Source: Planosporangium thailandense (GTDB lineage Bacteria; Actinomycetota; Actinomycetes; Mycobacteriales; Micromonosporaceae). Taken from it: a stretch of DNA of 64,000 bases. Positions 1 to 64,000 of the stretch are shown here, in pieces (the stretch's first letter is position 1; every line of letters starts with the position of its first letter). The position numbers and the translations under genes are program-made. The DNA lies in contig NZ_JAATVY010000025.1 in the NCBI RefSeq assembly GCF_011947195.1, positions 26,163 through 90,162 on the forward strand, given 5' to 3'. The notes under the pieces were generated by a model, which was not told the origin of the DNA, did not search any database, and saw only the letters and a list, made by a program, of their open reading frames with translations.

Positions 1-304
1 GGGCGTCGGGGATACCGCAGCCGGCCAGGTACGCGTTACCCAGTTCCAGCAGTCGGGGCGTGAGCTCCACCTCGCGGCCCGTCGCCCGGAGGTAGCCCAG
101 CCGGACGAGCGTGCCGACGACCCGGTCGACCGTGGCCCGCGCGAGGCCGGTCAGGTGTACCAGGTCGCTGGGGCGAAGCCGGTGTTCGCCGGGGGCGGAC
201 ATGGCCCGCAGCACGGCCAGGCCGCGTTCGAGCGGCCCGACCACCGGCTCGTCGGGGGAGCCGGCCGGAGTCTCGGCCGGGACGCTCGCGTCGATGCCGG
301 TCAT
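1..304 (-). CDS. IclR-family regulator, N-terminal part (PcaR/PobR-like), cut by window edge
   Basis: The minus strand reads open from ATG at 304 to the window edge, giving at least 101 residues. Residues about 24-85 look like an IclR winged helix-turn-helix: LERGLAVLRAMS, then LRPSDLVHLTGLARATVDRVVGTL as separate helices, then LGYLRATGREVELTPRLLELG. The effector-binding domain is outside the window. It is divergent from pcaH, the usual arrangement for IclR-type regulators of protocatechuate or 4-hydroxybenzoate genes, so control of the adjacent operon is inferred. Family assignment is fairly sure; the exact effector is not known. Confidence 0.8.
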   Translation of the reverse strand, partial: MTGIDASVPAETPAGSPDEPVVGPLERGLAVLRAMSAPGEHRLRPSDLVHLTGLARATVDRVVGTLVRLGYLRATGREVELTPRLLELGNAYLAGCGIPDA

Positions 305-378
305 TGGAGTGCTCCCTGGTCTGGCTGCGCACCGTGGAACCGCGGGTGACCCCGGGGGAAATTCCGCCGGTGGGATTG

Positions 379-408
379 TTGACACCCGCCCGGTGGCGGG
401 CGGAAACT
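379..408 (+). promoter_or_regulatory. Candidate pcaH promoter
   Basis: TTGACA at 379-384 is a full -35 hexamer. GAAACT at 403-408, 18 bases later, fits the loose TAnnnT-type -10 only at positions 2 and 6. The start of transcription would fall near 415, just upstream of the operator-like repeats. Confidence 0.4.
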
Positions 409-422
409 CGTGACGCAAATTA

Positions 423-446
423 TGAACTAAAGTTCACTTTGCGAAC
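423..446. promoter_or_regulatory. Inverted-repeat operator candidate
   Basis: TGAACTAAAGTTCA (423-436) has perfect 5-base arms. It overlaps a second imperfect palindrome, GTTCACTTTGCGAAC (432-446). Both use the half-site GTTC(A/G)C, the complement of the GCGAAC that repeats downstream. IclR-type regulators bind palindromes of about this length, so it is a likely site for the divergent regulator. Confidence 0.45.
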
Positions 447-550
447 AAGACTGAAAATCGCGAACAAGACTGAAAATCGCGAACGAGACCTGCAAGCCCG
501 CGAACGAGACCTGCAAGCCCGCGAACAAGACCTGCAACCCGCGAACAAGG
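441..550. repeat. Six tandem GCGAAC(A/G)AG repeats, 19-21 bp period
   Basis: Copies start at 441, 460, 479, 500, 521 and 541, so the spacing is 19, 19, 21, 21 and 20 bases. Copies 1 and 2 are identical over 19 bases; copies 3 and 4 are identical over 21. The period is about two helical turns, which would place every GCGAAC on one DNA face. It lies between the candidate promoter and pcaH. Confidence 0.7.
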
Positions 551-657
551 GCGATGTCGGCCAGGGCCCCCCGGCACCCGAACTGCTGACGGGCACCGTG
601 CGCCGCACCGGCTCCGTACCCCCCACACCGGCCGCCTGAGCCTGCATGGAGACCCAC

Positions 658-1452
658 ATGACCACATCTATCGAGCGGGTGTCCGCGGCGCCGCTCGGCC
701 AGGCCGACATCGACCGCGAGATGGCCGAGCTGCGGCGCACCGCCGACGCGGCAGGCAACGGAGCGCCCGCCCCGCTCCACCCGTCCCGTGACTACCCTCC
801 GTACCGCAGCAGCGTGCTGCGCCACCCCAAACAGCCCCTCGTCGTGGTCCGCGACCCCGAGGCGGTTGAGCTGACCGGGCCGGTCTTCGGCGTCACCGAC
901 GTCACCGACCTCGACTCCGACCTCACCCGGCAGCACGTCGGCGAGCCGCTCGGCGAGCGGATCACCGTGACCGGCCGGGTCCTCGACCGCCAGGGCCGGC
1001 CGGTGCGCGGCCAGCTCGTCGAGATCTGGCAGGCGAACGCGTCCGGCCGGTACGCCCACCAGCGCGACCAGCACCCGGCACCCCTCGACCCCAACTTCAC
1101 CGGTGTCGGCCGCTGCCTGACCGACGACGAGGGTCGTTACCACTTCACGACGATCAAGCCGGGCCCGTACCCGTGGCGCAACCACCTCAACGCCTGGCGG
1201 CCGGCCCACATCCACTTCTCGCTGTTCGGCACGGCGTTCACCCAGCGGCTCGTCACCCAGATGTACTTCCCCGGCGATCCGCTGTTCTCGTTCGACCCGA
1301 TCTACCAGTCCATCACCGACGAGCGGGCGCGGGAGCGCCTCATCGCCACCTACGACCACGACCAGTCCAGCCCCGAGTGGTCGCTGGGCTACCGCTGGGA
1401 CATCGTCCTCGACGGCCCGGCGGCGACCTGGATCGAGGAGGGCCGGTCATGA
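658..1452 (+). CDS. pcaH: Protocatechuate 3,4-dioxygenase, beta subunit
   Basis: Beta chain of the intradiol ring-cleaving dioxygenase that converts protocatechuate to 3-carboxy-cis,cis-muconate in the beta-ketoadipate pathway. It is 264 aa from ATG 658, chosen over ATG 646 because GGAG (649-652) sits 5 bases before it. It shows the PcaH N-terminal segment (SRDYPPYRSSVLRHP), the GQLVEIWQANASGRYAH core and the non-heme Fe(III) ligand region PYPWRNHLNAWRPAHIHFS with the HIH pair. It is the first gene of a tight operon; its TGA overlaps the pcaG ATG. Confidence 0.95.
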   Translation: MTTSIERVSAAPLGQADIDREMAELRRTADAAGNGAPAPLHPSRDYPPYRSSVLRHPKQPLVVVRDPEAVELTGPVFGVTDVTDLDSDLTRQHVGEPLGERITVTGRVLDRQGRPVRGQLVEIWQANASGRYAHQRDQHPAPLDPNFTGVGRCLTDDEGRYHFTTIKPGPYPWRNHLNAWRPAHIHFSLFGTAFTQRLVTQMYFPGDPLFSFDPIYQSITDERARERLIATYDHDQSSPEWSLGYRWDIVLDGPAATWIEEGRS

Positions 1453-2006
1453 CAGCTCCCACCCCGTCCCAGACCGTCGGCCCGTTCTACGGGTACGCGC
1501 TTCCGTTCCCCGGGGGCGGCGACGTCGCCCCGGCCGGGCACCCCGACACCATCACCGTCCACGGGTACGTCTACGACGGCGCCGGGCAGCCGATCCCTGA
1601 CTCCCTGCTGGAGTTCTGGCAGGCCGGCCCGGACGGTTCGACGGCCGGCGCGCCCGGCTCGCTGCGCCGGGACCCCGTGACCGGCGCGGTCCTCGGCCGC
1701 AACGGCGTCGACTTCACCGGGTTCGGCCGGGTGCCCACCGACGCCGACGGGCACTACGCGCTGCGTACGCTGCCGCCCGGCACCCCCGGCTACCTGTCGG
1801 TGTGCGTCTTCGCCCGTGGCCTGCTGCACCACCTGTTCACCAGGATCTACCTGCCGGAGAGCGCCGAGGACCAGCTACTCGCGTCGCTGGAGCCCCGGCG
1901 CCGCGCCACCCTTATCGCGCGGCCCGAGCGCGACCGGGTGTACCGCTTCGACATCCGCGTGCAGGGCGGACCCGAGGAAGAGACGGTCTTCCTTGACTTC
2001 GGCTGA
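1449..2006 (+). CDS. pcaG: Protocatechuate 3,4-dioxygenase, alpha subunit
   Basis: Alpha chain, 185 aa, structurally related to PcaH but without a full set of iron ligands, as is normal for this subunit. Recognisable are SQTVGPFYGYALPFPGG at the N-terminus, SLLEFWQAGPDG, and GFGRVPTDADGHYALRTLPPG. ATG overlaps the pcaH stop by 4 bases (ATGA), implying translational coupling and 1:1 synthesis. It pairs with PcaH in the dioxygenase. Confidence 0.95.
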   Translation: MTAPTPSQTVGPFYGYALPFPGGGDVAPAGHPDTITVHGYVYDGAGQPIPDSLLEFWQAGPDGSTAGAPGSLRRDPVTGAVLGRNGVDFTGFGRVPTDADGHYALRTLPPGTPGYLSVCVFARGLLHHLFTRIYLPESAEDQLLASLEPRRRATLIARPERDRVYRFDIRVQGGPEEETVFLDFG

Positions 2007-3369
2007 GCTCTCCGGCGCCGACCTCGGCCTGCTGTCCCCGGTACGCGCCGGGTCGGCGGCTGAGGTGGCCACCGGCGACGCCGCGTTCCTGCAGGCCATG
2101 CTGGACGCCGAGGCGGCGCTCACCCGGGCGCAGGCGGCGCTCGGGCTCGCCCCGGCGTCGGCGGCCACCGCGGTCGGCGCGGCAGCGGCCGCCGACCGGT
2201 ACGACCTGCGGGGTATCGCGGCGCGCGCCCGCTCCGGCGGCAATCCGGTCATCCCGCTCGTCGCCGACCTCACCGCCGCTGTCGCCGAGCGCGACCCGGA
2301 CGCCGCCGGGTACGTGCACCGCGGCGCGACCAGCCAGGACATCCTCGACACCGCGGCGATGCTGGTCGCCCGGCGCACCCTGGCCCCGATGCTGGGCGAC
2401 CTCGACCGCACGGCAGCCGCGCTCGCCCGGCTCGCCGCGGAGCACCGGGACACCCCGATGCCCGGCCGTACCCTCACCCAGCACGCGGTGCCCACCACGT
2501 TCGGGCTCAAGGCCGCCGGCTGGCGCAGCCTGGTGCTGGACGCCCGTGACCGGCTGCACGCAGTACGGGAGTCGTTGCCGGCGCAGCTCGGCGGCGCGGC
2601 GGGAACGCTCGCCGCGTTCGGCGAGTCCGGCGCTGACGGCCTGTCGCTCCTTGCGCGGTTCGCCCGCGAGACCGGCCTCGCCGAGCCCGTTCTTCCGTGG
2701 CACACCCTGCGCACCCCCGTCGCCGACCTCGCGGCGGCCCTGGCGTTCACCGCGGGGGCGCTCGGCAAGCTCGCCGCCGACGTGCTGGTGCTGTCGCGTA
2801 CCGAGATCGGCGAGGTTGCCGAGGGCAGCGGCGGCGGCTCGTCGGCGATGCCGCACAAGAGCAATCCGGTGCGCGCCACCCTCATCGCCGCCACGGCACG
2901 TCAGGTGCCGGCGCTGGCCGCCGTGCTGTTCGGCGCCGTCGCCGCCGAGGACGAGCGCCCGTCGGGCGCCTGGCACGCCGAGTGGCAGACCCTGCGCGAG
3001 GCGCTGCGGCTGACCGGTGGCGCCGCCCGGGACGCCGCCGAGCTGGCCGAAGGCCTGCGGGTACGCCCGGACCGGATGCGTGCCCACCTCGACCTCACCG
3101 GCGGGCTGATCGTGTCGGAGCGGCTGAGCGCGGCGCTTGTCGCGAAGGTCGGCCGGGCCAACGCCAAGGAGATCGTCGCCCGCGCCTCCCGGCGCGCCGT
3201 GGCCGGGGGGATCGGCCTCGATGCGGCCCTGGCCGACGAGCCCGCGCTCGCCGGCATGCTGGACCCCGACCGGCTGCGCGAACTGACCGATCCCACCGGC
3301 TACCTCGGCTCGGCCGTCGCGCTCACCGACCGGGCGCTGCGGCGCGAGCCCTCTGGAGAGACGACATGA
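1993..3369 (+). CDS. pcaB: 3-carboxy-cis,cis-muconate cycloisomerase
   Basis: Fumarase/aspartase-superfamily enzyme that lactonises 3-carboxymuconate to 4-carboxymuconolactone. The superfamily signature GSSAMPHKSNPV is present, with HRGATSQDILDTA upstream. The open frame extends back into pcaG, but residues before 1993 read as a pcaG shadow. TTG at 1993 (MTSAELSGADLG after translation) has GGAAGAG about 10 bases upstream and gives 458 aa, typical for PcaB. It overlaps pcaG by 14 bases and pcaL by 4. Confidence 0.92.
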   Translation: MTSAELSGADLGLLSPVRAGSAAEVATGDAAFLQAMLDAEAALTRAQAALGLAPASAATAVGAAAAADRYDLRGIAARARSGGNPVIPLVADLTAAVAERDPDAAGYVHRGATSQDILDTAAMLVARRTLAPMLGDLDRTAAALARLAAEHRDTPMPGRTLTQHAVPTTFGLKAAGWRSLVLDARDRLHAVRESLPAQLGGAAGTLAAFGESGADGLSLLARFARETGLAEPVLPWHTLRTPVADLAAALAFTAGALGKLAADVLVLSRTEIGEVAEGSGGGSSAMPHKSNPVRATLIAATARQVPALAAVLFGAVAAEDERPSGAWHAEWQTLREALRLTGGAARDAAELAEGLRVRPDRMRAHLDLTGGLIVSERLSAALVAKVGRANAKEIVARASRRAVAGGIGLDAALADEPALAGMLDPDRLRELTDPTGYLGSAVALTDRALRREPSGETT

Positions 3370-4553
3370 CCGCCCTTCTGCACCACCGCCTCGACGGCCC
3401 GGAAGGCGCGCCGCCGCTGATCCTCGGCCCGTCGCTGGGGACCTCCCTGGCGGTGTGGGAGCCGTCGCTGCCCGAGCTCGCCCGTACGCACCGGGTGCTG
3501 CGCTTCGACCTGCCCGGCCACGGCGGCTCGGCAGCCACCGGCACCACGACCGTCGAAGGCCTGGCCCGGCTCGTCCTCGACCTCACCGACCACTATGGAT
3601 GGCAGCGGTTCGGGTACGCGGGCATCTCGCTGGGCGGCGCGATCGGCGCGTACCTCGCGCTGCACCACCCCGACCGGGTCGCGAACCTCGCGATGGTCTG
3701 TTCGTCCGCCCGATTCGGCGAACCGCAGGGGTGGCACGACCGGGCCGCCCTGGTGCGCGCCGAGGGCACGAAGGCCGTGGCCGACGCGACCCCCGGCCGC
3801 TGGTTCACCGCCTCCTTCGCCGAGTCCCCACGCGCGAAAGCGCTCGTCGGCGACCTTCTCGCCGCCGACGCTGCCGGGTACGCCGCCTGCTGCGACGCGC
3901 TCGCCGCCTACGACCTGCGCGCTGAGCTGCCCCGGATCGCCGTGCCCACCCTGGTGGTCGCCGGCCGCGAGGACCCGGCCACCCCACCCGCCCACGCCCG
4001 TGAGCTCGCCGACGGCATTCCCGGCGCGAGCCTGCTCGAGGTGGCCGGCGCCGCGCACCTGGCCGGGGTGGAGAAGCCCGAGGTCGTGACCGCGGCGCTG
4101 AGCCAGCACCTCGCCGCCTCGCCCGCGCCCAGCGCGGACCGGGCGCGGCACGCCGCCGGCATGGCCGTGCGCCGGGCCGTCCTCGGCGACGCCCACGTGG
4201 ACCGGGCCACCGCCAACACGACCGCTTTCACCACGGACTTCCAGGACTTCATCACCCGGTACGCGTGGGGCGAGATCTGGACCCGCCCCGGCCTGGACCG
4301 CCGCACCCGGTCCTGCATCACCATGACCGCGCTGGTCGCCCACGGCCACCTGGACGAGCTGGCCATGCACGTACGAGCCGCCCTACGCAACGGACTGACG
4401 CCGCAGGAGATCGCCGAGGTCCTGCTGCAGGTCGGCGTGTACTGCGGCGTACCGGCCGCGAACGCCGCCTTCGGCGTCGCCCAGCGCACCCTCCGCGATG
4501 AGGGAATCGAGCCGGGCTTCCCTGCCACGAAACACCCCTCCGGGAGGAACTGA
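3366..4553 (+). CDS. pcaL: PcaL: 3-oxoadipate enol-lactonase / 4-carboxymuconolactone decarboxylase fusion
   Basis: A two-domain protein of 395 aa. The N-terminal alpha/beta-hydrolase (about residues 1-260) has nucleophile motif GISLGG, acid in AGREDPAT and His in AAHLAG. The C-terminal CMD domain (about 275-390) has RYAWGEIWTRPGLDRRTRS and EVLLQVGVYCGVPAAN. It performs two successive steps, decarboxylation of 4-carboxymuconolactone and hydrolysis of the enol-lactone to beta-ketoadipate. The fusion is common in actinomycetes. ATG 3366 overlaps the pcaB stop. Confidence 0.94.
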   Translation: MTALLHHRLDGPEGAPPLILGPSLGTSLAVWEPSLPELARTHRVLRFDLPGHGGSAATGTTTVEGLARLVLDLTDHYGWQRFGYAGISLGGAIGAYLALHHPDRVANLAMVCSSARFGEPQGWHDRAALVRAEGTKAVADATPGRWFTASFAESPRAKALVGDLLAADAAGYAACCDALAAYDLRAELPRIAVPTLVVAGREDPATPPAHARELADGIPGASLLEVAGAAHLAGVEKPEVVTAALSQHLAASPAPSADRARHAAGMAVRRAVLGDAHVDRATANTTAFTTDFQDFITRYAWGEIWTRPGLDRRTRSCITMTALVAHGHLDELAMHVRAALRNGLTPQEIAEVLLQVGVYCGVPAANAAFGVAQRTLRDEGIEPGFPATKHPSGRN

Positions 4554-5731
4554 TGCGTACCACCGTCGGCATCGTCGGCGGCGGCCCGGCAGGGCTGCTG
4601 CTCGCCCGACTGCTCCACCAGGCCGGGATCGACTGCGTGCTCCTGGAGTGCCGCGACCGCGCCTACGTCGAGCAGCGTCAGCGTGCCGGCATCCTCGAGC
4701 AGGGCACCATCGACGTGCTGCGGGCCTGCGGCGCGGGCGACCGCATGGACCGCGAGGGGCTCGTCCACGACGGCATCGAGCTCCACTTCGACGGCCGGCG
4801 CCACCGCATCGACTTCCCGGCCCTGACCGGCGGTCGCAGCGTGATGGTGTACGCCCAGACCGAGGTCGTGAAGGACCTCATCGCCCTGCAGTTGGCCGAC
4901 GGCGCGCCACTGCTGTTCGAGGCCCAGGTCACCGCCGTCGAGGGGGCCGACACCGACAGCCCGGTCATCCGCTTCACCCACGAGGGCCGCGAGCAGACCC
5001 TGCGGTGCGACTATGTGGTCGGCTGCGACGGCTTCCACGGCGTCGCCCGGCACGCCATCCCCGACGGCGCGCGGCGGACCTTCGAGCGGACCTACCCGTA
5101 CTCGTGGCTGGGCATCCTCGCCGACGTGGCACCGTCCAACGACGAGCTGATCTACGCGCACTCCGAACGCGGCTTCGCCCTGCTGAGCATGCGCTCACCC
5201 GTCGTGAGCCGGCTGTACCTGCAGGTCCCCAACGACACCGACCCGCACGCCTGGTCCGACGAGCGGATCTGGGACGAGCTCGACGCCCGGTTCGCCCTCC
5301 GCGACGGCGGCTGGAAGCTGCAGCGCGGCCCGATCACCAGCAAGTCCGTCACCCCGATGCGCAGCTTCGTCGCCGAACCGATGCGGTACGGGCGGGTCTT
5401 CCTCGCCGGCGACGCCGCCCACATCGTGCCGCCCACCGGCGCCAAGGGGCTCAACCTGGCCGTCGCCGACGTCGTCGTGCTCGCCCGGGCCTTCGCCCAC
5501 CTGCACACCGCCGGCTCCACCTCGCTGCTCGACGCCTACTCCGACACCTGCCTGCGGCGGGTGTGGCGGGCCGAGCACTTCTCGTACTTCATGACCACCA
5601 CGCTGCACCCCGACCCGGCACAGTCCCCGTTCGACACCCGTCTGCAGATCGCGCAGCTGGATCGCATCGCCACGTCCACCGCCGCCGCGACCGAGCTGGC
5701 GGAGAACTACACCGGTCTGCCGATCGGCTGA
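4553..5731 (+). CDS. pobA: 4-hydroxybenzoate 3-monooxygenase
   Basis: FAD-dependent aromatic hydroxylase making protocatechuate from 4-hydroxybenzoate, so it feeds the pca genes upstream. It is 392 aa, the usual PobA length. It shows the N-terminal GxGxxG FAD site (VGGGPAGLLLARLL), RQRAGILEQGTIDVL, the DG motif VVGCDGFHGVAR, and the GD motif GRVFLAGDAAHIVPPTGAKG. ATG overlaps the pcaL TGA by one base (TGATG) with GGAGGA upstream. Last gene of the operon; no pcaIJF genes for the final steps are in this window. Confidence 0.95.
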   Translation: MRTTVGIVGGGPAGLLLARLLHQAGIDCVLLECRDRAYVEQRQRAGILEQGTIDVLRACGAGDRMDREGLVHDGIELHFDGRRHRIDFPALTGGRSVMVYAQTEVVKDLIALQLADGAPLLFEAQVTAVEGADTDSPVIRFTHEGREQTLRCDYVVGCDGFHGVARHAIPDGARRTFERTYPYSWLGILADVAPSNDELIYAHSERGFALLSMRSPVVSRLYLQVPNDTDPHAWSDERIWDELDARFALRDGGWKLQRGPITSKSVTPMRSFVAEPMRYGRVFLAGDAAHIVPPTGAKGLNLAVADVVVLARAFAHLHTAGSTSLLDAYSDTCLRRVWRAEHFSYFMTTTLHPDPAQSPFDTRLQIAQLDRIATSTAAATELAENYTGLPIG

Positions 5732-5749
5732 GGGCCCGCCGGGTGGCGG

Positions 5750-6055
5750 TCAGCGCGGAGCGCGGCGGTCTGCGGCGGCGTACGAAACCGCGGCGGTGAG
5801 CGCCGAGACGGCCAGCACGGAGGGCCAGGCGCCGATGCGCTTCGCCAGCGGGTGCGACAGGCCGAAGGCCCCGACGTAGGTCGCGACCAGCGCTGCGGTC
5901 ACGGCCGGGCTCGTCCGCCGGGCCCACTCCCGTCCCGCCAGCACACCGCCCGCCGCAAGGACCGCGCCGCCGAGGGACCGGTTACCGGTCCGGCGGGCGA
6001 GCTGCCAGCCGCCGATGAGGGAGCCTGCGGTGACCGCCGAGGTGGGGAGGCGCAT
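5750..6055 (-). CDS. Small membrane protein, unknown function
   Basis: About 101 aa from ATG 6055 (GTG 6070 is an alternative start). It has Ala/Gly/Val-rich hydrophobic stretches compatible with two to three membrane segments (for example SVLAVSALTAAVSYAAA near the C-terminus) and basic turns such as RRTGNRSLGG. It is convergent with pobA, 18 bases apart. I do not recognise the family. Coding is supported by position and codon bias only, since no clear ribosome binding site is visible. Confidence 0.5.
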   Translation of the reverse strand: MRLPTSAVTAGSLIGGWQLARRTGNRSLGGAVLAAGGVLAGREWARRTSPAVTAALVATYVGAFGLSHPLAKRIGAWPSVLAVSALTAAVSYAAADRRAPR

Positions 6056-6113
6056 GACACGACCGTACACCGCTGGTGGATCGCCCGCGCCCGAAGCCGG
6101 TGCTGATCCGAGC

Positions 6114-6860
6114 TCACCGACTGACGGTCCGCGCTGACCGGGTTCGACCGCTCTTCGGCGCTGGGGTGTCCGCCAGGGCGGCCAGTACCTCGTCGTGTGC
6201 CTGGTCTATGTGGGCTGCCATCGCCGCGGCTGCCTCGTCCGGGTCATGCCGGGAGATGGCGTTGATGATGGTGGAGTGTCCGCGGATGGAGGATTCGTGG
6301 AACACGCGGAACTCGCGTAGGTCCAACCACGAGAAGGCGGCGGCGCGCGCGTCTTCGACCGACTGGCGAAGCATCATGTTGCCGCTCATCGCGGCCACCG
6401 TGAGGTGGAACTCCGAGTCGGCCCGCCGGAAACTGTCCACATCGGAGCTTGCTGCCAGCGACTCCTGGCACGACAGAAGCTGCGCGATCTGATCCTCGGA
6501 GCCGCGCTGCGCCGCGAGTCTGGCGGCCATGGTCTCCACCGCCATGCGGTACTCGAACACCTCGCCGACCTCGGCCTTGTACTCCTCGCCGAGCTTGTCC
6601 AGGCTCGTGGCTCCCGCGGCGACCACGGAACCGCTGCTGCCACGCCTGGTGACCAGCAGCCCTTCTCCCTGTAGGACCCTGAGCGCTTCCCGGACGGTCA
6701 CCCGGGACACCTCGAGCCGGTCGGCCAGCGTGCGCTCGGAGGGTAGCCGCTCTCCGGGCAGGACAACGCCCAGGGCAATGGCTCGGCGTAGCCGGTCGAC
6801 GACGGCCGCGTAGGCGGGCGGCGTATGGAGCGGCGCAAGGAGGATGTCTTCGCTCGTCAT
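6114..6860 (-). CDS. GntR/FadR-family transcriptional regulator
   Basis: 248 aa from ATG 6860 (an in-frame ATG at 6881 adds 7 residues). The N-terminal winged HTH is clear: RLRRAIALGVVLPGERLPSE, then RTLADRLEVSRVTVREALRV and LQGEGLLVTRRGSSG. The C-terminal all-helical FCD-type domain (about 90-235) includes EVFEYRMAVETMAARLAA, FHLTVAAMSGN and the HSTIINAI region with metal-binding-type His residues. It is divergent from the gamma-glutamyl hydrolase gene, so it probably controls the 6.9-12 kb operon. The effector is unknown. Confidence 0.88.
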   Translation of the reverse strand: MTSEDILLAPLHTPPAYAAVVDRLRRAIALGVVLPGERLPSERTLADRLEVSRVTVREALRVLQGEGLLVTRRGSSGSVVAAGATSLDKLGEEYKAEVGEVFEYRMAVETMAARLAAQRGSEDQIAQLLSCQESLAASSDVDSFRRADSEFHLTVAAMSGNMMLRQSVEDARAAAFSWLDLREFRVFHESSIRGHSTIINAISRHDPDEAAAAMAAHIDQAHDEVLAALADTPAPKSGRTRSARTVSR

Positions 6861-6898
6861 GGCTCTTGCATCGTACCGCACATGGTCCTACTGTCTGC

Positions 6899-6917
6899 TG
6901 GTATGCAAATCAGACCA
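6899..6917. promoter_or_regulatory. TGGT-N11-ACCA palindrome at hydrolase start codon
   Basis: TGGTATGCAAATCAGACCA has arms TGGT(A/C)TG matching at 6 of 7 positions. FadR-type GntR regulators bind TGGT/ACCA half-sites. It overlaps the proposed ATG at 6903, which would fit a near-leaderless transcript blocked by the divergent regulator. This is inference from pattern only. Confidence 0.35.
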
Positions 6918-7682
6918 AGGGCCGCCAGGCCGGTCATCGGTATCGGTGGTGTCCTCACAACCGCGACGTGGGGTTTCTGGACCCAGCCGGCGGTCCTGGT
7001 CGCCGAGACCTACCTCAGCGCGGTGCGGGTGGCGGGAGGTTCGCCGGTGATCCTGCCGCCGGCTGACGCAGCCGATCCGGCCGATCTCCTCGCCGCCGTG
7101 GATGGGGTGCTGCTGGCCGGCGGCAACGACGTGTGCGCGGATCTGTACGGGCAGACGGCCGGCGTCCGCATGGAGGAAGTGACCCGCGAGCGGGACCTGT
7201 TCGAGCTGGCGATCGCACGCTACGCGTTCGAGCACGACGTTCCGGTGCTGGGCATCTGCCGCGGCCTGCAGATCCTCAATGTGGCCGCCGGTGGGACGCT
7301 GCACCAGCACCTCCTCGACGCGGGGTTTGCCGAGCACCGCCCGGCGCCCGGCCGCCTTGACGAGGCAGCCAACCACGGGCTGCGGGTCGCGCCCGACAGC
7401 CTGTTGGGGCGCTGCGGGATGGCCGAGCGGTGCCAGGTCAATTCCCACCACCACCAAGGAGTGGACACAGTGGGCGTCGGTGGGCGGGTCGTGGCCTGCT
7501 CGGTACCCGACGGGGCGGTGGAGGCTGTCGAGTGGCCGGCCCAGCGGTTCGCCCTCGGAGTGCAGTGGCATGCCGAGAGTCCCGCAATGCCTGGCATCTT
7601 CGATGGGTTCGTACGCGCGGCCGCCGAGCGGTTGTCGGCTTCAGCGGCCTGTGAACCGAGCATGGCCCGGGGGGCGGCGTGA
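6903..7682 (+). CDS. Class I glutamine amidotransferase-like gamma-glutamyl amide hydrolase (PuuD type)
   Basis: 259 aa, peptidase C26 family. Catalytic Cys is in LGICRGLQILNVAAGG, and His-x-Glu is in LGVQWHAES. The N-terminal motif RPVIGIGG and LLAGGNDVCADLYG are typical of enzymes that hydrolyse gamma-glutamyl-GABA in the glutamylated putrescine pathway. The start was taken at ATG 6903 because the upstream ATGs run into the divergent regulator's promoter. The ligase partner is the glutamine-synthetase-like gene at 10614; the substrate amine is not certain. Confidence 0.85.
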   Translation: MQIRPRAARPVIGIGGVLTTATWGFWTQPAVLVAETYLSAVRVAGGSPVILPPADAADPADLLAAVDGVLLAGGNDVCADLYGQTAGVRMEEVTRERDLFELAIARYAFEHDVPVLGICRGLQILNVAAGGTLHQHLLDAGFAEHRPAPGRLDEAANHGLRVAPDSLLGRCGMAERCQVNSHHHQGVDTVGVGGRVVACSVPDGAVEAVEWPAQRFALGVQWHAESPAMPGIFDGFVRAAAERLSASAACEPSMARGAA

Positions 7683-7766
7683 TCCACGAGGCCATGGAGT
7701 CCGCGTTCGTGTCCACCACCCCATGACGTCCCCAGCAATGTCTACCGGCAGGCAGGAAACAGTCCT

Positions 7767-8954
7767 ATGACAATCTCCCCGTTCGCCAACCACCTTCCCG
7801 TCAAGATCCAGTTCGGGGAAGGAACCGCCCTGCAGCTGCCGAAGCTGCTTCAAGATATCGGCGCGGACCGGGTAGTGGTGCTGTTGGATGAGGGGATCGA
7901 GCAGTACAACCCGGCCGTGGCGCAGGTACTTGACGCGCTGCGGGCCTCGGCGCTGACGGTGACACGGGTGAGCAAACCGGCGGGGGAGCCGACCATCGCG
8001 ATGATCGACGCGGCGACCGCCCGCATCCGTGAGGCCGCAGCCGACGCGGTGGTCGCGCTCGGCGGCGGCTCGGTGATCGACACCGCGAAGGCCGCTCGGC
8101 TGTGTGTCCAGCTCGGCTGTACCTTCGGAGAATTCCTGGCCTCGGCGCTGACCTATCCAGCGCCGGACATCCCACTCATCGCCGTACCGACCACGGCGGG
8201 GACCGGCTCGGAGGTCTCTGGCGGCTCTGTTGTCTCCGACCCCGAAACCGGCCGCAAGGCGGGCATCGCCAACCCCCACCTTCGCCCACAGCATGCCGTG
8301 ATCGATCCGCAGCTGACCTGGAGCATGCCCCCGTCGATGACGGCCAACACCGGCATCGACGCCCTCGCGCAGGCGATAGCGGCGGTGGTCGCCAAGGTAC
8401 GAACGCCGATCGGGGATGCCATCGCCCTGGAGGCGGTTCGGTTGATGGGCGATTCGCTCCTTGCCGCGTACCTGGACGGCGGCGACCGGGTCGCCCGGTC
8501 GAGGATGGCGTGCGGAAGCATGATGGCCGGCCTGGCCATGAACATCTCCGACTGCACCGCGGAACACTCCCTCGGCCAGGCGATCGGAGGACTGACCGGC
8601 GCCGCGCACGGGCTGACCGTCGGGCTGGTGCTGGCTGAAACGCTCGAGCGAGAGCGGCAGTTCGTCCCGGATCGGCTCGAACGGGTAGCGGACGCGCTGG
8701 GTGTGCCGCCCGACGGCACCCACGACGGGTCGCGCGCCGTGGCGGGCATCCGCAACCTGCTGGCCAACCTGGGCTTTCCGGTCCTCAGCGGCCTCGGCAT
8801 CACCGAGACCGATCTGGACCGACTCACCGACCTCGCCCTGGCTGACTACTTCCTGACCATGTCACCGCATCCGTGGAGCAGGCAGGAGGTGCGCGGCGCG
8901 TTCGCGTCCGCCCTCGCGCTGCAGTCACGGCAGCCCGCTGTGGTAGCCGGATAA
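7767..8954 (+). CDS. Iron-containing alcohol dehydrogenase
   Basis: 395 aa, type III Fe-ADH. Visible are the NAD-binding GGGSVIDTAKAARL, the family motif PTTAGTGSEVSG, and metal-site His residues in EHSLGQAIGG, AAHGLTVGLV and the C-terminal SPHPWSRQE. It probably interconverts an alcohol and an aldehyde or ketone within the amine/alcohol route encoded by the neighbours. It lies 84 bases after the amidotransferase and 10 bases before the monooxygenase, so it is co-transcribed. Confidence 0.88.
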   Translation: MTISPFANHLPVKIQFGEGTALQLPKLLQDIGADRVVVLLDEGIEQYNPAVAQVLDALRASALTVTRVSKPAGEPTIAMIDAATARIREAAADAVVALGGGSVIDTAKAARLCVQLGCTFGEFLASALTYPAPDIPLIAVPTTAGTGSEVSGGSVVSDPETGRKAGIANPHLRPQHAVIDPQLTWSMPPSMTANTGIDALAQAIAAVVAKVRTPIGDAIALEAVRLMGDSLLAAYLDGGDRVARSRMACGSMMAGLAMNISDCTAEHSLGQAIGGLTGAAHGLTVGLVLAETLERERQFVPDRLERVADALGVPPDGTHDGSRAVAGIRNLLANLGFPVLSGLGITETDLDRLTDLALADYFLTMSPHPWSRQEVRGAFASALALQSRQPAVVAG

Positions 8955-8964
8955 AGGAGCCGGG

Positions 8965-10617
8965 ATGACCTTCACACAATCGTCCACGCCCGCCGACCGG
9001 ATCGACGTCGTCATCGTCGGCGCCGGCTTCTCCGGCCTGTACATGTTGCACCGGCTGCGCGGCTTGGGCATGACGGCACGGGTGATCGAGCGGGCCCACG
9101 GCGTCGGCGGCACCTGGTACTGGAACCGGTATCCCGGCGCGCGCTGCGACATCGAGAGCCTCGACTACTGCTACTCCTTCGATGAGGACCTGGTCCAGGA
9201 GTGGCGCTGGAGCGAGCGGTACGCGACCCAACCGGAGATCCTGCGGTACCTCGAGCACGTCGCCGACCGGTTCGACCTGCGCCGGGACATCACGTTCGGC
9301 ACCAGCGTGGTCGCCGCGGACTGGGACGAGTCCCGCAACGTCTGGATGCTGCGTTGCGACACCGGCGAGACGGTCACCGCCACCTACTGCGTGATGGCCA
9401 CCGGATGCCTGTCCACGACCAAGAAGCCGGACTTCCCGGGACTGTCGACCTTCCGCGGGCAGTGGTACCACACCGGTCAGTGGCCGCACGAGCCGGTGGA
9501 CTTCTCCGGCAAGACCGTCGCGGTGGTGGGCACCGGCTCCTCGGCGATCCAGGCCATCCCGCAGATCGCCAAGCAGGCCGAGCGGCTGTACGTGCTGCAA
9601 CGCACCCCCAACTACAGCATGCCGGCACAGAACCGGTTGCTGTCGGCCGACGAGGTCCGGGAGGCTCTGCGCGACTTCCGGGAGCGTCGGCGGCTCTGCG
9701 AGGAGTCCGAGGCCGGCACCCCGCTCGCACCGCCGACCCTGGCCACGTACGAGGTGCCGCCCGAGCAGCGGAGCGCCCGCTACGAGGAAGGCTGGCGACG
9801 CGGCGGGATCAGCTCGCTGTCCTTCGCCTTCACGGACTTCTTCACCGACGAGGAGGCGAACCGGCAGGCCCAGGACTTCGCGCGGGCGAAGATACGCCAG
9901 ATCGTGCGGGATCCGAAGGTGGCCGAGCTGCTCTGCCCGAGGCATCACATCGGTACCAAGCGCACCTGTACCGACATCGGCTACTTCGAGACCTACAACC
10001 GCGACAACGTCGAGCTCGTCGACGTCCGTGACAATCCGATTCAGGAGATCACGCCGACCGGGATCCGGCTTTCCGTCCGGACCATCGACGTGGACGTCAT
10101 CGTCTTCGCGATCGGCTTCGACGCCATGACCGGAGCCCTCACCGAGATAGCGATCCGGGGGGTCGACGGACAAGCGCTGCAGGACAAGTGGACGCACGGG
10201 CCACTCACCCTGCTCGGGCTGCAGACCGCCGGCTTTCCGAACCTGTTCATGATCACAGGGCCCGGCAGCCCCTCGGTACTGAGCAACATGGTGGTCTCCA
10301 TCGAACAGCACGTCGACTGGGTGGCGGACTGCCTGGCCTACCTGCGCGACCGGGGCGTCGACCGGATCGAGGCCACCGTGGAAGCGGAGGAGCGGTGGAT
10401 GCGTCACGTCGCCGAGCTGGCCGCCGGAACCCTCTACCCCCGGGCCAACTCCTGGTACGTGGGGGCCAACATCCCCGGCAAGCCGCGCGTCTTCATGCCG
10501 TATGTGGCGGGCTGTGGCCAGTACCGCCGGGAGTGTGAAGAGATCGTCAACTCCGGATACACGGGCTTCGTTCTCGGCGAGACTGCGGAGTTGCACAACG
10601 AGGAGGTCAACGCATGA
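8965..10617 (+). CDS. Baeyer-Villiger-type flavin monooxygenase
   Basis: 550 aa. FAD site VGAGFSGLYMLHRL near the N-terminus, GVGGTWYWNRYPGARCD, the Baeyer-Villiger fingerprint FRGQWYHTGQWP (FxGxxxHxxxW), and the NADPH Rossmann motif VVGTGSSAIQ. These place it with cyclohexanone/phenylacetone monooxygenases, which insert oxygen next to a ketone carbonyl using NADPH and O2. The natural substrate is unknown. GGAG precedes the ATG. Its stop overlaps the GS-like gene (ATGA). Confidence 0.9.
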   Translation: MTFTQSSTPADRIDVVIVGAGFSGLYMLHRLRGLGMTARVIERAHGVGGTWYWNRYPGARCDIESLDYCYSFDEDLVQEWRWSERYATQPEILRYLEHVADRFDLRRDITFGTSVVAADWDESRNVWMLRCDTGETVTATYCVMATGCLSTTKKPDFPGLSTFRGQWYHTGQWPHEPVDFSGKTVAVVGTGSSAIQAIPQIAKQAERLYVLQRTPNYSMPAQNRLLSADEVREALRDFRERRRLCEESEAGTPLAPPTLATYEVPPEQRSARYEEGWRRGGISSLSFAFTDFFTDEEANRQAQDFARAKIRQIVRDPKVAELLCPRHHIGTKRTCTDIGYFETYNRDNVELVDVRDNPIQEITPTGIRLSVRTIDVDVIVFAIGFDAMTGALTEIAIRGVDGQALQDKWTHGPLTLLGLQTAGFPNLFMITGPGSPSVLSNMVVSIEQHVDWVADCLAYLRDRGVDRIEATVEAEERWMRHVAELAAGTLYPRANSWYVGANIPGKPRVFMPYVAGCGQYRRECEEIVNSGYTGFVLGETAELHNEEVNA

Positions 10618-11999
10618 CCAACGTGGGCACTGATGTGATGGCGTTCCTCGAGCAGCACGCCGTCGACACCGTCGTGCTGGGAGGCTGCGACACGCACGGC
10701 GTCATGCGCGGTAAGCGCCTGCCCGTGGCGGAGCTGCCGAGGGTACTGGAGCACGGACTCGCCCTCTGTGACGTCTTCTGGGTGATGCATGTCGACGAGT
10801 CCGACCTGGTGCCGCGGCCCGAGGGGCACGTCGGGTACTTTCCCACGGAGCGGCTCGGCTACCCCGACATCTTTGCCACCGTTGACCCGAGCACCGTGCG
10901 GATCGTCCCGTGGCACAAGGGCACCGCCCTGATGCTGTGCGACTGGGAGCTTCCCCACGGCGCCGGACCGGTTCCCATCGCTCCCCGGACCGTCCTGCGC
11001 CGGGTCGTGGAGCGGGCGCGAGAGATGGGCTACGAACCGCTCAGCGCGCTGGAACTGGAGTTCTACCTCCTGCGCGAGCCCACCGGCACCACGCACCACA
11101 AGCGGGCGGCCGAGCTGGTCCCGCTGCAGGACCAGCCGAGCACCTACGGGGTGGTCCTGGGATCGCAGCAGGAGAACATCGCCTCGCTCATCAGGTCGAT
11201 GATGCTCCAGTACGGTCTCCCCATCGAGGCGTGCAACCCCGAGACCGGCCCCGGTCAGTTCGAGATCAACCTCCGGTACGCCTCCAGTCTGCAGGCCGCC
11301 GACAACGCCTTTCTGTTCAAGTCCGCGGTCAAGGAGGTCGCCGCACAACAGGGCCTGCTCGCCACGTTCATGGCCAAGCCGAACTCCGCCTGGGCGGGCA
11401 ACAGCTGCCACATCCACGCCAGTCTGCGCGACAGCCAGGACAACGGGGTGTTCTACGACGAGGCGGCGCCGCGCCAGATCTCGGACACCTTGCGCTACTT
11501 CGTCGGCGGCGTGCTGGCGACGATGCGCGAGTTCACGGCGTTGATGGCGCCGACCCCGAACTCCTACCGCCGCTACGTCCCGTACTCGTGGGCCGGCACG
11601 ACCGCTACGTGGGGCATCGACAACAGGTCCGCCGGTCTTCGGGTCATCTGCGAGGGGGACAAGGGGACCCGGGTCGAGCACCGCCAGCCCGGCGGCGACG
11701 CCAACCCGTACATCGCCACGGCGGCAGTGCTGGCCGGCGGTCTCTACGGAATCGCGGAGCAGATCGAGCCCGCGGACCTCACCGACACGGACGTGTACGG
11801 TCTGCCCGCCGGCCAGGTGCCGGCCCTTCCGGACAACCTCGGCGCGGCGGTCGAGCTGCTGGCCGCCAGCACGACCGCGCGCAAATGGCTCGGTGACGAC
11901 TTCGTCGACCACTACGTGGCCATGAAACGAGCGGAGCTGCGGGCGCAGGCCACCGCCGTTACCGACTGGGAGGTCAGCCGCTACCTCGAGTCCATGTGA
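10614..11999 (+). CDS. Glutamine-synthetase-family gamma-glutamyl amine ligase
   Basis: 461 aa. GS catalytic-domain motifs are present: LSALELEFYLL, NPETGPGQFEINL (metal ligands), AKPNSAWAGNSCHIHASL, and RVEHRQPGGDANPYIATAA. The short N-terminal domain and absence of the GlnA adenylylation context suggest a PuuA/IPU-C-like enzyme that glutamylates an amine rather than ammonia. It pairs logically with the C26 hydrolase at 6903 for a glutamylation-oxidation-hydrolysis route. Translationally coupled to the monooxygenase. Confidence 0.87.
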   Translation: MTNVGTDVMAFLEQHAVDTVVLGGCDTHGVMRGKRLPVAELPRVLEHGLALCDVFWVMHVDESDLVPRPEGHVGYFPTERLGYPDIFATVDPSTVRIVPWHKGTALMLCDWELPHGAGPVPIAPRTVLRRVVERAREMGYEPLSALELEFYLLREPTGTTHHKRAAELVPLQDQPSTYGVVLGSQQENIASLIRSMMLQYGLPIEACNPETGPGQFEINLRYASSLQAADNAFLFKSAVKEVAAQQGLLATFMAKPNSAWAGNSCHIHASLRDSQDNGVFYDEAAPRQISDTLRYFVGGVLATMREFTALMAPTPNSYRRYVPYSWAGTTATWGIDNRSAGLRVICEGDKGTRVEHRQPGGDANPYIATAAVLAGGLYGIAEQIEPADLTDTDVYGLPAGQVPALPDNLGAAVELLAASTTARKWLGDDFVDHYVAMKRAELRAQATAVTDWEVSRYLESM

Positions 12000-12029
12000 A
12001 ATCGCCGCGCGACCCCAGGAGTTCCACCC

Positions 12030-12065
12030 GCCGGCACCACGAGTGAACGCCTCGTCGGTGCCGGC
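12030..12065 (+). terminator. Stem-loop after the GS-like gene
   Basis: GCCGGCACCACGAG (12030-12043) pairs with CTCGTCGGTGCCGGC (12051-12065) with one bulged base and a 7-base loop. It has no T tract, as often seen in high-GC terminators. It likely separates the 6.9-12 kb operon from the permease. Confidence 0.55.
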
Positions 12066-12157
12066 AGCTAGCCGGTCTCTGCCACGCCCCGAGCCGGCCT
12101 ACACCCACGCGAAGACCGTGACGTCCTTGGAGCAGCGTTGTAGAGGAGCAGGTGTAC

Positions 12158-13726
12158 ATGCAAGAGCCCACCGAACGTCAAACCCACGGGGAGCTGAGGG
12201 CCTCACCGCACGGTGAAATCACCCCTGCCCAGGTCGAAGAGGAAGCCACCCTGCGCCGGGCGGCGATCGACTGGAAGCAAGTCGCGATCCTATCGGTGGC
12301 CGGCTGTGGACCAGCCTCGGTCATCGCCTTGAACCTGCAGTTCATGGGACAGTTCGCCGGCACAGCGCTCGTCCTGGCCTTCGTGCTGGTCTGGCCCGGG
12401 ATCCTGCTGCTGGTCAACACCTTCGCGGAGTTCTCGAAGCGGTTGCCGACCTCCGGTGGCCTCTACACCTGGAACTCACGCGCCTGGGGCGTCAACGTGG
12501 GCTTCGTCTACGGATGGACCTTCATCGGCGCCTACCTGGTCTTCTCCGCAGCCGGGTTCGCGGTCTTCGGAGGCTGGGTCGAAGAGTGGTTGAAGGCGCA
12601 GTTCCATGTCCATGCCCCCTGGTGGATCTTCACCTTCCTGGCGCTCGCCTACGTCTGCACCCTTGCCTACCTGGGCATCACGCAGTCTCTGCACGCCGCG
12701 CTGACCCTGCTCGGATTCGAGATGGTCGTGCTGACCGCGCTGGCCGTGTGGATCTTCATCGACGGGCCCAAGACCGGGCCGAGCTTCGGGCTCCTGCCGT
12801 TCCACGTGTCGTCTGCCGGGACCCTCGGCTGGGGCGGGATCGGGTTGGCCATGACCTACGCCGTGCTCTCCCACGTGGGTATCGAGGAAGGCGCCACCCT
12901 CGGCCTCGAGGTGAAGGATCCCAAACGAGGAATCCCGCGTGGCTTGTGGGTCGCGGCCATCGTGGTCCCGGTCTTCTACGTGGTGATCTCCTACGCGATG
13001 GTCTACGGCTACGGTGCGGACAAGATGAAACAGTTCGGCGTCGACCCCGCGCCCCTGCAGACCATCGCGCAGTCCTACTGGGGCCAGTTCGGACTGTTCA
13101 TCGTCGTTCTCGCCACGGTCAGCAGCATCCTGGCCTTCAGCCAGACCGCGTTCATCGCCGGTGCCCGGGTGCTTTACACGCTGGGTCGCGAGCAGGTGCT
13201 GCCCTCCGTTCTCGGCCGGGTCTCCGCGCGCCAGACCCCGGGGGTGGCCATCGCGGTCATGGGTGTGCTCTCCATGGCGCTCGGCGTGCCCCTCGCGTTT
13301 CTCACCGGGCCGTTCAACGTCTGGGGCTACTTCGGGTTTCTCATCTCGATCGCGTTCCTGGTGTCCTACACCTTCACCAACCTCGGCCTGATCCGGTACA
13401 CCCGTGCGATCGGGGAGTTCCACTGGTTCCGCCACGGTGTCCTGGGCCTGGTGGGGTCTGTGGTGTTCCTCTATCCGCTGTACAAAACGGTGTGGCCGCT
13501 GCAGAGCGGGATCTACGGAGCGCTGCCATTTGTCTACGTCGGCTGGATCGTCGTCGGTGTCGGCCTGATGCTCCACACCCGCAGCAGGCGGCCCGAGGTG
13601 ATGGAGCGCATCGGCAGTTCCCTCGCGGAGGGGGACGACCCCACCGTAGAGTCAGCCACCTCCCACGCGGTGCCTGCGAGTACCCGGGAGCGACGGCGGA
13701 GCACAGAACTGGCCGAAGAGGCCTGA
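12158..13726 (+). CDS. APC-superfamily amino acid/amine permease
   Basis: 522 aa integral membrane protein with about 12 hydrophobic segments. It has the TM1 region ILSVAGCGPASVIALNLQF, the conserved FAEFSKRLPTSGGLYTW (APC family consensus), and SILAFSQTAFIAGARVLYTLGRE. ATG 12158 has GAGGAG 9 bases upstream; the GTG at 12152 is too close. It likely imports the amine or amino acid processed by the preceding operon. A strong terminator follows. Confidence 0.9.
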   Translation: MQEPTERQTHGELRASPHGEITPAQVEEEATLRRAAIDWKQVAILSVAGCGPASVIALNLQFMGQFAGTALVLAFVLVWPGILLLVNTFAEFSKRLPTSGGLYTWNSRAWGVNVGFVYGWTFIGAYLVFSAAGFAVFGGWVEEWLKAQFHVHAPWWIFTFLALAYVCTLAYLGITQSLHAALTLLGFEMVVLTALAVWIFIDGPKTGPSFGLLPFHVSSAGTLGWGGIGLAMTYAVLSHVGIEEGATLGLEVKDPKRGIPRGLWVAAIVVPVFYVVISYAMVYGYGADKMKQFGVDPAPLQTIAQSYWGQFGLFIVVLATVSSILAFSQTAFIAGARVLYTLGREQVLPSVLGRVSARQTPGVAIAVMGVLSMALGVPLAFLTGPFNVWGYFGFLISIAFLVSYTFTNLGLIRYTRAIGEFHWFRHGVLGLVGSVVFLYPLYKTVWPLQSGIYGALPFVYVGWIVVGVGLMLHTRSRRPEVMERIGSSLAEGDDPTVESATSHAVPASTRERRRSTELAEEA

Positions 13727-13764
13727 CAGGTCCCCGAGCTCAGACGGTCGGTGACGGGCTCAAC

Positions 13765-13799
13765 GGGGGTGTCGTTCCTCGACCGGGAACGACACCCCC
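13765..13799 (+). terminator. Perfect 14-bp hairpin terminator after permease
   Basis: GGGGGTGTCGTTCC (13765-13778) and its exact reverse complement (13786-13799) flank a 7-base loop, 39 bases downstream of the permease stop. There is no T tract. Confidence 0.75.
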
Positions 13800-13905
13800 G
13801 GCAGGGGAGTACCGGACGGGTTGGCGTGACGAGCCCAGATCCGCAGGTGTCGCGTCCCGCCCGCCATCTGAACAACGGCGCGCGCTTCGACGCGGAAGGA
13901 CCGGA

Positions 13906-14835
13906 ATGCCGTTACACACAGTAGCCCAGCAGGTGTTGGACGCCCTCGCCGCGTCGGGACGCCCGAACGCTCACCTGCTGCCGGTGGAGATCGCCCGGGC
14001 GAATTTCGAGGCCGACTACGCGGCACTCGCACGGGTTCCGGTCGCCGGGGTACGGAACCTCGTCATCCCCACGCGTGACGGCGGCACGATCCCCGCCCGC
14101 CTCTATCTTCCCCACGAGTCTGCCGGGCTTCCCCTCGTGGTCTACTTCCATGGCGGCGGATGGCTGCTCGGCAGCATCGACTCCCATGACGTGGTTACCC
14201 GGAAACTGGCCCGTGCCGCTGGGTGCGCGGTGCTCAGCGTCGGATACCGTCGCGGACCCGAAGCCAGGTTCCCCGCTGCGGTCCACGATGCCGTCGACGC
14301 GGTGCGGTGGTCGGTGAGCGCCGCCGACGAACTCGGGGTGGACGCATCCCGGCTCGCTGTCGCGGGCGACAGCGCGGGCGGAAACCTTGCCACGGTCGCC
14401 GCTGCGGTGCTGCGCGACGACGGCGATCATTCGATCACCTTTCAGCTTCTGGTCTATCCCGTAACCACGTGCGACCTCACCGTCGGCTTCGACATGGCCT
14501 ACGAGGGTCACCTGCTGTACCGGGACGAGATGCAGTGGCACCAGGACAATTACCTCAGCCGGCCGGAGGACAGGTACGACCCGAGAGTCTCACCGCTCCT
14601 GGGCAACCTGGCCGGCCTGCCACCGACGGCCGTCGTCCTCGCCGAGTGCGACCCCATCCGGCCGCAAGGCGTGGCCTACGCGCAGGCGCTGCGCCGCGCG
14701 GGCGTCCCTGTCGTGGTGTATGAATCGGAAGCGCTCATGCACGGGTTCTTCGGGCTCGACGAGGTGTTCAGCGAGGCGGACCAGGCAATGATCTTTGCCG
14801 GCCAGCAGTTGTCGGCCGCGTTCGGCGCCGCGTAG
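13906..14835 (+). CDS. Alpha/beta-hydrolase, hormone-sensitive-lipase-type esterase
   Basis: 309 aa from ATG 13906 with GGAAGG upstream. It has the HSL oxyanion motif YFHGGGWLLGS, nucleophile GDSAGGN, acid in LAECDPIR and His in ALMHGFFGL. It hydrolyses short-chain esters in characterised relatives. It could act on esters produced by the Baeyer-Villiger enzyme encoded upstream, a common pairing, though a terminator lies between them. The longer open frame upstream is a shadow of the permease gene. Confidence 0.88.
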   Translation: MPLHTVAQQVLDALAASGRPNAHLLPVEIARANFEADYAALARVPVAGVRNLVIPTRDGGTIPARLYLPHESAGLPLVVYFHGGGWLLGSIDSHDVVTRKLARAAGCAVLSVGYRRGPEARFPAAVHDAVDAVRWSVSAADELGVDASRLAVAGDSAGGNLATVAAAVLRDDGDHSITFQLLVYPVTTCDLTVGFDMAYEGHLLYRDEMQWHQDNYLSRPEDRYDPRVSPLLGNLAGLPPTAVVLAECDPIRPQGVAYAQALRRAGVPVVVYESEALMHGFFGLDEVFSEADQAMIFAGQQLSAAFGAA

Positions 14836-14944
14836 GGAGGGGCGCGGCCGACCACGCCGCCATGGACCGCCTGGTAAGTGTCGCGCCGGTGGGTACCTGG
14901 CGTCTGGGGGCGGTCGGAGGCGTCTCGGCGCTGCACCGGCACGG

Positions 14945-14981
14945 ACGCCGGTGCCGAGGAGCAAGCACGCCGGTGCCGAGA
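14945..14981. repeat. Direct repeat ACGCCGGTGCCGAG, part of a possible terminator
   Basis: The 14-base unit occurs at 14945-14958 and 14968-14981. Upstream CTCGG/CACCGGC (from 14923) can pair with the first copy, giving a bulged stem-loop after the esterase gene. Function as a terminator is tentative. Confidence 0.35.
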
Positions 14982-14991
14982 AGATCGCCTC

Positions 14992-15021
14992 TTGACCAGG
15001 GCGCAAACGTTTGCGTAGCGT
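14992..15021 (+). promoter_or_regulatory. Promoter of the asparaginase/imidase pair with LacI-type operator in the spacer
   Basis: TTGACC (14992-14997), an 18-base spacer and TAGCGT (15016-15021, matches TAnnnT). The perfect palindrome CGCAAACGTTTGCG (15002-15015) fills the spacer exactly. LacI-family proteins bind such CG-centred palindromes; the LacI gene at 17045 is the obvious candidate, and related sites lie at 18156-18181. Confidence 0.7.
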
Positions 15022-15057
15022 CAGTGCAATCGTTCTCGACGGGACGGAGGCTGCCGA

Positions 15058-16026
15058 GTGCCCAGGGCCTGTTTAGTGGCGACCGGTGGCACGATCGCGA
15101 GTCGTGCCGGTGCGGGCGGGCGCGTTGCGAGCGCCCGAGGGCAAGACCTGTTGGCGCAGACGACCGTACCGCGAGGTATCACGGTGACGGTGCACGACGT
15201 GCCCGCACGCGGCAGCTTCGCCTGGTCACTCGCCGACCTGCGCGCGATCGTCCACCGCATCCGCGCGGCGCTCGACGACGAGGTGAGCGGCGTCGTGGTC
15301 ACCCACGGGACGGACACCATGGAGGAGACGGTCTTCCTGGCCTCACTGCTGATCGACGACGACCGGCCGGTGGTTTTCACCGGTGCGCAGCGGCCGTTCG
15401 ACGACCCTGCCCCGGACGGTCCGGCGAACCTGGCCGATGCGCTCGCCGTCGCCACCAGCGACCATGCCCGCGGTCGCGGGCCGCTGCTGTGCTTCGACGG
15501 TCACGCGTTCGCGGCCCGTGGCGTGCGTAAGGTCGAGACGTTGGGCTCACATGCGTTCGACGCGCCGGGGCGGGGGCCGGTCCTGCGGGTGGCGAACGGG
15601 TCGGTCCTGCCGCTCACCGCTCCGGGACGGCCTCCGGTGCTGCCGGCCGATCCCGGCGAGCTGGCGCGGGTGGATGTGATCAGCATGTACGTGGGGGCGG
15701 ACGCCGCGCTGCTGCGAGCCGCGGCTGCCGCCGGCGCGCGGGGGATCGTCCTCGCCGCGTTCGGCGTCGGCAACGCCAACGACGAGGTCGTCGACGCGGT
15801 GCGCACCCTCACCGAGACCGGTGTGCCGGTCCTGGTCTGCTCGCGCGTGCCGTCGGGGCCGGTCTCCCCGCTCTACGGCGGGGGCGGTGGGGTCGACCTC
15901 GCGCGCGCCGGCGCCGTCTTCGCATCCGATCTCAGCCCCTGGCAGGCGCGGCTACTGCTGTCGGCAGCGCTCGCCGTCGCGCCGGAGGACCCGGTCCGGG
16001 TCGTCTCCGCGCACCTACCCGATTAA
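15058..16026 (+). CDS. Asparaginase-family amidohydrolase
   Basis: 322 aa from GTG 15058, with GGAGG 7 bases upstream. Both catalytic threonine motifs of L-asparaginases are present: VATGGTIASR near the N-terminus and VVTHGTDTMEET in the middle, then KVETLGSHAFDAPG. In this setting it may hydrolyse asparagine or another linear monoamide such as one released from a cyclic imide. The operator in its promoter ties it to the LacI regulon. It precedes the imidase-like gene by about 70 bases. Confidence 0.88.
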   Translation: MPRACLVATGGTIASRAGAGGRVASARGQDLLAQTTVPRGITVTVHDVPARGSFAWSLADLRAIVHRIRAALDDEVSGVVVTHGTDTMEETVFLASLLIDDDRPVVFTGAQRPFDDPAPDGPANLADALAVATSDHARGRGPLLCFDGHAFAARGVRKVETLGSHAFDAPGRGPVLRVANGSVLPLTAPGRPPVLPADPGELARVDVISMYVGADAALLRAAAAAGARGIVLAAFGVGNANDEVVDAVRTLTETGVPVLVCSRVPSGPVSPLYGGGGGVDLARAGAVFASDLSPWQARLLLSAALAVAPEDPVRVVSAHLPD

Positions 16027-16094
16027 CCGCTCCGCGGCCGTCTGCGCTGTGAATGACCGGGGTCGCGGACCGTGCCCGTGAAATGGAGGAAACG

Positions 16095-16982
16095 TTGAGC
16101 AAAGAGATCCTGGTGTCGTACGGGGTCGACATCGACGCCGTCGGTGGTTGGCTCGGCTCCTACGGTGGGGAGAACTCACCGGACGACATCTCGCGCGGCA
16201 TGTTCGCCGGGGAGGTCGGGGTGCCCAGGTTGCTGGAGCTGTTCCGCCGCTACCAGCTCACCCAGACGTTCTTCTGGCCCGGACACTCGATCGAGACGTT
16301 CCCGGAGCAGTTCGACGCCTGCGTCGCCGCCGGGCACGAGATCGGGGTGCACGGGTACAGCCACGAGAATCCGATCGCGATGAGCCGCGAGCAGGAGATC
16401 GCCGTCCTCGACCGGTGCGTCACGCTGATCGCCGAGCGGGCCGGGAAGGCGCCGACCGGGTACGTCGCGCCGTGGTGGGAGTTCAGCCCGATCACGAACG
16501 AGCTGCTGCTCGACCGCGGTATCAAGTACGACCACTCGCTCATGCACCGTGACTTCGAGCCGTACTACGTCCGGGTCGGGGACAACTGGACCAAGATCGA
16601 CTATGAGGGTGCCGCCGAGGACTGGATGAAGCCTCTGGTCCGGGGTGAGGAGACCGATCTCGTCGAGATCCCGGCCAACTGGTACCTCGACGACCTGCCG
16701 CCGATGATGTTCATCAAGGCCAGCCCGAACAGCCACGGCTTCGTCAACCCGCGCGACATCGAGCAGATGTGGCGGGACCAGTTCGACTGGGTGTACCGCG
16801 AGAACGACTACGCCGTCTTCACGATGACGATCCACCCCGACGTGTCGGGCCGACCGCAGGTGCTGTTGATGCACGAACGGCTGATCGAGTACATCAGCGG
16901 CCACGAGGGTGTCCGCTGGGTGACCTTCGACCAGATCGCCGACGACTTCGTCCGGCGCAACCCCCGCAAGGCGAACCGGTAA
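16095..16982 (+). CDS. Polysaccharide-deacetylase-family hydrolase, PuuE allantoinase / cyclic imidase type
   Basis: 295 aa from TTG 16095 with GGAGGA five bases upstream; ATG 16083 overlaps that Shine-Dalgarno and is less likely. NodB-homology features: YGVDIDAV (metal Asp region), [23 protein letters not shown] (HxxxH metal ligands) and PWWEFSP. This subgroup lacks secretion signals and includes metal-independent or metal-dependent ring openers such as PuuE allantoinase and the Pseudomonas cyclic imide hydrolase. Ureide and imide genes nearby favour a cytosolic ring-opening role over cell-wall work. The substrate is inferred. Confidence 0.75.
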
Positions 16983-16994
16983 CCGTCGGGCGCT

Positions 16995-17027
16995 CCGCGG
17001 CGGCAGCGCACGGCGGTGCCGCCGCGG
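16995..17027. terminator. 11-bp hairpin between convergent genes
   Basis: CCGCGGCGGCA (16995-17005) and TGCCGCCGCGG (17017-17027) form a perfect stem with an 11-base loop. It sits between the imidase-like gene and the convergent lacI-type gene, so it may serve both directions. Confidence 0.6.
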
Positions 17028-17044
17028 TGACCACCTGGCGGTGT

Positions 17045-18088
17045 CTACCTCACCCCGGGCGGGGCGACGGTGGAGGAACGCACGACGAGCTCCACCGGTA
17101 GCTTCACCGACCCGACCTCCTCGTTACCCATGAGGCGCAGGAGCCGGTGCACCGCGGTGGCGCCCATGACGCGTGGCTGGGTCCGGATGGACGTGAGCGG
17201 AACGGGGAGCTGTGCCGACACGTCCGCGTCGTTGAAGCCGACGACCGACAGCCCGGTCGGAACGGTGATGCCGAGATCGCGGGCGACGCCGAGCGCGCCG
17301 ATCGCGGCGTCGTCGTTGATGGCGAATATCGCCGTGGGCCGGTCCTTGTCGCCCAGGATCACGCGCGCGGCTTCGACGCCTCCGTTGACGCCGAATCCGG
17401 ACGGCACGATGAGGCGCCGGTCCTGCCTGAGGCCCGCTTCCTTGAGCCCGTCGAGGAAGCCCGCGACCCGCTCGCTCGCGGTGCTCGCGTCCTTCGGTCC
17501 GGCGATGATCCCGCAGCGCTGGTGACCCAGCTCGACGAGGTGGCGGGCGGCCAGTCGGCCGCCCTCGTAGTCGTCGCTGGTCACGGACGGTAGATCGGTG
17601 TCGGCGTGCCGGCTGAGCAGCAGCACGGGGGTGTTGCCGACGTTGAGCGAGGCCAGGAACGGCGGGCCGGGCCGACGGAGTCCGCTAAGGATCAACCCGT
17701 CCACGTAACGGCCCACGACGAGGTTGATCGCCTTCTTCATCGCGACCAGGTCGTCCTCGGGGCTGGACAGCAGGACGGAGTACCCGGCCTCCTCGGCCGC
17801 CTGTTGGACGCCCTGGTACATCTTGGCGATGACGCCGTCGGTGAGTCGGGGCATCACCGCGCCCAGGACGCCGGTCCGGCGGGTGCGCAGGCTCGCGGCC
17901 CACGGATTGGGCTGATAACCGAGCTCGCGGGCGGTCTCCCGGATCTTCAGCGCGACGTCCGACCAGCCGTCCGGTGGTGGGGCCTGACGCAGGACGCGGG
18001 ACACCGTGGACACGTGCACACCGGTCCGACGGGCGATCTCCTTGAGCGTCACCCCACGGCGGCTCACGCCCTCCGCGTCAAGACTCAT
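17045..18088 (-). CDS. LacI-family transcriptional regulator
   Basis: 347 aa. The N-terminal HTH VTLKEIARRTGVHVSTVSRV is followed by a hinge helix with LRTRRTGVLGAVMPRL, then the periplasmic-binding-protein-like effector domain (LLLSRHADTDLPSVTSDDY, GHQRCGIIAGP, FAINDDAAIGAL). It is divergent from the NCS1 permease. Palindromes resembling CGCAAACGTTTGCG occur in its own upstream region and in the asparaginase promoter, so it probably represses both operons and itself. The inducer could be a hydantoin, dihydropyrimidine or imide; this is inference. Confidence 0.9.
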   Translation of the reverse strand: MSLDAEGVSRRGVTLKEIARRTGVHVSTVSRVLRQAPPPDGWSDVALKIRETARELGYQPNPWAASLRTRRTGVLGAVMPRLTDGVIAKMYQGVQQAAEEAGYSVLLSSPEDDLVAMKKAINLVVGRYVDGLILSGLRRPGPPFLASLNVGNTPVLLLSRHADTDLPSVTSDDYEGGRLAARHLVELGHQRCGIIAGPKDASTASERVAGFLDGLKEAGLRQDRRLIVPSGFGVNGGVEAARVILGDKDRPTAIFAINDDAAIGALGVARDLGITVPTGLSVVGFNDADVSAQLPVPLTSIRTQPRVMGATAVHRLLRLMGNEEVGSVKLPVELVVRSSTVAPPGVR

Positions 18089-18110
18089 CGTCCACCTTTC
18101 CGGGAAGACC

Positions 18111-18140
18111 TTGACTGTTCCGTCCCGTGGTCCTTAGTGT
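18111..18140 (+). promoter_or_regulatory. Candidate promoter of the NCS1/hydantoin operon
   Basis: TTGACT (18111-18116), 18-base spacer, TAGTGT (18135-18140). Transcription would start near 18147, immediately before the LacI-type operators, a position suited to repression. Confidence 0.6.
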
Positions 18141-18155
18141 ACGTGAACCAGGTCA

Positions 18156-18181
18156 CGAGAACGTTTGCGCGAACGTTAGCA
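18156..18181. promoter_or_regulatory. Two overlapping LacI-type operators
   Basis: Compared with CGCAAACGTTTGCG from the asparaginase promoter, 18156-18169 matches 12 of 14 bases and 18168-18181 matches 11 of 14. Centres are 12 bases apart. They lie downstream of the permease promoter and upstream of the divergent lacI-type gene. Confidence 0.6.
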
Positions 18182-18525
18182 CGCAATGGTCGGCGGCCCC
18201 GCTCAGGGGAGCCGGCGTTACGAAGACGTTGTTCGCGGGCGGACGGATACGCCGCGAGCACCCTTTCCCGGCAGCCCGGTCAGGGCTGCGAGCCCACGGA
18301 TGAAAGTGACGGCCTTCGCGGCCGGCGACCGCAGAACCGCAAACCGCACAACCGGAGGAACGCAACTCCTCAGTCGGCAAACCGAAGGTGACGGACACAC
18401 TCCCACGTTGATGGGCCTTCCCTGCGACTGCCGCACAACAAAGGACGTCCCGCGGGCGTCCGAGCTGTCATCCAGCCGAAGCCACCGCAGACGGTGTAGC
18501 TCATGGGAATCCGAAGGATTTAGAG

Positions 18526-19998
18526 ATGGCGACAACCGTGCCGCAGAACTCCAAGTTATACAACGAAGACATCGCCCCGAGATCCGAGGCCGGTCACTGG
18601 AAGGCCTGGGACCTGTTCGCCTGGTGGATGTCCGCCTGGCACAGCCTCGGTGGCTACGCCATGGCGGTCGGCCTGATCGTCCTGGGCATCAGCGGTTGGC
18701 AGATGGCCGTCGGCCTGATCGTCGGCCTGGTGATCATTTACTTGTTCAGCAACCTGATGGGTGCCGCCGGCCAGAAGGTCGGTGTGCCGTTCCCCGTGTT
18801 CGCGCGGATCTCCTTCGGCGTGTACGGCGCGAACATTCCCGCCATCCTGCGTGCGATCGTCGCGGTCGCCTGGTACGGCATCCAGACCTACCTGGCCTCC
18901 GCCGCGGTCATGCTGCTGATCGTCAAGGTGTTCCCGTCCGCCAAGGGGATGACGACGGCCTCCTTCCTCGGGCTGTCCGGGCTGGGCTGGCTCTGCTTCC
19001 TGGTGCTCTGGGCGGCTCAGCTCGCTGTGCTGTGGCGAGGCATGGAAGCCGTGCGGAAGCTGTCCGACTTCGCGGGGACGACGATCTGGGTGGCGATGAT
19101 CGCCCTGGCCGTGTGGGTACTCAACCGGGCGCACTGGAGCCTGAACTGGAACTACCGGGAGGCCGTCAGCAACGCGCCGGGAGGCACCTTCGTCGCCCTG
19201 CTCGGCGCAATCTTCATCACCACCGCCTATATGGGCGGTCCCATGCTGAACTTCGCCGACTTCACCCGGTTGGCACCCAACGCCCGCGACGTGCGGCGGG
19301 GCAACCAGCTCGGACTCCTCCTCAACGGTGTGGCGTTCGGCGTCGTCTCGGTCGTCATCGCACTGGCCTCGGTGAAGGTGTACGGGAAGGCGGTGACCGA
19401 CCCGCTGCAGATGCTGGCCGACATGGACAGCGTCGCGATGCTGTTGGTCGCGATCATCTCGGTGGCGATCGCCACCGTCGGCATCAACATCATTCTCAAC
19501 TTCGTCTCGCCGGCCTACGACTTCGCCAACGCGGCACCGAAGTACATCAGCTTCCGCACCGGCGGCGTCATCACCGCGGTGCTCGCTCTGCTGGTCATGC
19601 CGTGGAAGCTCTACTCGAACCCCATCGCCGTGAACTACTTCATCGGCGGTGTGGGTGCGACCATGGGCCCGCTGCTGGGCATCACGCTGGTCGACTACTA
19701 CCTGGTCCGGCGCGGGGTCGTGGACGTCGCGGCGCTGTACTCCGACGATCCGAACGGGCCGTACTTCTACCGGAAGGGCTTCAACCGCAAGGCGATCGTG
19801 AGCCTGGTGATCGCCGGGGTGGCCGCGCTGGCCGCGGCGTACGTTCCCGCGTTGAGCGTGCTCGCCCACTTCTCCTGGCCCATCGGGGTGCTGCTCGGCG
19901 GCGTGAGCTACTACCTCCTCAACGGGGCCGAACGGGCGGCGCTCGCACCCAGACCCGCGCCGGCGGTTGTCGCAAGTGGAGAGTCCGTGGCGTCGTAG
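18526..19998 (+). CDS. NCS1-family nucleobase/hydantoin:cation symporter
   Basis: 490 aa, about 12 hydrophobic segments. NCS1 features include IAPRSEAGHWKAWDLFAWWMS near the start, the GAAGQKVGVPFPVFARISFG loop and SPAYDFANAAPKYISF in the second half. Relatives import cytosine, uracil, allantoin or benzyl-hydantoin. Being first in an operon with hydantoinase and carbamoylases, it likely imports a cyclic ureide. Confidence 0.88.
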   Translation: MATTVPQNSKLYNEDIAPRSEAGHWKAWDLFAWWMSAWHSLGGYAMAVGLIVLGISGWQMAVGLIVGLVIIYLFSNLMGAAGQKVGVPFPVFARISFGVYGANIPAILRAIVAVAWYGIQTYLASAAVMLLIVKVFPSAKGMTTASFLGLSGLGWLCFLVLWAAQLAVLWRGMEAVRKLSDFAGTTIWVAMIALAVWVLNRAHWSLNWNYREAVSNAPGGTFVALLGAIFITTAYMGGPMLNFADFTRLAPNARDVRRGNQLGLLLNGVAFGVVSVVIALASVKVYGKAVTDPLQMLADMDSVAMLLVAIISVAIATVGINIILNFVSPAYDFANAAPKYISFRTGGVITAVLALLVMPWKLYSNPIAVNYFIGGVGATMGPLLGITLVDYYLVRRGVVDVAALYSDDPNGPYFYRKGFNRKAIVSLVIAGVAALAAAYVPALSVLAHFSWPIGVLLGGVSYYLLNGAERAALAPRPAPAVVASGESVAS

Positions 19999-20019
19999 GA
20001 CGCGCAAAGGAATAGGTTC

Positions 20020-21285
20020 ATGATGAATCGCAGCAGGAACCTGGCCGCTGCTCAGATCGACCGCCTCACCGCCGACCTGCACGCCCTTGCGGAGTTCGTG
20101 GATGCGTCGATGCCCGGCTGGACCCGGCGCGCTCTCGCCGAGCCCTATCGGGAGTCGAGGTCCTGGGTCGCCGCGCTGATGAAGTCGGCGGGTCTGGAGG
20201 TGTCCCGGGACAAGGCGGGCAACATCCTCGGACGGCTCCCCGGTCAGGGGAGCCGTCCGGGGGCCCTGGTCACCGGATCACACACGGACTCCGTGGTCGG
20301 CGGCGGTCGGTTCGACGGAATCTGCGGGGTGCTCGGCGCGATCGAGGCCGCACGCTGTCTTCAGGAGTCGGGCGTCCAGCTCGTTCACGACCTCCTGGTC
20401 GTCGACTTCTTCGGCGAGGAGACGAACGACTTCGGCTTCGGCTGCTTCGGCAGTCGTGCGGCGGCCGAGGGGATCCCGGAGTCGTTCCTCGACCGTCGCG
20501 ACCAGGACGACGTGCCACTGCACGAGCGGCTGGCCGTGGACGGGATCGATCCCGGCGAGATCGGTACGCCGGTGTGGGTGCCCGGCACGGTGAAGGCGTT
20601 CGTCGAGCTCCACGTCGAGCAGGGGCCGACGCTCGCCGAGCAGAACCTGCCGATCGGGGTAGTCACCGCGATCACCGGGATCGAACGGCTCATCGCCCGG
20701 TTCCTCGGCCGCGCCGACCACGCCGGGACGCGGGCGATGACCGACCGCCGGGACGCCATGGTGGCCGCGGCGCAGGCCGTACTCGCCATCCAGCGGACCG
20801 GCTGCGAAGCGCCCGTGCACGGCGTGGCGACGACGACGAAGGTGGAGAACGCCAACCCGTCGCCGAACGTCGTCGCGTCCCGGGTGACGTTGCAGAGCGA
20901 GCTACGCAGCATCGACGCATCCTGGTTGCACGGCGCCCGCCGCCGGGTCTCGGAGCAGATCCTGGAGGCGGCCCAGGCATGCGGGGTCGACGTCGAGGTC
21001 GACTGGTCGACCGACAACGAGGTCGTACCGACCGACCTGGTCGTGCAGGACACCACCGCCGGTGTGCTCGACGGACTCGGCATCCCGTGGATGCCCATCC
21101 CCAGCGGGGCGACACACGACGCGGTGCACATGGCGACGCTCGCGCCGGCCGGAATGATCTTCATCCCGTCCCGTAACGGCGGGATCAGCCACTCACCGGA
21201 CGAGTGGACCGACGCGCAGGACATCGCCACCGGCGTCGACGCGCTGGCCGCCACCCTCGTCGCGCTCGACCGCACGGTCGCCTGA
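20020..21285 (+). CDS. M20-family N-carbamoyl-L-amino-acid hydrolase / beta-ureidopropionase type
   Basis: 421 aa. Dinuclear metal site residues are visible in GSHTDSVVGGGRFDG (His, Asp) and FFGEETNDFG (Glu-Glu), with ELHVEQGPTLAEQ, the signature of the carbamoylase/allantoate amidohydrolase branch, and GISHSPDEW near the C-terminus. It removes the carbamoyl group as CO2 and NH3 from N-carbamoyl amino acids made by the hydantoinase. It lies 21 bases after the permease. Confidence 0.87.
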   Translation: MMNRSRNLAAAQIDRLTADLHALAEFVDASMPGWTRRALAEPYRESRSWVAALMKSAGLEVSRDKAGNILGRLPGQGSRPGALVTGSHTDSVVGGGRFDGICGVLGAIEAARCLQESGVQLVHDLLVVDFFGEETNDFGFGCFGSRAAAEGIPESFLDRRDQDDVPLHERLAVDGIDPGEIGTPVWVPGTVKAFVELHVEQGPTLAEQNLPIGVVTAITGIERLIARFLGRADHAGTRAMTDRRDAMVAAAQAVLAIQRTGCEAPVHGVATTTKVENANPSPNVVASRVTLQSELRSIDASWLHGARRRVSEQILEAAQACGVDVEVDWSTDNEVVPTDLVVQDTTAGVLDGLGIPWMPIPSGATHDAVHMATLAPAGMIFIPSRNGGISHSPDEWTDAQDIATGVDALAATLVALDRTVA

Positions 21286-21327
21286 CGCGCCGACCTCCCG
21301 ACAACGTGACAGAAAGCGGGTACTGAC

Positions 21328-22293
21328 ATGAGAATCGCGGTCGCCCAGGTCGGCGGGATCCAGCTGTCAGAAACGCGCAGGGCGGTCGTGGGCCGTCTCG
21401 CGAACCTGCTCGAGCAGGCCGCCGACCAGCGTGCGGACCTGGTCGTCTTTCCGGAACTGACCCTCACGACGTTCTTCCCCCGGTACTGGTACGACGACGC
21501 CGCGGAGGCCGACCGGTTCTTCGAGCGCAGCATGCCGGGCGACGACGTCGCCCCGCTCTTCGAACTGGCAGCGGACCGAGGTGTGGCGTTCTACCTCGGG
21601 TACGCGGAGATCGATCCGCGGGGACGGCGCTTCAACACGTCGATCCTGGTCGACAGGTCAGGCCGGATCGTCGGCAAGTACCGCAAGATCCATCTGCCCG
21701 GCCACGCGGAGCGGCTCGACGACGTACCCGCCCAGCATGCCGAGAAGCGGTACTTCGAGGTGGGAGACCTCGGCTTCGGGGTGTTCGACGTCGACGGCGT
21801 GAAGGTCGGCATGTGCCTGTGCAACGACCGCCGGTGGCCTGAGGTCTACCGCTGCCTGTCCCTGCAGGGGGCCGAGGTCGTCGTCCTGGGCTACAACACG
21901 CCGGTCTTCGTGCCGGGGTGGCAGGAGGAGCCGCACGCCAAGATGTTCACCCACCTCCTGTCGCTTCAGGCGGGCGCGTACCAGAACTCCGTGTGGGTGG
22001 CGGCCGCCGCGAAGTGCGGTTACGAGGACGGCCACCACATGATCGGCGGTTCGGCGATCGTGGCGCCGAGCGGGGAGATCGTCGCGAAGGCGCGCTCCGA
22101 GGGCGAGGAGCTCATCGTCGCCGACGTCGACCTGGGCCTCAGCGAGATCTACCGCACCAGTGTCTTCAACTTCGCCGCCCACCGCCGGCCCGAGCATTAC
22201 CGCCTCATCGTCGACCGGGTGGGTCGCGGCGAGCCGGTCCCCGTGTCGTTCGACCAGCCCCCGGTCACAACCGCTGCTAGGAGAGACGCATGA
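21328..22293 (+). CDS. Nitrilase-superfamily N-carbamoyl-D-amino acid hydrolase-like enzyme
   Basis: 321 aa. The Glu-Lys-Cys triad is in VVFPELTLTTFFPR, KYRKIHLPGH and GMCLCNDRRWPE. FFPRYWYDD and RRWPEVYR are typical of D-carbamoylases. Together with the M20 enzyme it lets the operon use carbamoyl amino acids of either configuration. Its stop overlaps the hydantoinase start (ATGA), so the two are translated together. Confidence 0.86.
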   Translation: MRIAVAQVGGIQLSETRRAVVGRLANLLEQAADQRADLVVFPELTLTTFFPRYWYDDAAEADRFFERSMPGDDVAPLFELAADRGVAFYLGYAEIDPRGRRFNTSILVDRSGRIVGKYRKIHLPGHAERLDDVPAQHAEKRYFEVGDLGFGVFDVDGVKVGMCLCNDRRWPEVYRCLSLQGAEVVVLGYNTPVFVPGWQEEPHAKMFTHLLSLQAGAYQNSVWVAAAAKCGYEDGHHMIGGSAIVAPSGEIVAKARSEGEELIVADVDLGLSEIYRTSVFNFAAHRRPEHYRLIVDRVGRGEPVPVSFDQPPVTTAARRDA

Positions 22294-23672
22294 ACAAGAT
22301 TCTGCTTGAAGGTGGAACGGTAGTCAGCTCCGCAGGCCGTACGACCTGCGACGTCCTTGTCGTCGACGACCGGATCGAGGCGGTCGGGGACTTCTCCAAC
22401 GTGCCGCTCGGCGAGGTCGAACGGGTGGACTGCCGCGGCAGGTACGTGCTGCCCGGCGGCGTGGACGTACACACCCACATCGACTCACCGATGATGGGCA
22501 CCAACACCGCCGACGATTTCGAGTCCGGGACCAAGGCCGCGGCGGTCGGCGGCACGACCACGATCGTCGACTTCGCCATGCAGCCCGCGGGGCACCGCCT
22601 GCTGGACTCCCTGGAGGCCCACCACCGCAAGGCCCAGGGCAAGGCCGTCATCGACTACGGCTTCCACATGTGCATCACCGATCTGTACGAGGGCGCGACC
22701 AAGGAGTTCGCCGACGTCGCGACCGCCGGGGTCACCAGCTTCAAGGTATTCATGGCCTACCGGGGTTCGCTGATGCTGCACGACGGCGAGATGTACGACG
22801 TCCTGCGGGCCGCCAACCGCGTCGGCTCCCAGGTGTGCGTGCACGCGGAGAACGGTGACGTCATCGACCGGATCGCCGACGACCTCATCGCCGCCGGGAA
22901 GACCGGCCCGGCCACGCACGAGATCGCCCGGCCGCCGTCCACCGAGGTGGAGGCGGTACAGCGGGCAATCATGATCTCGAAGCTGGCCGGGACGCCGATC
23001 TACTTCGTCCACCTGTCCACCGAGGGCGCGGTCGCCGCGCTCAGCGCCGCCCAGGCTGACGGCCTCCCGGTCGCCGGCGAGAGCTGCACCCACTACCTCG
23101 CGCTCGATCGCAGCGTGTACGACGAGCCGGGCTTCCTGCCGGCGAAGGCCGTGCTCACCCCGCCCCTGCGTACCAAGGAGCACCAGGATGCGCTGTGGCG
23201 CGGGATCGCCGCGGGCTCGTTGAGCGTCGTCAGCTCCGACCACTGCCCGTTCTGCCTGGAGGAGAAGCAGCGGCTCGGCGGGGACGACTTCCGGAAGATC
23301 CCGAACGGCGGGCCGGGCGTCGAGCAGCGCATGAGCGTCATGTACGGCCGTGGTGTCGCCGAGGGCCGCATCACGTTGGAGAAGTTCGTGGACGTGACCT
23401 CCACCGCGCCCGCCAAGCAGTTCGGGCTGTTCCCGAAGAAGGGCAGCGTGACCCCGGGTTCCGACGCCGACATCATCGTCCTCGACCCCAACGGCGAGAC
23501 GGCGATCTCCGCGGCCACCCAGACGCAGGCCGTCGACTACAGCCTGTACGAGGGCTGGAAGCTGCCGGGCCGGATCGACGCGGTCTACTCCCGCGGCGAG
23601 CTGATCGCCAGCAACGGCAAGTACGTCGGGCGTGAGGGGCGCGGGAACTTCATCGCGCGGGCGTCGCTGTAA
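22290..23672 (+). CDS. Dihydropyrimidinase / hydantoinase
   Basis: 460 aa, cyclic amidohydrolase superfamily. Metal ligands: HTHIDSP (HxH), the carboxylated Lys in GVTSFKVFMAYRG, VHAENGDVI, YFVHLSTEG and SSDHCPF (Asp). It hydrolyses dihydrouracil or 5-substituted hydantoins to the N-carbamoyl acids. It is the central ring-opening enzyme of the operon. A strong hairpin follows the stop. Confidence 0.93.
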   Translation: MNKILLEGGTVVSSAGRTTCDVLVVDDRIEAVGDFSNVPLGEVERVDCRGRYVLPGGVDVHTHIDSPMMGTNTADDFESGTKAAAVGGTTTIVDFAMQPAGHRLLDSLEAHHRKAQGKAVIDYGFHMCITDLYEGATKEFADVATAGVTSFKVFMAYRGSLMLHDGEMYDVLRAANRVGSQVCVHAENGDVIDRIADDLIAAGKTGPATHEIARPPSTEVEAVQRAIMISKLAGTPIYFVHLSTEGAVAALSAAQADGLPVAGESCTHYLALDRSVYDEPGFLPAKAVLTPPLRTKEHQDALWRGIAAGSLSVVSSDHCPFCLEEKQRLGGDDFRKIPNGGPGVEQRMSVMYGRGVAEGRITLEKFVDVTSTAPAKQFGLFPKKGSVTPGSDADIIVLDPNGETAISAATQTQAVDYSLYEGWKLPGRIDAVYSRGELIASNGKYVGREGRGNFIARASL

Positions 23673-23681
23673 CAGGCCTTT

Positions 23682-23716
23682 CGCCGCGGGTGGCCGGATC
23701 CCGGTCACCCGCGGCG
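23682..23716 (+). terminator. Long hairpin after hydantoinase
   Basis: CGCCGCGGGTG (23682-23692) pairs with CACCCGCGGCG (23706-23716); inner CCGG/CCGG extends the stem after one mismatch. It begins 9 bases past the stop and may attenuate read-through into the next gene. Confidence 0.7.
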
Positions 23717-23759
23717 ACCAACCACCGATGACAACGAGGACAACCGAGGAGAAGCCGAC

Positions 23760-24596
23760 ATGACGACGGTGCGCGCGGCTCTGGTGCAGGCCGCCTGGAC
23801 GGGGGACAAAGAAAGCATGATCTCCCACCACGAGGAGCGGGCGTACGAGGCGGCCGCGGCGGGTGCCCAGGTCATCTGCTTCCAGGAGCTGTTCTACGGT
23901 CCGTACTTCTGCCAGGTGCAGGACACCAGGTACTACGAGTACACCGAGGCCATCCCCGGCCCGACCACCCAGCGCTTCCAGGCCATCGCCAAGGAGCTCG
24001 GTCTGGTCATGGTGCTGCCGATGTACGAGGAGGAGCAGCCGGGAGTCCTTTACAACACCGCCGCCGTGGTCGACGCGGACGGCAGGTACCTCGGCAAGTA
24101 CCGCAAGCAACACCTCCCGCACGTGAACGGTTTCTGGGAGAAGTTCTACTTCCGTCCGGGCAACGGTGGATACCCGGTGTTCGACACCGCGGTCGGCAAG
24201 GTCGGGGTCTACATCTGCTACGACCGCCACTTCCCGGAGGGCTGGCGGGCGCTCGGACTGAACGGCGCGCAGATCGTGTTCAACCCCAGCGCCACCAGCG
24301 CGGGCCTGTCGGAGTACCTGTGGAAGCTGGAGCAGCCCGCCGCGGCGGTCGCCAACGAGTACTACGTCGGCGCCATCAACCGCGTCGGTATCGAGGAGCT
24401 CGGCGACGACGACTTCTACGGCAGCTCCTACTTCGTCGACCCGGAAGGCGCGTTCGTGGGCGACGTCGGCGACCGCAGCACGAACGAGTTGATCGTTCGT
24501 GACCTGGACATGGACCTCATCCAGACCGTCCGCAACCGCTGGGCCTTCTACCGCGACCGCCGTCCGGACGCGTACGCGGACCTCGTCCGCCCGTGA
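23760..24596 (+). CDS. Beta-ureidopropionase / N-carbamoylputrescine amidase-type nitrilase
   Basis: 278 aa. Nitrilase triad: ICFQELFYGPYF (Glu), KYRKQHLPH (Lys), GVYICYDRHFPEGWR (Cys). The sequence resembles bacterial and plant beta-alanine synthases and N-carbamoylputrescine amidases more than the D-carbamoylase at 21328. It would finish reductive pyrimidine breakdown by cleaving N-carbamoyl-beta-alanine. A GAGGA-type Shine-Dalgarno precedes ATG 23760. No dihydropyrimidine dehydrogenase is in the window. Confidence 0.87.
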   Translation: MTTVRAALVQAAWTGDKESMISHHEERAYEAAAAGAQVICFQELFYGPYFCQVQDTRYYEYTEAIPGPTTQRFQAIAKELGLVMVLPMYEEEQPGVLYNTAAVVDADGRYLGKYRKQHLPHVNGFWEKFYFRPGNGGYPVFDTAVGKVGVYICYDRHFPEGWRALGLNGAQIVFNPSATSAGLSEYLWKLEQPAAAVANEYYVGAINRVGIEELGDDDFYGSSYFVDPEGAFVGDVGDRSTNELIVRDLDMDLIQTVRNRWAFYRDRRPDAYADLVRP

Positions 24597-24606
24597 TCGG
24601 CGTCGG

Positions 24607-24636
24607 CTGACGCCTGTCCATGGCACCGGCTATAGT
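24607..24636 (+). promoter_or_regulatory. Promoter of the riboswitch-sdaA transcript
   Basis: CTGACG (24607-24612), 18-base spacer and TATAGT (24631-24636). Transcription would start near 24643, about 35 bases before the first aptamer. Confidence 0.6.
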
Positions 24637-24676
24637 CACGATGAACAAGTACATATTGCGCTGTTCGAACCGCAGC

Positions 24677-24857
24677 GGGAGAGTCCATGCCGATCGGGCA
24701 TGGCGCCGAAGGAGCAACTCTCCCCAGAATCTCTCAGGCACAATGACCGCCGCGGCGAGGCGACTCTGGAAAGACAGGGCCCGTGCGTCCTGCGCCAACG
24801 GTGCAAACCGCTCATACCGGGCGGTGAAGCTCTCAGGCCGTGATGACAGAGGGGGAG
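24677..24857 (+). ncRNA. Tandem glycine riboswitch (gcvT element)
   Basis: Two aptamers in series. The first (24677 to about 24773) has GGGAGAG, GGCGCCGAAGGAGCAA, ATCTCTCAGGCA and GACTCTGGAAAG. The second (about 24774-24857) has GCGCCAACGGTGCAAACC, GGTGAAGCTCTCAGG and ATGACAGAGGGGG. These are the conserved core strings of the glycine aptamer. The element lies upstream of sdaA rather than gcv genes. High glycine would be expected to turn on serine deamination. The expression platform between 24858 and 24993 is not obvious; GGGAGG near 24852 could pair with CCTCCC near 24904. Confidence 0.93.
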
Positions 24858-24910
24858 GTTACCCACCACGGCTGCGCATCCGCGGAGCCACGACCAGGGG
24901 AGCCTCCCGA

Positions 24911-24993
24911 ATGACGCAACCGGTGTCCAGGCAGACGCCTCTTCAAGGCAGCCACGCCCCGCTCGGCGCCACGGTCGGGAAGGGTGGCGTCTG

Positions 24994-24994
<1 letters not shown>
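24911..24994 (+). CDS. Possible 27-residue leader peptide overlapping sdaA
   Basis: ATG 24911 with GGGGAG 8 bases upstream opens a 27-codon frame (begins [15 protein letters not shown]) whose TGA overlaps the sdaA ATG as TGATG. sdaA also has its own purine-rich site (GGGAAGGGTGG). The frame lies between riboswitch and gene, so it could couple translation to the switch. It may equally be chance; no homology is recognised. Confidence 0.35.
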
Positions 24995-26364
<1,370 letters not shown>

Positions 26365-26399
26365 GGTTCACCGACAGAATCGACAGAAAGGTGCCAGCC

Positions 26400-27968
26400 G
26401 TGCCAGACATCCGCGTGACCGGTGAGCCCGTCGACCGCCAGGAGGAGGTGCTCACCCCGGCGGCGCTGGAGTTCGTCGCCGACCTCCACGCTCGTTTCGG
26501 GGCACGGCGCAAGGAGTTGCTCGCACGGCGGCGGGAGCGCCGCGCGGAGATCGCCCGAACCGGGCGGCTGGACTTCCTGCCGGAGACGGCGGAGGTGCGC
26601 CGGGCCGAGTGGCGGGTGGCGCCGGCGCCCGCGGACCTCACCGACCGGCGCGTGGAGATCACCGGCCCCACCGACCGCAAGATGGCGATCAACGCGCTCA
26701 ACTCCGGGGCCCGGGTATGGCTCGCCGACCTCGAGGACGCCAACACCCCGCACTGGCGCAACGTCTCGGGGGGCCAGGTCAACCTGGCCGACGCGGTCCG
26801 CCGTACCCTCTCGTACCGCTCCCCGGAAGGCAAGCGGTACGAGCTGGGCGACCACCCGTACCCGACGATCGTGATGCGGCCCCGCGGCTGGCACCTCGAC
26901 GAGCGGCACCTCCTCGTCGACGGCGAACCGGTGGCGGGGGCGTTCGTCGACTTCGGACTGTACTTCCATCACAACGCGGCCGAGCTGCTCGCCCGCGGCA
27001 GCGGTCCGTACTTCTACCTGCCCAAGACGGAGAGCCACCTGGAGGCCCGGCTGTGGAACGACGTGTTCGTCCACGCCCAGCAGGCGCTCGGGATCCCGGT
27101 CGGCACCGTCCGGGCCACGGTCCTCATCGAGACGATCACCGCGGCGTTCGAGATGGACGAGATCCTGTACGAGCTGCGCGACCACGCCTCCGGTCTCAAC
27201 GCCGGCCGCTGGGACTACCTGTTCAGCATCATCAAGAACTTCCGGGATGCCGGGCCGGCGTTCGTGCTGCCCGACCGGGGAGCGGTCACCATGACGGCGC
27301 CGATGATGCGTGCGTACACCGAACTGCTGGTCTCGACCGGCCACCGCCGTGGCGCGTTCGCGATGGGCGGGATGGCGGCCTTCATTCCGAGCCGGCGCGA
27401 CCCGGAGGTCAACGAGCGGGCGCTGACGAAGGTCCGCGAGGACAAGGAGCGCGAGGCACGTGACGGCTTCGACGGTTCGTGGGTGGCCCACCCCGACCTC
27501 GTGCCGGTGTGCCGGGAGGTCTTCGACCGGGTCCTCGGCGACCGGCCCAACCAGGTCGACCGGCTGCGGGACGACGTGCGGGTGGCGGCCTCCGATCTGC
27601 TGAACGTCCGCGCGACCCCCGGCCGCGCCACCGAGCAGGGCCTGCGCGACAACGTCTCGGTGGCCCTGCGGTACCTCGACGCGTGGCTGCGCGGCAGCGG
27701 CGCCGTCGGGATCAACAACCTCATGGAGGACGCCGCCACCGCCGAGATCTCGCGGTCGCAGATCTGGCAGTGGCTGCACAACGGCGTCGTCCTGGACACC
27801 GGCGCACCGGTAACCGCCGACCTCGTCCGGCGGATCCTCGACGAGACCGGCGGTGACCGGGTCGACGGCGGCAGCTTCACCGAGGCGCGCGACCTCTTCG
27901 AGCGGGTGGCGCTCGCCGACGACTTCGCCGATTTCCTCACCGTGCCCGCCTACGAGCTGATCGACTGA
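26400..27968 (+). CDS. aceB: Malate synthase A
   Basis: 522 aa from GTG 26400, with AGAAAGGTG upstream; the open frame's earlier GTG at 26358 lies inside sdaA. Features: [49 protein letters not shown] (catalytic-site Glu and ligand region) and [14 protein letters not shown]. It condenses glyoxylate with acetyl-CoA. With ureide breakdown upstream it is likely used for glyoxylate from glycine or ureides; no isocitrate lyase of the glyoxylate shunt is adjacent. Confidence 0.95.
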
Positions 27969-27975
27969 GGCGGGC

Positions 27976-29262
27976 ATGGCCATCGACAGCGGCCGGCTCG
28001 TGCTGGACGAGGCCCTGTTCGGCGAGCTCGACGTGCGGCTCGCCGAGACGGACACCCGGCTCGCCCGGGACTACCCGGGCGACCCCGGCACCCGGCAGCC
28101 GGTGCACACCGTGTACGTGCCGGCCGACCGGTTTCGCGGCGGCACCGTGGCCGACTGGGGCCGCACGGCGCTCGCGCTGCTCGACGAGCACGCCCCGGAC
28201 GCCGCCGCGTTGGCGGCGGCCACCGGAATCGACCCGGCCGTGGTGGCGCAGGTCTTCGACCGGGTCCGCGCGAAGCTGGCGACCGAGCCGATCGAGGACC
28301 TGCGGGTGGACTTCGAAGACGGGTACGGCTGGCGCGGCGACGGTACGGAGGACGCGGCCGCCCTCGCCACCGCCGACGCGCTGGCCGACCGCCCTGGCGC
28401 GCCGTTCTTCGGGATCCGGTTCAAGTGCCTCGAGCGGGCCAGCCGCCGACGCGGGCTGCGCACGCTCGACCTCGTCCTCGCCCGGCTGCTCGACCGGCGG
28501 GGCGCCGACGGACTGCCGCCCGGGTTCGTGGTCACCCTGCCGAAGGTCACCGCCGTCGAACAGGTCGAGGCCATGGTGACGGTCTGCCGGTGGCTGGAGG
28601 ACGCCCACGGGCTGCCCGACGGGCGGCTGCGGTTCGAGATCCAGGTGGAGACGCCGCAGTCCATCCTCGCGTCCGACGGGACGGCGGCGGTGGCCCGGAT
28701 GGTGCACGCGGCCGCCGGACGCTGCGCCGGACTGCACTACGGAACCTACGACTACAGCGCCTCGGTGGGCGTGGCCGCCGCGTACCAGAGCATGGACCAC
28801 CCTGCCGCCGACCACGCCAAGGCGGTCATGCAGGTCGCGGCGGCCGGTACCGGCGTGCGGTGCTCCGACGGCTCGACCAACGTGCTGCCGGTCGGCGGTA
28901 CCGCGGAGGTACACGCGGCGTGGCGGCTGCACGCCCGGCTGGTCCGCCGGTCCCTCGAGCGCGGCTTCTACCAGGGCTGGGACCTGCACCCGGGGCACCT
29001 GCCGACCCGGTTTCTCGCCACGTACGCGTTCTTCCGCGCCGGCTTCGGTGCGGCCGCGGCGCGGCTCGCCGCGTACACCCGGCGGGCGGAGTCCGGGGTG
29101 CTGGACGAGCCGGCGACGGCGCTCGCCCTCGCCGGTTTCCTGACGCGTGGCCTGGACTGCGGTGCGCTCGACGAGCCCGAGGTACGGGCGGCGACCGGCC
29201 TGGACCGGACCGCGCTGGAGGAGGTGGCGCGGCGTCGCTCCGGGGTCGGTGGAGGCTCGTGA
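27976..29262 (+). CDS. Citrate-lyase-beta/HpcH-like protein (DUF6986 type)
   Basis: 428 aa. Pieces of the aldolase/citrate lyase beta barrel are visible: EDLRVDFEDGYGWRGDG (acidic metal region), FEIQVETPQSILASDG and GLHYGTYDYSASVGV. Proteins of this type sit beside malate synthase in many actinobacteria and belong to the HpcH/HpaI-CitE superfamily, but I know of no demonstrated reaction. ATG 27976 follows the aceB stop by 7 bases, so the two are co-translated. A C-C lyase or ligase acting on a glyoxylate-derived acid is a guess. Confidence 0.8.
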   Translation: MAIDSGRLVLDEALFGELDVRLAETDTRLARDYPGDPGTRQPVHTVYVPADRFRGGTVADWGRTALALLDEHAPDAAALAAATGIDPAVVAQVFDRVRAKLATEPIEDLRVDFEDGYGWRGDGTEDAAALATADALADRPGAPFFGIRFKCLERASRRRGLRTLDLVLARLLDRRGADGLPPGFVVTLPKVTAVEQVEAMVTVCRWLEDAHGLPDGRLRFEIQVETPQSILASDGTAAVARMVHAAAGRCAGLHYGTYDYSASVGVAAAYQSMDHPAADHAKAVMQVAAAGTGVRCSDGSTNVLPVGGTAEVHAAWRLHARLVRRSLERGFYQGWDLHPGHLPTRFLATYAFFRAGFGAAAARLAAYTRRAESGVLDEPATALALAGFLTRGLDCGALDEPEVRAATGLDRTALEEVARRRSGVGGGS

Positions 29263-29281
29263 TCCGGGTTTCCGGCCACGG

Positions 29282-30286
29282 TCACGAAATCGGGTCGTCG
29301 CGATCCGACTGGCCGGGGGAGGCGAGTACGCGCACCGGCGCGCCGGCGAGGAACGCGGCGATGTCCTCGACGACGTGCGCGAACCACGTCCGGTACGTGT
29401 CCTCGGTGACATAGCCGATGTGCGGGGTCGCCAGGACGTTGTCCAGGTGGCGGAAGGGGTGGTCCGGCGGTAGCGGCTCGTCGGTGAAGACATCCAGGGC
29501 GGCGCCGGCGATCCACCGCTCGCCGCACGCGCGTGCCAGGGCGGACTCGTCGCAGATCGGGCCGCGGCTGGTGTTGATGAGCCACGCGGTGCGCTTCATC
29601 CGCCTCAGCTGCTGCGGCCCGATGAGCCCGCGCGTGCGCTCCGACAGCACGAGGTGGATGGTGACGAAGTCGGACTCGGCCAGCACCTGATCGAGGGAGA
29701 CGGCGAGTTCGGCGCCGACCTGCGCGCACCGCTCCTCGGTGAGGTGCTGGCTCCAGGCGAGGACCCGCATGCCGAACGCGCGGGCCACCACCGCGACCTG
29801 CGTGCCGAGGCGGCCCAGGCCGAGAACGCCGAGCGTGCGCCCGCGCAGTTCGGTGCCGAGGGTGGTCATCCAGCCGCCGGCGCGGACATTCGAGAGCTCG
29901 ACGTCGATGCGCCGGGCGCAGGCCAGCAGCAGGGCCCACGTCCGCTCGGCGGTCGCGAGGCCCGATCCGCCCGTTCCGCACACCGTGATGCCGAGCTCCC
30001 GGCACGCCGCCAGGTCGATGGCGGTGTTACGCGGCCCCGTGGTGACGAGCAGCCGCAACCGCGGCAGCCGCGCGAGGGTGGTGCGGGGGAAGGGCGTGCG
30101 CTCCCGCATCGCCACCACCACGGGGTACTGCCGCAGCGCCTCGACCACGGCGGCCTCCGACCGTAGGTGTTCCCGGAGCGCGGTGACCTCGACCGTACCG
30201 GCCAGCGACGACCAGTCGGCGCTGCGCAGAGCCACCCCCTGGTAGTCGTCGAGGACGGCGACGCGCAGGGGACGTTCGACGGTCAT
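29282..30286 (-). CDS. D-2-hydroxyacid dehydrogenase (glyoxylate/hydroxypyruvate reductase-like)
   Basis: 334 aa. NAD-binding GRTLGVLGLGRLGTQVAVVARAFG, catalytic Arg in INTSRGPICDESAL, Glu in LDVFTDEPLPPDHP and His in VLATPHIGY. The family reduces 2-oxoacids with NAD(P)H. Between malate synthase and an IclR regulator, glyoxylate or hydroxypyruvate is a plausible substrate. It is convergent with the DUF6986 gene (19 bases) and overlaps the regulator stop by 4 bases. Confidence 0.88.
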   Translation of the reverse strand: MTVERPLRVAVLDDYQGVALRSADWSSLAGTVEVTALREHLRSEAAVVEALRQYPVVVAMRERTPFPRTTLARLPRLRLLVTTGPRNTAIDLAACRELGITVCGTGGSGLATAERTWALLLACARRIDVELSNVRAGGWMTTLGTELRGRTLGVLGLGRLGTQVAVVARAFGMRVLAWSQHLTEERCAQVGAELAVSLDQVLAESDFVTIHLVLSERTRGLIGPQQLRRMKRTAWLINTSRGPICDESALARACGERWIAGAALDVFTDEPLPPDHPFRHLDNVLATPHIGYVTEDTYRTWFAHVVEDIAAFLAGAPVRVLASPGQSDRDDPIS

Positions 30287-31068
30287 GACACCGCCCGTGC
30301 CCCGTCGAAGCCGATGTCCCGGGAAACGGCGTCGGCGGTCGCCACCAGGTGCGGGACGAACTCCTCGCGGAGGCTCTCCAGGGAGACCCGGGCGGCGTTC
30401 GCCGACACGTTGATCGCTGCGATGACCGCGCCGGAGGCGTCGCGGACCGGAGCCGCCGCCGACCGTACCCCCTCCTCGCGCTCACCGTCGACCACGGCGT
30501 ACCCCTGCTGGCGTACCCGCTCGAGCTCGGCGCGCAGGGCCTCGGCGTCGTCGATCGTGCGCGGGGTGAGCTTGCGCAGCTCGACGCCGTCGAGGTACGC
30601 CTGGAGCCGTTCCGGCGGGAGCGCGGCGAGGAGGACGCGGCCCATCGACGTCGGGTACGCGGGCAGTCGCGATCCCACGCTCAGGGTGATCGACATGCTG
30701 CGTGCGGCGGGCACGCGTGCGAGGTAGACGATCTCGCTCGCGTCGAGGGTCGCCATGGAGCAGGACTCCAGCAGCTTGTCGGCGAGCGCCCGCATGTGCG
30801 GCTGCGCTCGCTCGGCCACCGGCTGCGAGTTCAGGTACCCGTAACCGAGCCGCAGCACGTGCGGGGTGAGCCGGAACTCGCGCCCGGTTGACTCGGCGAA
30901 GCCGAGACGCGTGAACGTCAGCAGGATCCGGCGCGCGGTGGCCCGGGTGAGCCCCGTGAGCTGGGCAGCCTCACTGACGGTCACCGTGGGATGTTCAGCC
31001 GAGAATGCCTGGAGAAGCCGGAAGGCCTTTTCTACCGAATCGATGACGTCCGGATCCTCTCGCGACAT
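30283..31068 (-). CDS. IclR-family transcriptional regulator
   Basis: 261 aa. N-terminal HTH: SVEKAFRLLQAFSAEHPTVT, SEAAQLTGLTRATARRILLT, FAESTGREFRLTPHVLRLGYGYL. C-terminal ligand domain: YLARVPAARSMSITLSVGSRLPAYPTSMGRVLLA and GVRSAAAPVRDASGAVIAAINVS. Its arrangement with the dehydrogenase (ATGA-type overlap) suggests it governs that gene and perhaps the divergent dctA operon. PcaR/AllR-type effectors such as glyoxylate or an aromatic acid are possible. Confidence 0.88.
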   Translation of the reverse strand: MSREDPDVIDSVEKAFRLLQAFSAEHPTVTVSEAAQLTGLTRATARRILLTFTRLGFAESTGREFRLTPHVLRLGYGYLNSQPVAERAQPHMRALADKLLESCSMATLDASEIVYLARVPAARSMSITLSVGSRLPAYPTSMGRVLLAALPPERLQAYLDGVELRKLTPRTIDDAEALRAELERVRQQGYAVVDGEREEGVRSAAAPVRDASGAVIAAINVSANAARVSLESLREEFVPHLVATADAVSRDIGFDGARAVS

Positions 31069-31162
31069 CGCCCCCGCTCCTCTGCACGCTCCGGCCCGAC
31101 ACGCCTCGGGTTCGCAGGCAATTATGCGGTCTGCCGGTCGCGGCGGAGAACGGCGTCCATGG

Positions 31163-31807
31163 TCAGGACCGGTGCGCCGGCTCGAAGGCGCGGTGGAAGG
31201 CGAAGACGCGACGCTCGCGCGCCGTGACCGACCGCATCAGCTCGTCGCGCCGAGGGGTCGAGGTGGCGTGACGGTACGCGGCGGTCTCCAGTGGCGTGAT
31301 GTCGGCGAGTTCGTGGAACGCCAGGAACGTCGGGGCGTCCCCGTCGGCGAGCCGGTATCTGCGCGTGCGCAGCCAGCCGGGGATCGCGTGCAGCAGCGGG
31401 ATGTGCTCTTCGAGGTACCAGGAGTGCAGGGCGGGCTCCCGGTCGGCCGGCACCGACATGGACGTGCACACCACGACCGGCGGTGACCCCTCGATGCTGC
31501 CGTGCTCGTCGATCAGTTCGTACACCCGTCGGTCCAGCACCGCGAGGCGGTCGATGACGGCCTGCTCGCGCGGGCTGCGCCGGTCTCGCAGCGCCCGGTA
31601 GGCCGGGGTGGCCAGGACATCGAGATCGATGTCGTAGGCGGCCAGCCAGGTCGGCGTCGTCCCGTCGGTGGCGCGGAAACGCCTTCCGGTGTGGACGCCC
31701 GCCAGCGCCATGCGGGCCGGGGCGTGCTCGCCGTCGTACCAGTCGTGGAACTCCGCGGCCGGAACGGATCCCTGTTCCGACAGGACGAAGAGTAGCCCCG
31801 CTGCCAT
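31163..31807 (-). CDS. EthD/dimeric alpha-beta-barrel-like protein with internal duplication
   Basis: 214 aa, two similar halves. Half 1 has FHDWYDGEHAPARMALAGVH and GRRFRATDGTTPTWLAAYDI; half 2 has LHSWYLEEHIPLLHAIPGW and RRYRLADGDAPTFLAFHEL. The W(Y)xxEH motif and length of each half fit ferredoxin-like stress/EthD barrels, which act as small oxygenases, isomerases or accessory proteins. The function is unknown. It is divergent from dctA, with a 144-base gap, and probably belongs to the same catabolic unit. Confidence 0.7.
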   Translation of the reverse strand: MAAGLLFVLSEQGSVPAAEFHDWYDGEHAPARMALAGVHTGRRFRATDGTTPTWLAAYDIDLDVLATPAYRALRDRRSPREQAVIDRLAVLDRRVYELIDEHGSIEGSPPVVVCTSMSVPADREPALHSWYLEEHIPLLHAIPGWLRTRRYRLADGDAPTFLAFHELADITPLETAAYRHATSTPRRDELMRSVTARERRVFAFHRAFEPAHRS

Positions 31808-31871
31808 TCACAACCTCCACAACGCGTAGCGCCTCAGGGGTACGCCGACCGTGCGTACCAGCCACACCTCT

Positions 31872-31902
31872 TGACAGCGGGCGTGCGACCCGTGCCACTA
31901 TG
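31872..31902 (+). promoter_or_regulatory. Candidate dctA promoter
   Basis: TTGACA (31872-31877) with CACTAT (31897-31902) 19 bases later. Downstream, GACGAAC is directly repeated at 31911-31917 and 31929-31935 (18-base period) and may be a regulator site. Confidence 0.45.
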
Positions 31903-31951
31903 TGCGTCTGACGAACTTGTGTACGCAGGACGAACAAAAGGATGGTAGCTC

Positions 31952-33280
31952 ATGGCTTGTGCTGCTGGCGTGGCCAAGCGGGCGTTCACCTCCCGGCTGT
32001 ACGTCACGGTCCTCGTGGCGATCGTGCTGGGCGCGGTGGTGGGCCTCGCATTCCCGGATGCCGGCGTGTCGCTGCAACCGCTCGGCGACACCTTCATTGC
32101 AATGATCCGCATGCTCATCGGCCCGGTGGTCTTCTGCACGATCGTCACCGGCATCGCGTCCGCGGGGCACCTGACCAGCGTCGGCCGGATCGGGGTCAAG
32201 GCGCTGGTCTACTTCGAGGTGGTCACCACGCTCGCCCTCATCGTCGGCCTGGTGGTGATGGACCTCGTCGGCCCCGGCCGCGGGGTCCATGCCCACCCGT
32301 CCGACCTGCATCTGACCGGCAGCGCGAAGGGCTACGTCAGCGCCGCGGGCAGCGAGCACTGGTACGACTTCCTGGTCAACATCGTCCCCAAGACCGTCGT
32401 CAGCGCGTTCGTCGAGGGCAACGTGCTCCAGGTGCTGTTCGTCGCCATCCTGTTCGCCATCGCCGTCAAGCTCCTCGGTGACCGCGGTACGCCGATCATC
32501 GCGGCGGTCGAGCGCGTCGGTGAGGTCTTCTTCGGCATCGTGAAGATGGTCATGTACTTCTCGCCGGTCGGCGCCTTCGGCGCGATGGCCTTCGCGGTGG
32601 GCAAGTTCGGCGGGCGTACGCTGTCGAGCCTCGGCAGCTTCATCGGGCTGTTCTGGGCCGTGGGCATCCTCTTCGGACTGGTCGTCTTCGGTGCCGTCGC
32701 CCGGCTCTGTGGACTTCGCATCCTCAAGCTCTACAGCTACTTCAAGGACGAGCTCCTCATCACGCTCGGTACGGCGAACTATGAGGCGGTCATGCCCCGG
32801 CTCATCGAGAAGCTCGAGCGGCTGGGGTGCCCCAAGCGCGTGGTCAGCCTCGTCGTCCCCGCCGGCTACGCCTTCAACGGCGACGGTGTCTGCCTCTACC
32901 TCGGGTTCGCGTCCCTGTTCATCGCGCAGGCGTTCGGCGTGGACATGTCGCTGTGGCAGCAGATCGGGCTGCTCGCCGTCTTCCTCATCACGTCGAAGGG
33001 CAGCGCCGGCGTCGCCGGTTCCGGCTTCATCATCCTCGCCGCGACCCTGTCGACCACCGGCTCGGTGCCGGTCGTCGGGATCATGCTCATCCTCGGCATC
33101 GACCGCTTCCTGTCCACCATGCGCGGGCTGGTCAGCCTCGGCGGCCAGATCCTGGGCAGCCTCGTGGTCAGCCGTTGGGAGGGCGTCCTGGACGTCGCCC
33201 ACGCCCGCGGCGTGCTGAACGGCGAGCCCCCGGCCGCGGCGCCGCCCGCGGAGCACGCCGCGGTCGGCGCCGCGGTGTAG
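31952..33280 (+). CDS. dctA: Dicarboxylate/amino acid:cation symporter (DctA/GltP family)
   Basis: 442 aa membrane protein. Typical DAACS features: AIVLGAVVGLAFPD, FIAMIRMLIGPVVFCTIVTG, the serine-poor re-entrant loop region, YAFNGDGVCLYLGFASLFIAQ (equivalent of the family's N-x-D-G segment) and SKGSAGVAGSGFIILAATL. It would import C4-dicarboxylates or related acids. The following genes suggest uptake of a less usual carboxylic acid. Confidence 0.9.
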   Translation: MACAAGVAKRAFTSRLYVTVLVAIVLGAVVGLAFPDAGVSLQPLGDTFIAMIRMLIGPVVFCTIVTGIASAGHLTSVGRIGVKALVYFEVVTTLALIVGLVVMDLVGPGRGVHAHPSDLHLTGSAKGYVSAAGSEHWYDFLVNIVPKTVVSAFVEGNVLQVLFVAILFAIAVKLLGDRGTPIIAAVERVGEVFFGIVKMVMYFSPVGAFGAMAFAVGKFGGRTLSSLGSFIGLFWAVGILFGLVVFGAVARLCGLRILKLYSYFKDELLITLGTANYEAVMPRLIEKLERLGCPKRVVSLVVPAGYAFNGDGVCLYLGFASLFIAQAFGVDMSLWQQIGLLAVFLITSKGSAGVAGSGFIILAATLSTTGSVPVVGIMLILGIDRFLSTMRGLVSLGGQILGSLVVSRWEGVLDVAHARGVLNGEPPAAAPPAEHAAVGAAV

Positions 33281-33334
33281 CGGCCGAGCCCAGCCCAGCC
33301 GCGTGCCCCGTCCTCGATCCAGCTAGGAGAGAAA

Positions 33335-33865
33335 ATGCCCAGGCTGCCGTACGCAGCAGACGCCAGTGAGACCGCCGACCGGATGCGAGCGCGCCGGGGT
33401 GGCAGGCTGACCCCGCTCGACCGGCTGCTGCTGCACAGCCCGCCGGTGGCCGACGGCTGGAACCGGCTTCTCGGCGCGATCCGATCCGAATCGACCCTGC
33501 CCGACGACATCAGGGAGCTCGTGATCCTGCGGGTCGCCGTCATCAACCGCGCCGAGTACGAGTGGGCGGCCCACGAGCCGCTGGCGCGGCGCGGCGGGCT
33601 GGGCGACGCGCACCTGGCGGTCCTGCGGGACGAGGGCGAGCCCGCCGTGCTCGCCCCCGCCCAGCGAGCGGCCCTCGCCTACGCCGACGCCATGACCCGC
33701 GACGTGGAGGTTCCCGACGAGCTCTTCGACGTCCTGGGCGAGCACTTCGACCAGCGGCAGATCGTCGAGCTGACCGCGACCGTGGGCGCCTACAACCTGG
33801 TCTCGCGGTTCCTTGTCGCCATGCAGATCACACCGGCGGACCGGGCGGCGGAGGCGCGGGCATGA
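33335..33865 (+). CDS. Carboxymuconolactone decarboxylase-like (AhpD fold) protein
   Basis: 176 aa. RELVILRVAVINRAEYEWAAHEPLARRGG and LFDVLGEHFDQRQIVELTATVGAYNLVSRFLVA match the CMD core helices. The CxxC redox pair of AhpD peroxidases is absent, so a lyase or isomerase role is more likely than a peroxidase role. AGGAGAGA precedes the ATG. It overlaps the SDR gene by 4 bases. Confidence 0.82.
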   Translation: MPRLPYAADASETADRMRARRGGRLTPLDRLLLHSPPVADGWNRLLGAIRSESTLPDDIRELVILRVAVINRAEYEWAAHEPLARRGGLGDAHLAVLRDEGEPAVLAPAQRAALAYADAMTRDVEVPDELFDVLGEHFDQRQIVELTATVGAYNLVSRFLVAMQITPADRAAEARA

Positions 33866-34662
33866 GCGGGCGGCTCGCGGACAAGGTCGCCATCGTCACC
33901 GGCGCCGGCAGCGTGGGGCCCGGCTGGGGCAACGGCCGCGCGATCGCCGTCATCTTCGCCCGGGAGGGCGCGACCGTCGTGGCGGTGGATCGCAACGCGG
34001 ACGCCCTCGCCCCGACGGTCGACGCGATCCGTGGCGAAGGCGGCCGGGTCGAACCTCGGGTCTGCGACGTGACCGACAGCGCGTCGGTCGCCGCGCTGAT
34101 CGACGAGGTCCGGCGCGACCTCGGGCGCATCGACGTCCTGGTCAACAACGTCGGAGGCTCGCACCCCGGCGGCCCGGCACAGCTCACGGAGGAAGCCTGG
34201 GCCGCCCAGCTGGACCTCAACCTCACCAGCGTCTACCGCATGTGCCGGCATGTGCTCCCGGTGATGCGGCAGCAGCGGGCCGGGTCCATCGTCAACATCG
34301 CCTCGACCTCGGGGATCCGCTGGACCGGTTCCCCGCAGGTGGGCTACGCGGCCGCCAAGGCGGGGGTCATCCAGCTGTCCCGCGTGGTCGCGGTACAGCA
34401 TGCCCCCGACGGGATCCGAGTCAACACCGTCGTACCCGGGCAACTGCACACCCCGATGGTCGAGGCCCGGCTCGCGCACCAGCGGGCCGGCGGCGACGTG
34501 CAGGCGCTACTGCAGCAACGCCAGGCCCGCATCCCGCTCGGCTTCGCCGGCGACGGCAGGGACACCGCCTATGCCGCGCTCTTCCTCGCCTCGGACGAGG
34601 CCCGGTTCATCACGGGTACGGAGATCGTGGTGGACGGCGGGATGACGGCGCGCTGCGACTGA
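33862..34662 (+). CDS. Short-chain dehydrogenase/reductase
   Basis: 266 aa from ATG 33862. Rossmann TGAGSVGPGWGNGRAIA is an expanded glycine loop, followed by VLVNNVGGSHPGG (NNxG), catalytic Ser in ASTSGIRWTGSPQ, and YAAAKAG (YxxxK). The C-terminus FITGTEIVVDGGM is classic. It oxidises or reduces a hydroxy/keto group in the same pathway as the flanking CMD-like and lactonase-like proteins. Open frame upstream of 33862 is a shadow. Confidence 0.9.
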   Translation: MSGRLADKVAIVTGAGSVGPGWGNGRAIAVIFAREGATVVAVDRNADALAPTVDAIRGEGGRVEPRVCDVTDSASVAALIDEVRRDLGRIDVLVNNVGGSHPGGPAQLTEEAWAAQLDLNLTSVYRMCRHVLPVMRQQRAGSIVNIASTSGIRWTGSPQVGYAAAKAGVIQLSRVVAVQHAPDGIRVNTVVPGQLHTPMVEARLAHQRAGGDVQALLQQRQARIPLGFAGDGRDTAYAALFLASDEARFITGTEIVVDGGMTARCD

Positions 34663-34674
34663 AAGGACGACCGC

Positions 34675-35562
34675 ATGAGTGAGATCAGCCCCAACTGCCC
34701 ACCGCCTGTCGACAACCCGAAGCGCCCCGGTCTCGCGCTGCCGGCGTTCAGCTGTGACTCGCACTGCCACGTCTTCGGGCCCTCGGACATCTTCCCCTTC
34801 GCCCCCGAGCGCACCTTCACACCGGTGGACGTGCCCCGGCAACGGCTGCGGCGTCTGCACGACTTCCTCGGGTTCGATCGGGCGGTCATCGTGCAGTCCG
34901 CGTGCCACGGCACCGACCACGCGGCGCTGCTGGACGCCCTGGAGACGTCCGGAGGGCGCTACCGGGGCGTCGCGCTGGTGACGCCCACGACTAACCCCGA
35001 CGAGATCGCCCGGCTGGACGCCGCCGGCGTGTGCGGCGCGCGCCTGAACTTCCTTCCGCACCTCGGCGGCGCGCCGTCGAAGGAGACGATGGACGCCGTC
35101 CTCCGCCTCGTGCGGCCGTACGGATGGCACATATCGGTGCACGTGGCCGGCACCGGAATCACCGACTACGCCGACTTCATCAGGACGATCGACGTGCCGG
35201 TCGTCATCGATCACATGGCCCGCGTCGACGTTCGCGACGGCCTCGACACCGAGCATGTCGCTTCGCTGCTCGCGCTGCTCGACACGGGCAATGTGTGGGT
35301 CAAGCTGAGCGGCGTCGACCGGTTGTCCGCCCGGTCCGAAGGGCCGTACGAGAGCGCCGTCGTGCTCGCTGCCCTGCTCGCACGGCACGCGCCCGACCGC
35401 GTCGTGTGGGGCACCGACTTCCCGCACCCGAACATCACAGGTTCGGCGCCGGACGACGGGGTCCTTGTCGACCTCATCGCCGAGATAGCGCCGGACGAGG
35501 GTCTGCGGCACAAGCTGCTGGTCACCAACCCGGCCGAGCTGTTCCGTTTCCGGCAGGCGTAG
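34675..35562 (+). CDS. TIM-barrel amidohydrolase, 2-pyrone-4,6-dicarboxylate lactonase (LigI)-like
   Basis: 295 aa. N-terminal metal-site-like DSHCHVFGP, VQSACHGTDHAALLDAL, ARLNFLPHLGG, VVIDHMARVDV and WGTDFPHPN near the C-terminus match the COG3618/LigI family, which hydrolyses lactones, notably the pyrone dicarboxylate of protocatechuate 4,5-cleavage and gallate breakdown. It is the last gene of the dctA operon. The exact lactone is unknown. Confidence 0.84.
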   Translation: MSEISPNCPPPVDNPKRPGLALPAFSCDSHCHVFGPSDIFPFAPERTFTPVDVPRQRLRRLHDFLGFDRAVIVQSACHGTDHAALLDALETSGGRYRGVALVTPTTNPDEIARLDAAGVCGARLNFLPHLGGAPSKETMDAVLRLVRPYGWHISVHVAGTGITDYADFIRTIDVPVVIDHMARVDVRDGLDTEHVASLLALLDTGNVWVKLSGVDRLSARSEGPYESAVVLAALLARHAPDRVVWGTDFPHPNITGSAPDDGVLVDLIAEIAPDEGLRHKLLVTNPAELFRFRQA

Positions 35563-35613
35563 ATCCGAAACGCGCCGACGGGGTGCCAGGACGCATCCGT
35601 CCGGTCCCGTCGC

Positions 35614-35647
35614 TCGCGGCGGCCGCCGATCGGGGTGGCCGCCGCGA
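35614..35647 (+). terminator. 11-bp hairpin after LigI-like gene
   Basis: TCGCGGCGGCC (35614-35624) and GGCCGCCGCGA (35637-35647) are exact complements with a 12-base loop, about 50 bases past the stop. It closes the dctA operon. Confidence 0.65.
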
Positions 35648-36078
35648 CGCTGCCGCCGATCCCGCGACCGCGCGGTGAATGGGGCCCGTTCACAAGGGCG
35701 TAGGGCGCTCCGCACGACGGCTGGCTGGCGGGGACCGGACCGGCGCTTACGGCCGAAGGTGCCCCGGCGTCGAACCCAGATGTGACCAGCGTCACTCGAA
35801 TGTGTCACCATGGCGTAGAGGGCTGTCGATATACCGAACGTGCTGGAGATGGTCGGGATCTCGCCCGTTCCGGGCACCAGCCTCAACTCCAGGGTGAGCC
35901 GGACCGGTGCCCGGCGCCGTGGTTGGTCGATCGCTGGGCCCCTGCAAGGAGCAGGTGGGCGGCGGTCGGGGCGATCCGTCGCCGGGTGCGCGGGCGGCGG
36001 GCGGTGGTACGCCCGCCGGCCGCGGTGCCACTCCTGGCCGCGCGTCGCGGTCACTCTGCGTACTGTAAACATTCATTG

Positions 36079-36107
36079 TTGAGGATGGAATTGACGTTTG
36101 CTAGCTT
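36079..36107 (+). promoter_or_regulatory. Candidate promoter of the biosynthetic operon
   Basis: TTGAGG (36079-36084), 17-base spacer, TAGCTT (36102-36107). It lies in an AT-richer patch. The leader to folE would be about 275 bases. Confidence 0.4.
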
Positions 36108-36388
36108 CGGGGAGCAGAAGCAATACACGGGGGTGGTCTTTTGCTTCGGCCTTTTGGCAGACGTAGTCGAGGACGCTGCACTGGCGCTCCTAGCGGTTTT
36201 CTATCGGCGTGGTCCGCGCACTGACTGATTGGTGCTGGTGATATTTGCCAGCGGTACCGCGACCACTTCGTGTCCTGCCGCAACCACCGACATCGAGAAA
36301 TTCCGTCCGTCGTTTCGCGGGTAATCGCTGCCCGCCACCGGTCGGGTTTACGGGCTCGACATTTCGCCGTACAACGGGGAGTGGTGGA

Positions 36389-37003
36389 TTGAATAACTGT
36401 GGTCCGTCCATCGAATCATCGGCTCTGGTCGACGTCCCTGCCGCCGAGAGATCGGTTGCGTCCCTGCTATCCGCGCTCGGTGCCAATCTCGATGACGAGG
36501 CGCTGCAGCAGACCCCCCGCCGCGTGGTGGCGGCGTACCGGGAGTTGCTCGTGCCACAGGACTTCGAGGCCACGACGTTCCCCAACAGCGAGGGCTACGA
36601 CGAACTCGTCCTGGTCCGGGCGATCCCCTTCCGATCCCTGTGCGCGCACCACCTGCTGCCGTTCACCGGGCTGGCGCATGTGGCATACCTGCCCGGCGAT
36701 CGGATTCTCGGCCTGTCGAAGCTGGCCCGGGTGGTCGAGTTCTGCTCCCGCGGATTCCAGGTCCAGGAGCGGGTGACCTGGCAGATCGCGGAGTGGCTGG
36801 AGAAGAACGTCGAGCCCGTCGGCGTCGGCGTGGTGATCGATGCTCAGCACAGCTGCATGGCCGTGCGTGGTGTACGGGCCGTCGGTTCCTGGACGACCAC
36901 CACGGCCATGCGCGGCGTGCTGCGGCAGGACCCCGAGCGTCGGCGCGAGTTCCTGAGCGCCATCGAGGCCGATCGGTCGCGGGCGGTCGGGGTGGCGTGT
37001 TGA
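36389..37003 (+). CDS. folE: GTP cyclohydrolase I (cluster copy)
   Basis: 204 aa from TTG 36389, with GGGGAG 6 bases upstream. The type IA Zn site is complete: SLCAHHLLPF (Cys, His) and HSCMAVRGV (Cys), with GLSKLARVVEFCSRGFQVQERVTWQI. It makes 7,8-dihydroneopterin triphosphate from GTP. It opens a secondary-metabolite operon rather than a folate operon (no folP, folB or folK nearby), so the pterin is probably a building block or a dedicated cofactor. The next gene starts inside its 3' end. Confidence 0.92.
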   Translation: MNNCGPSIESSALVDVPAAERSVASLLSALGANLDDEALQQTPRRVVAAYRELLVPQDFEATTFPNSEGYDELVLVRAIPFRSLCAHHLLPFTGLAHVAYLPGDRILGLSKLARVVEFCSRGFQVQERVTWQIAEWLEKNVEPVGVGVVIDAQHSCMAVRGVRAVGSWTTTTAMRGVLRQDPERRREFLSAIEADRSRAVGVAC

Positions 37004-38859
37004 CGCACGATCTGGCCGCGTTGTGCCTGGGGTTGATCGGCCGGCCGGTGCACCCCCACCAGGTCGCCATCCGGGCGGCCGACCAGACGCTCACGCACGC
37101 CGACGTGGCCGACCGGGTACGGGCCGGGGCGTCCTTTCTGGCTTCCCGCGGCGTCGGCGTGGGGAGCCTCGTCGGGGTACCCGCGGCGCGTTCGGCGCGG
37201 ACCGTCATCGACGTGCTGGCGGTGCTCGCGGCGAGATGCGCCTTCGTCGTGGTCGACGAGCCGCAGTGGCTGGGGTCCCGGCTTCGGGAGAGGTTGTGCG
37301 GGGTGCTCGGACACGACACTCACGGGCGGTGGGTGCTCACGCCGATCGACGCCCCGGCCGCCGCCGCGCCGCCCCCCTTGCCCGGCCGCCAAGGGGACGG
37401 GGCGGCATACGTCATGAGCACCTCCGGCAGCACCGGCGAGCCGAAGGAGACCGTCGTCACCAGGGGCGGCCTGCGTCACGTGTTCGGTGCGCTGCACGAC
37501 CTGCTCGGGTCGACCGTACCCCCGGCCGCCCGGTGGACGCAGTTGCATCCGCTGACCTTCGGGTTCGCGATGTGCGAGATCCTCGGGGCGATTACGTTCG
37601 GCGGCGAGCTGACCATCGTCGAGCGGGAGTCGCCACTCACTCTCGACGGGCTGCTGGTCGCGCTGGGCGCTGGCGGCCCCCGCGTCGTCTGCCTCACCCC
37701 GTCGGAACTGGCGCTGCTGGTGCGGCGCCTCGAGCGCGACGTCGCGGTGCCCCTGCCCTCGCACGTGCTGCTGAGCGGGGAACCGATGCACCGTGCGCCC
37801 GTGGACAGGCTGTTCCGGCTGCCCGGCGGGCATGCGGTGACGGTCGTCAACACGTACGCCGCCACCGAGACGTCCGGACAGATCACCGTCGCGCGCGTCC
37901 CCGCGGAGGAGGTGCGCGCCGCCGACGGCTTCGTCGGTCGTCCGCTGCCCGGTGTCGAAGTGGTGGTCAGAGAGCCGGACGGCCGGGCAGTCCCGTCGAC
38001 CGACCGGGTCGCGGTGGGCGAGATCTGCGTGAGTGGCCCGACGGTCGCCGGCGGGTACCTGGACCCCGTCGAGGACGCGCGGCGCTTCCGCCGCCGGCTG
38101 GTCGACGGCCGAGAGCACGTGGAGTACCGCACTGGCGATCTCGGGCGGTGGGGCGCGGACGGCGGACTGCACGTCCTGGGCCGGGCCGACCGTCGGGTGA
38201 AGGTCGGCGGCCGCTGGCTGGAGTTGGACGCGGTCGAGCGGCACCTGCGCGCGGATGCACAGGTCGCGGAGGCGGCGGTCCTGCTCGATGAGGGCTCGGA
38301 CGCCGACGGCGTCCGCCTCCGCTGCCTGCTGGCGGCCGTGGTGCCCGCCGCCGCCGACCCCGGGTTGGCCGTGCGCCTGCGTCGGCGGATCACCGCCCTC
38401 GTCGGTGCGCCGATGACCGTTCGGCTGCTTGTCGTACCCGCGCTTCCCACGCTGCCCAATGGCAAGGCGGACCCGCGCCGGCTGGCCAGGGTCGGCGTCG
38501 CCCCGTCCGGGGAACCCGCCACGTCGCCGGGCGGGGCGGGCGACGAGGTGGCGGAGCAGGTGGACCGGGCCTGGGCCGCGGTACTCGGCGCGGGCGCCGC
38601 GCGCCACGTCAACATCTTCGAACTCGGCGTCGACTCCATCGGCGTGGTGGCGGTGGCCGCGCAGCTGAGCCGGCTGCTGGGCCGTGAGGTCACCCCCGAG
38701 TTCCTTTTCGACAACCCGCGCCTCGCGCTGCAGATCGAGGCGTTACGCAGCGGCCCGCGACCGGCGCGTGTCCCCTCGCCGCGGGCGGCGGCCGGGGACG
38801 CGGCGGCGAGGCGCCGGCAGGCGCGACTTCGGCACCGGCAAGAAGGAGGACTGCGATGA
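36997..38859 (+). CDS. NRPS-like adenylation - carrier protein didomain
   Basis: 620 aa from GTG 36997, overlapping folE. The A domain (about 1-510) has A3 STSGSTGEPKE, A5 NTYAATETSGQ, A7 YRTGDLG, and A10 PNGKADPRRL with the catalytic Lys. In core A4 the aligned FGFAMCEIL has Gly where alpha-amino-acid-specific domains have Asp (FDxSVWE), so the substrate may lack an alpha-amino group. The C-terminal carrier domain (about 535-600) carries the phosphopantetheine Ser in FELGVDSIG. It probably loads the starter for the polyketide synthase that begins 4 bases before its end. Confidence 0.9.
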   Translation: MLTHDLAALCLGLIGRPVHPHQVAIRAADQTLTHADVADRVRAGASFLASRGVGVGSLVGVPAARSARTVIDVLAVLAARCAFVVVDEPQWLGSRLRERLCGVLGHDTHGRWVLTPIDAPAAAAPPPLPGRQGDGAAYVMSTSGSTGEPKETVVTRGGLRHVFGALHDLLGSTVPPAARWTQLHPLTFGFAMCEILGAITFGGELTIVERESPLTLDGLLVALGAGGPRVVCLTPSELALLVRRLERDVAVPLPSHVLLSGEPMHRAPVDRLFRLPGGHAVTVVNTYAATETSGQITVARVPAEEVRAADGFVGRPLPGVEVVVREPDGRAVPSTDRVAVGEICVSGPTVAGGYLDPVEDARRFRRRLVDGREHVEYRTGDLGRWGADGGLHVLGRADRRVKVGGRWLELDAVERHLRADAQVAEAAVLLDEGSDADGVRLRCLLAAVVPAAADPGLAVRLRRRITALVGAPMTVRLLVVPALPTLPNGKADPRRLARVGVAPSGEPATSPGGAGDEVAEQVDRAWAAVLGAGAARHVNIFELGVDSIGVVAVAAQLSRLLGREVTPEFLFDNPRLALQIEALRSGPRPARVPSPRAAAGDAAARRRQARLRHRQEGGLR

Positions 38860-41800
38860 GCGGGCAGGTGGCTGTGGTCGGGTACGCGTGCCGGGTCCCC
38901 GGCGCCGACGACGTGGCCGGCCTATGGGACATCGTCGTAAACGGCCGGGACGTGGTGACCCGCGCCTCCACGAACGTCGGCGCGACCTCCGGCGACCGGG
39001 TCCACGCCTACGGCGTGCTCTCCGGGTACGACCTGTTCGACGAGGCGTTCTTCGGCTACTCCCCGCGGGAGGCGGCCGAGATTGACCCGCAGCAGCGGCT
39101 CCTGCTGGAGTGCGCGGTCGAGGCGCTGGAGGACGCGTGCGTGCGGCCCGACCGGCTGCCGTGTGACGTCGGGGTGTACGCCTCGGTGGGGCTCAGCGGA
39201 TACCTGCTCAACACCTGGCAGCCGGCGTCCGGAGCGGAGTCGCTCCCGGCGCTGCTCGGTGGGGACGGTCATTACGCCGCGACCAGGATCGCGTACAAGC
39301 TCGGCCTGACCGGGCCGGCGGTCTCGGTCGGCTCGGCCTGCTCCTCGTCGCTGCTGGCGGTGCACCTGGCCGCGCAGGCGATTCTCGGCGGCGAGTGCGA
39401 GGTGGCGCTGGCCGGCGGCATGGACGTCGAGGTGCCCCAACCGACGAGCTACCTGTACCAGGACGGCGGGATCCTGTCCAACGACGGCGTGTGTCGCCCG
39501 TTCGACCGGCACGCCACCGGCACCGTGTTCGGCTCCGGCGGGGGACTGGTCGTGCTGGCCGCCTGGGAGCTCGCCCAGGCGCGGGGCTGGCCGGTGCGGG
39601 CCGTCCTGCGCGGCTCGGCCGCGAACAACGACGGCGATCAGAAGGCGTCGTTCACCGCACCCCGCGCCGGGCGGCAGGCGGACGTGATCGCGCAGGCGCT
39701 CGCCGTAGCCGGGGTTGACCCGGCCGAAGTGACCTACGTCGAGTGCCACGGGACAGGTACCGACCTTGGCGACCGCAGCGAGATCAACGCCCTCCGCCAG
39801 GTCTTCGGCGCCACCCCGCCGACCGCGTTGGGCTCGGTCAAGGCGAACCTTGGTCACCTGCGGGTGGGAGCCGGCGTGGTGGGCCTGATCAAGGCTTGTG
39901 AGGTCGTCCGGCGGGGGGTTGTCCCGCCGTGCGCCAACCTCGACGACCCGACGCCCACAGCCGTCGACCTCGGGGCGCGGCTGCCCAGCGAACCGCTGCC
40001 CATCCCGTTGCCGCCGGCGCAGCGGGTGGCCGGCGTCAGTTCCTTCGGTTTCGGCGGCACCAACGTGCACGTGGTGGTTTCCGGGCATGCCGCCGGCACA
40101 CAACCGGAGCGTCGGCCGGCGCGAGGCTCTGTGCTGGTGACGCTGTCGTCGGCCGGGCCGGACTCGTGCCTGGCCAGCGCCGGACGACTAGCGGCGCAGC
40201 TGCGCGCGGATCCCTCGATCGACCTCGCGGACGTCGCGCACACCCTGCACGAGGGCCGGACCGACGGTGCGTACCGGTACGCGGTCGTCGCCGACGACCG
40301 GCCGGCGCTCGCCGACGCGCTCGAGGGCCGCGGCGGCCGGGTCGCCGAGGCGTGGAGTGACGCCCCGGGCGACGTGCTCGTGCTCCTCCCCGGCCAGGGC
40401 ACCGACCTCGGCCCGCTCGCTGCCGGTATGTACGGCTGGGAGCAGGAGTTCACGCGTGCGCTCGACACGTACTGGGCGCAGGTGCGGCGGGTGGACCCGA
40501 CGGTGCCGGGCCTGCCCGAGGCGCTGGCCGCGCCGCGCGAGCTGCGGCTGCCGGCGGCGCACGGCCTGCACGTCTCGATCGGGCTGGCGGTTGTCGACCA
40601 GCTGCGTTCCCGTGGCTTGACCGCGGCCGCGTTCGCGGGCTACTCGCTGGGGGAGTACGCGGCGGCGGCCGCGGCGGGCGCCCTTGCGGGTTCCGACGCC
40701 GTCCGACTCGTGGTCGAGCGCGGCCGGATCCTGGCAGCGGGGGCGCCGGCCGGCGACATGATCCTGGTCGACGGCGAGCGTGAGCGGCTGGCCGAGACGG
40801 TGCCCAACGTACCGGTTGCGATTCGGGTGTCGGCGCGACGCCATGTGCTCGCCGTCGCCGAGTCGGACATCGGGGAGGTGCTGCGCCGGCTCGACGCCGC
40901 CGGGCTGCGGCACCGGCGGCTCGACCTCGGCATCCCGTATCACTCGCCGTTGCTGGACCCGGCCGCGCGGCTGCTGGACGAGGCCGCAGCCCGGACCGAC
41001 CTGCGCGCCGACAACCGGTTCCTGGCGACCGCCGCGGCTTCGCACAAGCCGGTCGGGTACTGGGGCCGGCACCTGGCCGGCCCTGTCGACTTCACCCGGG
41101 TGGCGGACCGCGCGGCGGCCATGGGGGTCGTCGCCGGCTGCCACGTGGTCGACCTCAGCGGGGACGGCTTCCTTGCCCGGGCGTTGACCGACGGGGGCGT
41201 CGCCCCTACCCAGACGGTGCTGCTGCACGAGACCGGTCACCCGGTGCGCGAAAGCTACCTGTTGGCCCTGGCGCAGCTGTGGAGCCGGGGAATCGGCGTC
41301 GATCCCGCGACGCCGGGTGCAACGGACCGGCGGTTGATCCCGCTGGTGCCACGGGCCTTCGACCGGACCCGGCACGCGAAGGACCTGGTGGCCGAGCGCC
41401 CCGACGGGTCCGGCGGGGCACGGCGCCGCCTGGTGCGCCGGGAGCGCTCGCTGGCCCGCTGGGCGTACCAGCCGAGTTGGCGGATGAAGCGGCGCGGACC
41501 GGTGACCGAGGACGTCGCGGGGCAGCGCTGGCTGGTCTTCGTGGACGCGGACGGCCTGGCGGCCCCCGTCGTCGGGCGGCTGCGCCAACGCGGGGTGGAC
41601 TGCGAACTGGTCGGCTTCGGCCCGGCGGCCGACGGCGTCGTCACGGTCACCCCCGGGGACGAGGCCTCGGTCAAGGCGATGGTGCGCGGGCTGGGGCTCG
41701 ACCGGCACCCCATCGACCGGATCGTGCACCTGTCGTGCGCCGGGGACCTGCCGGACGCCGGCGACCTGGCCGGCCGAATGGCCACCATCGAGCGGGAACT

Positions 41801-43331
41801 GGACCTGGGGTTCTACCCGATTCTGCACACCCTCCAGGAGATGGCCACCCAACAGGGCGCCCGCCACGTGCACCTGGACATCGTCGCCCGGGGGATCCAC
41901 GCGCTCGTGCCGACCTCCGAGCAGACCATCCCCGAGCGCGCTCTGCTGCTCGGCCCGGCGCTGGTCATCCCCCAGGACTTCGCGTTCATGTCGGCCCGGA
42001 CGCTGGACGTCGGCGGCCTGCTCGACCCGAACGGGCGGGTGGACACCGGTGAGCTGCTGGCCGAGCTGCTGCACCCGGCGTACGACAAGGCGGTGACCTT
42101 CGGGCAGGGCGCGCGCTGGGTGCGTGGCTACGAGCGCGACGTGCTTCCCGAGGTTCCGGCCGGCGAGACCCCGCTCCGGCTGCGGGACCGGGGCGTGTAT
42201 CTGATCACCGGCGGGCTGGGCGGGATCGGCATGACGCTCGCCGAGTACCTGGTGCGTACCTGCCGCGCCCGGTTGATCCTGACCGGTCTCGAGACGGTTC
42301 CGGACACCGCGTGGGATGGCGATCCGGCCAGCCTCCCCGCCGACCCGCTGCTGGCCGAGCGGGTCCGACGCATCCGCAAGCTGGTCGAGCTCGGAGGCGA
42401 GGTGTTGGCGGTACGCTGCGACGCGGCCGACTCGGAGCAGACCCGGGCGCTCTTCGCACAGATCGAGAAGCGCTTCGGCGAGCTCAACGGCGTGGTGCAC
42501 GCGGCCGGAGTGTTCGAGACGCAGCGGGCGTTCCGCGGGCTCGACGACACCTCGCGGGAGGACTGCGCCCGGCGGCTGCGGCCCAAGGTCGACGGAACGG
42601 TGGTGCTCTCGGAGTTCATCCGCGGTCGCAAGCTGGACTTCGTCCTGATGCAGTCGTCGCTCTCGGCCCAGCTGGGCGGGCTCGGCTTCTACGCCTACAC
42701 GGCAGGCAACGCGTTCATGGACGCGTTCGCCGAGCGACACCGCAACGACGACCTCCCGTGGATGAGCGTCAACTGGGACGGGTGGATCTTCCGCGAGCGC
42801 GACGACGACACCCAGCAGTCGGTCATCGCACCGTCGTTCGCCTCGCCGGACTTCGGGGTGGTCGCCGAGATCGCGGTGCGGCCGAGCGAGGGCGCCGAGA
42901 TCTACGCCCGACTGATGCAGTTGACCGAGCCGCACCAGATCCTCATCTCGACAGCCGACTTCGAGGCCCGGGTAGCGCAATGGGTCGACCTGACCGTCGC
43001 CCGGCACGACGGGGCGACCGGCCCGGAGGCAGCGCCTACATCGGACCCGGCCGGGTCGTCCGACGAGCGCTCCGACGACATCGAGCTCGAGGTGGCGCGG
43101 ATCTGGCGCGACATCCTCGGCAGGGACGACGTCGGCCCGGACAGCAACTTCTTCGCCCTGGGCGGCGACTCGTTGCTGGGTGTCGCGCTGGCGTACCGGT
43201 TGAGCCAGCACAGCGGCGCGGTGCTGTCGGTCATCACGTTGTTCGAGAACCCCACGGTGGCGGCGATGGCCGCCGAGATCAGGCGGCTGCGGGACCGGCG
43301 CCCGGCCCCGGCCGCGGCGGGAGGGAAGTGA
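38856..43331 (+). CDS. Type I polyketide synthase module, KS-AT-KR-ACP
   Basis: 1491 aa. KS (about 1-410): active Cys162 in GSACSSS, His298 in ECHGTGTD, His334 in KANLGHL. AT (about 505-800): Ser597 in GYSLGEY, with IPYHSPLL at the specificity region, uninformative but compatible with malonyl. KR (about 1100-1330): TGGLGGIG, Ser in MQSSLSAQLGG, Tyr and Asn in FYAYTAGNAF, so it should be active. ACP near 1400-1470 with Ser in LGGDSLLG. No DH or ER. One extension would give a beta-hydroxyacyl product on the ACP. Starts as ATGA with the A-PCP gene. Confidence 0.93.
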   Translation: MSGQVAVVGYACRVPGADDVAGLWDIVVNGRDVVTRASTNVGATSGDRVHAYGVLSGYDLFDEAFFGYSPREAAEIDPQQRLLLECAVEALEDACVRPDRLPCDVGVYASVGLSGYLLNTWQPASGAESLPALLGGDGHYAATRIAYKLGLTGPAVSVGSACSSSLLAVHLAAQAILGGECEVALAGGMDVEVPQPTSYLYQDGGILSNDGVCRPFDRHATGTVFGSGGGLVVLAAWELAQARGWPVRAVLRGSAANNDGDQKASFTAPRAGRQADVIAQALAVAGVDPAEVTYVECHGTGTDLGDRSEINALRQVFGATPPTALGSVKANLGHLRVGAGVVGLIKACEVVRRGVVPPCANLDDPTPTAVDLGARLPSEPLPIPLPPAQRVAGVSSFGFGGTNVHVVVSGHAAGTQPERRPARGSVLVTLSSAGPDSCLASAGRLAAQLRADPSIDLADVAHTLHEGRTDGAYRYAVVADDRPALADALEGRGGRVAEAWSDAPGDVLVLLPGQGTDLGPLAAGMYGWEQEFTRALDTYWAQVRRVDPTVPGLPEALAAPRELRLPAAHGLHVSIGLAVVDQLRSRGLTAAAFAGYSLGEYAAAAAAGALAGSDAVRLVVERGRILAAGAPAGDMILVDGERERLAETVPNVPVAIRVSARRHVLAVAESDIGEVLRRLDAAGLRHRRLDLGIPYHSPLLDPAARLLDEAAARTDLRADNRFLATAAASHKPVGYWGRHLAGPVDFTRVADRAAAMGVVAGCHVVDLSGDGFLARALTDGGVAPTQTVLLHETGHPVRESYLLALAQLWSRGIGVDPATPGATDRRLIPLVPRAFDRTRHAKDLVAERPDGSGGARRRLVRRERSLARWAYQPSWRMKRRGPVTEDVAGQRWLVFVDADGLAAPVVGRLRQRGVDCELVGFGPAADGVVTVTPGDEASVKAMVRGLGLDRHPIDRIVHLSCAGDLPDAGDLAGRMATIERELDLGFYPILHTLQEMATQQGARHVHLDIVARGIHALVPTSEQTIPERALLLGPALVIPQDFAFMSARTLDVGGLLDPNGRVDTGELLAELLHPAYDKAVTFGQGARWVRGYERDVLPEVPAGETPLRLRDRGVYLITGGLGGIGMTLAEYLVRTCRARLILTGLETVPDTAWDGDPASLPADPLLAERVRRIRKLVELGGEVLAVRCDAADSEQTRALFAQIEKRFGELNGVVHAAGVFETQRAFRGLDDTSREDCARRLRPKVDGTVVLSEFIRGRKLDFVLMQSSLSAQLGGLGFYAYTAGNAFMDAFAERHRNDDLPWMSVNWDGWIFRERDDDTQQSVIAPSFASPDFGVVAEIAVRPSEGAEIYARLMQLTEPHQILISTADFEARVAQWVDLTVARHDGATGPEAAPTSDPAGSSDERSDDIELEVARIWRDILGRDDVGPDSNFFALGGDSLLGVALAYRLSQHSGAVLSVITLFENPTVAAMAAEIRRLRDRRPAPAAAGGK

Positions 43332-43332
43332 C

Positions 43333-43881
43333 ATGCTCGATCGCGACCAGGGCGAGCCGCGGCGGACGCCGGAGGAGGCGGCCGTCGCGGTTGCCGGACG
43401 GCCGGCCATCCGTCGTCCCGCCGCGGACTTCAGGGTGCGCAAGCTTTTCGACGACCTGCCGTGCTGCCACCGGTCCTGGGCGCACGGCGGCAAATGCGCC
43501 TTCCTGCACGGGTACGAGCGCTCCTTCGAGATCGAGTTCGCGTGCGCGGAGCTGGACCCGGCGACCGGTTTCGTCGTGGACTTCGGTGACCTGAAGGAGG
43601 TGCGCCGGCTGCTGAGCGACCAGTTCGACCACACCACCCTGGTCGCGGAGAACGACCCGGAGCGGGAACTGTTCGAGCAGCTCGGGCGCCGGGGCGTGGT
43701 CGACTTGCGGATCATGGCGAACACCGGCATGGAGGGCGCCGCCGAGTGGGCACTCGAGCACGCCGACCGCATCGTCCGCGACCGGACGGGCGGCCGGGTC
43801 CGCGTCACCCGGGTCTGCGCCCGGGAATCCCGCAAGAACGCGGTCACACTCGTCGCCGGTACTGACGGAACGGTCGACTGA
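43333..43881 (+). CDS. 6-pyruvoyltetrahydropterin synthase / QueD-family homologue with altered metal motif
   Basis: 182 aa. The fold signatures are LPCCHRSWAHGGKCAFLHGY, GFVVDFGDLKEVRRLL, LSDQFDHTTLVAEND and NTGMEGAAEWALEHA. In QueD/PTPS the Zn is held by one His plus an HGH pair; here HGH reads HGY, so one expected ligand is missing, while the Cys before it (KCAFLHG) and the DH pair are kept. The substrate would be dihydroneopterin triphosphate from the operon's FolE. It could make a 6-substituted tetrahydropterin or have a changed reaction. No QueE or QueC is nearby, so a queuosine/deazapurine route is unlikely. Confidence 0.8.
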   Translation: MLDRDQGEPRRTPEEAAVAVAGRPAIRRPAADFRVRKLFDDLPCCHRSWAHGGKCAFLHGYERSFEIEFACAELDPATGFVVDFGDLKEVRRLLSDQFDHTTLVAENDPERELFEQLGRRGVVDLRIMANTGMEGAAEWALEHADRIVRDRTGGRVRVTRVCARESRKNAVTLVAGTDGTVD

Positions 43882-43883
43882 GC

Positions 43884-44753
43884 GTGGGCACCTGTACCGA
43901 CGGTGGCTCCGCCGACGTCGCGACCGGCGGGATCCGGCCGGTGCTGCCCACGCGGGCCGGCCGGGGGCAGCAGGACTGGCTGGTGCTGCCGGGTTGGGGG
44001 CAGACGGGCGCGTTCTGGGTGCCGGTCGCGCGCTGGCTCGGCGCCGCCGGGGTAGGCCTGGACTGCGCAGATCTGGCCGCGCTGGCCGAGGCGTGCGCCG
44101 CGCCACCGGGTACCCTCGCGCGGACCCGGGAACTGCTCGACCGGCTGGCGGAGCAGGCACGCCGGCGGATGCCGCTGGTGCTCCTCGGCCACTCGGCGGG
44201 CGCCGCCCTGGCCGTGCTGCTGGCCGGGCACCTTCCCGGCGTCCGGGCACTGGCGCTGGTGGAGCCGGTGCCCGCGCACTTCGGCTGCGTGGCCGAGACT
44301 CGCCCGGCGCGACCGCCCGTACCGTCCGCGCAGCGGCACTCGCGCGCCGCCGCGCCACCGGGCGGGCCCGACCGGATCGAGCAGGCCCTCCGGGAGATCT
44401 ACCCGGCCGCCGCCGCCACGACGCTCCGCACGGTGGCGTCCGGGCTGTGGGCCGAGGCGGTACCGGTACGCGCGGCCGCCGTCCGGGCCCCGGGAGCGGG
44501 TGACCCGGCAAGGGTCGCGGCGGTCAGGGCCGCCCTGGCCGCGGCGGCGGTGCCGATCCTCATCGTCCGAGGTACGGCCAGCACATTCCTGAGTGGACCG
44601 GATGCGCAGCGGTTGGCAGCCGCCGTGGTCGGGCGGTGCCACCTCGCCGTGATTCCCCGCGCCGGCCATTCCCCGCACGTGGACCGGCCTCGCGACACGG
44701 CCGCCGTGCTGAGTGACCTCGCACGGCTCGTCGACGATGGAGCTCTACCGTGA
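43884..44753 (+). CDS. Alpha/beta-hydrolase, thioesterase-like
   Basis: 289 aa from GTG 43884. WLVLPGWGQTGAFW, nucleophile LLGHSAGAALAV and His in PRAGHSPHVDRP are visible; VRGTASTFLSG may supply the acid region. In the operon it could release the product from the carrier protein or edit misprimed carriers, or it could hydrolyse an ester in the product. It is not a clear type II thioesterase by motif. Overlaps the exporter gene start. Confidence 0.72.
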   Translation: MGTCTDGGSADVATGGIRPVLPTRAGRGQQDWLVLPGWGQTGAFWVPVARWLGAAGVGLDCADLAALAEACAAPPGTLARTRELLDRLAEQARRRMPLVLLGHSAGAALAVLLAGHLPGVRALALVEPVPAHFGCVAETRPARPPVPSAQRHSRAAAPPGGPDRIEQALREIYPAAAATTLRTVASGLWAEAVPVRAAAVRAPGAGDPARVAAVRAALAAAAVPILIVRGTASTFLSGPDAQRLAAAVVGRCHLAVIPRAGHSPHVDRPRDTAAVLSDLARLVDDGALP

Positions 44754-46033
44754 CCGACGGACAGCTCACCACGGGCGACCCGACCTCCCCGAACGGGCGG
44801 GACACGGCGGCCGGCCCCACCGACCGGCGCCGGGAGCGACTGGGTGCGCTGCGGGAACGTGACTTCCGGCTCGTGTTCACCGGCCAGGCGCTGTCGCTCG
44901 TCGGTGACGGCGCGTACCTGACCGTGCTCACCTGGTTCAGCTTCAGCGTGGCGCACTCCGCCCGGTCGGTCGGCCTCGTGCTCGGTGCCCTCGCGGTCGC
45001 GACGCTCTGCAGCCTCCTGCTTGGCGGCGCGCTCGCGGACCGGTACGACCGGCGGCGCCTCATGATCGTTTCGGACCTGGGGCGGTTCGGGGCGGTGGCG
45101 GCGCTGACCGCCATGACGGTGACGGGCACCGCGTCCCTGCCAGGGCTGATGGCCGTCGCTCTGGTGGCCGGGCTGTTCGACGGGCTGTTCTCGCCGGCGT
45201 TCGCCGGCCTCGTCCCGCTGCTGGTGCGTCCGCACCTGGTGCCGTCGGCCAACGCGTTGGTCGGCTTCGTCCGGGCGGCCGGCGGCATCGTCGGTCCGCT
45301 CCTCGGCGGTGTCCTGTACGCCGCGGCCGGGCCGGCCACCGTCTTCGGGCTCAACGCGGCCTCGTTTCTCGCCGCCGCGTTGCTCGCCGGACGCGCCTCG
45401 CCGGCGCCGCCGCGTACGCTGGCCGTCCCCGAGAATCCGTTGCGGGGCATCCTCGAGGGCGCCCGGTACGTGCTCACGGTGCCGCTGCTGGTCTCCATCC
45501 CGGTCGCCGCGGTGGCGCTCATGATCTCGGAAGGGCCGACCCAGGTCCTGATGCCCAAGCTCGTCAGCGAGCATTTCCACGGCAATGCCGGCACGCTCGG
45601 CGCGTTCAACGCCGCGGTGGGCGTCGGATCCGCCCTCGGTGCCCTCTGCTACGCCTGGCTGCGGCCGGGACAGCGGCGGGCCGTGCTCGTGTACTCGATC
45701 TGGACGGCCAGCCATGTCGTGTGCGCGGTTCTCGTACTCCTGCCGTCGGTCCCGGCGGCTGTCGGGTTGGCGGTCGTGCGCGGCCTGCTGGGTGGGTACG
45801 GGGCGGCGCTGTGGGAGACGCTGCTGATGCAGGTCGTCCCGCAGGACAAGCTGTCGCGGGTCTTCAGCTTCGACAGCTTTGGGGTGATGATCTTCATGCC
45901 GCTCGGGTACACGTTGGCGTCCGCCGTCGCGCCGCTCGCCGCGACCGGCACACTCATCGCGACCGGTCAGCTCGCCGCGGGCGTACTCATGATCAGTCTG
46001 TTGGCCTTCCGGCGCGTCCGGGGTGTGCAGTGA
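44750..46033 (+). CDS. MFS exporter of the pterin/NRPS/PKS operon
   Basis: 427 aa from GTG 44750 (GTGA overlap). About 12 hydrophobic segments. FRLVFTGQALSLVGDGAYLTVLTWF and GGALADRYDRRRLMIVSDL (MFS loop 2-3 motif) are typical of the enterobactin-exporter-like MFS group. Its place in the operon suggests export of or self-resistance to the product. Confidence 0.87.
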   Translation: MTDGQLTTGDPTSPNGRDTAAGPTDRRRERLGALRERDFRLVFTGQALSLVGDGAYLTVLTWFSFSVAHSARSVGLVLGALAVATLCSLLLGGALADRYDRRRLMIVSDLGRFGAVAALTAMTVTGTASLPGLMAVALVAGLFDGLFSPAFAGLVPLLVRPHLVPSANALVGFVRAAGGIVGPLLGGVLYAAAGPATVFGLNAASFLAAALLAGRASPAPPRTLAVPENPLRGILEGARYVLTVPLLVSIPVAAVALMISEGPTQVLMPKLVSEHFHGNAGTLGAFNAAVGVGSALGALCYAWLRPGQRRAVLVYSIWTASHVVCAVLVLLPSVPAAVGLAVVRGLLGGYGAALWETLLMQVVPQDKLSRVFSFDSFGVMIFMPLGYTLASAVAPLAATGTLIATGQLAAGVLMISLLAFRRVRGVQ

Positions 46034-47388
46034 ACGCCGCGGGACGAGAGACGGTTGTGGACGCCGGGCTGCCACTGAGCGCCGAGCAACGCAGCATGCT
46101 GTTCTACGACGAGCTGTTCGGGCTCGGCGTCGCCGACAACAATGTCGTCGCCGTCGAGGTGCCGCCCGACGTCGGTGCGACCGCGGTCGGGGAGTCGCTG
46201 GCGGTCCTCGTCGGCCGCCACGCCGCCCTGCGCGCGGCGCTGGACCGGGACGCCTCCGGCCGCCAGGTCTGCGCGCCGGCGTCCGGCGAACCGGTAACGG
46301 TCGCGCACACGGTGGCGCCAGCCGAAGGGGCCTGGATCGCACGGCGCACCAAGGAACTCGCCGAGCTACGAATGGACCGCCACGTGCCGGGGCTGACCCA
46401 CTTCGAGCTGGTGGACCTCGGCGGGGCGCGGCGGGTCCTGCTCTTCACCGTCGACCACCTGATGTCCGACGGCACCTCCTGCGACGTGCTCGTCGACGAG
46501 TTCGTCCGGCTCGTGCGCGCCACCGGCAGCGACCGGTCGGCGTCGCTCGCGCCGCTGCCGTTGTCCTACCTCGACCTGTGCCGGGCCAGGACCTCCTCAC
46601 CGGGGCTTGCGGCCCGGCTGCGGCAGGAGATCGAGTTCTGGTGCCGGACGCTCGACGGTGTCGGCCCGTCGAGGGGGAGCGACCTTGGCGCGGCCGGTAC
46701 GCAGGGGCAGCGCCGGATCCGCTACGACCTGGTCCGACCCGACCCCGACCTGTACCGGCGGGTGATGGGCCTCTCGCGCGCGCTGCACGTGACGCCGTTC
46801 GCGGTCGTGGCGACCGCCGCCGCGATCGCGCTCTGGCGGCGGACCGGGTCGCGTGACACGCTGCTGTTCACGCCCGTCTCCACCCGTCGCGATCCGGCCA
46901 TGGCGCACCTGGTCGGCAACTTCGTCAACGACCGCCCGGTCGCGTGCCACGTCTCACCCGAGCGAACCCTGGCCGAGCAGGCGCAGCAGGTGGCGCGCAG
47001 TTGCCTGGGTGCACTGCGGCATCACCAGGCCGCGGTGCCGGACCTGGTGGAGGCGGTCGAGCCGCTGCGGGCAGCGCTGCTCACCCCCGGTGCCGAGTAC
47101 GTGCAACTGCACGTCACGGTGTCCGACTCTGACACCGCCGAGGAGTGGGAGGCGCCGACCGCCGCCTGGGCCCCGGAGTTGATCGGCGACTTCACGCCCG
47201 GACGCGCCATCACCTGCACCACCTTGCGGTTTTCGTTGGAGCCGGCACGGTCCTGGGTGAAGGCCTTCTTCGGCGGACCACCCAGCGACGCTCCCCGCGC
47301 GGCCGCGCTCGGGGCGCGGGTCGTCCGGCTGCTGGAGGCGATGGTTGCCGACGGGGACCAGCGGGTGGGTGAGCTGGCCGGTGACTAG
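46030..47388 (+). CDS. Free-standing NRPS condensation-domain protein
   Basis: 452 aa from GTG 46030. LPLSAEQRSMLFYDELF matches core C1. The active-site motif reads VDHLMSDG, so the second, catalytic His and the Asp-Gly of HHxxxDG are kept but the first His is Asp. VSTRRDPAMAHLVGNFVND is the C5-like region. It probably joins the carrier-bound beta-hydroxyacyl chain to a free amine or alcohol. Overlaps the exporter and the SDR genes. Confidence 0.85.
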   Translation: MNAAGRETVVDAGLPLSAEQRSMLFYDELFGLGVADNNVVAVEVPPDVGATAVGESLAVLVGRHAALRAALDRDASGRQVCAPASGEPVTVAHTVAPAEGAWIARRTKELAELRMDRHVPGLTHFELVDLGGARRVLLFTVDHLMSDGTSCDVLVDEFVRLVRATGSDRSASLAPLPLSYLDLCRARTSSPGLAARLRQEIEFWCRTLDGVGPSRGSDLGAAGTQGQRRIRYDLVRPDPDLYRRVMGLSRALHVTPFAVVATAAAIALWRRTGSRDTLLFTPVSTRRDPAMAHLVGNFVNDRPVACHVSPERTLAEQAQQVARSCLGALRHHQAAVPDLVEAVEPLRAALLTPGAEYVQLHVTVSDSDTAEEWEAPTAAWAPELIGDFTPGRAITCTTLRFSLEPARSWVKAFFGGPPSDAPRAAALGARVVRLLEAMVADGDQRVGELAGD

Positions 47389-48397
47389 GGCGACACTACG
47401 GACCACCGGGGCGCGTCAGCGGGTCATGGTCACCGGGGGCTGCGGCTACCTGGGCCGCGTGCTGACCAGACTGTTGGCCGATGAGGGGTACGAGGTCGTC
47501 GCGCTGGACAACGGCCTGGTACCGGTGGTCGGCGTGGCGCCGGACGCCATGCGGGTCACCGGCGACGTGCGGAACCCGGCGGAGTGGGAGCACCTGCTGG
47601 CCGACGTCGACAGCGTCGTGCACCTGGCCGCGATCGTCGGCGACCCCGCGTGCGCGGTCGACCCCGAACTGGCCTGGGAGGTCAACTACCTGGGGACGAT
47701 CCGGGTCGCTCAGGCGTGCCGCCGGTACGGGGTACGCACCCTCGTGTTCGCCTCGACCTGCAGCAACTACGGGATGACCGATGACGCCGAGGTGGACGAG
47801 GGATCTCCGCTCAACCCGCGGTCCGAGTACGCGCGCAGCAAGGTGATGGCCGAGCACCACCTGCTCTCCCTACCGGCCGGCACCTGCTCCACGACGATCC
47901 TGAGGTTCGCCACGCTGCACGGACTGTCCCCGCGCATGCGCTTCGACCTCGCGATCAACCGGATGACCGCGGACGCCGTACAGCGGCGGGCGATCACGGT
48001 GCACGACGGCCGCCAGTGGCGGCCCTTCCTCCACGTCCGTGACGCGGCGAGGGCCGTGGCGCTGGTGCTCACGGCCAACGAGCGGCGCCCCGGCGTCCGC
48101 GTCTACAACTGCGGCTCCGGTGACCAGAACTTCCGGCTCCGGGAGATCGCGGATCTGGTCGTCAACGCCGTACCCGAGGCGCACACAACCGTGCAGGGCG
48201 CCGTCGCCGACACCCGCAACTACCGGGTGAACTTCGACGCCGTCCGGCGGGAGCTGTCCTTCCATCGGGCGTTCGGAGTGCGGGAGAGCATCGACGAGGT
48301 GGTGGCGGCGCTGCGGTCCGGACAGTTCGACGACATCGACGCGGCGCAGTACAGCAACTATCTGATCGCGAGGTCGGCCGCGCGGCTCGCGGTCTGA
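47381..48397 (+). CDS. NAD-dependent epimerase/dehydratase (extended SDR)
   Basis: 338 aa from GTG 47381, which overlaps the condensation gene; a later ATG at 47426 is possible. The Rossmann site VTGGCGYLGRVLTRLL, DSVVHLAAIVGDPA, catalytic Ser/Tyr/Lys in FASTCSNYG and YARSKVMAEHH, and FLHVRDAARAVALV are those of nucleotide-sugar epimerases and dehydratases. Together with the following aminotransferase it would give an amino sugar or related amine. Confidence 0.88.
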   Translation: MTRATLRTTGARQRVMVTGGCGYLGRVLTRLLADEGYEVVALDNGLVPVVGVAPDAMRVTGDVRNPAEWEHLLADVDSVVHLAAIVGDPACAVDPELAWEVNYLGTIRVAQACRRYGVRTLVFASTCSNYGMTDDAEVDEGSPLNPRSEYARSKVMAEHHLLSLPAGTCSTTILRFATLHGLSPRMRFDLAINRMTADAVQRRAITVHDGRQWRPFLHVRDAARAVALVLTANERRPGVRVYNCGSGDQNFRLREIADLVVNAVPEAHTTVQGAVADTRNYRVNFDAVRRELSFHRAFGVRESIDEVVAALRSGQFDDIDAAQYSNYLIARSAARLAV

Positions 48398-48419
48398 GCG
48401 CGCGGGGAGGGGAGGCACC

Positions 48420-49643
48420 GTGAGAACGTACCCGGCAATCCTGGGCGGTGAGCCCGCGTTCGCCGAGCAGGTGCCGGTGTCGCGGCCGACGACTCCGCCC
48501 GCGGAGCCGCTCCTGCGCCGCGTGCGGGACGTGCTGGACTCCGCAATGCTGACCAATGGCCGGCACGTGCGCGAGTTCGAAGCGGAGGTCGCCGGGTTCC
48601 TCGGCGTCGGGCACGCTGTCGCGGTCAGCAACTGCACGGTCGGGCTGATGCTGCTGCTGCGCTGCCTCGGGCTGCGGGGCAGCGTCGTGCTGCCCAGCTT
48701 CACCTTCATGGCCACCGCTCACGCGGTCGCGTGGAACCGGCTCGGCATCCGCTTCGTCGACGTGGACGCGGCGACGTGGACCGTCGACCCGGACTCGGCC
48801 GCCGCCGGTGCGGTCGGCGCGGCGGGCGACGCGGTCGCCGCGGTGCTGGCGGTACACACCTTCGGCGCACCGTGCGCCGTGCCGCCGTTGTCGGCGGTCG
48901 CCGTCCGGCACCGGGTGCCGCTGCTGTTCGACGCCGCGCACGGCTTCGGAGCGAAGTATCCGGACGGTACCGCCGTGGGCACCGGGGGCACCGCCGAGGT
49001 GTTCAGCCTCAGCCCGACCAAGCAGCTGTCGGCGGGCGAGGGTGGACTGGTCACGACGAACGACGGCGACCTCGCGCGGGAGCTGCGCGTCGCCCGCGAG
49101 TACGGCAACCCGGGCGACTACGACAGCGCCTTCGTCGGGCTCAACGCCCGGCTCCCGGAGCTGTCGGCGCTGCTCGGCCGGGCGAGCCTCGCCGAGTTCC
49201 CGCAGTGGCTGGAGCGCCGTCGAGCCACGGCGCTCCGGTACCGGGCCAACCTCGCCGACGTTCCCGGTGTCACCTTCCAACAGGTACCGGAGGGCGCGCT
49301 CAGCTCGGCCAAGGACCTCACGATCCGCATCGACGAGAGCCACTTTGGCATGTCCCGTGACCGGCTGGCCGCATGTCTGTCCGCCGAGCGGGTCGCTACC
49401 CGGTGCTACTTCTACCCGCCGGTGCACCGGCAGCGGGCGTACCGGCAGGTGACTCCGTCGGTATCGTTGCCGGAGACCGAGACACTGGCGGCGAGCGTCC
49501 TCACCCTTCCGCTGTACTCGCACCTGTCAGCCGATGTGGTTGACCGGATCTGCGAGGCCATCCGCACCATCCAGCAGGCCGCCGACCTCATCGGCGAGTC
49601 CGCCCCGGTGGGCATCGGCGCGCCGGATCCGACGAACCTGTGA
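48420..49643 (+). CDS. DegT/DnrJ/EryC1/StrS-family PLP aminotransferase
   Basis: 407 aa. AMLTNGRHVREFEAEVAGFL (N-terminal motif), DVDAATWTVDP, DAAHGFGAKY (PLP Asp region), SLSPTKQLSAGEGG (PLP Lys) and PLYSHLS near the end. The family transaminates keto-sugars or cyclitols. No glycosyltransferase is seen in the operon, so the amine might be joined by the condensation protein instead. GGAGG precedes the GTG at 48420. Confidence 0.9.
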   Translation: MRTYPAILGGEPAFAEQVPVSRPTTPPAEPLLRRVRDVLDSAMLTNGRHVREFEAEVAGFLGVGHAVAVSNCTVGLMLLLRCLGLRGSVVLPSFTFMATAHAVAWNRLGIRFVDVDAATWTVDPDSAAAGAVGAAGDAVAAVLAVHTFGAPCAVPPLSAVAVRHRVPLLFDAAHGFGAKYPDGTAVGTGGTAEVFSLSPTKQLSAGEGGLVTTNDGDLARELRVAREYGNPGDYDSAFVGLNARLPELSALLGRASLAEFPQWLERRRATALRYRANLADVPGVTFQQVPEGALSSAKDLTIRIDESHFGMSRDRLAACLSAERVATRCYFYPPVHRQRAYRQVTPSVSLPETETLAASVLTLPLYSHLSADVVDRICEAIRTIQQAADLIGESAPVGIGAPDPTNL

Positions 49644-49651
49644 GGTAGAGC

Positions 49652-50158
49652 GTGAACTACATCGCCGCACTGCGTGCGCTGGTCGGCAACCGGCCCCTGA
49701 TCCTTCCCGGCACCTCGGTCCTGATCCTTGACGGTGACGACCGGCTGTTGCTCATCGAGCGCGTCGACACTGGTGGATGGGGGCTACCCGGCGGCTTCAT
49801 GGAGCCCGGTGAGTCCTTCGAGGAGACCGGACGGCGGGAGGCGCGCGAGGAACTGGGACTCGACCTGGGGGAACTGTCACTGCTCGGGGTCTTCTCCGGC
49901 GCCGAGTACCACTACCGGTACCCCAACGGCGACGAGGTCTTCAACGTCACCGCCGCCTACCTGACGGCGTTCCCGGCCGGCGCGCGTATCGTCGTCGACC
50001 CGGGCGAGGCCGCGCGGGCCGTCTTCTTCGCCCCTGACGAACTACCCCCGGAGGTCATCTCACCGGAGCGACCCATCGTCGAGGCGTACCGGCGGTGGCT
50101 GTCGAACCGGGGCGCCACGTGGGCCGGGGCCACCGGGTACGCGGGGACGGCCGGGTGA
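49652..50158 (+). CDS. Nudix hydrolase
   Basis: 168 aa from GTG 49652. Complete Nudix box: GFMEPGESFEETGRREAREE followed by LGL (GX5EX7REUXEEXGU). In other organisms a Nudix enzyme removes pyrophosphate from dihydroneopterin triphosphate, the FolE product, which would fit this operon. An alternative is a nucleotide-sugar hydrolase. Last gene of the 36.4-50.2 kb operon, 8 bases after the aminotransferase. Confidence 0.88.
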   Translation: MNYIAALRALVGNRPLILPGTSVLILDGDDRLLLIERVDTGGWGLPGGFMEPGESFEETGRREAREELGLDLGELSLLGVFSGAEYHYRYPNGDEVFNVTAAYLTAFPAGARIVVDPGEAARAVFFAPDELPPEVISPERPIVEAYRRWLSNRGATWAGATGYAGTAG

Positions 50159-50307
50159 CGACGCCCGGCACGGCCCACCCGGCCCTCGCCACGCGACTCC
50201 GTGCACGCGCTGGTCGCCGTCGGTTTCGATCCTCGGTCCCGGCGGGGCGGGTCGCCGCGGTGCGCGGGCAGAGCGAACTGGACGCTCGCCTCGCCGCCGG
50301 CCGAGGG

Positions 50308-51105
50308 TCAGGCATCCGCGGGGCCGCCCATGATCAGGTGCTGAACGTCGGCGTAGCTGGGCGCGTCGGGCGCGGCCGGCCGGCCCTCGGCGACGTCCAC
50401 GGCGGCTGCCACTGCGGCCTGCAGGGCCGCGCGGAACAGCAGTGAGCCGTAGCTGATCCGACGCACCCCGAACGCGGCCAGGTCACGGTAAGTGGGCCCG
50501 CCGGGTCGGTACAGCACGTTCAGCGGCGCGGGCACCGCCGCGACCATCGCGGCGACGGCGTCGTCCGGCAGGCCCGGGACGAACACGCCGTCCGCGCCGG
50601 CGCGCACGTAGGCCGAGGCCCGTGCGATCGCCTCGTCCGGCGTCGGCCGTGCGCCGGCGGCGAGCCAGTACACGTCGGTGCGCGCGTTGACGAACAGCTC
50701 CGGCACCCGCTCTTTGACGGCGGCCACCACGTCGTAGTGGTGGTCGACCGGCGCGAGCGTGTCATCGGGCCGGCCGTCTTCGACGTTGATACCGACCACG
50801 CCCGTGTCCCGCAGACGGGCCCCGAACGCCGCCACCTCCTCGGGGCGGTCGCTGAAACCGCCCTCGATGTCGACCGTGAGGAGGACCGGTAGCCGGCTCA
50901 GTCGCTCGGCCAGCCGCAGCGTGTCGTCCCGGGTGGCTCCGGTGGCGTCGGGTTCGCCGACCGCTGCGGCGACGCCCAGGCTGGTGGTGCCCAGGGCGGG
51001 GAAGCCGCGCGCGGCGAGGGCGGCCGCGGAGGCGTAGTCCCAGACGTTGGGCAGGAGCAGCGGCTGATCGCCGTGATGGAGCGCGCGGAACCGGGCAGTG
51101 TCCAT
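50308..51105 (-). CDS. Isocitrate lyase/PEP-mutase-family protein
   Basis: 265 aa from ATG 51105 (ATG 51114 possible). LLPNVWDYASAAALAARGFPALGTTSLGVA, TVDIEGGFSD (metal Asp), GVVGINVEDGR and LFVNARTDVYWLA match the oxaloacetate-decarboxylase-like branch of the superfamily, not phosphonate PEP mutases (no EDKxFPKxNS motif). The function is probably C-C bond cleavage of a 2-oxo or 2-hydroxy acid. It is convergent with the Nudix gene and appears unrelated to the operons at its sides. Confidence 0.82.
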   Translation of the reverse strand: MDTARFRALHHGDQPLLLPNVWDYASAAALAARGFPALGTTSLGVAAAVGEPDATGATRDDTLRLAERLSRLPVLLTVDIEGGFSDRPEEVAAFGARLRDTGVVGINVEDGRPDDTLAPVDHHYDVVAAVKERVPELFVNARTDVYWLAAGARPTPDEAIARASAYVRAGADGVFVPGLPDDAVAAMVAAVPAPLNVLYRPGGPTYRDLAAFGVRRISYGSLLFRAALQAAVAAAVDVAEGRPAAPDAPSYADVQHLIMGGPADA

Positions 51106-51288
51106 GGTGTACACATTACGGCCGCGACGCGGAAGTCTGTGTGTAGTTGCGCCAAGCCACAGCAATGGTTACGCGCCGGTACCAGCAGTGACTGGTTCAC
51201 GACAGACAGCCGTTCCATTGACCACGAAGAATTCCTTCAGCTGGCCGTCCGACCTGCCGGACGGTTCCCGCGATCGAGGGGGAGCCGA

Positions 51289-53418
51289 TTGTCCAGAATG
51301 CTGTCCAGCCGAAGCTACCCGCGGGCCCACCGTGCGGACACCGTGGACGTGCTCGGGGGTCGAGCCGTCGCCGACCCGTACCGTTGGTTGGAGGACGCGG
51401 ACGACCCGCGCACCCGGGAGTGGCTCGACGCGCAGGCGGACCTGTACGAGCGGGCCCGTGCCAGCTGGGCGGACCGGCCGGCCGTACTGGAGCTGCTGCA
51501 CAAGCTGACCGCGTTCGACCTTCTCTCGGTACCGCGATGGCGCGGTGGGCGGGCCTTTTACACCCGCCTCGGAGTCGAGGCCGAGCGCGTCGCGCTGCTG
51601 GTCGCGGAGGACGGCAGCGAGCCGCGCACGTTGATCGATCCCGCGGCGACCGATCCCACCGGCGAGACCGCCCTTGGCGCATGGGCACCCTCGGTCGAGG
51701 GGACGTTGCTGGCGTACGAGCTGGCGGTCGGCGGTACCGAGGAGTTCGCGCTGCGGGTACGCGATGTCGATACCGGCGTCGATGTGGACGGCCCGATCCC
51801 GGGCTGCCGCTATACGAGCGTGGCCTGGCTGCCGGGCGGGGCGGCGTTCTACTACTGGCGCGACCGCGGTGCCGGCCCGCGGGTATACCTGCACGAACTG
51901 GGTGCTGATCCGGCCGCTGATGCCGAGGTTTTCCACGGGGCGGCGGACGCGGAGGAGTTCGATCTCGTCATCGGCGCCGACGGCCGCTGGCTGGTGATCA
52001 CCGCGACGGTCGGGCTCGGCGACACCACCCAGGTGTGGGTGGCTGACCTCGCGGCAACGTCGCCGGATCGCCCGGCGATGCGCCGCCTGGCCGACGCCGA
52101 GGGTGGCTGGACCGCGGTGTGGCCGCACCGCGACGGGCTGCTCTACCTGTTCACCGACACCGACGCCCCACGCGGTCGGATCCTCGTCGTGGATCCGACC
52201 GCCGACCCGGAGGTCCGGGCCCGGACGCTGGTCGCCGAGGATGCCGTCGACGTCATCGAGTCACTGGCCATCGTGGACGACCTGCCCGTACCGGAGCTGC
52301 TGGTGTGGCGAGCACGGGCCGGCCGATCCGTGCTCACCCGGCACCGGCTCGACAGCGGGGCAACCCTCGGCGAGGTGACCCTGCCCGGGCGGGGAATCGT
52401 CTCCGAGCTCGCCGCGCGCCCGGAGGGCGGCCCCGAGGCGTGGTTTCGCTACTCCGACCGGCTCACGCCGGAAACGGTGTACCACTACGACGCGCGCACC
52501 GGCGCCTGTGCGCCCTGGCGGGCCGGGCCACTGCCCGAGGTGCCGGCCGTGGTCGCCACCGAGACCACCTACCGCTCCGCCGACGGCACGCCGGTACGGC
52601 TGCTGCTGCTGGGCCCGCGCGAGGACGGGACGGCCGGTCACGCGCCGCGTCCCACCATCGTGCAGGCGTACGGGGCATTCGGCGAACCGCAGGTTGCCGA
52701 CTACTACGCCGCCGCGCTGGCCTGGGCCGCCGGCGGCGGGCTGTTCGCCGTCGCCTGCGTACGCGGCGGCGGCGAGGAGGGCGAGGAGTGGCACCGGGCC
52801 GGCGCCGGAGCGCACAAGCAGCAGGGCATCGACGACTTCCTCGGCGCCGGCGAGTACCTGATCAAGGCCGGTTACACGCAGCCCGGCGGTCTCGGCGCGT
52901 TCGGCCAGAGCGCCGGCGGGCTGCTCGTCGCCGCCGCGCTGACCCAGCGACCCGACCTGTTCGCCGCCGTCGCCTGCACCGCGCCGCTGACCGACATGGC
53001 CCGCTACGAACTCAGCGGGCTCGGCGAGTACTGGCGCGAGGAGTTCGGCCGGCGGGACCAGCCGGCCGAACTGGAGTGGCTGCTCGGGTACTCGCCGTAC
53101 CACCGGGTGGTACCGGACACCGGGTACCCGGCGGTGCTGCTGACGGCGTTCGCCGACGACGGCCGCGTCGACGCGGGCCACGCCCGCAAGCTGGCCGCCG
53201 CGCTGCAACACGCCACGGCCGCCCCGGACCCGATCCTGCTCCACCATGAGGCCGGCGTCGGCCACGGCGAGCGTACCCGCAGCGGCCGCCTCGCCTACTA
53301 CGCCGACGTCGTTTCCTTCTTTGCCGCGCATCTGCGCGCCGATGCCTCCGTCGCCGCGCATCTACGCATCAACCACCACCACCATGCGCCACCGGATACG
53401 GCTGGCCAGCACCAGTGA
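51289..53418 (+). CDS. Prolyl oligopeptidase (S9A)
   Basis: 709 aa from TTG 51289 (GGGGGAG five bases upstream; ATG 51298 is the alternative). The N-terminal beta-propeller begins DPYRWLEDADDPRTREWLDAQ. The catalytic domain has GGLFAVACVRGGGEEGEEWH, Ser541 in FGQSAGG, Asp in LLTAFADDGRVD and His in AGVGHGERT. No signal peptide, so it is cytosolic. It cleaves small peptides after Pro and sometimes Ala. Lying 47 bases upstream of an 18-residue peptide gene and an E1-like enzyme, it may process or detoxify the modified peptide. Confidence 0.9.
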   Translation: MSRMLSSRSYPRAHRADTVDVLGGRAVADPYRWLEDADDPRTREWLDAQADLYERARASWADRPAVLELLHKLTAFDLLSVPRWRGGRAFYTRLGVEAERVALLVAEDGSEPRTLIDPAATDPTGETALGAWAPSVEGTLLAYELAVGGTEEFALRVRDVDTGVDVDGPIPGCRYTSVAWLPGGAAFYYWRDRGAGPRVYLHELGADPAADAEVFHGAADAEEFDLVIGADGRWLVITATVGLGDTTQVWVADLAATSPDRPAMRRLADAEGGWTAVWPHRDGLLYLFTDTDAPRGRILVVDPTADPEVRARTLVAEDAVDVIESLAIVDDLPVPELLVWRARAGRSVLTRHRLDSGATLGEVTLPGRGIVSELAARPEGGPEAWFRYSDRLTPETVYHYDARTGACAPWRAGPLPEVPAVVATETTYRSADGTPVRLLLLGPREDGTAGHAPRPTIVQAYGAFGEPQVADYYAAALAWAAGGGLFAVACVRGGGEEGEEWHRAGAGAHKQQGIDDFLGAGEYLIKAGYTQPGGLGAFGQSAGGLLVAAALTQRPDLFAAVACTAPLTDMARYELSGLGEYWREEFGRRDQPAELEWLLGYSPYHRVVPDTGYPAVLLTAFADDGRVDAGHARKLAAALQHATAAPDPILLHHEAGVGHGERTRSGRLAYYADVVSFFAAHLRADASVAAHLRINHHHHAPPDTAGQHQ

Positions 53419-53465
53419 GATAGATCGTGCCCGCACCACCCCACCCCTCGGAGGAGGTGAACGAC

Positions 53466-53522
53466 ATGATCAAGAAGTCCACCAAGCGCTACAGCGCCGC
53501 CGCGACCGTGGCGAAGGGCTGA
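53466..53522 (+). CDS. 18-residue peptide, candidate precursor for the MccB-like enzyme
   Basis: Encodes MIKKSTKRYSAAATVAKG. It has one of the best ribosome binding sites in the window, GGAGGAGGTGA ending 5 bases before the ATG. It is very basic at its N-terminus and ends in Gly. Tyr and Gly are spaced as in the YxxPxLxxxG recognition motif of lasso leaders, but Pro and Leu are missing. It is followed by a perfect hairpin and then an E1-like enzyme with an N-terminal recognition domain. This is the layout of a minimal peptide substrate (as mccA before mccB). Function inferred; no homologue recalled. Confidence 0.72.
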   Translation: MIKKSTKRYSAAATVAKG

Positions 53523-53529
53523 CACTGAC

Positions 53530-53569
53530 GATGACGGCGGGGTGTCCGCACGGGTACCCCGCCGTCATC
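53530..53569 (+). terminator. Perfect 14-bp hairpin between peptide and E1-like genes
   Basis: GATGACGGCGGGGT (53530-53543) and its exact complement (53556-53569) with a 12-base loop, 8 bases after the peptide stop. It probably acts as a partial terminator or mRNA stabiliser that raises peptide over enzyme. It also argues against a start for the enzyme at ATG 53531. Confidence 0.7.
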
Positions 53570-53614
53570 ACGGACGCCGTACCCGATGCGCATCGACAAC
53601 GCCGAGGAGGCGCC

Positions 53615-54772
53615 GTGGCACACCCCGCGCTCAAGACCAGCATCCCCTACTTCATCGCCGACGGGGCCGCACACTTCCGGCTGAGCGGTGAGCTCACCTC
53701 GCTGGAGGACCCCGACGGCCGGGTCGGCACGCTGCTGTCCCTTCTCGACGGGACCCGCACGGTCGACGAGATTCATCGTGACCTGTCCGCCACCTACCCC
53801 GACATCACGCCCGCCGACGTGGCCGAGGCGGTCCGCGACCTCGACGAGACCGGACTGTTGCAGGACGCCGATGACCGCGGCGACGACTTCGGCGAGGCGG
53901 CGCGCGCACGCTGGTCCAACAACCTCGGCTTCTTCGAGACGTACGCCTCGCTCACCACCTCCAAGTACGAGTTCCAGCGCCGGCTGCGCGACGCCAAGGT
54001 GGCTGTCCTCGGCGTCGGCGGGATCGGCTCGCACGTCTTCATCGACCTGGTGGCGATCGGGTTCACCGACATCCGCATCGTCGACTTCGACCGGATCGAG
54101 CTGTCGAACTTCAACCGGCAGATCCTCTACGGCGAGCCGTACATCGGTCGGTTGAAGGTCGAGGTCGCGGCCGAGCGGGCCCGCACGCTCAACAGCGGCG
54201 TCCGCATCGATCCGGTGCAGAAGCGACTCACCAGCGCCGACGACGTCTACGAGGTGGTCGCGGACCGGGACATCGTGATTGCCGTCGTGGACCGTCCGAA
54301 GATGCACATCGCGCACTGGCTGAACGAGGGCTGTGTCCGCGCCGGCACCGCGTTGATCGGCGGGGGAGTGGACACCCAGCGCGCCACCCACTACACCATG
54401 GTGCCGGGCGTGAGCGGCTGCGTCGAATGCTGGCTCCGCCAGGTGCAACGGGACGACCCCACGTCACGGATGGTGCTCGACGTGATGCACCGCATCGACC
54501 GCGACGGCGAGCAGTTCGGCGAGGACACCGCTGCCTTCAACGGCCTGGTGCTCACCGCCGCCGGCCACATGGTCAACGAGATGGTGCGGTTGGCCAGCGG
54601 GGTAACCCCGCCGCTGTCGGTCGGCCGGCTGCTCGCGGCCAGTTTCCACGACCCACGGCCGGTCGAGGCCGAGTCGTGGAAACGCGACCCCGACTGCTCC
54701 GTCTGCCGGCACGCGGCGCCGAAACCAGCGCTGCGATGGCTGGCCTCGGAGGCCGGCCCGCTGCCATTCTGA
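53615..54772 (+). CDS. MccB-like E1 (ThiF-family) adenylating enzyme with N-terminal recognition domain
   Basis: 385 aa from GTG 53615 with GAGGAGG just upstream. Residues about 1-95 look like a winged-helix peptide-recognition element (SLLDGTRTVDEIHRDL, VAEAVRDLDETGLLQ). From about 125 the E1 fold follows: VAVLGVGGIGSHV (ATP loop), IVDFDRIELSNFNRQILYG (Asp, Asn, Arg, Gln), then two CxxC pairs for Zn at 269/272 (CVEC) and 361/364 (CSVC). The order and the segment SNNLGFFETYA before the ATP loop match MccB of microcin C, which adenylates its heptapeptide. Retained ATP residues argue for an active enzyme. No YcaO partner is near. Confidence 0.85.
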   Translation: MAHPALKTSIPYFIADGAAHFRLSGELTSLEDPDGRVGTLLSLLDGTRTVDEIHRDLSATYPDITPADVAEAVRDLDETGLLQDADDRGDDFGEAARARWSNNLGFFETYASLTTSKYEFQRRLRDAKVAVLGVGGIGSHVFIDLVAIGFTDIRIVDFDRIELSNFNRQILYGEPYIGRLKVEVAAERARTLNSGVRIDPVQKRLTSADDVYEVVADRDIVIAVVDRPKMHIAHWLNEGCVRAGTALIGGGVDTQRATHYTMVPGVSGCVECWLRQVQRDDPTSRMVLDVMHRIDRDGEQFGEDTAAFNGLVLTAAGHMVNEMVRLASGVTPPLSVGRLLAASFHDPRPVEAESWKRDPDCSVCRHAAPKPALRWLASEAGPLPF

Positions 54773-54815
54773 CCTCTCCGGCCGGACCGACACACACCAT
54801 GGAGATCGACCACCC

Positions 54816-56102
54816 ATGACCGACGTCGTGCAGGAGGCGGACACCGCCGGCAACCGCAACGGTGTTCGCCTCCGCTCCGCGTTCCTGGTGTCCTCCGCGG
54901 GGGACTGGATCTATCGCTTCGCGGTTCCGACGCTGATTCTGACGATCACCGGTTCGGCGATGTCGACTGCGATCGCCTACGTGATCGAGTTCATTCCGTA
55001 CATCGTCGTGGGGCTGTTCGCGGGCGTGGTGGCCGACCGGGTCAACCGGCGCCGGGTCCTCATCGCCTGCGACGTGACCTCGTTCGTCATCGCGCTGGCG
55101 ATCGCCGGGTTCGCCGCCCTGGAGCATCCCCCGGTGGCGGCGCTGTACGGCTGCGCGTTCCTGCTGGCCTGCGTACGACCGTTCTACTTCCCCGCGTTCC
55201 AGGGCTTCCTCGTCGACGTGACGCCGGAGCGCAAGCTGTCCCGCATCAACGCGTGGACCCAGACGATCGACAGCACGCTGGGCTTCCTCGGGCCGATCAT
55301 CGGTACCGCGCTGATCGCCGAGCTCGGGGTGCCGCTCGCGGCGCTGGTCAACGCCCTGTCGTTCGCGCTCTCCGCCCTGCTGATCTACCAGATCTCGTAC
55401 GTGGTCGCCGGAGCGGGCGCCACCGGCGAGGGGCAGCTGGGCGCGGCGCTCGCCGGCGTCGGCCGGGACTTCGTCGCCGGCCTGCACACCGTCTGGCGGA
55501 TCCGGCCGATCTGGTGGGGGACCCTGCTGATGGCCGCGGCAAACCTGGCCGGGTACGTCGTCGAGGGCAACCTGGTCTACCTGCTGCTCACCGCCGAGCG
55601 ACTGCCGAAGATCGCACTTGGCCTGGTGTTCAGCGCGCACGGGCTGGGTGCCGTGGCCGGCGCGGTGCTGGCGCCGCGGCTGATCGACCGGTACCCGACC
55701 GGGCGGCTGCTGGCCGCCGGGATGGGCCTGTCCGCAGTGGCGATGGCGTTGCCGGCCGTGATACCGCACTATGGCGCGATCATTGTCGGCTGGGGCATCG
55801 AGGGGATCGCCACCTCGGTGATCGTCGTGTCCTGGTTCACCGCCCGCCAGAAGATCGTCGCTGCCGACATGATCGGGCGCGTGGTGTCGGTGAGCCGGGC
55901 GGTCGCCTACGTCGCGATCCCGCTCGGCGCCGTCCTCGGCGGCGCGCTCGCCGCGCAGACCAGCCCGGTGCGGTTGCTGTTCCTGTGCGCAGCGCTGCTT
56001 CAGGCGGCCGTCTTCGTCGGTACCGCCGTATCTCCGGTGGGCCGCATCGACTCCGCGGTGCCCGCGCCGGCGAGCGACCCACACTCGCCCGCGCTGCCCT
56101 GA
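54816..56102 (+). CDS. MFS exporter next to the E1-like gene
   Basis: 428 aa, about 12 hydrophobic segments: FLVSSAGDWIYRFAVPTLILT, GLFAGVVADRVNRRRVLIA (loop 2-3 motif), FQGFLVDVTPERKLSRINAW. Same broad group as the exporter at 44750 but clearly different in sequence. Forty-three bases after the E1-like gene. Microcin-C-like clusters also carry an MFS exporter, which supports a secreted peptide product. Confidence 0.87.
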   Translation: MTDVVQEADTAGNRNGVRLRSAFLVSSAGDWIYRFAVPTLILTITGSAMSTAIAYVIEFIPYIVVGLFAGVVADRVNRRRVLIACDVTSFVIALAIAGFAALEHPPVAALYGCAFLLACVRPFYFPAFQGFLVDVTPERKLSRINAWTQTIDSTLGFLGPIIGTALIAELGVPLAALVNALSFALSALLIYQISYVVAGAGATGEGQLGAALAGVGRDFVAGLHTVWRIRPIWWGTLLMAAANLAGYVVEGNLVYLLLTAERLPKIALGLVFSAHGLGAVAGAVLAPRLIDRYPTGRLLAAGMGLSAVAMALPAVIPHYGAIIVGWGIEGIATSVIVVSWFTARQKIVAADMIGRVVSVSRAVAYVAIPLGAVLGGALAAQTSPVRLLFLCAALLQAAVFVGTAVSPVGRIDSAVPAPASDPHSPALP

Positions 56103-56197
56103 CGGCGCGGTTGTCGAGCGGTCGTACCCGTGGAGGACACCGCCGGGGCGCGCAGGACCAAGACACGCGTGCGCACGGGTTTGGACGTGCTAGACGG

Positions 56198-57577
56198 ATG
56201 AGTGCTTGGCAGAATCGGAGTATGAGTGGCTGCGACCAACCAGCCGCGGCCGATTTCCTCGCAGACCCGCTCGACTGGCTCTGCACGGCGAGTCGGGCCG
56301 GTCCTGTGGCCGTCGTGAGCGACACCGGTCCGGTGCTCTCCCATCAAGAGACGGCGGTTGGCGCCGTGGGTGTTTTCGGACCGGCTCTGGTGCGACGGGT
56401 CCTTGGCGACATCGAGACATTCGCGATGCCGGCGCCAATTTCGGCCCGGCACGAGTTGCCACCGCCGTTGGCTAACCTCAGCTCCGCGCTTTTCAGTATG
56501 TCTGGCTCGCTCCATCGCAGCCGCCAACAGTTGCTCGCACGGTTGCTCGGACCGGCGTTCGCGGTCGACCAAGACGTCGCCATTGACCGGGGGATCGAGG
56601 CGTTCCTACCAGGCTGGTCACCGGGCCGCGAGGTTGGCTTGATCCAGGAGATGCGCCGGCTGGCACGGTGTGTCGCAGAGCAGGTGCTCTTTGGCGCAGA
56701 CGGCAACGCGGCGGCCGGCATTGGCCTCGCGATCCAGCGGTACTTCGGTCTCCGTCGCTGCTTTGCGTCGCGGTCGAGCCCGTGTGAGCCGGCACAGCTC
56801 GACGCCTTGGTGGAGCAGGGTCTGCTGGTGGACGGCTTGCTGCGAGGGCGCGTACAGGCGCTACTGCGCGCGCGGCCGGGAGGTGCAACCGGGGTATTGG
56901 GCCGTCTATGTCAGCTCACCTCCGATCGTTCGCTGGGTCTTTCCGAAGATGAGTTGGTTGCGCACGCGTGTGTGCTGTTCATGTCGAGTAGCGAGCCGAT
57001 CGCCACCGCGATGACCTGGATCATGCTCGCCCTCAGTCAGCATCCCGAGTTCCGCGCCGATATTCGTGCGGAGCAGCGGGATCCTGTCGCCGGTACCGGG
57101 TCGGTGCGGGGGGTTGTGCGCGAGGTTCTGCGACTCGTCCCGCCGAGCGCAATCATGATGCGATTGACCAGACGCGATGTCGTGCTGGCGGGTGTGCTCC
57201 TACCCGCGCTGTGTGAAGTGATCATCAGTCCCTTCGTCGAGCATCGACGACCTGACGTGTTTCCCGAGCCGCATCGGTTGTGGCCGCAGCGCTGGCTCGC
57301 CGGACGGGTCGATGCTGCACACTTCATTCCCTTCGGCGGCGGGGCCCGTGCGTGCCTCGGTCGGCGTGTCGCGCTGGCAACTCTGGAGCGCGGAACCGCT
57401 GTGCTGCTCTCCGCGGCCGACCCCGTGCTCGCCAAGCCGCAATGGATCGATTGGCAGATGAACGTGACATTGTTGCCGACAACCGATCCGGTGATGCGGC
57501 TTGAGTCGCCCGATGGAGCTCCGGCCCGCGGCTCAATTCTTTCCGGTCCGGCGTCCGACCTTCTACAGCGCACTTAG
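56198..57577 (+). CDS. Cytochrome P450 of the MNIO RiPP cluster
   Basis: 459 aa from ATG 56198 (ATG 56222, after CGGAG, is an alternative). The heme motif is FIPFGGGARACLGRR with Cys386, and ExxR is REVLRL. The I-helix reads MSSSEPIATAMTW, lacking the usual Gly-x-(Glu/Asp)-Thr threonine. In aminopyruvatide clusters the P450 makes a C-C bond between two Tyr side chains, and the precursor encoded next ends YLYD, so the same role is likely. Composition is less GC-rich than the DNA upstream. Confidence 0.88.
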   Translation: MSAWQNRSMSGCDQPAAADFLADPLDWLCTASRAGPVAVVSDTGPVLSHQETAVGAVGVFGPALVRRVLGDIETFAMPAPISARHELPPPLANLSSALFSMSGSLHRSRQQLLARLLGPAFAVDQDVAIDRGIEAFLPGWSPGREVGLIQEMRRLARCVAEQVLFGADGNAAAGIGLAIQRYFGLRRCFASRSSPCEPAQLDALVEQGLLVDGLLRGRVQALLRARPGGATGVLGRLCQLTSDRSLGLSEDELVAHACVLFMSSSEPIATAMTWIMLALSQHPEFRADIRAEQRDPVAGTGSVRGVVREVLRLVPPSAIMMRLTRRDVVLAGVLLPALCEVIISPFVEHRRPDVFPEPHRLWPQRWLAGRVDAAHFIPFGGGARACLGRRVALATLERGTAVLLSAADPVLAKPQWIDWQMNVTLLPTTDPVMRLESPDGAPARGSILSGPASDLLQRT

Positions 57578-57624
57578 TGATCTTGGTTTAGGCTTTGCAA
57601 ATACGACACTTTGGAGGCTAAGCC

Positions 57625-57822
57625 ATGGCACAGAGCAAAGAGGAGCCTGCCCAAATGTCGAACATCGAGATTAACCGGCACACGGAGATCAATCTCGAGG
57701 TTGACGAGGAGAAGCTTCAGGCGATCAGATCTTGTCTGGAGAAGGGTCGGCTGTCCATCCGCATGAGCAATGTCGACCTCTCACAGGCGGGCCGGCTTCA
57801 AGCGCCCTATCTATACGACTGA
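57625..57822 (+). CDS. RiPP precursor peptide with C-terminal Tyr-Leu-Tyr-Asp
   Basis: 65 aa. TTGGAGG lies 7 bases before the ATG. The N-terminal part is polar and likely helical leader (NLEVDEEKLQAIRSCLEKG), then LSIRMSNVDLSQAGR and the terminal QAPYLYD. Two Tyr one residue apart and a C-terminal Asp are the residues crosslinked and oxidised in aminopyruvatide biosynthesis. A lone Cys sits mid-leader (about residue 37). It lies directly between the P450 and MNIO genes. The exact cleavage point is not visible; Gly-Arg before LQAPYLYD is a candidate. Confidence 0.88.
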   Translation: MAQSKEEPAQMSNIEINRHTEINLEVDEEKLQAIRSCLEKGRLSIRMSNVDLSQAGRLQAPYLYD

Positions 57823-57837
57823 GCATTTGGAGCGGTA

Positions 57838-58683
57838 ATGGAGTATCTTGCCCTCGAGCCGGGCGGTCCTCCACTCGTTGGGCTGGCCAACGGACCGGTT
57901 GTGGAACCATTTCTCGCTCGGCACGACCGCCTACTGGACTATGTCGAGGTGTCTTTCGAGCAGTTGCGCCACAATCCCGTAGCGGCGCAGCTCCAGGAGC
58001 AAATTCCGGTCCTGCTGCATTGCTCGAGCATGTCGGTTGCCGGCTTCGTACCACCGACCGACCAGACCCTCGAGGCCATCGCCGAACACGTGGATCGTAC
58101 GCGTACGCCATGGATTGGCGAGCACTTGGCCTTCATCTCGGCAGATGCATTGGGGGGCGACGACGCTGTCGGACCGACTGAATTGACCTACACAGTCTGC
58201 CCGCAACTGAGTGAGGAGACGGTGGAGCGAGTCGTGGTGAACCTGAGCTGTCTCCGCACCCGGTTCTCCGTGCCGATCATTCTGGAGAACTCCCCGCAGT
58301 ATCTGGCCTTGCCAGGTAGCACCATGACGATGGCTGCCTTCGTCGCGCAGGTCGCCCAGCGGTGCGACGTCGATCTGCTGCTCGATGTGACCCACTTTCT
58401 CATCACCGCGAACAACATGGGGCTCGACCCAATCGCGAGCGTGCACGAGTTGCCGTTGGAGCGGGTCGTTGAGGTCCATCTCTCCGGGATGTCGCAGCAG
58501 TCGGGACGGTGGTGGGACGACCACGCGGCACCCGTGCCGGACGCGGTGTTTGATCTGCTCAGGCAGATCCGGCGGCGGATCCGGCCGAAGGCGGTGACGT
58601 TCGAATATAACTGGGCGCCATCCATGCCCGAGTCCGTTATCGTCGATCAGATCATTTTCACGCGTGACCTGCTAGCGGTGTGA
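57838..58683 (+). CDS. MNIO (DUF692) multinuclear iron-dependent oxidase
   Basis: 281 aa. TIM-barrel family motifs: DYVEVSFEQL, LLHCSSMSVAG, WIGEHLAFISAD, PIILENSPQYL, DLLLDVTHFLITANNMG, VVEVHLSGM and WWDDHAAPVPD, giving the His/Asp/Glu ligands of the iron cluster seen in MbnB and TglH. ATG is 15 bases after the precursor stop. The expected job, by analogy with ApyH, is oxidative conversion of the precursor's C-terminal Asp to aminopyruvic acid. It acts with the partner protein that follows. Confidence 0.92.
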   Translation: MEYLALEPGGPPLVGLANGPVVEPFLARHDRLLDYVEVSFEQLRHNPVAAQLQEQIPVLLHCSSMSVAGFVPPTDQTLEAIAEHVDRTRTPWIGEHLAFISADALGGDDAVGPTELTYTVCPQLSEETVERVVVNLSCLRTRFSVPIILENSPQYLALPGSTMTMAAFVAQVAQRCDVDLLLDVTHFLITANNMGLDPIASVHELPLERVVEVHLSGMSQQSGRWWDDHAAPVPDAVFDLLRQIRRRIRPKAVTFEYNWAPSMPESVIVDQIIFTRDLLAV

Positions 58684-58684
58684 C

Positions 58685-59521
58685 GTGACCAGGCCCACCT
58701 CGCTCGTCCCGCCGACCACACCGTCGGCAGCGGCGGTACATGCGGTGGTCGCCGCCGGGCTCGCGGACCCGGACCGGCTCCGCGCCTGGCGGGATCGGCC
58801 CGACCTGCTTGCGGCATTGGGGCTGGCGCCGGCCACGGTCGACCTGGAGGCGCTCGAAGACTTTGCGGGCTTGTCGGAGAAGATCCGCTACAACCAGTGC
58901 CGTGGCGATCTCCCGTTGACGTTCCGTCTGCTGTCGCTGACTCAACTGGAGATCGATCTGTTCCGGCAGTACGCGCCCCAGTCGTTGGCTCGACGCCAAC
59001 TCGGCAGGGTGTCCACAAGTGAGCGGCTCGATGGGCTGCTGCTGTTTGTCGAGGCGTGGACGTCAGATACCGATCCGGTTCGTTGCCTGGTGCGGGACGT
59101 GCTCCGGCATGAGCATACGATCGCGTCGCTCCGATCCGCTCCGGTGGCGTCCCGCGTCGAAGTATCCCGCGATCTGGTCGTTCCGCGGCACAACGGCCGT
59201 CTGGTGATTCACCGGATGACATGTGACCCGCGACAGGTCGGCACCGTGCTGCGTGACCGCCATCCCGACCTTACCCAGATCCGGCGGGGGAGATGGACTT
59301 TCGGCTATCACCGATCCACAGCGGGGCCGCTGCGGATACTGGAAATGGAGCCCGGGATCGGCGACCTGTTGATGACTATCGATGGCCGACGTAGTTTTGA
59401 CCAGATCGCAGCCGATCTGTTCGGTGACGCGGGCGCGAGCGACATGCTGCACGCGGCCTTTGCCCAGCTTACCCGGCTGGGGCTGCTGGTCTGGGACGCC
59501 CCGGAGGGGGTGGCGTCCTGA
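58685..59521 (+). CDS. MNIO partner protein with C-terminal peptide-recognition-like domain
   Basis: 278 aa from GTG 58685, one base after the MNIO stop. N-terminal two-thirds is helical (AVVAAGLADPDRLRAWRDRP, FAGLSEKIRYNQCRGDLPL). The end (about 215-275) looks like a PqqD-type winged helix: LEMEPGIGDLLMTIDGRRSF, DQIAADLF, LTRLGLLVW. MNIO enzymes need such partners (MbnC, TglI, ApyI) to bind the precursor leader. The coupling of the two genes supports this. Confidence 0.82.
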   Translation: MTRPTSLVPPTTPSAAAVHAVVAAGLADPDRLRAWRDRPDLLAALGLAPATVDLEALEDFAGLSEKIRYNQCRGDLPLTFRLLSLTQLEIDLFRQYAPQSLARRQLGRVSTSERLDGLLLFVEAWTSDTDPVRCLVRDVLRHEHTIASLRSAPVASRVEVSRDLVVPRHNGRLVIHRMTCDPRQVGTVLRDRHPDLTQIRRGRWTFGYHRSTAGPLRILEMEPGIGDLLMTIDGRRSFDQIAADLFGDAGASDMLHAAFAQLTRLGLLVWDAPEGVAS

Positions 59522-61464
59522 AACTGACTCTCGTCGACAACTTGGTGCTTCCCGCGCAACATGATCTGCACCTGCTCGACACGCATCCGCACTTGGGCCT
59601 GCTTTCGCTGGCCGCCGTGGCCCGCGCCGACGGGCATGATGTGACGATCTACGACCCCAAACGGCTCGTCCGAAGCGGCGCGCTCGCGTATGACGAGACA
59701 CTGTACGAGCGGGTAGCCGATGACCTACTCGCCGGCCGACCCGATGCGGTTGGATTGACGACCCTCGGGTGCAGCTTCACCTTCGTCGTGGGCGTTGGCC
59801 GCGCGCTGGAACGCCGGGAACCCGACCTGCCGCTGTTGCTCGGCGGCCCGCACGCGACGATGCTTGCGCGGCCGATCCTTGACCGGTACCCGACCTTTGA
59901 CGTCGTCGTCCGGCACGAGGCCGAGGAGACGCTTCCTGCCGTGCTCGCCAGCCTCGAGACCAGGGATTTCGTCCGCGTGCCAGGAGTGACCTGGCGGACA
60001 CCTACCGGAGTGGCAGAAACCGCCGGAAGTCCGCGCATCGACGACCTCGATACTCTCCCGTGGCTTGACTACGAGTTGTACCCGATGCGGGAACTGGGCC
60101 TGAGCCTGCTCCGAGTGGAGGCCGGGCGCGGCTGCCCGTTCGCGTGCGTGTTCTGCTCAACGGCCACATTCTTTCAGCGGCGCTACCGGTTGAAGTCGTC
60201 GCGCCGCTTGGTGGCTGAGATGGATGCACTGCGCGACCGGTACGCTCCGCGTGAATTCAAGCTGGACCACGACCTGTTTACTGTGGACAAACGGAAGGTT
60301 CAGGAGTTCTGCGCTGCGGTGGAGGGACATGGTCACCGCTGGCGCGTGTCGGCCCGCGCCGACTGCGTCGATGAGGAGCTTCTCGAACATATGGCGGCTG
60401 CCGGCTGTATCGGCCTCTACCTCGGCGTGGAGGCTGGATCAGAGCGCATGCAGAAGATCTCGGCGAAGCGGCTGGATCTGGACCGAGTGGCGCCTACTCT
60501 CAATGCCTGCGAGCGCCTTGGCATTGAGACGACGGCATCGTTCATCACCGGATACCCGCAGGAGACCACGGAGGATCAAGACGCCACGCTGAATATGCTG
60601 GGCGACTGCTTCGACCGGCCAGCTGGGTCGTGCATCCCGCAACTGCACATCCTGACTCCGGAGCCGGGCACGTTACTGTTCGACCAGTTCGGCCCATCGA
60701 TGCTCTTCGACGGCTACGCCACACCGTTCAACTCGTGGCTGTTACGGCCGGAGGACCGGCAGGAAGTGCTCGCGGAGCCGGCCGTTTTCGCCAGCTACTA
60801 CTATTATCCGACGGCCTTGCCAAGATACGTACACGTTGGCGTGGTTGAGAGCGTGGATCTACTACGTAGGCTCGGTCGCCCCGTTCTTGTCGAACTAATC
60901 CGCTCCCACGGTGGCAAGCTGGCCGAGCTCATACGCGGCCTGATCGCCGCCAGTCCCAAAACCGGGCCACCTGGTGCCCGGGAGCTAGAAGAGTACGTGC
61001 GGGCGAGGCTGGGCGACGACGATCCGGTCACCTCGCTGGTGCGATACGCGCTGCTGCTACGAAACCCCGTACCTGCACGGCGCCGGAGGCGACCCTCGGC
61101 GCCGACCGACAGGGCTGCCAATATCCATGCTCGTTACGCTCTCCCGGCAGGGCTGCGGATGCTCCACAACGTCCACGACTGCGCCGAGGTCATGGAATGG
61201 CTGTCGGATGGGAGTCGGCCGGTCGACGCGGCGCACCTGCCACGCACCAGTTACGTGCTGCTGCCCGGCGAGGAGCGGCCCGCACAGGTCGCCCTCGGTG
61301 TCACTGCGCTACTTGACCTGGTCGGAGCCGGCTGCAGTCCGCACGACGTGGCAGTGTCGGTCGGTGCCATCGGCGACGACCTGACCGAGCAGTGGTTGGC
61401 TGACCTCGTTGATGCTGGGCTGCTCATAGCTGCCGACGTGGACGAATCGGTCGACGCCAACTGA
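59518..61464 (+). CDS. B12-dependent radical SAM enzyme
   Basis: 648 aa if started at CTG 59518, where GGAGGGGG lies 7 bases upstream and the first beta-strand of the B12 domain (KLTLVDNLVLP) is included; TTG 59539 or GTG 59542 would cut into it. B12-binding Rossmann domain: HPHLGLLSLAAVARADGHDV, LTTLGCSFTF, LLGGPHATML. Radical SAM cluster CxxxCxxC at about 206/210/213 (CPFACVFC), then GVEAGSERMQKISAKRL and FITGYPQET. The C-terminal 110 residues form an extra domain that may bind the leader. The role by analogy with ApyD is beta-carbon methylation of a Tyr. Confidence 0.9.
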   Translation: MKLTLVDNLVLPAQHDLHLLDTHPHLGLLSLAAVARADGHDVTIYDPKRLVRSGALAYDETLYERVADDLLAGRPDAVGLTTLGCSFTFVVGVGRALERREPDLPLLLGGPHATMLARPILDRYPTFDVVVRHEAEETLPAVLASLETRDFVRVPGVTWRTPTGVAETAGSPRIDDLDTLPWLDYELYPMRELGLSLLRVEAGRGCPFACVFCSTATFFQRRYRLKSSRRLVAEMDALRDRYAPREFKLDHDLFTVDKRKVQEFCAAVEGHGHRWRVSARADCVDEELLEHMAAAGCIGLYLGVEAGSERMQKISAKRLDLDRVAPTLNACERLGIETTASFITGYPQETTEDQDATLNMLGDCFDRPAGSCIPQLHILTPEPGTLLFDQFGPSMLFDGYATPFNSWLLRPEDRQEVLAEPAVFASYYYYPTALPRYVHVGVVESVDLLRRLGRPVLVELIRSHGGKLAELIRGLIAASPKTGPPGARELEEYVRARLGDDDPVTSLVRYALLLRNPVPARRRRRPSAPTDRAANIHARYALPAGLRMLHNVHDCAEVMEWLSDGSRPVDAAHLPRTSYVLLPGEERPAQVALGVTALLDLVGAGCSPHDVAVSVGAIGDDLTEQWLADLVDAGLLIAADVDESVDAN

Positions 61465-61465
61465 C

Positions 61466-61972
61466 TTGTGGTCCGTAACGGACCTGACCCAGGCGTTCCA
61501 CATGGCTGCCCCGGTGGATTTCGTCGCGGACGCGCTCGGATCTGTAGGGCAAGCGCTGATCCATCAGTACATCGGCCCATACGGGCCCAACACATCAGCG
61601 CTACCCACTCGCTCGCGCAGGCCCCCGCACCTCGGTGCCCAGTTGGTGGATCGTGCCCGGCACGCCCTCGCGTTCACGTGCGCTCCGGGGCCCGGCACCG
61701 TGCGACTGCCGCAACTGCTCCGAATGCTGGATCTCGGCGACGTGCTGGACTTGGGCTGAGGCACCGGCGGACCGCTCGTCGCTATGGCGGCCGAGCCGCG
61801 TTTCCGTGGCTGCGGGATCGACCGAACCCAGGCGATGATCAGTATCGCCGAGCAGCGCCTGCGGACCGCGGGCGTAGGCACCGACCGTATCCGACTGTAT
61901 GTAGGAGATGCCATCACCCTGAGTGCGGTCGTGCCAAGCGACGTGCTGCCGACAGTGACGACAAGGCCGTGA
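61466..61972 (+). pseudogene. Broken SAM methyltransferase (in-frame TGA in motif I, C-terminus missing)
   Basis: Reading from TTG 61466 gives a methyltransferase N-terminus (VDFVADALGSVGQALIHQYIG) that reaches motif I as VLDLG, then TGA at 61757-61759, then GTGGPLVAMAAEPRFRGCG and GIDRTQAMISIAEQRL in the same frame. The intact motif would be DLGCGTGG, so TGC to TGA explains the stop. The frame ends at 61972 soon after a motif-II-like VGDAIT, well short of a full enzyme. It occupies the place of the C-methyltransferase (ApyS) in related clusters. Confidence 0.8.
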
Positions 61973-61992
61973 CGCTGACAATGCACCGGTCA

Positions 61993-62027
61993 GGAAGGCC
62001 ATGACCCACGCCGGTTCATGGCCTTCC
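61993..62027. terminator. Perfect 12-bp hairpin closing the RiPP cluster
   Basis: GGAAGGCCATGA (61993-62004) and TCATGGCCTTCC (62016-62027), 11-base loop, 21 bases past the broken methyltransferase. It may also serve the convergent gene at 62115. Confidence 0.7.
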
Positions 62028-62114
62028 GCCGATAGCCGTGGGAATCTATGTGATTTGAGTGGGCGCTCGAACAGGCAGTCTGAGAGGTGTGCTGCTCGAT
62101 CGCTGGTGGCGTCG

Positions 62115-62456
62115 TCAGTCGATCTTGATGCCTCTATACACAGCGAACCACCCGAATTCAAGTGCGCCCACGTCGGACTGGGTGAAAGCTCCGCCAAAGA
62201 TGAGTTCCGGTGGGTGGTTGTCTCCCAGGTGGCCCGTGTACGTCTGGGTCACGTCGCCAGGCAGTTGACGATTGAGGACTATCTCTCTGGCTCCCGGACT
62301 CCAGGTGCCGGTCCAAAGGTCTTTGCGATTCACATCATCGAAGCTGACTTCCAGCTCGACGGGGCCGTTGTCGGCTGCCGCGAATATCGTCATTGTGCCG
62401 GGAGATCCGTTACCGTTGATCAGCCAATTCCCTATGAGATCTTTACCGCTCGCCAT
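62115..62456 (-). CDS. Small beta-rich protein, unknown
   Basis: 113 aa with a strong Shine-Dalgarno (GGGAGGTGA) 4 bases before the ATG. LIGNWLINGNGSPGTMTIF, WTGTWSPGAREIVLN, TYTGHLGDNHPPELIFGGAF and FGWFAVYRG alternate polar and hydrophobic residues like a calycin or avidin-type beta-barrel, but I cannot assign a family. No signal peptide. It lies between the RiPP cluster terminator and another uncharacterised gene on the same strand. Confidence 0.7.
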   Translation of the reverse strand: MASGKDLIGNWLINGNGSPGTMTIFAAADNGPVELEVSFDDVNRKDLWTGTWSPGAREIVLNRQLPGDVTQTYTGHLGDNHPPELIFGGAFTQSDVGALEFGWFAVYRGIKID

Positions 62457-62589
62457 CGTTCACCTCCCGAAACGTCGTGTTCGTCTGTCCCCGATTGTGT
62501 GGCGCAGCGCGCGCCCCCTGCTTCCCGGTAGTGGGGCGTTGAGGTGGGAAAGGATTGGGCGCGGAGGTGCAGGGTCAAGCACGGTACAC

Positions 62590-63993
62590 TTATTCATGGC
62601 CAATGAGGACGACGGTATAGCCACCTACAAGCTCTTCGTCAATGCGTTGCCTTGTTCGGATTATCTGGGCTTCGCCAGGTTTGAGGTCTGGTATGTACGC
62701 GTGGAGTGGGATGTGTAGTTGGTCGCATCCTCGATAGAATTGCTGGCGTTGTCGCAGTAGTTTGCTCCGCTCGGCGGGTACAAGAATTTCTGGGTCCGGG
62801 AGGGTGACATCGACGGGTGTCGGGTTTAGCAGGCCGGCGGCGGCGGTGCTCGACGGAGTCCGGAGGCGGGTGTTGCGACTTCCTGCGTACAGTTGAAGCC
62901 ACTCCATCGTTCCGGGCGGCTCGACCACGACGTCCACGTCGGCTTGGCCCGGAGTGGCATACCAACCCAACTGCAAATCGACGGTCGCCTGTGCGGGTGA
63001 CGCTGCCTGTACGACCGCGATGTTGCGTTGTCCAACGTGGCGATCCGTGGACGGAGAGAATGAGTTCAGCGCGACGGGGTCGAACATCGTATCGCCGGCG
63101 CGGACGACCAGGCACTCATGTCCGTTGTTGAGGAACTCCGGTATCCAGGTGGTGGGGCATTTCACGACGGCGTGTGCGCCCCGGCTCAGCCAGGTGCCGT
63201 ACGCCTCGGTGACCTCACGCCACTCGGCGTAGACAGTGAAGCGATCCGCTAGGTCGACGTACGTGGCGCCGATGAGGTGGCCCGCCGATCTGGAGAAACC
63301 GAGGCTCGGATCGAACCACCAGAATTCTATCCGCACCCGGAACGCGGGTGCCTTGCCCAGGTTCCACACGTGTGCGTACAGCGTGTTGGGTCGGCCGGCC
63401 TGTGCCGTCTCGCCCTGGCTGGCCGGGCGGAGTGGTGCGTCGTCGGCGGCTTGGTTGGGCACGACATAGATGTCTGGTGACTCCCAGAAGACCCCGGGCG
63501 ACGGGCGTTGCCCACGGTCGGCCGAATTCCGCCGGATTAACAGGTACGGTAATAATTCATCCTTGCGCGGACCAAATGTCGGACCGATCCGTCCGACCTC
63601 GCTGACCTTGCCGCGGAACCAGGGAATCTCCGAGGGATCTCCGACCGGCGGGCGATCCTGCTGCCATGGAGGAGTATCGGAGGTCTGTGGCTGGAACGGC
63701 GGAGGGTGGGGTATGTCGACCGTCCCAGGGGGCGCGGGCGTGTCCGGCGGTGGGCAGCAGGGGCGAGGTGGATGCTTGGTACCTTTGCCGCATTCGCAGG
63801 AAACTGATACCCGGACGTCCACGTCCCGGTTGCAGAGGCACCGGCAGGGATGCTCCGAATCGTGATGCTTTCCGCATTCTTCGGCGTCTCCTGGCCTGTT
63901 TTGGTGCTCGCAGCTACACCGGTAGTGATACGTCTGATCATTTTCGTATTGGCGGTCGGGCCGGTCTGCGCGTCCTTCGTCATTCACATTCAT
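62590..63993 (-). CDS. Large protein with Cys/His-rich N-terminus, unknown
   Basis: 467 aa from ATG 63993; only 7 bases of upstream sequence are in the window, so the start is not confirmed and could lie further out. Residues about 22-82 are rich in Cys and His (YRCSCEH, AEECGKHHDSEHPCRCLCN, SCECGKGTKH, RPCCPPP), suggesting metal binding. A Pro-rich linker (PPPDTPAPPGTVDIPHPPP) follows, and the rest alternates as beta-sheet (LYAHVWNLGKAPAFRVRIEFW resembles CARDB/Ig-like adhesion folds). No signal peptide or membrane segment. I do not recognise it. About 130 bases separate it from the gene at 62115. Confidence 0.68.
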   Translation of the reverse strand: MNVNDEGRADRPDRQYENDQTYHYRCSCEHQNRPGDAEECGKHHDSEHPCRCLCNRDVDVRVSVSCECGKGTKHPPRPCCPPPDTPAPPGTVDIPHPPPFQPQTSDTPPWQQDRPPVGDPSEIPWFRGKVSEVGRIGPTFGPRKDELLPYLLIRRNSADRGQRPSPGVFWESPDIYVVPNQAADDAPLRPASQGETAQAGRPNTLYAHVWNLGKAPAFRVRIEFWWFDPSLGFSRSAGHLIGATYVDLADRFTVYAEWREVTEAYGTWLSRGAHAVVKCPTTWIPEFLNNGHECLVVRAGDTMFDPVALNSFSPSTDRHVGQRNIAVVQAASPAQATVDLQLGWYATPGQADVDVVVEPPGTMEWLQLYAGSRNTRLRTPSSTAAAGLLNPTPVDVTLPDPEILVPAERSKLLRQRQQFYRGCDQLHIPLHAYIPDLKPGEAQIIRTRQRIDEELVGGYTVVLIGHE

Positions 63994-64000
63994 GGTGTCG

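What the first reader, a model, noticed from the sequence alone, without database searches (positions are those of the whole stretch)
56198..61972. Aminopyruvatide-type RiPP cluster: P450, precursor, MNIO, partner, B12-radical SAM, decayed methyltransferase
Seen: six consecutive same-strand genes with diagnostic motifs (P450 heme Cys, DUF692 ligand set, PqqD-like partner, CPFACVFC with B12 domain, SAM motif I) around a 65-residue peptide. Known, from memory of the aminopyruvatide work in Burkholderia: P450, MNIO, B12-rSAM and methyltransferase act on one precursor to give a biaryl Tyr-Tyr link, beta-methyl-Tyr and a C-terminal aminopyruvic acid. Inference: this is an actinobacterial version with its own leader and a missing methyltransferase step, probably uncharacterised.
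Basis: partly seen in the sequence, partly recalled or inferred. Interest (0 to 1): 0.93.

Follow-up and report, generated by a model that had tools for sequence, protein, structure and literature searches.

The report
Aminopyruvatide peptide cluster lacking methyltransferase
This stretch of a likely actinobacterial genome carries the genes of the known aminopyruvatide family, but the last one, a methyltransferase, is broken, so it is likely to make a simpler, less methylated version of a known kind of small ring-shaped peptide that is predicted to block cysteine proteases.

Summary
Five intact genes in order, apyO (P450), apyA (65-residue precursor), apyH (MNIO), apyI (partner) and apyD (B12-radical SAM), each pass the curated NCBIfam equivalog cut-off of the aminopyruvatide family. 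They are followed by a dead apyS methyltransferase: 92 of the required 400 bits, model positions 73-216 of 323, one in-frame TGA, and no better copy in the genome. The precursor keeps the published recognition features: a C-L-E-K-G motif, Arg1, Tyr-Leu-Tyr and the C-terminal Asp. This is a new member of a described RiPP class, whose authors had already reported Actinomycetota members (PMC11117315), and not a new kind. Specific to this locus is the loss of ApyS, so the predicted product ends in plain aminopyruvic acid (net -18 Da) without its beta-methyl. ApyH's closest relatives are unnamed metagenomic proteins (up to 79%); it was found in no other genome of three overlapping samples. The prolyl oligopeptidase, RRE-ThiF and MFS genes just upstream also occur together in Nonomuraea, where tblastn found no apy gene, so they are best read as a separate module.

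The parts
56198..57577 (+). apyO, cytochrome P450 predicted to join the two Tyr rings (459 aa)
   Evidence: NF050147 616 bits / cut-off 525; PF00067 4e-29; heme motif FGGGARACLG
57625..57822 (+). apyA, precursor peptide, 65 aa, ends RLQAPYLYD; an inner ATG at 57655 would give 55 aa
   Evidence: NF050146 69.3 bits / cut-off 47; 5 homologues besides itself; alignment with 8 relatives
57838..58683 (+). apyH, multinuclear non-heme iron oxidase (281 aa)
   Evidence: NF050151 462.6 bits / cut-off 400; metal-site-type residues the same in 124 of 124 aligned rows, itself included
58685..59521 (+). apyI, partner protein of ApyH (278 aa)
   Evidence: NF050149 349.5 bits / cut-off 200; no Pfam hit; no PDB relative by sequence at E 1
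59518..61464 (+). apyD, B12-binding radical SAM enzyme; CTG start at 59518 overlapping the apyI stop (the tool lists TTG 59542)
   Evidence: NF050148 838 bits / cut-off 750, matched from model position 9; 8 upstream codons LKLTLVDN align with the N-termini of three relatives
61466..61972 (+). apyS pseudogene: N-terminal and C-terminal parts lost, in-frame TGA at 61757-61759
   Evidence: tblastn of an intact ApyS: 36% over residues 81-226 of 331; NF050150 92.2 bits / cut-off 400, model 73-216 of 323, 1 TGA
54816..56102 (+). MFS exporter of the neighbouring module; only a possible exporter of the product (inference)
   Evidence: MFS_1 1e-29; 67% identical gene in Nonomuraea, no apy gene found beside it

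Best explanation
This is an aminopyruvatide gene cluster (apyO-apyA-apyH-apyI-apyD) whose apyS methyltransferase gene is broken, so it is predicted to make an aminopyruvatide that ends in plain aminopyruvic acid. Shown here: gene content, order, family membership, the precursor's recognition residues and the decay of apyS. Inferred from the published B. thailandensis pathway: ApyD would beta-methylate Tyr8 (+14), ApyO would link Tyr6 and Tyr8 (-2), and ApyH with ApyI, which need the CLEKG-type motif of the precursor, would turn the C-terminal Asp9 into aminopyruvic acid (-30). With ApyS dead, its final +14 would not occur. A protease not yet identified would then release the Tyr-Leu-Tyr macrocycle with its alpha-keto-acid end, which likely inhibits papain-type cysteine proteases.
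For: Five of five intact genes pass NCBIfam equivalog cut-offs. The C-terminus RLQAPYLYD matches the published RMGEGYLYD at Arg1, Tyr6, Leu7, Tyr8 and Asp9; Arg1 is required by ApyO, Lys keeping about 8% (PMC13192836), and the Cys of CBX2-3G is required by ApyHI (PMC11117315). MNIO site-type residues H61, E95, H96, E150, N151, D183, H186, H214, D227, H229 and E256 are the same in 124 of 124 aligned rows (that these are the metal-site positions is recalled). ApyH sits in a supported group of 50 rows (100/99) with other listed hits, one of them a named Actinomycetota MAG protein, P0022, which passes the same cut-off. apyS remnant; no better copy elsewhere in the genome. ApyA relatives P0122-P0126 end in PYLYD in 5 of 5. 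Protease inhibition: a pentapeptide that was ApyS-methylated but not ApyD-methylated had IC50 0.3-0.6 nM on papain and cathepsins B and L, in a preprint.
Against: No expression or product data. apyD has a CTG start, so the ApyD step could be weak. A cluster with one dead gene may itself be decaying. The inhibition data are for a compound that carries the ApyS methyl, which this product would lack; trypsin, chymotrypsin and Mpro were not inhibited by it. The genome's other, generic SAM methyltransferases were not excluded as substitutes. No leader protease is assigned. The equivalog cut-offs are not met by every relative: the ApyO of L002 scores 469 against 525.
Confidence: 0.85

Rival explanations
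1. The whole cluster is decaying and makes no product: apyS is only the first gene to break, and apyD has already lost its normal start codon.
For: apyS has lost both ends and has a stop. apyD begins with CTG, where relatives have ATG (two) or GTG (one). No sigma-70-type promoter was found in 53300-62700, a weak test in an actinobacterium.
Against: The five other genes are full length and pass equivalog cut-offs, with a ribosome-site-like GGAGG before apyA and GGAGGGGG before the apyD CTG. ApyH keeps all the invariant residues.
Confidence: 0.12
2. The upstream prolyl oligopeptidase, RRE-ThiF and MFS genes belong to the apy pathway: the peptidase cuts after the Pro that precedes YLYD and the MFS protein exports the product.
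For: Same strand, 95 bp from the MFS gene to apyO. The peptidase is prolyl-oligopeptidase-like over its length (2bkl, 4e-105). Pro stands just before the macrocycle in 7 of the 9 aligned precursors. At L004, whose core also has Pro there, an S15 X-Pro dipeptidyl-peptidase gene lies about 3 kb upstream of apyO on the other strand.
Against: In Nonomuraea gerenzanensis the same three genes stand in the same order with their own 18-aa reading frame, and tblastn at E 1e-5 found no apy gene in that 31 kb stretch. No prolyl oligopeptidase (S9) showed among the 10 flanking genes scanned at L002-L004; the peptidases there are S15 (L004) and an FtsH-type M41 (L002). apy genes have lower GC3 than the upstream ORFs picked.
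Confidence: 0.08
3. It is a biphenomycin-like or another MNIO/B12-rSAM RiPP and not an aminopyruvatide.
For: Biphenomycin-like clusters also pair an MNIO, a partner and a B12-rSAM (PMC12257519, abstract).
Against: The precursor lacks the FHAFRF motif; there is a P450; the models passing their cut-off for the five genes are the Apy ones.
Confidence: 0.01

Closest known systems
Aminopyruvatide (apy) cluster of Burkholderia thailandensis E264 (PMC11117315, PMC13192836)
   Same: Same set O, A, H, I, D; precursor with CBX2-3G, Arg1, YLY and C-terminal Asp
   Different: ApyS broken here; Pro instead of Gly before YLYD; likely actinobacterial host. The E264 sequences themselves were not compared here (one search found no record)
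apy clusters at L002 (Burkholderiaceae isolate BURC assembly), L003 (Bradyrhizobium betae), L004 (Tahibacter soli)
   Same: Same order O-A-H-I-D, ApyH 52-56% identical
   Different: These carry an apyS after apyD (L002 cut by the contig end, L003 331 aa, L004 alignable without a stop over residues 9-331 of it); cores AWLYD, GYKYD, PWLYD
ApyH/ApyA proteins listed from metagenomes and Actinomycetota MAGs (P0002-P0050, P0022, P0122-P0126)
   Same: ApyH 61-78% identical by BLASTP; precursor core PYLYD
   Different: No genomic context available, so whether they have apyS is unknown
Biphenomycin-like pbs/bip clusters (PMC12257519, PMC12707348; abstracts and outlines seen)
   Same: MNIO with partner and B12-rSAM
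   Different: Other precursor motif, arginase, hydroxylases; B12-rSAM makes the crosslink

Membership tests
Aminopyruvatide RiPP | MNIO of the ApyH group (class-defining per PMC11117315) | tested here: met
   NF050151 462.6 / 400 bits; tree
Aminopyruvatide RiPP | Partner protein ApyI | tested here: met
   NF050149 349.5 / 200 bits; the RRE fold itself was not modelled
Aminopyruvatide RiPP | Precursor with C-B-X2-3-G motif and C-terminal Asp | tested here: met
   CLEKG and final D; NF050146 69.3 / 47 bits
Aminopyruvatide RiPP | With a P450: aromatic residues 2nd and 4th from the C-terminus, Arg/Lys at position 1 | tested here: met
   RLQAPYLYD; ApyO 616 / 525 bits
Aminopyruvatide RiPP | B12-radical SAM ApyD (97% of clusters in the paper) | tested here: met
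   838 / 750 bits
Aminopyruvatide RiPP | Methyltransferase ApyS (93% of clusters in the paper; not class-defining) | tested here: not met
   Only a remnant, 92.2 / 400 bits with a stop
Aminopyruvatide RiPP | Product with C-terminal aminopyruvic acid | not testable with these tools
   Needs expression and mass spectrometry
Biphenomycin-like RiPP | FHAFRF precursor motif | tested here: not met
   Absent from the 65-aa precursor

The most novel reading that the evidence does not exclude
An actinobacterial aminopyruvatide that has shed its last methylation: a bare Tyr-Leu-(beta-methyl)Tyr-aminopyruvate macrocycle, cut free after the Pro that precedes YLYD by the prolyl oligopeptidase of the neighbouring module and exported by its MFS protein, as a cysteine-protease inhibitor whose keto acid lacks the neighbouring methyl group.
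Probability: 0.08. Interest if true: 0.5.

Novelty: new member of a known kind. Interest (0 to 1): 0.3.

Why it matters
A preprint reports sub-nanomolar inhibition of papain-type proteases by an aminopyruvatide-type peptide. The locus gives a likely actinobacterial enzyme set with a Pro-YLYD core, and a naturally ApyS-less pathway that would show what the terminal methyl group does. It enlarges a known class and does not open a new one.

Tried and rejected
POP/ThiF/MFS as part of apy: rejected as the leading view after the module without a detected apy gene in Nonomuraea, though an S15 Pro-specific peptidase gene near apy at L004 keeps the idea of a Pro-directed cut alive. Biphenomycin-like reading: rejected on the precursor motif. 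In-frame TGA as recoding: rejected, because both ends of apyS are missing as well. Second apyS elsewhere in the genome: not found; the other matches are 21-29 bits. Empty-site search in relatives: led nowhere; the right-hand neighbour protein was found in 1 (E 1e-20) and the MFS protein in 0 (E 1e-60) of 60 relatives besides the own genome. Plasmid search with ApyH: 329 records, all under 60% identity, the 20 listed at 27-32%. Promoter/terminator scan: nothing above the shuffles. tRNA: none in the window. No structure prediction was run.

Weak points of the counts: the GC rows labelled POP, tiny and RRE-ThiF were read in wrong frames and are void; one search picked ORFs with GC3 above 0.75, so its upstream values are selected. 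In one search the L004 ApyI row runs past its stop at the end. L006 (Massilia) is broken into several frames across apyO, H, I and S and was left out of the alignments and tree. L005 was used in the ApyH alignment and tree only. These two hold the window, 119 of the 706 other hits (all of those listed), and 4 loci. One search queried the prolyl peptidase from 51289; its likely start is the ATG at 51298.

Full report
Observation. The reported genes exist at the reported coordinates. Scanned against NCBIfam, five of five intact genes exceed the curated equivalog cut-off of the aminopyruvatide family: ApyO 616/525, ApyA 69.3/47, ApyH 462.6/400, ApyI 349.5/200 and ApyD 838/750 bits. Pfam agrees where it has models: P450, MbnB_TglH_ChrH, Radical_SAM and B12-binding. 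The genes lie head to tail with gaps of 47 and 15 bases (O-A, A-H) and near contact or overlap for H-I-D.

Start of apyD. The tool lists a TTG start at 59542, and the family model is then entered only at position 9. The eight codons upstream, from a CTG at 59518, read LKLTLVDN and align with the N-termini of three relatives, which start with ATG (two) or GTG (one). A GGAGGGGG stretch ends 7 bases before the CTG. A CTG start is therefore the likely reading (inference).

Precursor. The 65-residue peptide carries CLEKG, an instance of the CBX2-3G motif that ApyHI needs, and ends RLQAPYLYD. Against the published B. thailandensis core RMGEGYLYD it is identical at Arg1, Tyr6, Leu7, Tyr8 and Asp9. 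Arg1 is needed by ApyO: every replacement was deleterious and Lys kept about 8% (PMC13192836, parts 1 and 2 of 5 read). The motif Cys is needed by ApyHI (PMC11117315, section 11). A search of 5.8 billion proteins found the window's own peptide and five others, all five ending PYLYD, one of them named as a Microlunatus MAG protein. With three precursors from Pseudomonadota loci, nine align; Pro precedes the macrocycle in seven of nine.

Dead apyS. An intact ApyS from Bradyrhizobium (331 aa, 534.8 bits against a cut-off of 400) matches the window only over its residues 81-226, at 36%, with an in-frame TGA where relatives have the Cys of LDLGCG. The ApyS model gives 92.2 bits against 400, positions 73-216 of 323. 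The own genome (7.01 Mb, 114 contigs, 98.5% complete) has no better copy: the other matches are 21-29 bits, typical of any SAM methyltransferase, and 8 of the 14 control genomes also give such matches, none over the cut-off. The three comparable Pseudomonadota loci have apyS after apyD: 331 aa in L003, alignable without a stop over residues 9-331 in L004, cut by the contig end in L002; L006 has it in pieces, in a stretch full of frame breaks. In the founding paper 93% of clusters have the methyltransferase.

Host. The best named match of four of four window proteins tried against the plasmid collection is an actinobacterium: Paenarthrobacter 39% and 61%, Nonomuraea 67% and 72%. An actinobacterial host is the natural reading, by inference.

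Kinship and rarity. ApyH's best relatives are unnamed metagenomic proteins (up to 78% by BLASTP, 79% in the tree); the window falls in a supported group of 50 rows (100/99) that also holds a named Actinomycetota MAG protein. In three overlapping samples of whole genomes only the own genome had a match at the limits used (E 1e-50, 1e-40): 1 of 201 with relatives, 1 of 396 of the phylum, 1 of 394 of the class, the own genome counted in each. A scan of GTDB species genomes with ApyH gave five loci, none actinobacterial, records of the own genome possibly left out. At least one of the scan's six peptide words occurs in 47 of 49 of the closest listed relatives, but in 94 of 124 rows overall, so close kin would rarely have been missed and more distant kin more often. 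The founding paper does mention Actinomycetota members.

Origin. GC3 of the five apy genes is 0.71-0.78 and of two genes to the right 0.67-0.70. The 38 ORFs picked upstream lie at 0.81-0.96, although the picker itself required more than 0.75. Together with the absence from 200 relatives this suggests that apy was acquired as the left edge of a lower-GC stretch (inference). The window ends where the contig appears to end (base 90162), so the right edge of that stretch cannot be seen.

Left boundary. The upstream prolyl oligopeptidase, RRE-ThiF protein and MFS exporter were tested as possible parts of the pathway. In Nonomuraea gerenzanensis the same three genes (58, 72 and 67% identical) stand in the same order with a conserved 18-residue reading frame between peptidase and ThiF, and tblastn at E 1e-5 found no apy gene in the 31 kb around them. 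They are best seen as a separate module, and the apy cluster as starting at 56198. Against a clean split: the peptidase fits the Pro before YLYD, and at L004, whose core also has that Pro, an S15 X-Pro dipeptidyl-peptidase gene lies about 3 kb upstream of apyO on the other strand; L002 has an FtsH-type M41 gene upstream, and L003 showed no peptidase among the three genes scanned.

Mechanism. From the published pathway (PMC11117315, abstract, section 5 part 1 of 3, sections 11 and 12 read): ApyD methylates the beta-carbon of the penultimate Tyr (+14), ApyO links the two Tyr rings (-2), ApyHI turns the terminal Asp into aminopyruvic acid (-30), and ApyS methylates that residue (+14). Here the last step would be missing, giving -18 Da in all. 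This equals the mass of the published ApyO/HI/S product, so the mass alone cannot tell the two apart. For activity, a product with the ApyS methyl but without the ApyD methyl inhibited papain and cathepsins B and L at 0.3-0.6 nM and did not inhibit trypsin, chymotrypsin or Mpro (preprint); that inhibition also holds for the product here is an inference.

Verdict. An ordinary but otherwise complete-looking member of a known class with one tailoring gene lost. The paper searches for aminopyruvatide and aminopyruvic (6 and 7 papers hold the terms, 4 listed in each, two of the latter on soybean ferments) and for the enzyme set (8 hold, 5 listed) show no study of this cluster in what I saw: PMC12452194 by passages, PMC12257519 and PMC12707348 by abstract and outline, PMC11002830 by listing only.

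Noticed in passing
51298-56102: A separate RiPP-like module: prolyl oligopeptidase (likely ATG 51298), an 18-residue reading frame MIKKSTKRYSAAATVAKG with a GGAGGAGG site before it (53466-53522), an RRE-ThiF (E1-like) protein (likely GTG 53615-54772) and an MFS exporter. Nonomuraea gerenzanensis has the same four in the same order, with MIKKSTKRYSVAGGTQKG (L026:14925). The ThiF plus MFS pair recalls microcin C-type clusters (recalled, not tested). The first nine residues as a DNA pattern occur in only 1 of 396 genomes of a phylum sample, the own one; the more distant ThiF loci L008-L014 showed no such frame in a simple scan; a paper search for ThiF, prolyl oligopeptidase and RiPP together gave none.
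   Followed up: partly
36640-51165: Upstream biosynthetic block: a type I PKS module (KS, AT, KR, ACP), a PTPS/QueD-like protein, an MFS protein, an epimerase, a DegT aminotransferase and a NUDIX protein; product unknown.
   Followed up: no
59518-59542: apyD seems to start with CTG, overlapping the apyI stop codon, where three relatives have ATG or GTG.
   Followed up: partly
62115-63993: Two low-GC3 reverse-strand genes of unknown function up to the window's end; the larger one has a relative in 1 of 60 related genomes besides its own at E 1e-20 and no NCBIfam hit.
   Followed up: partly
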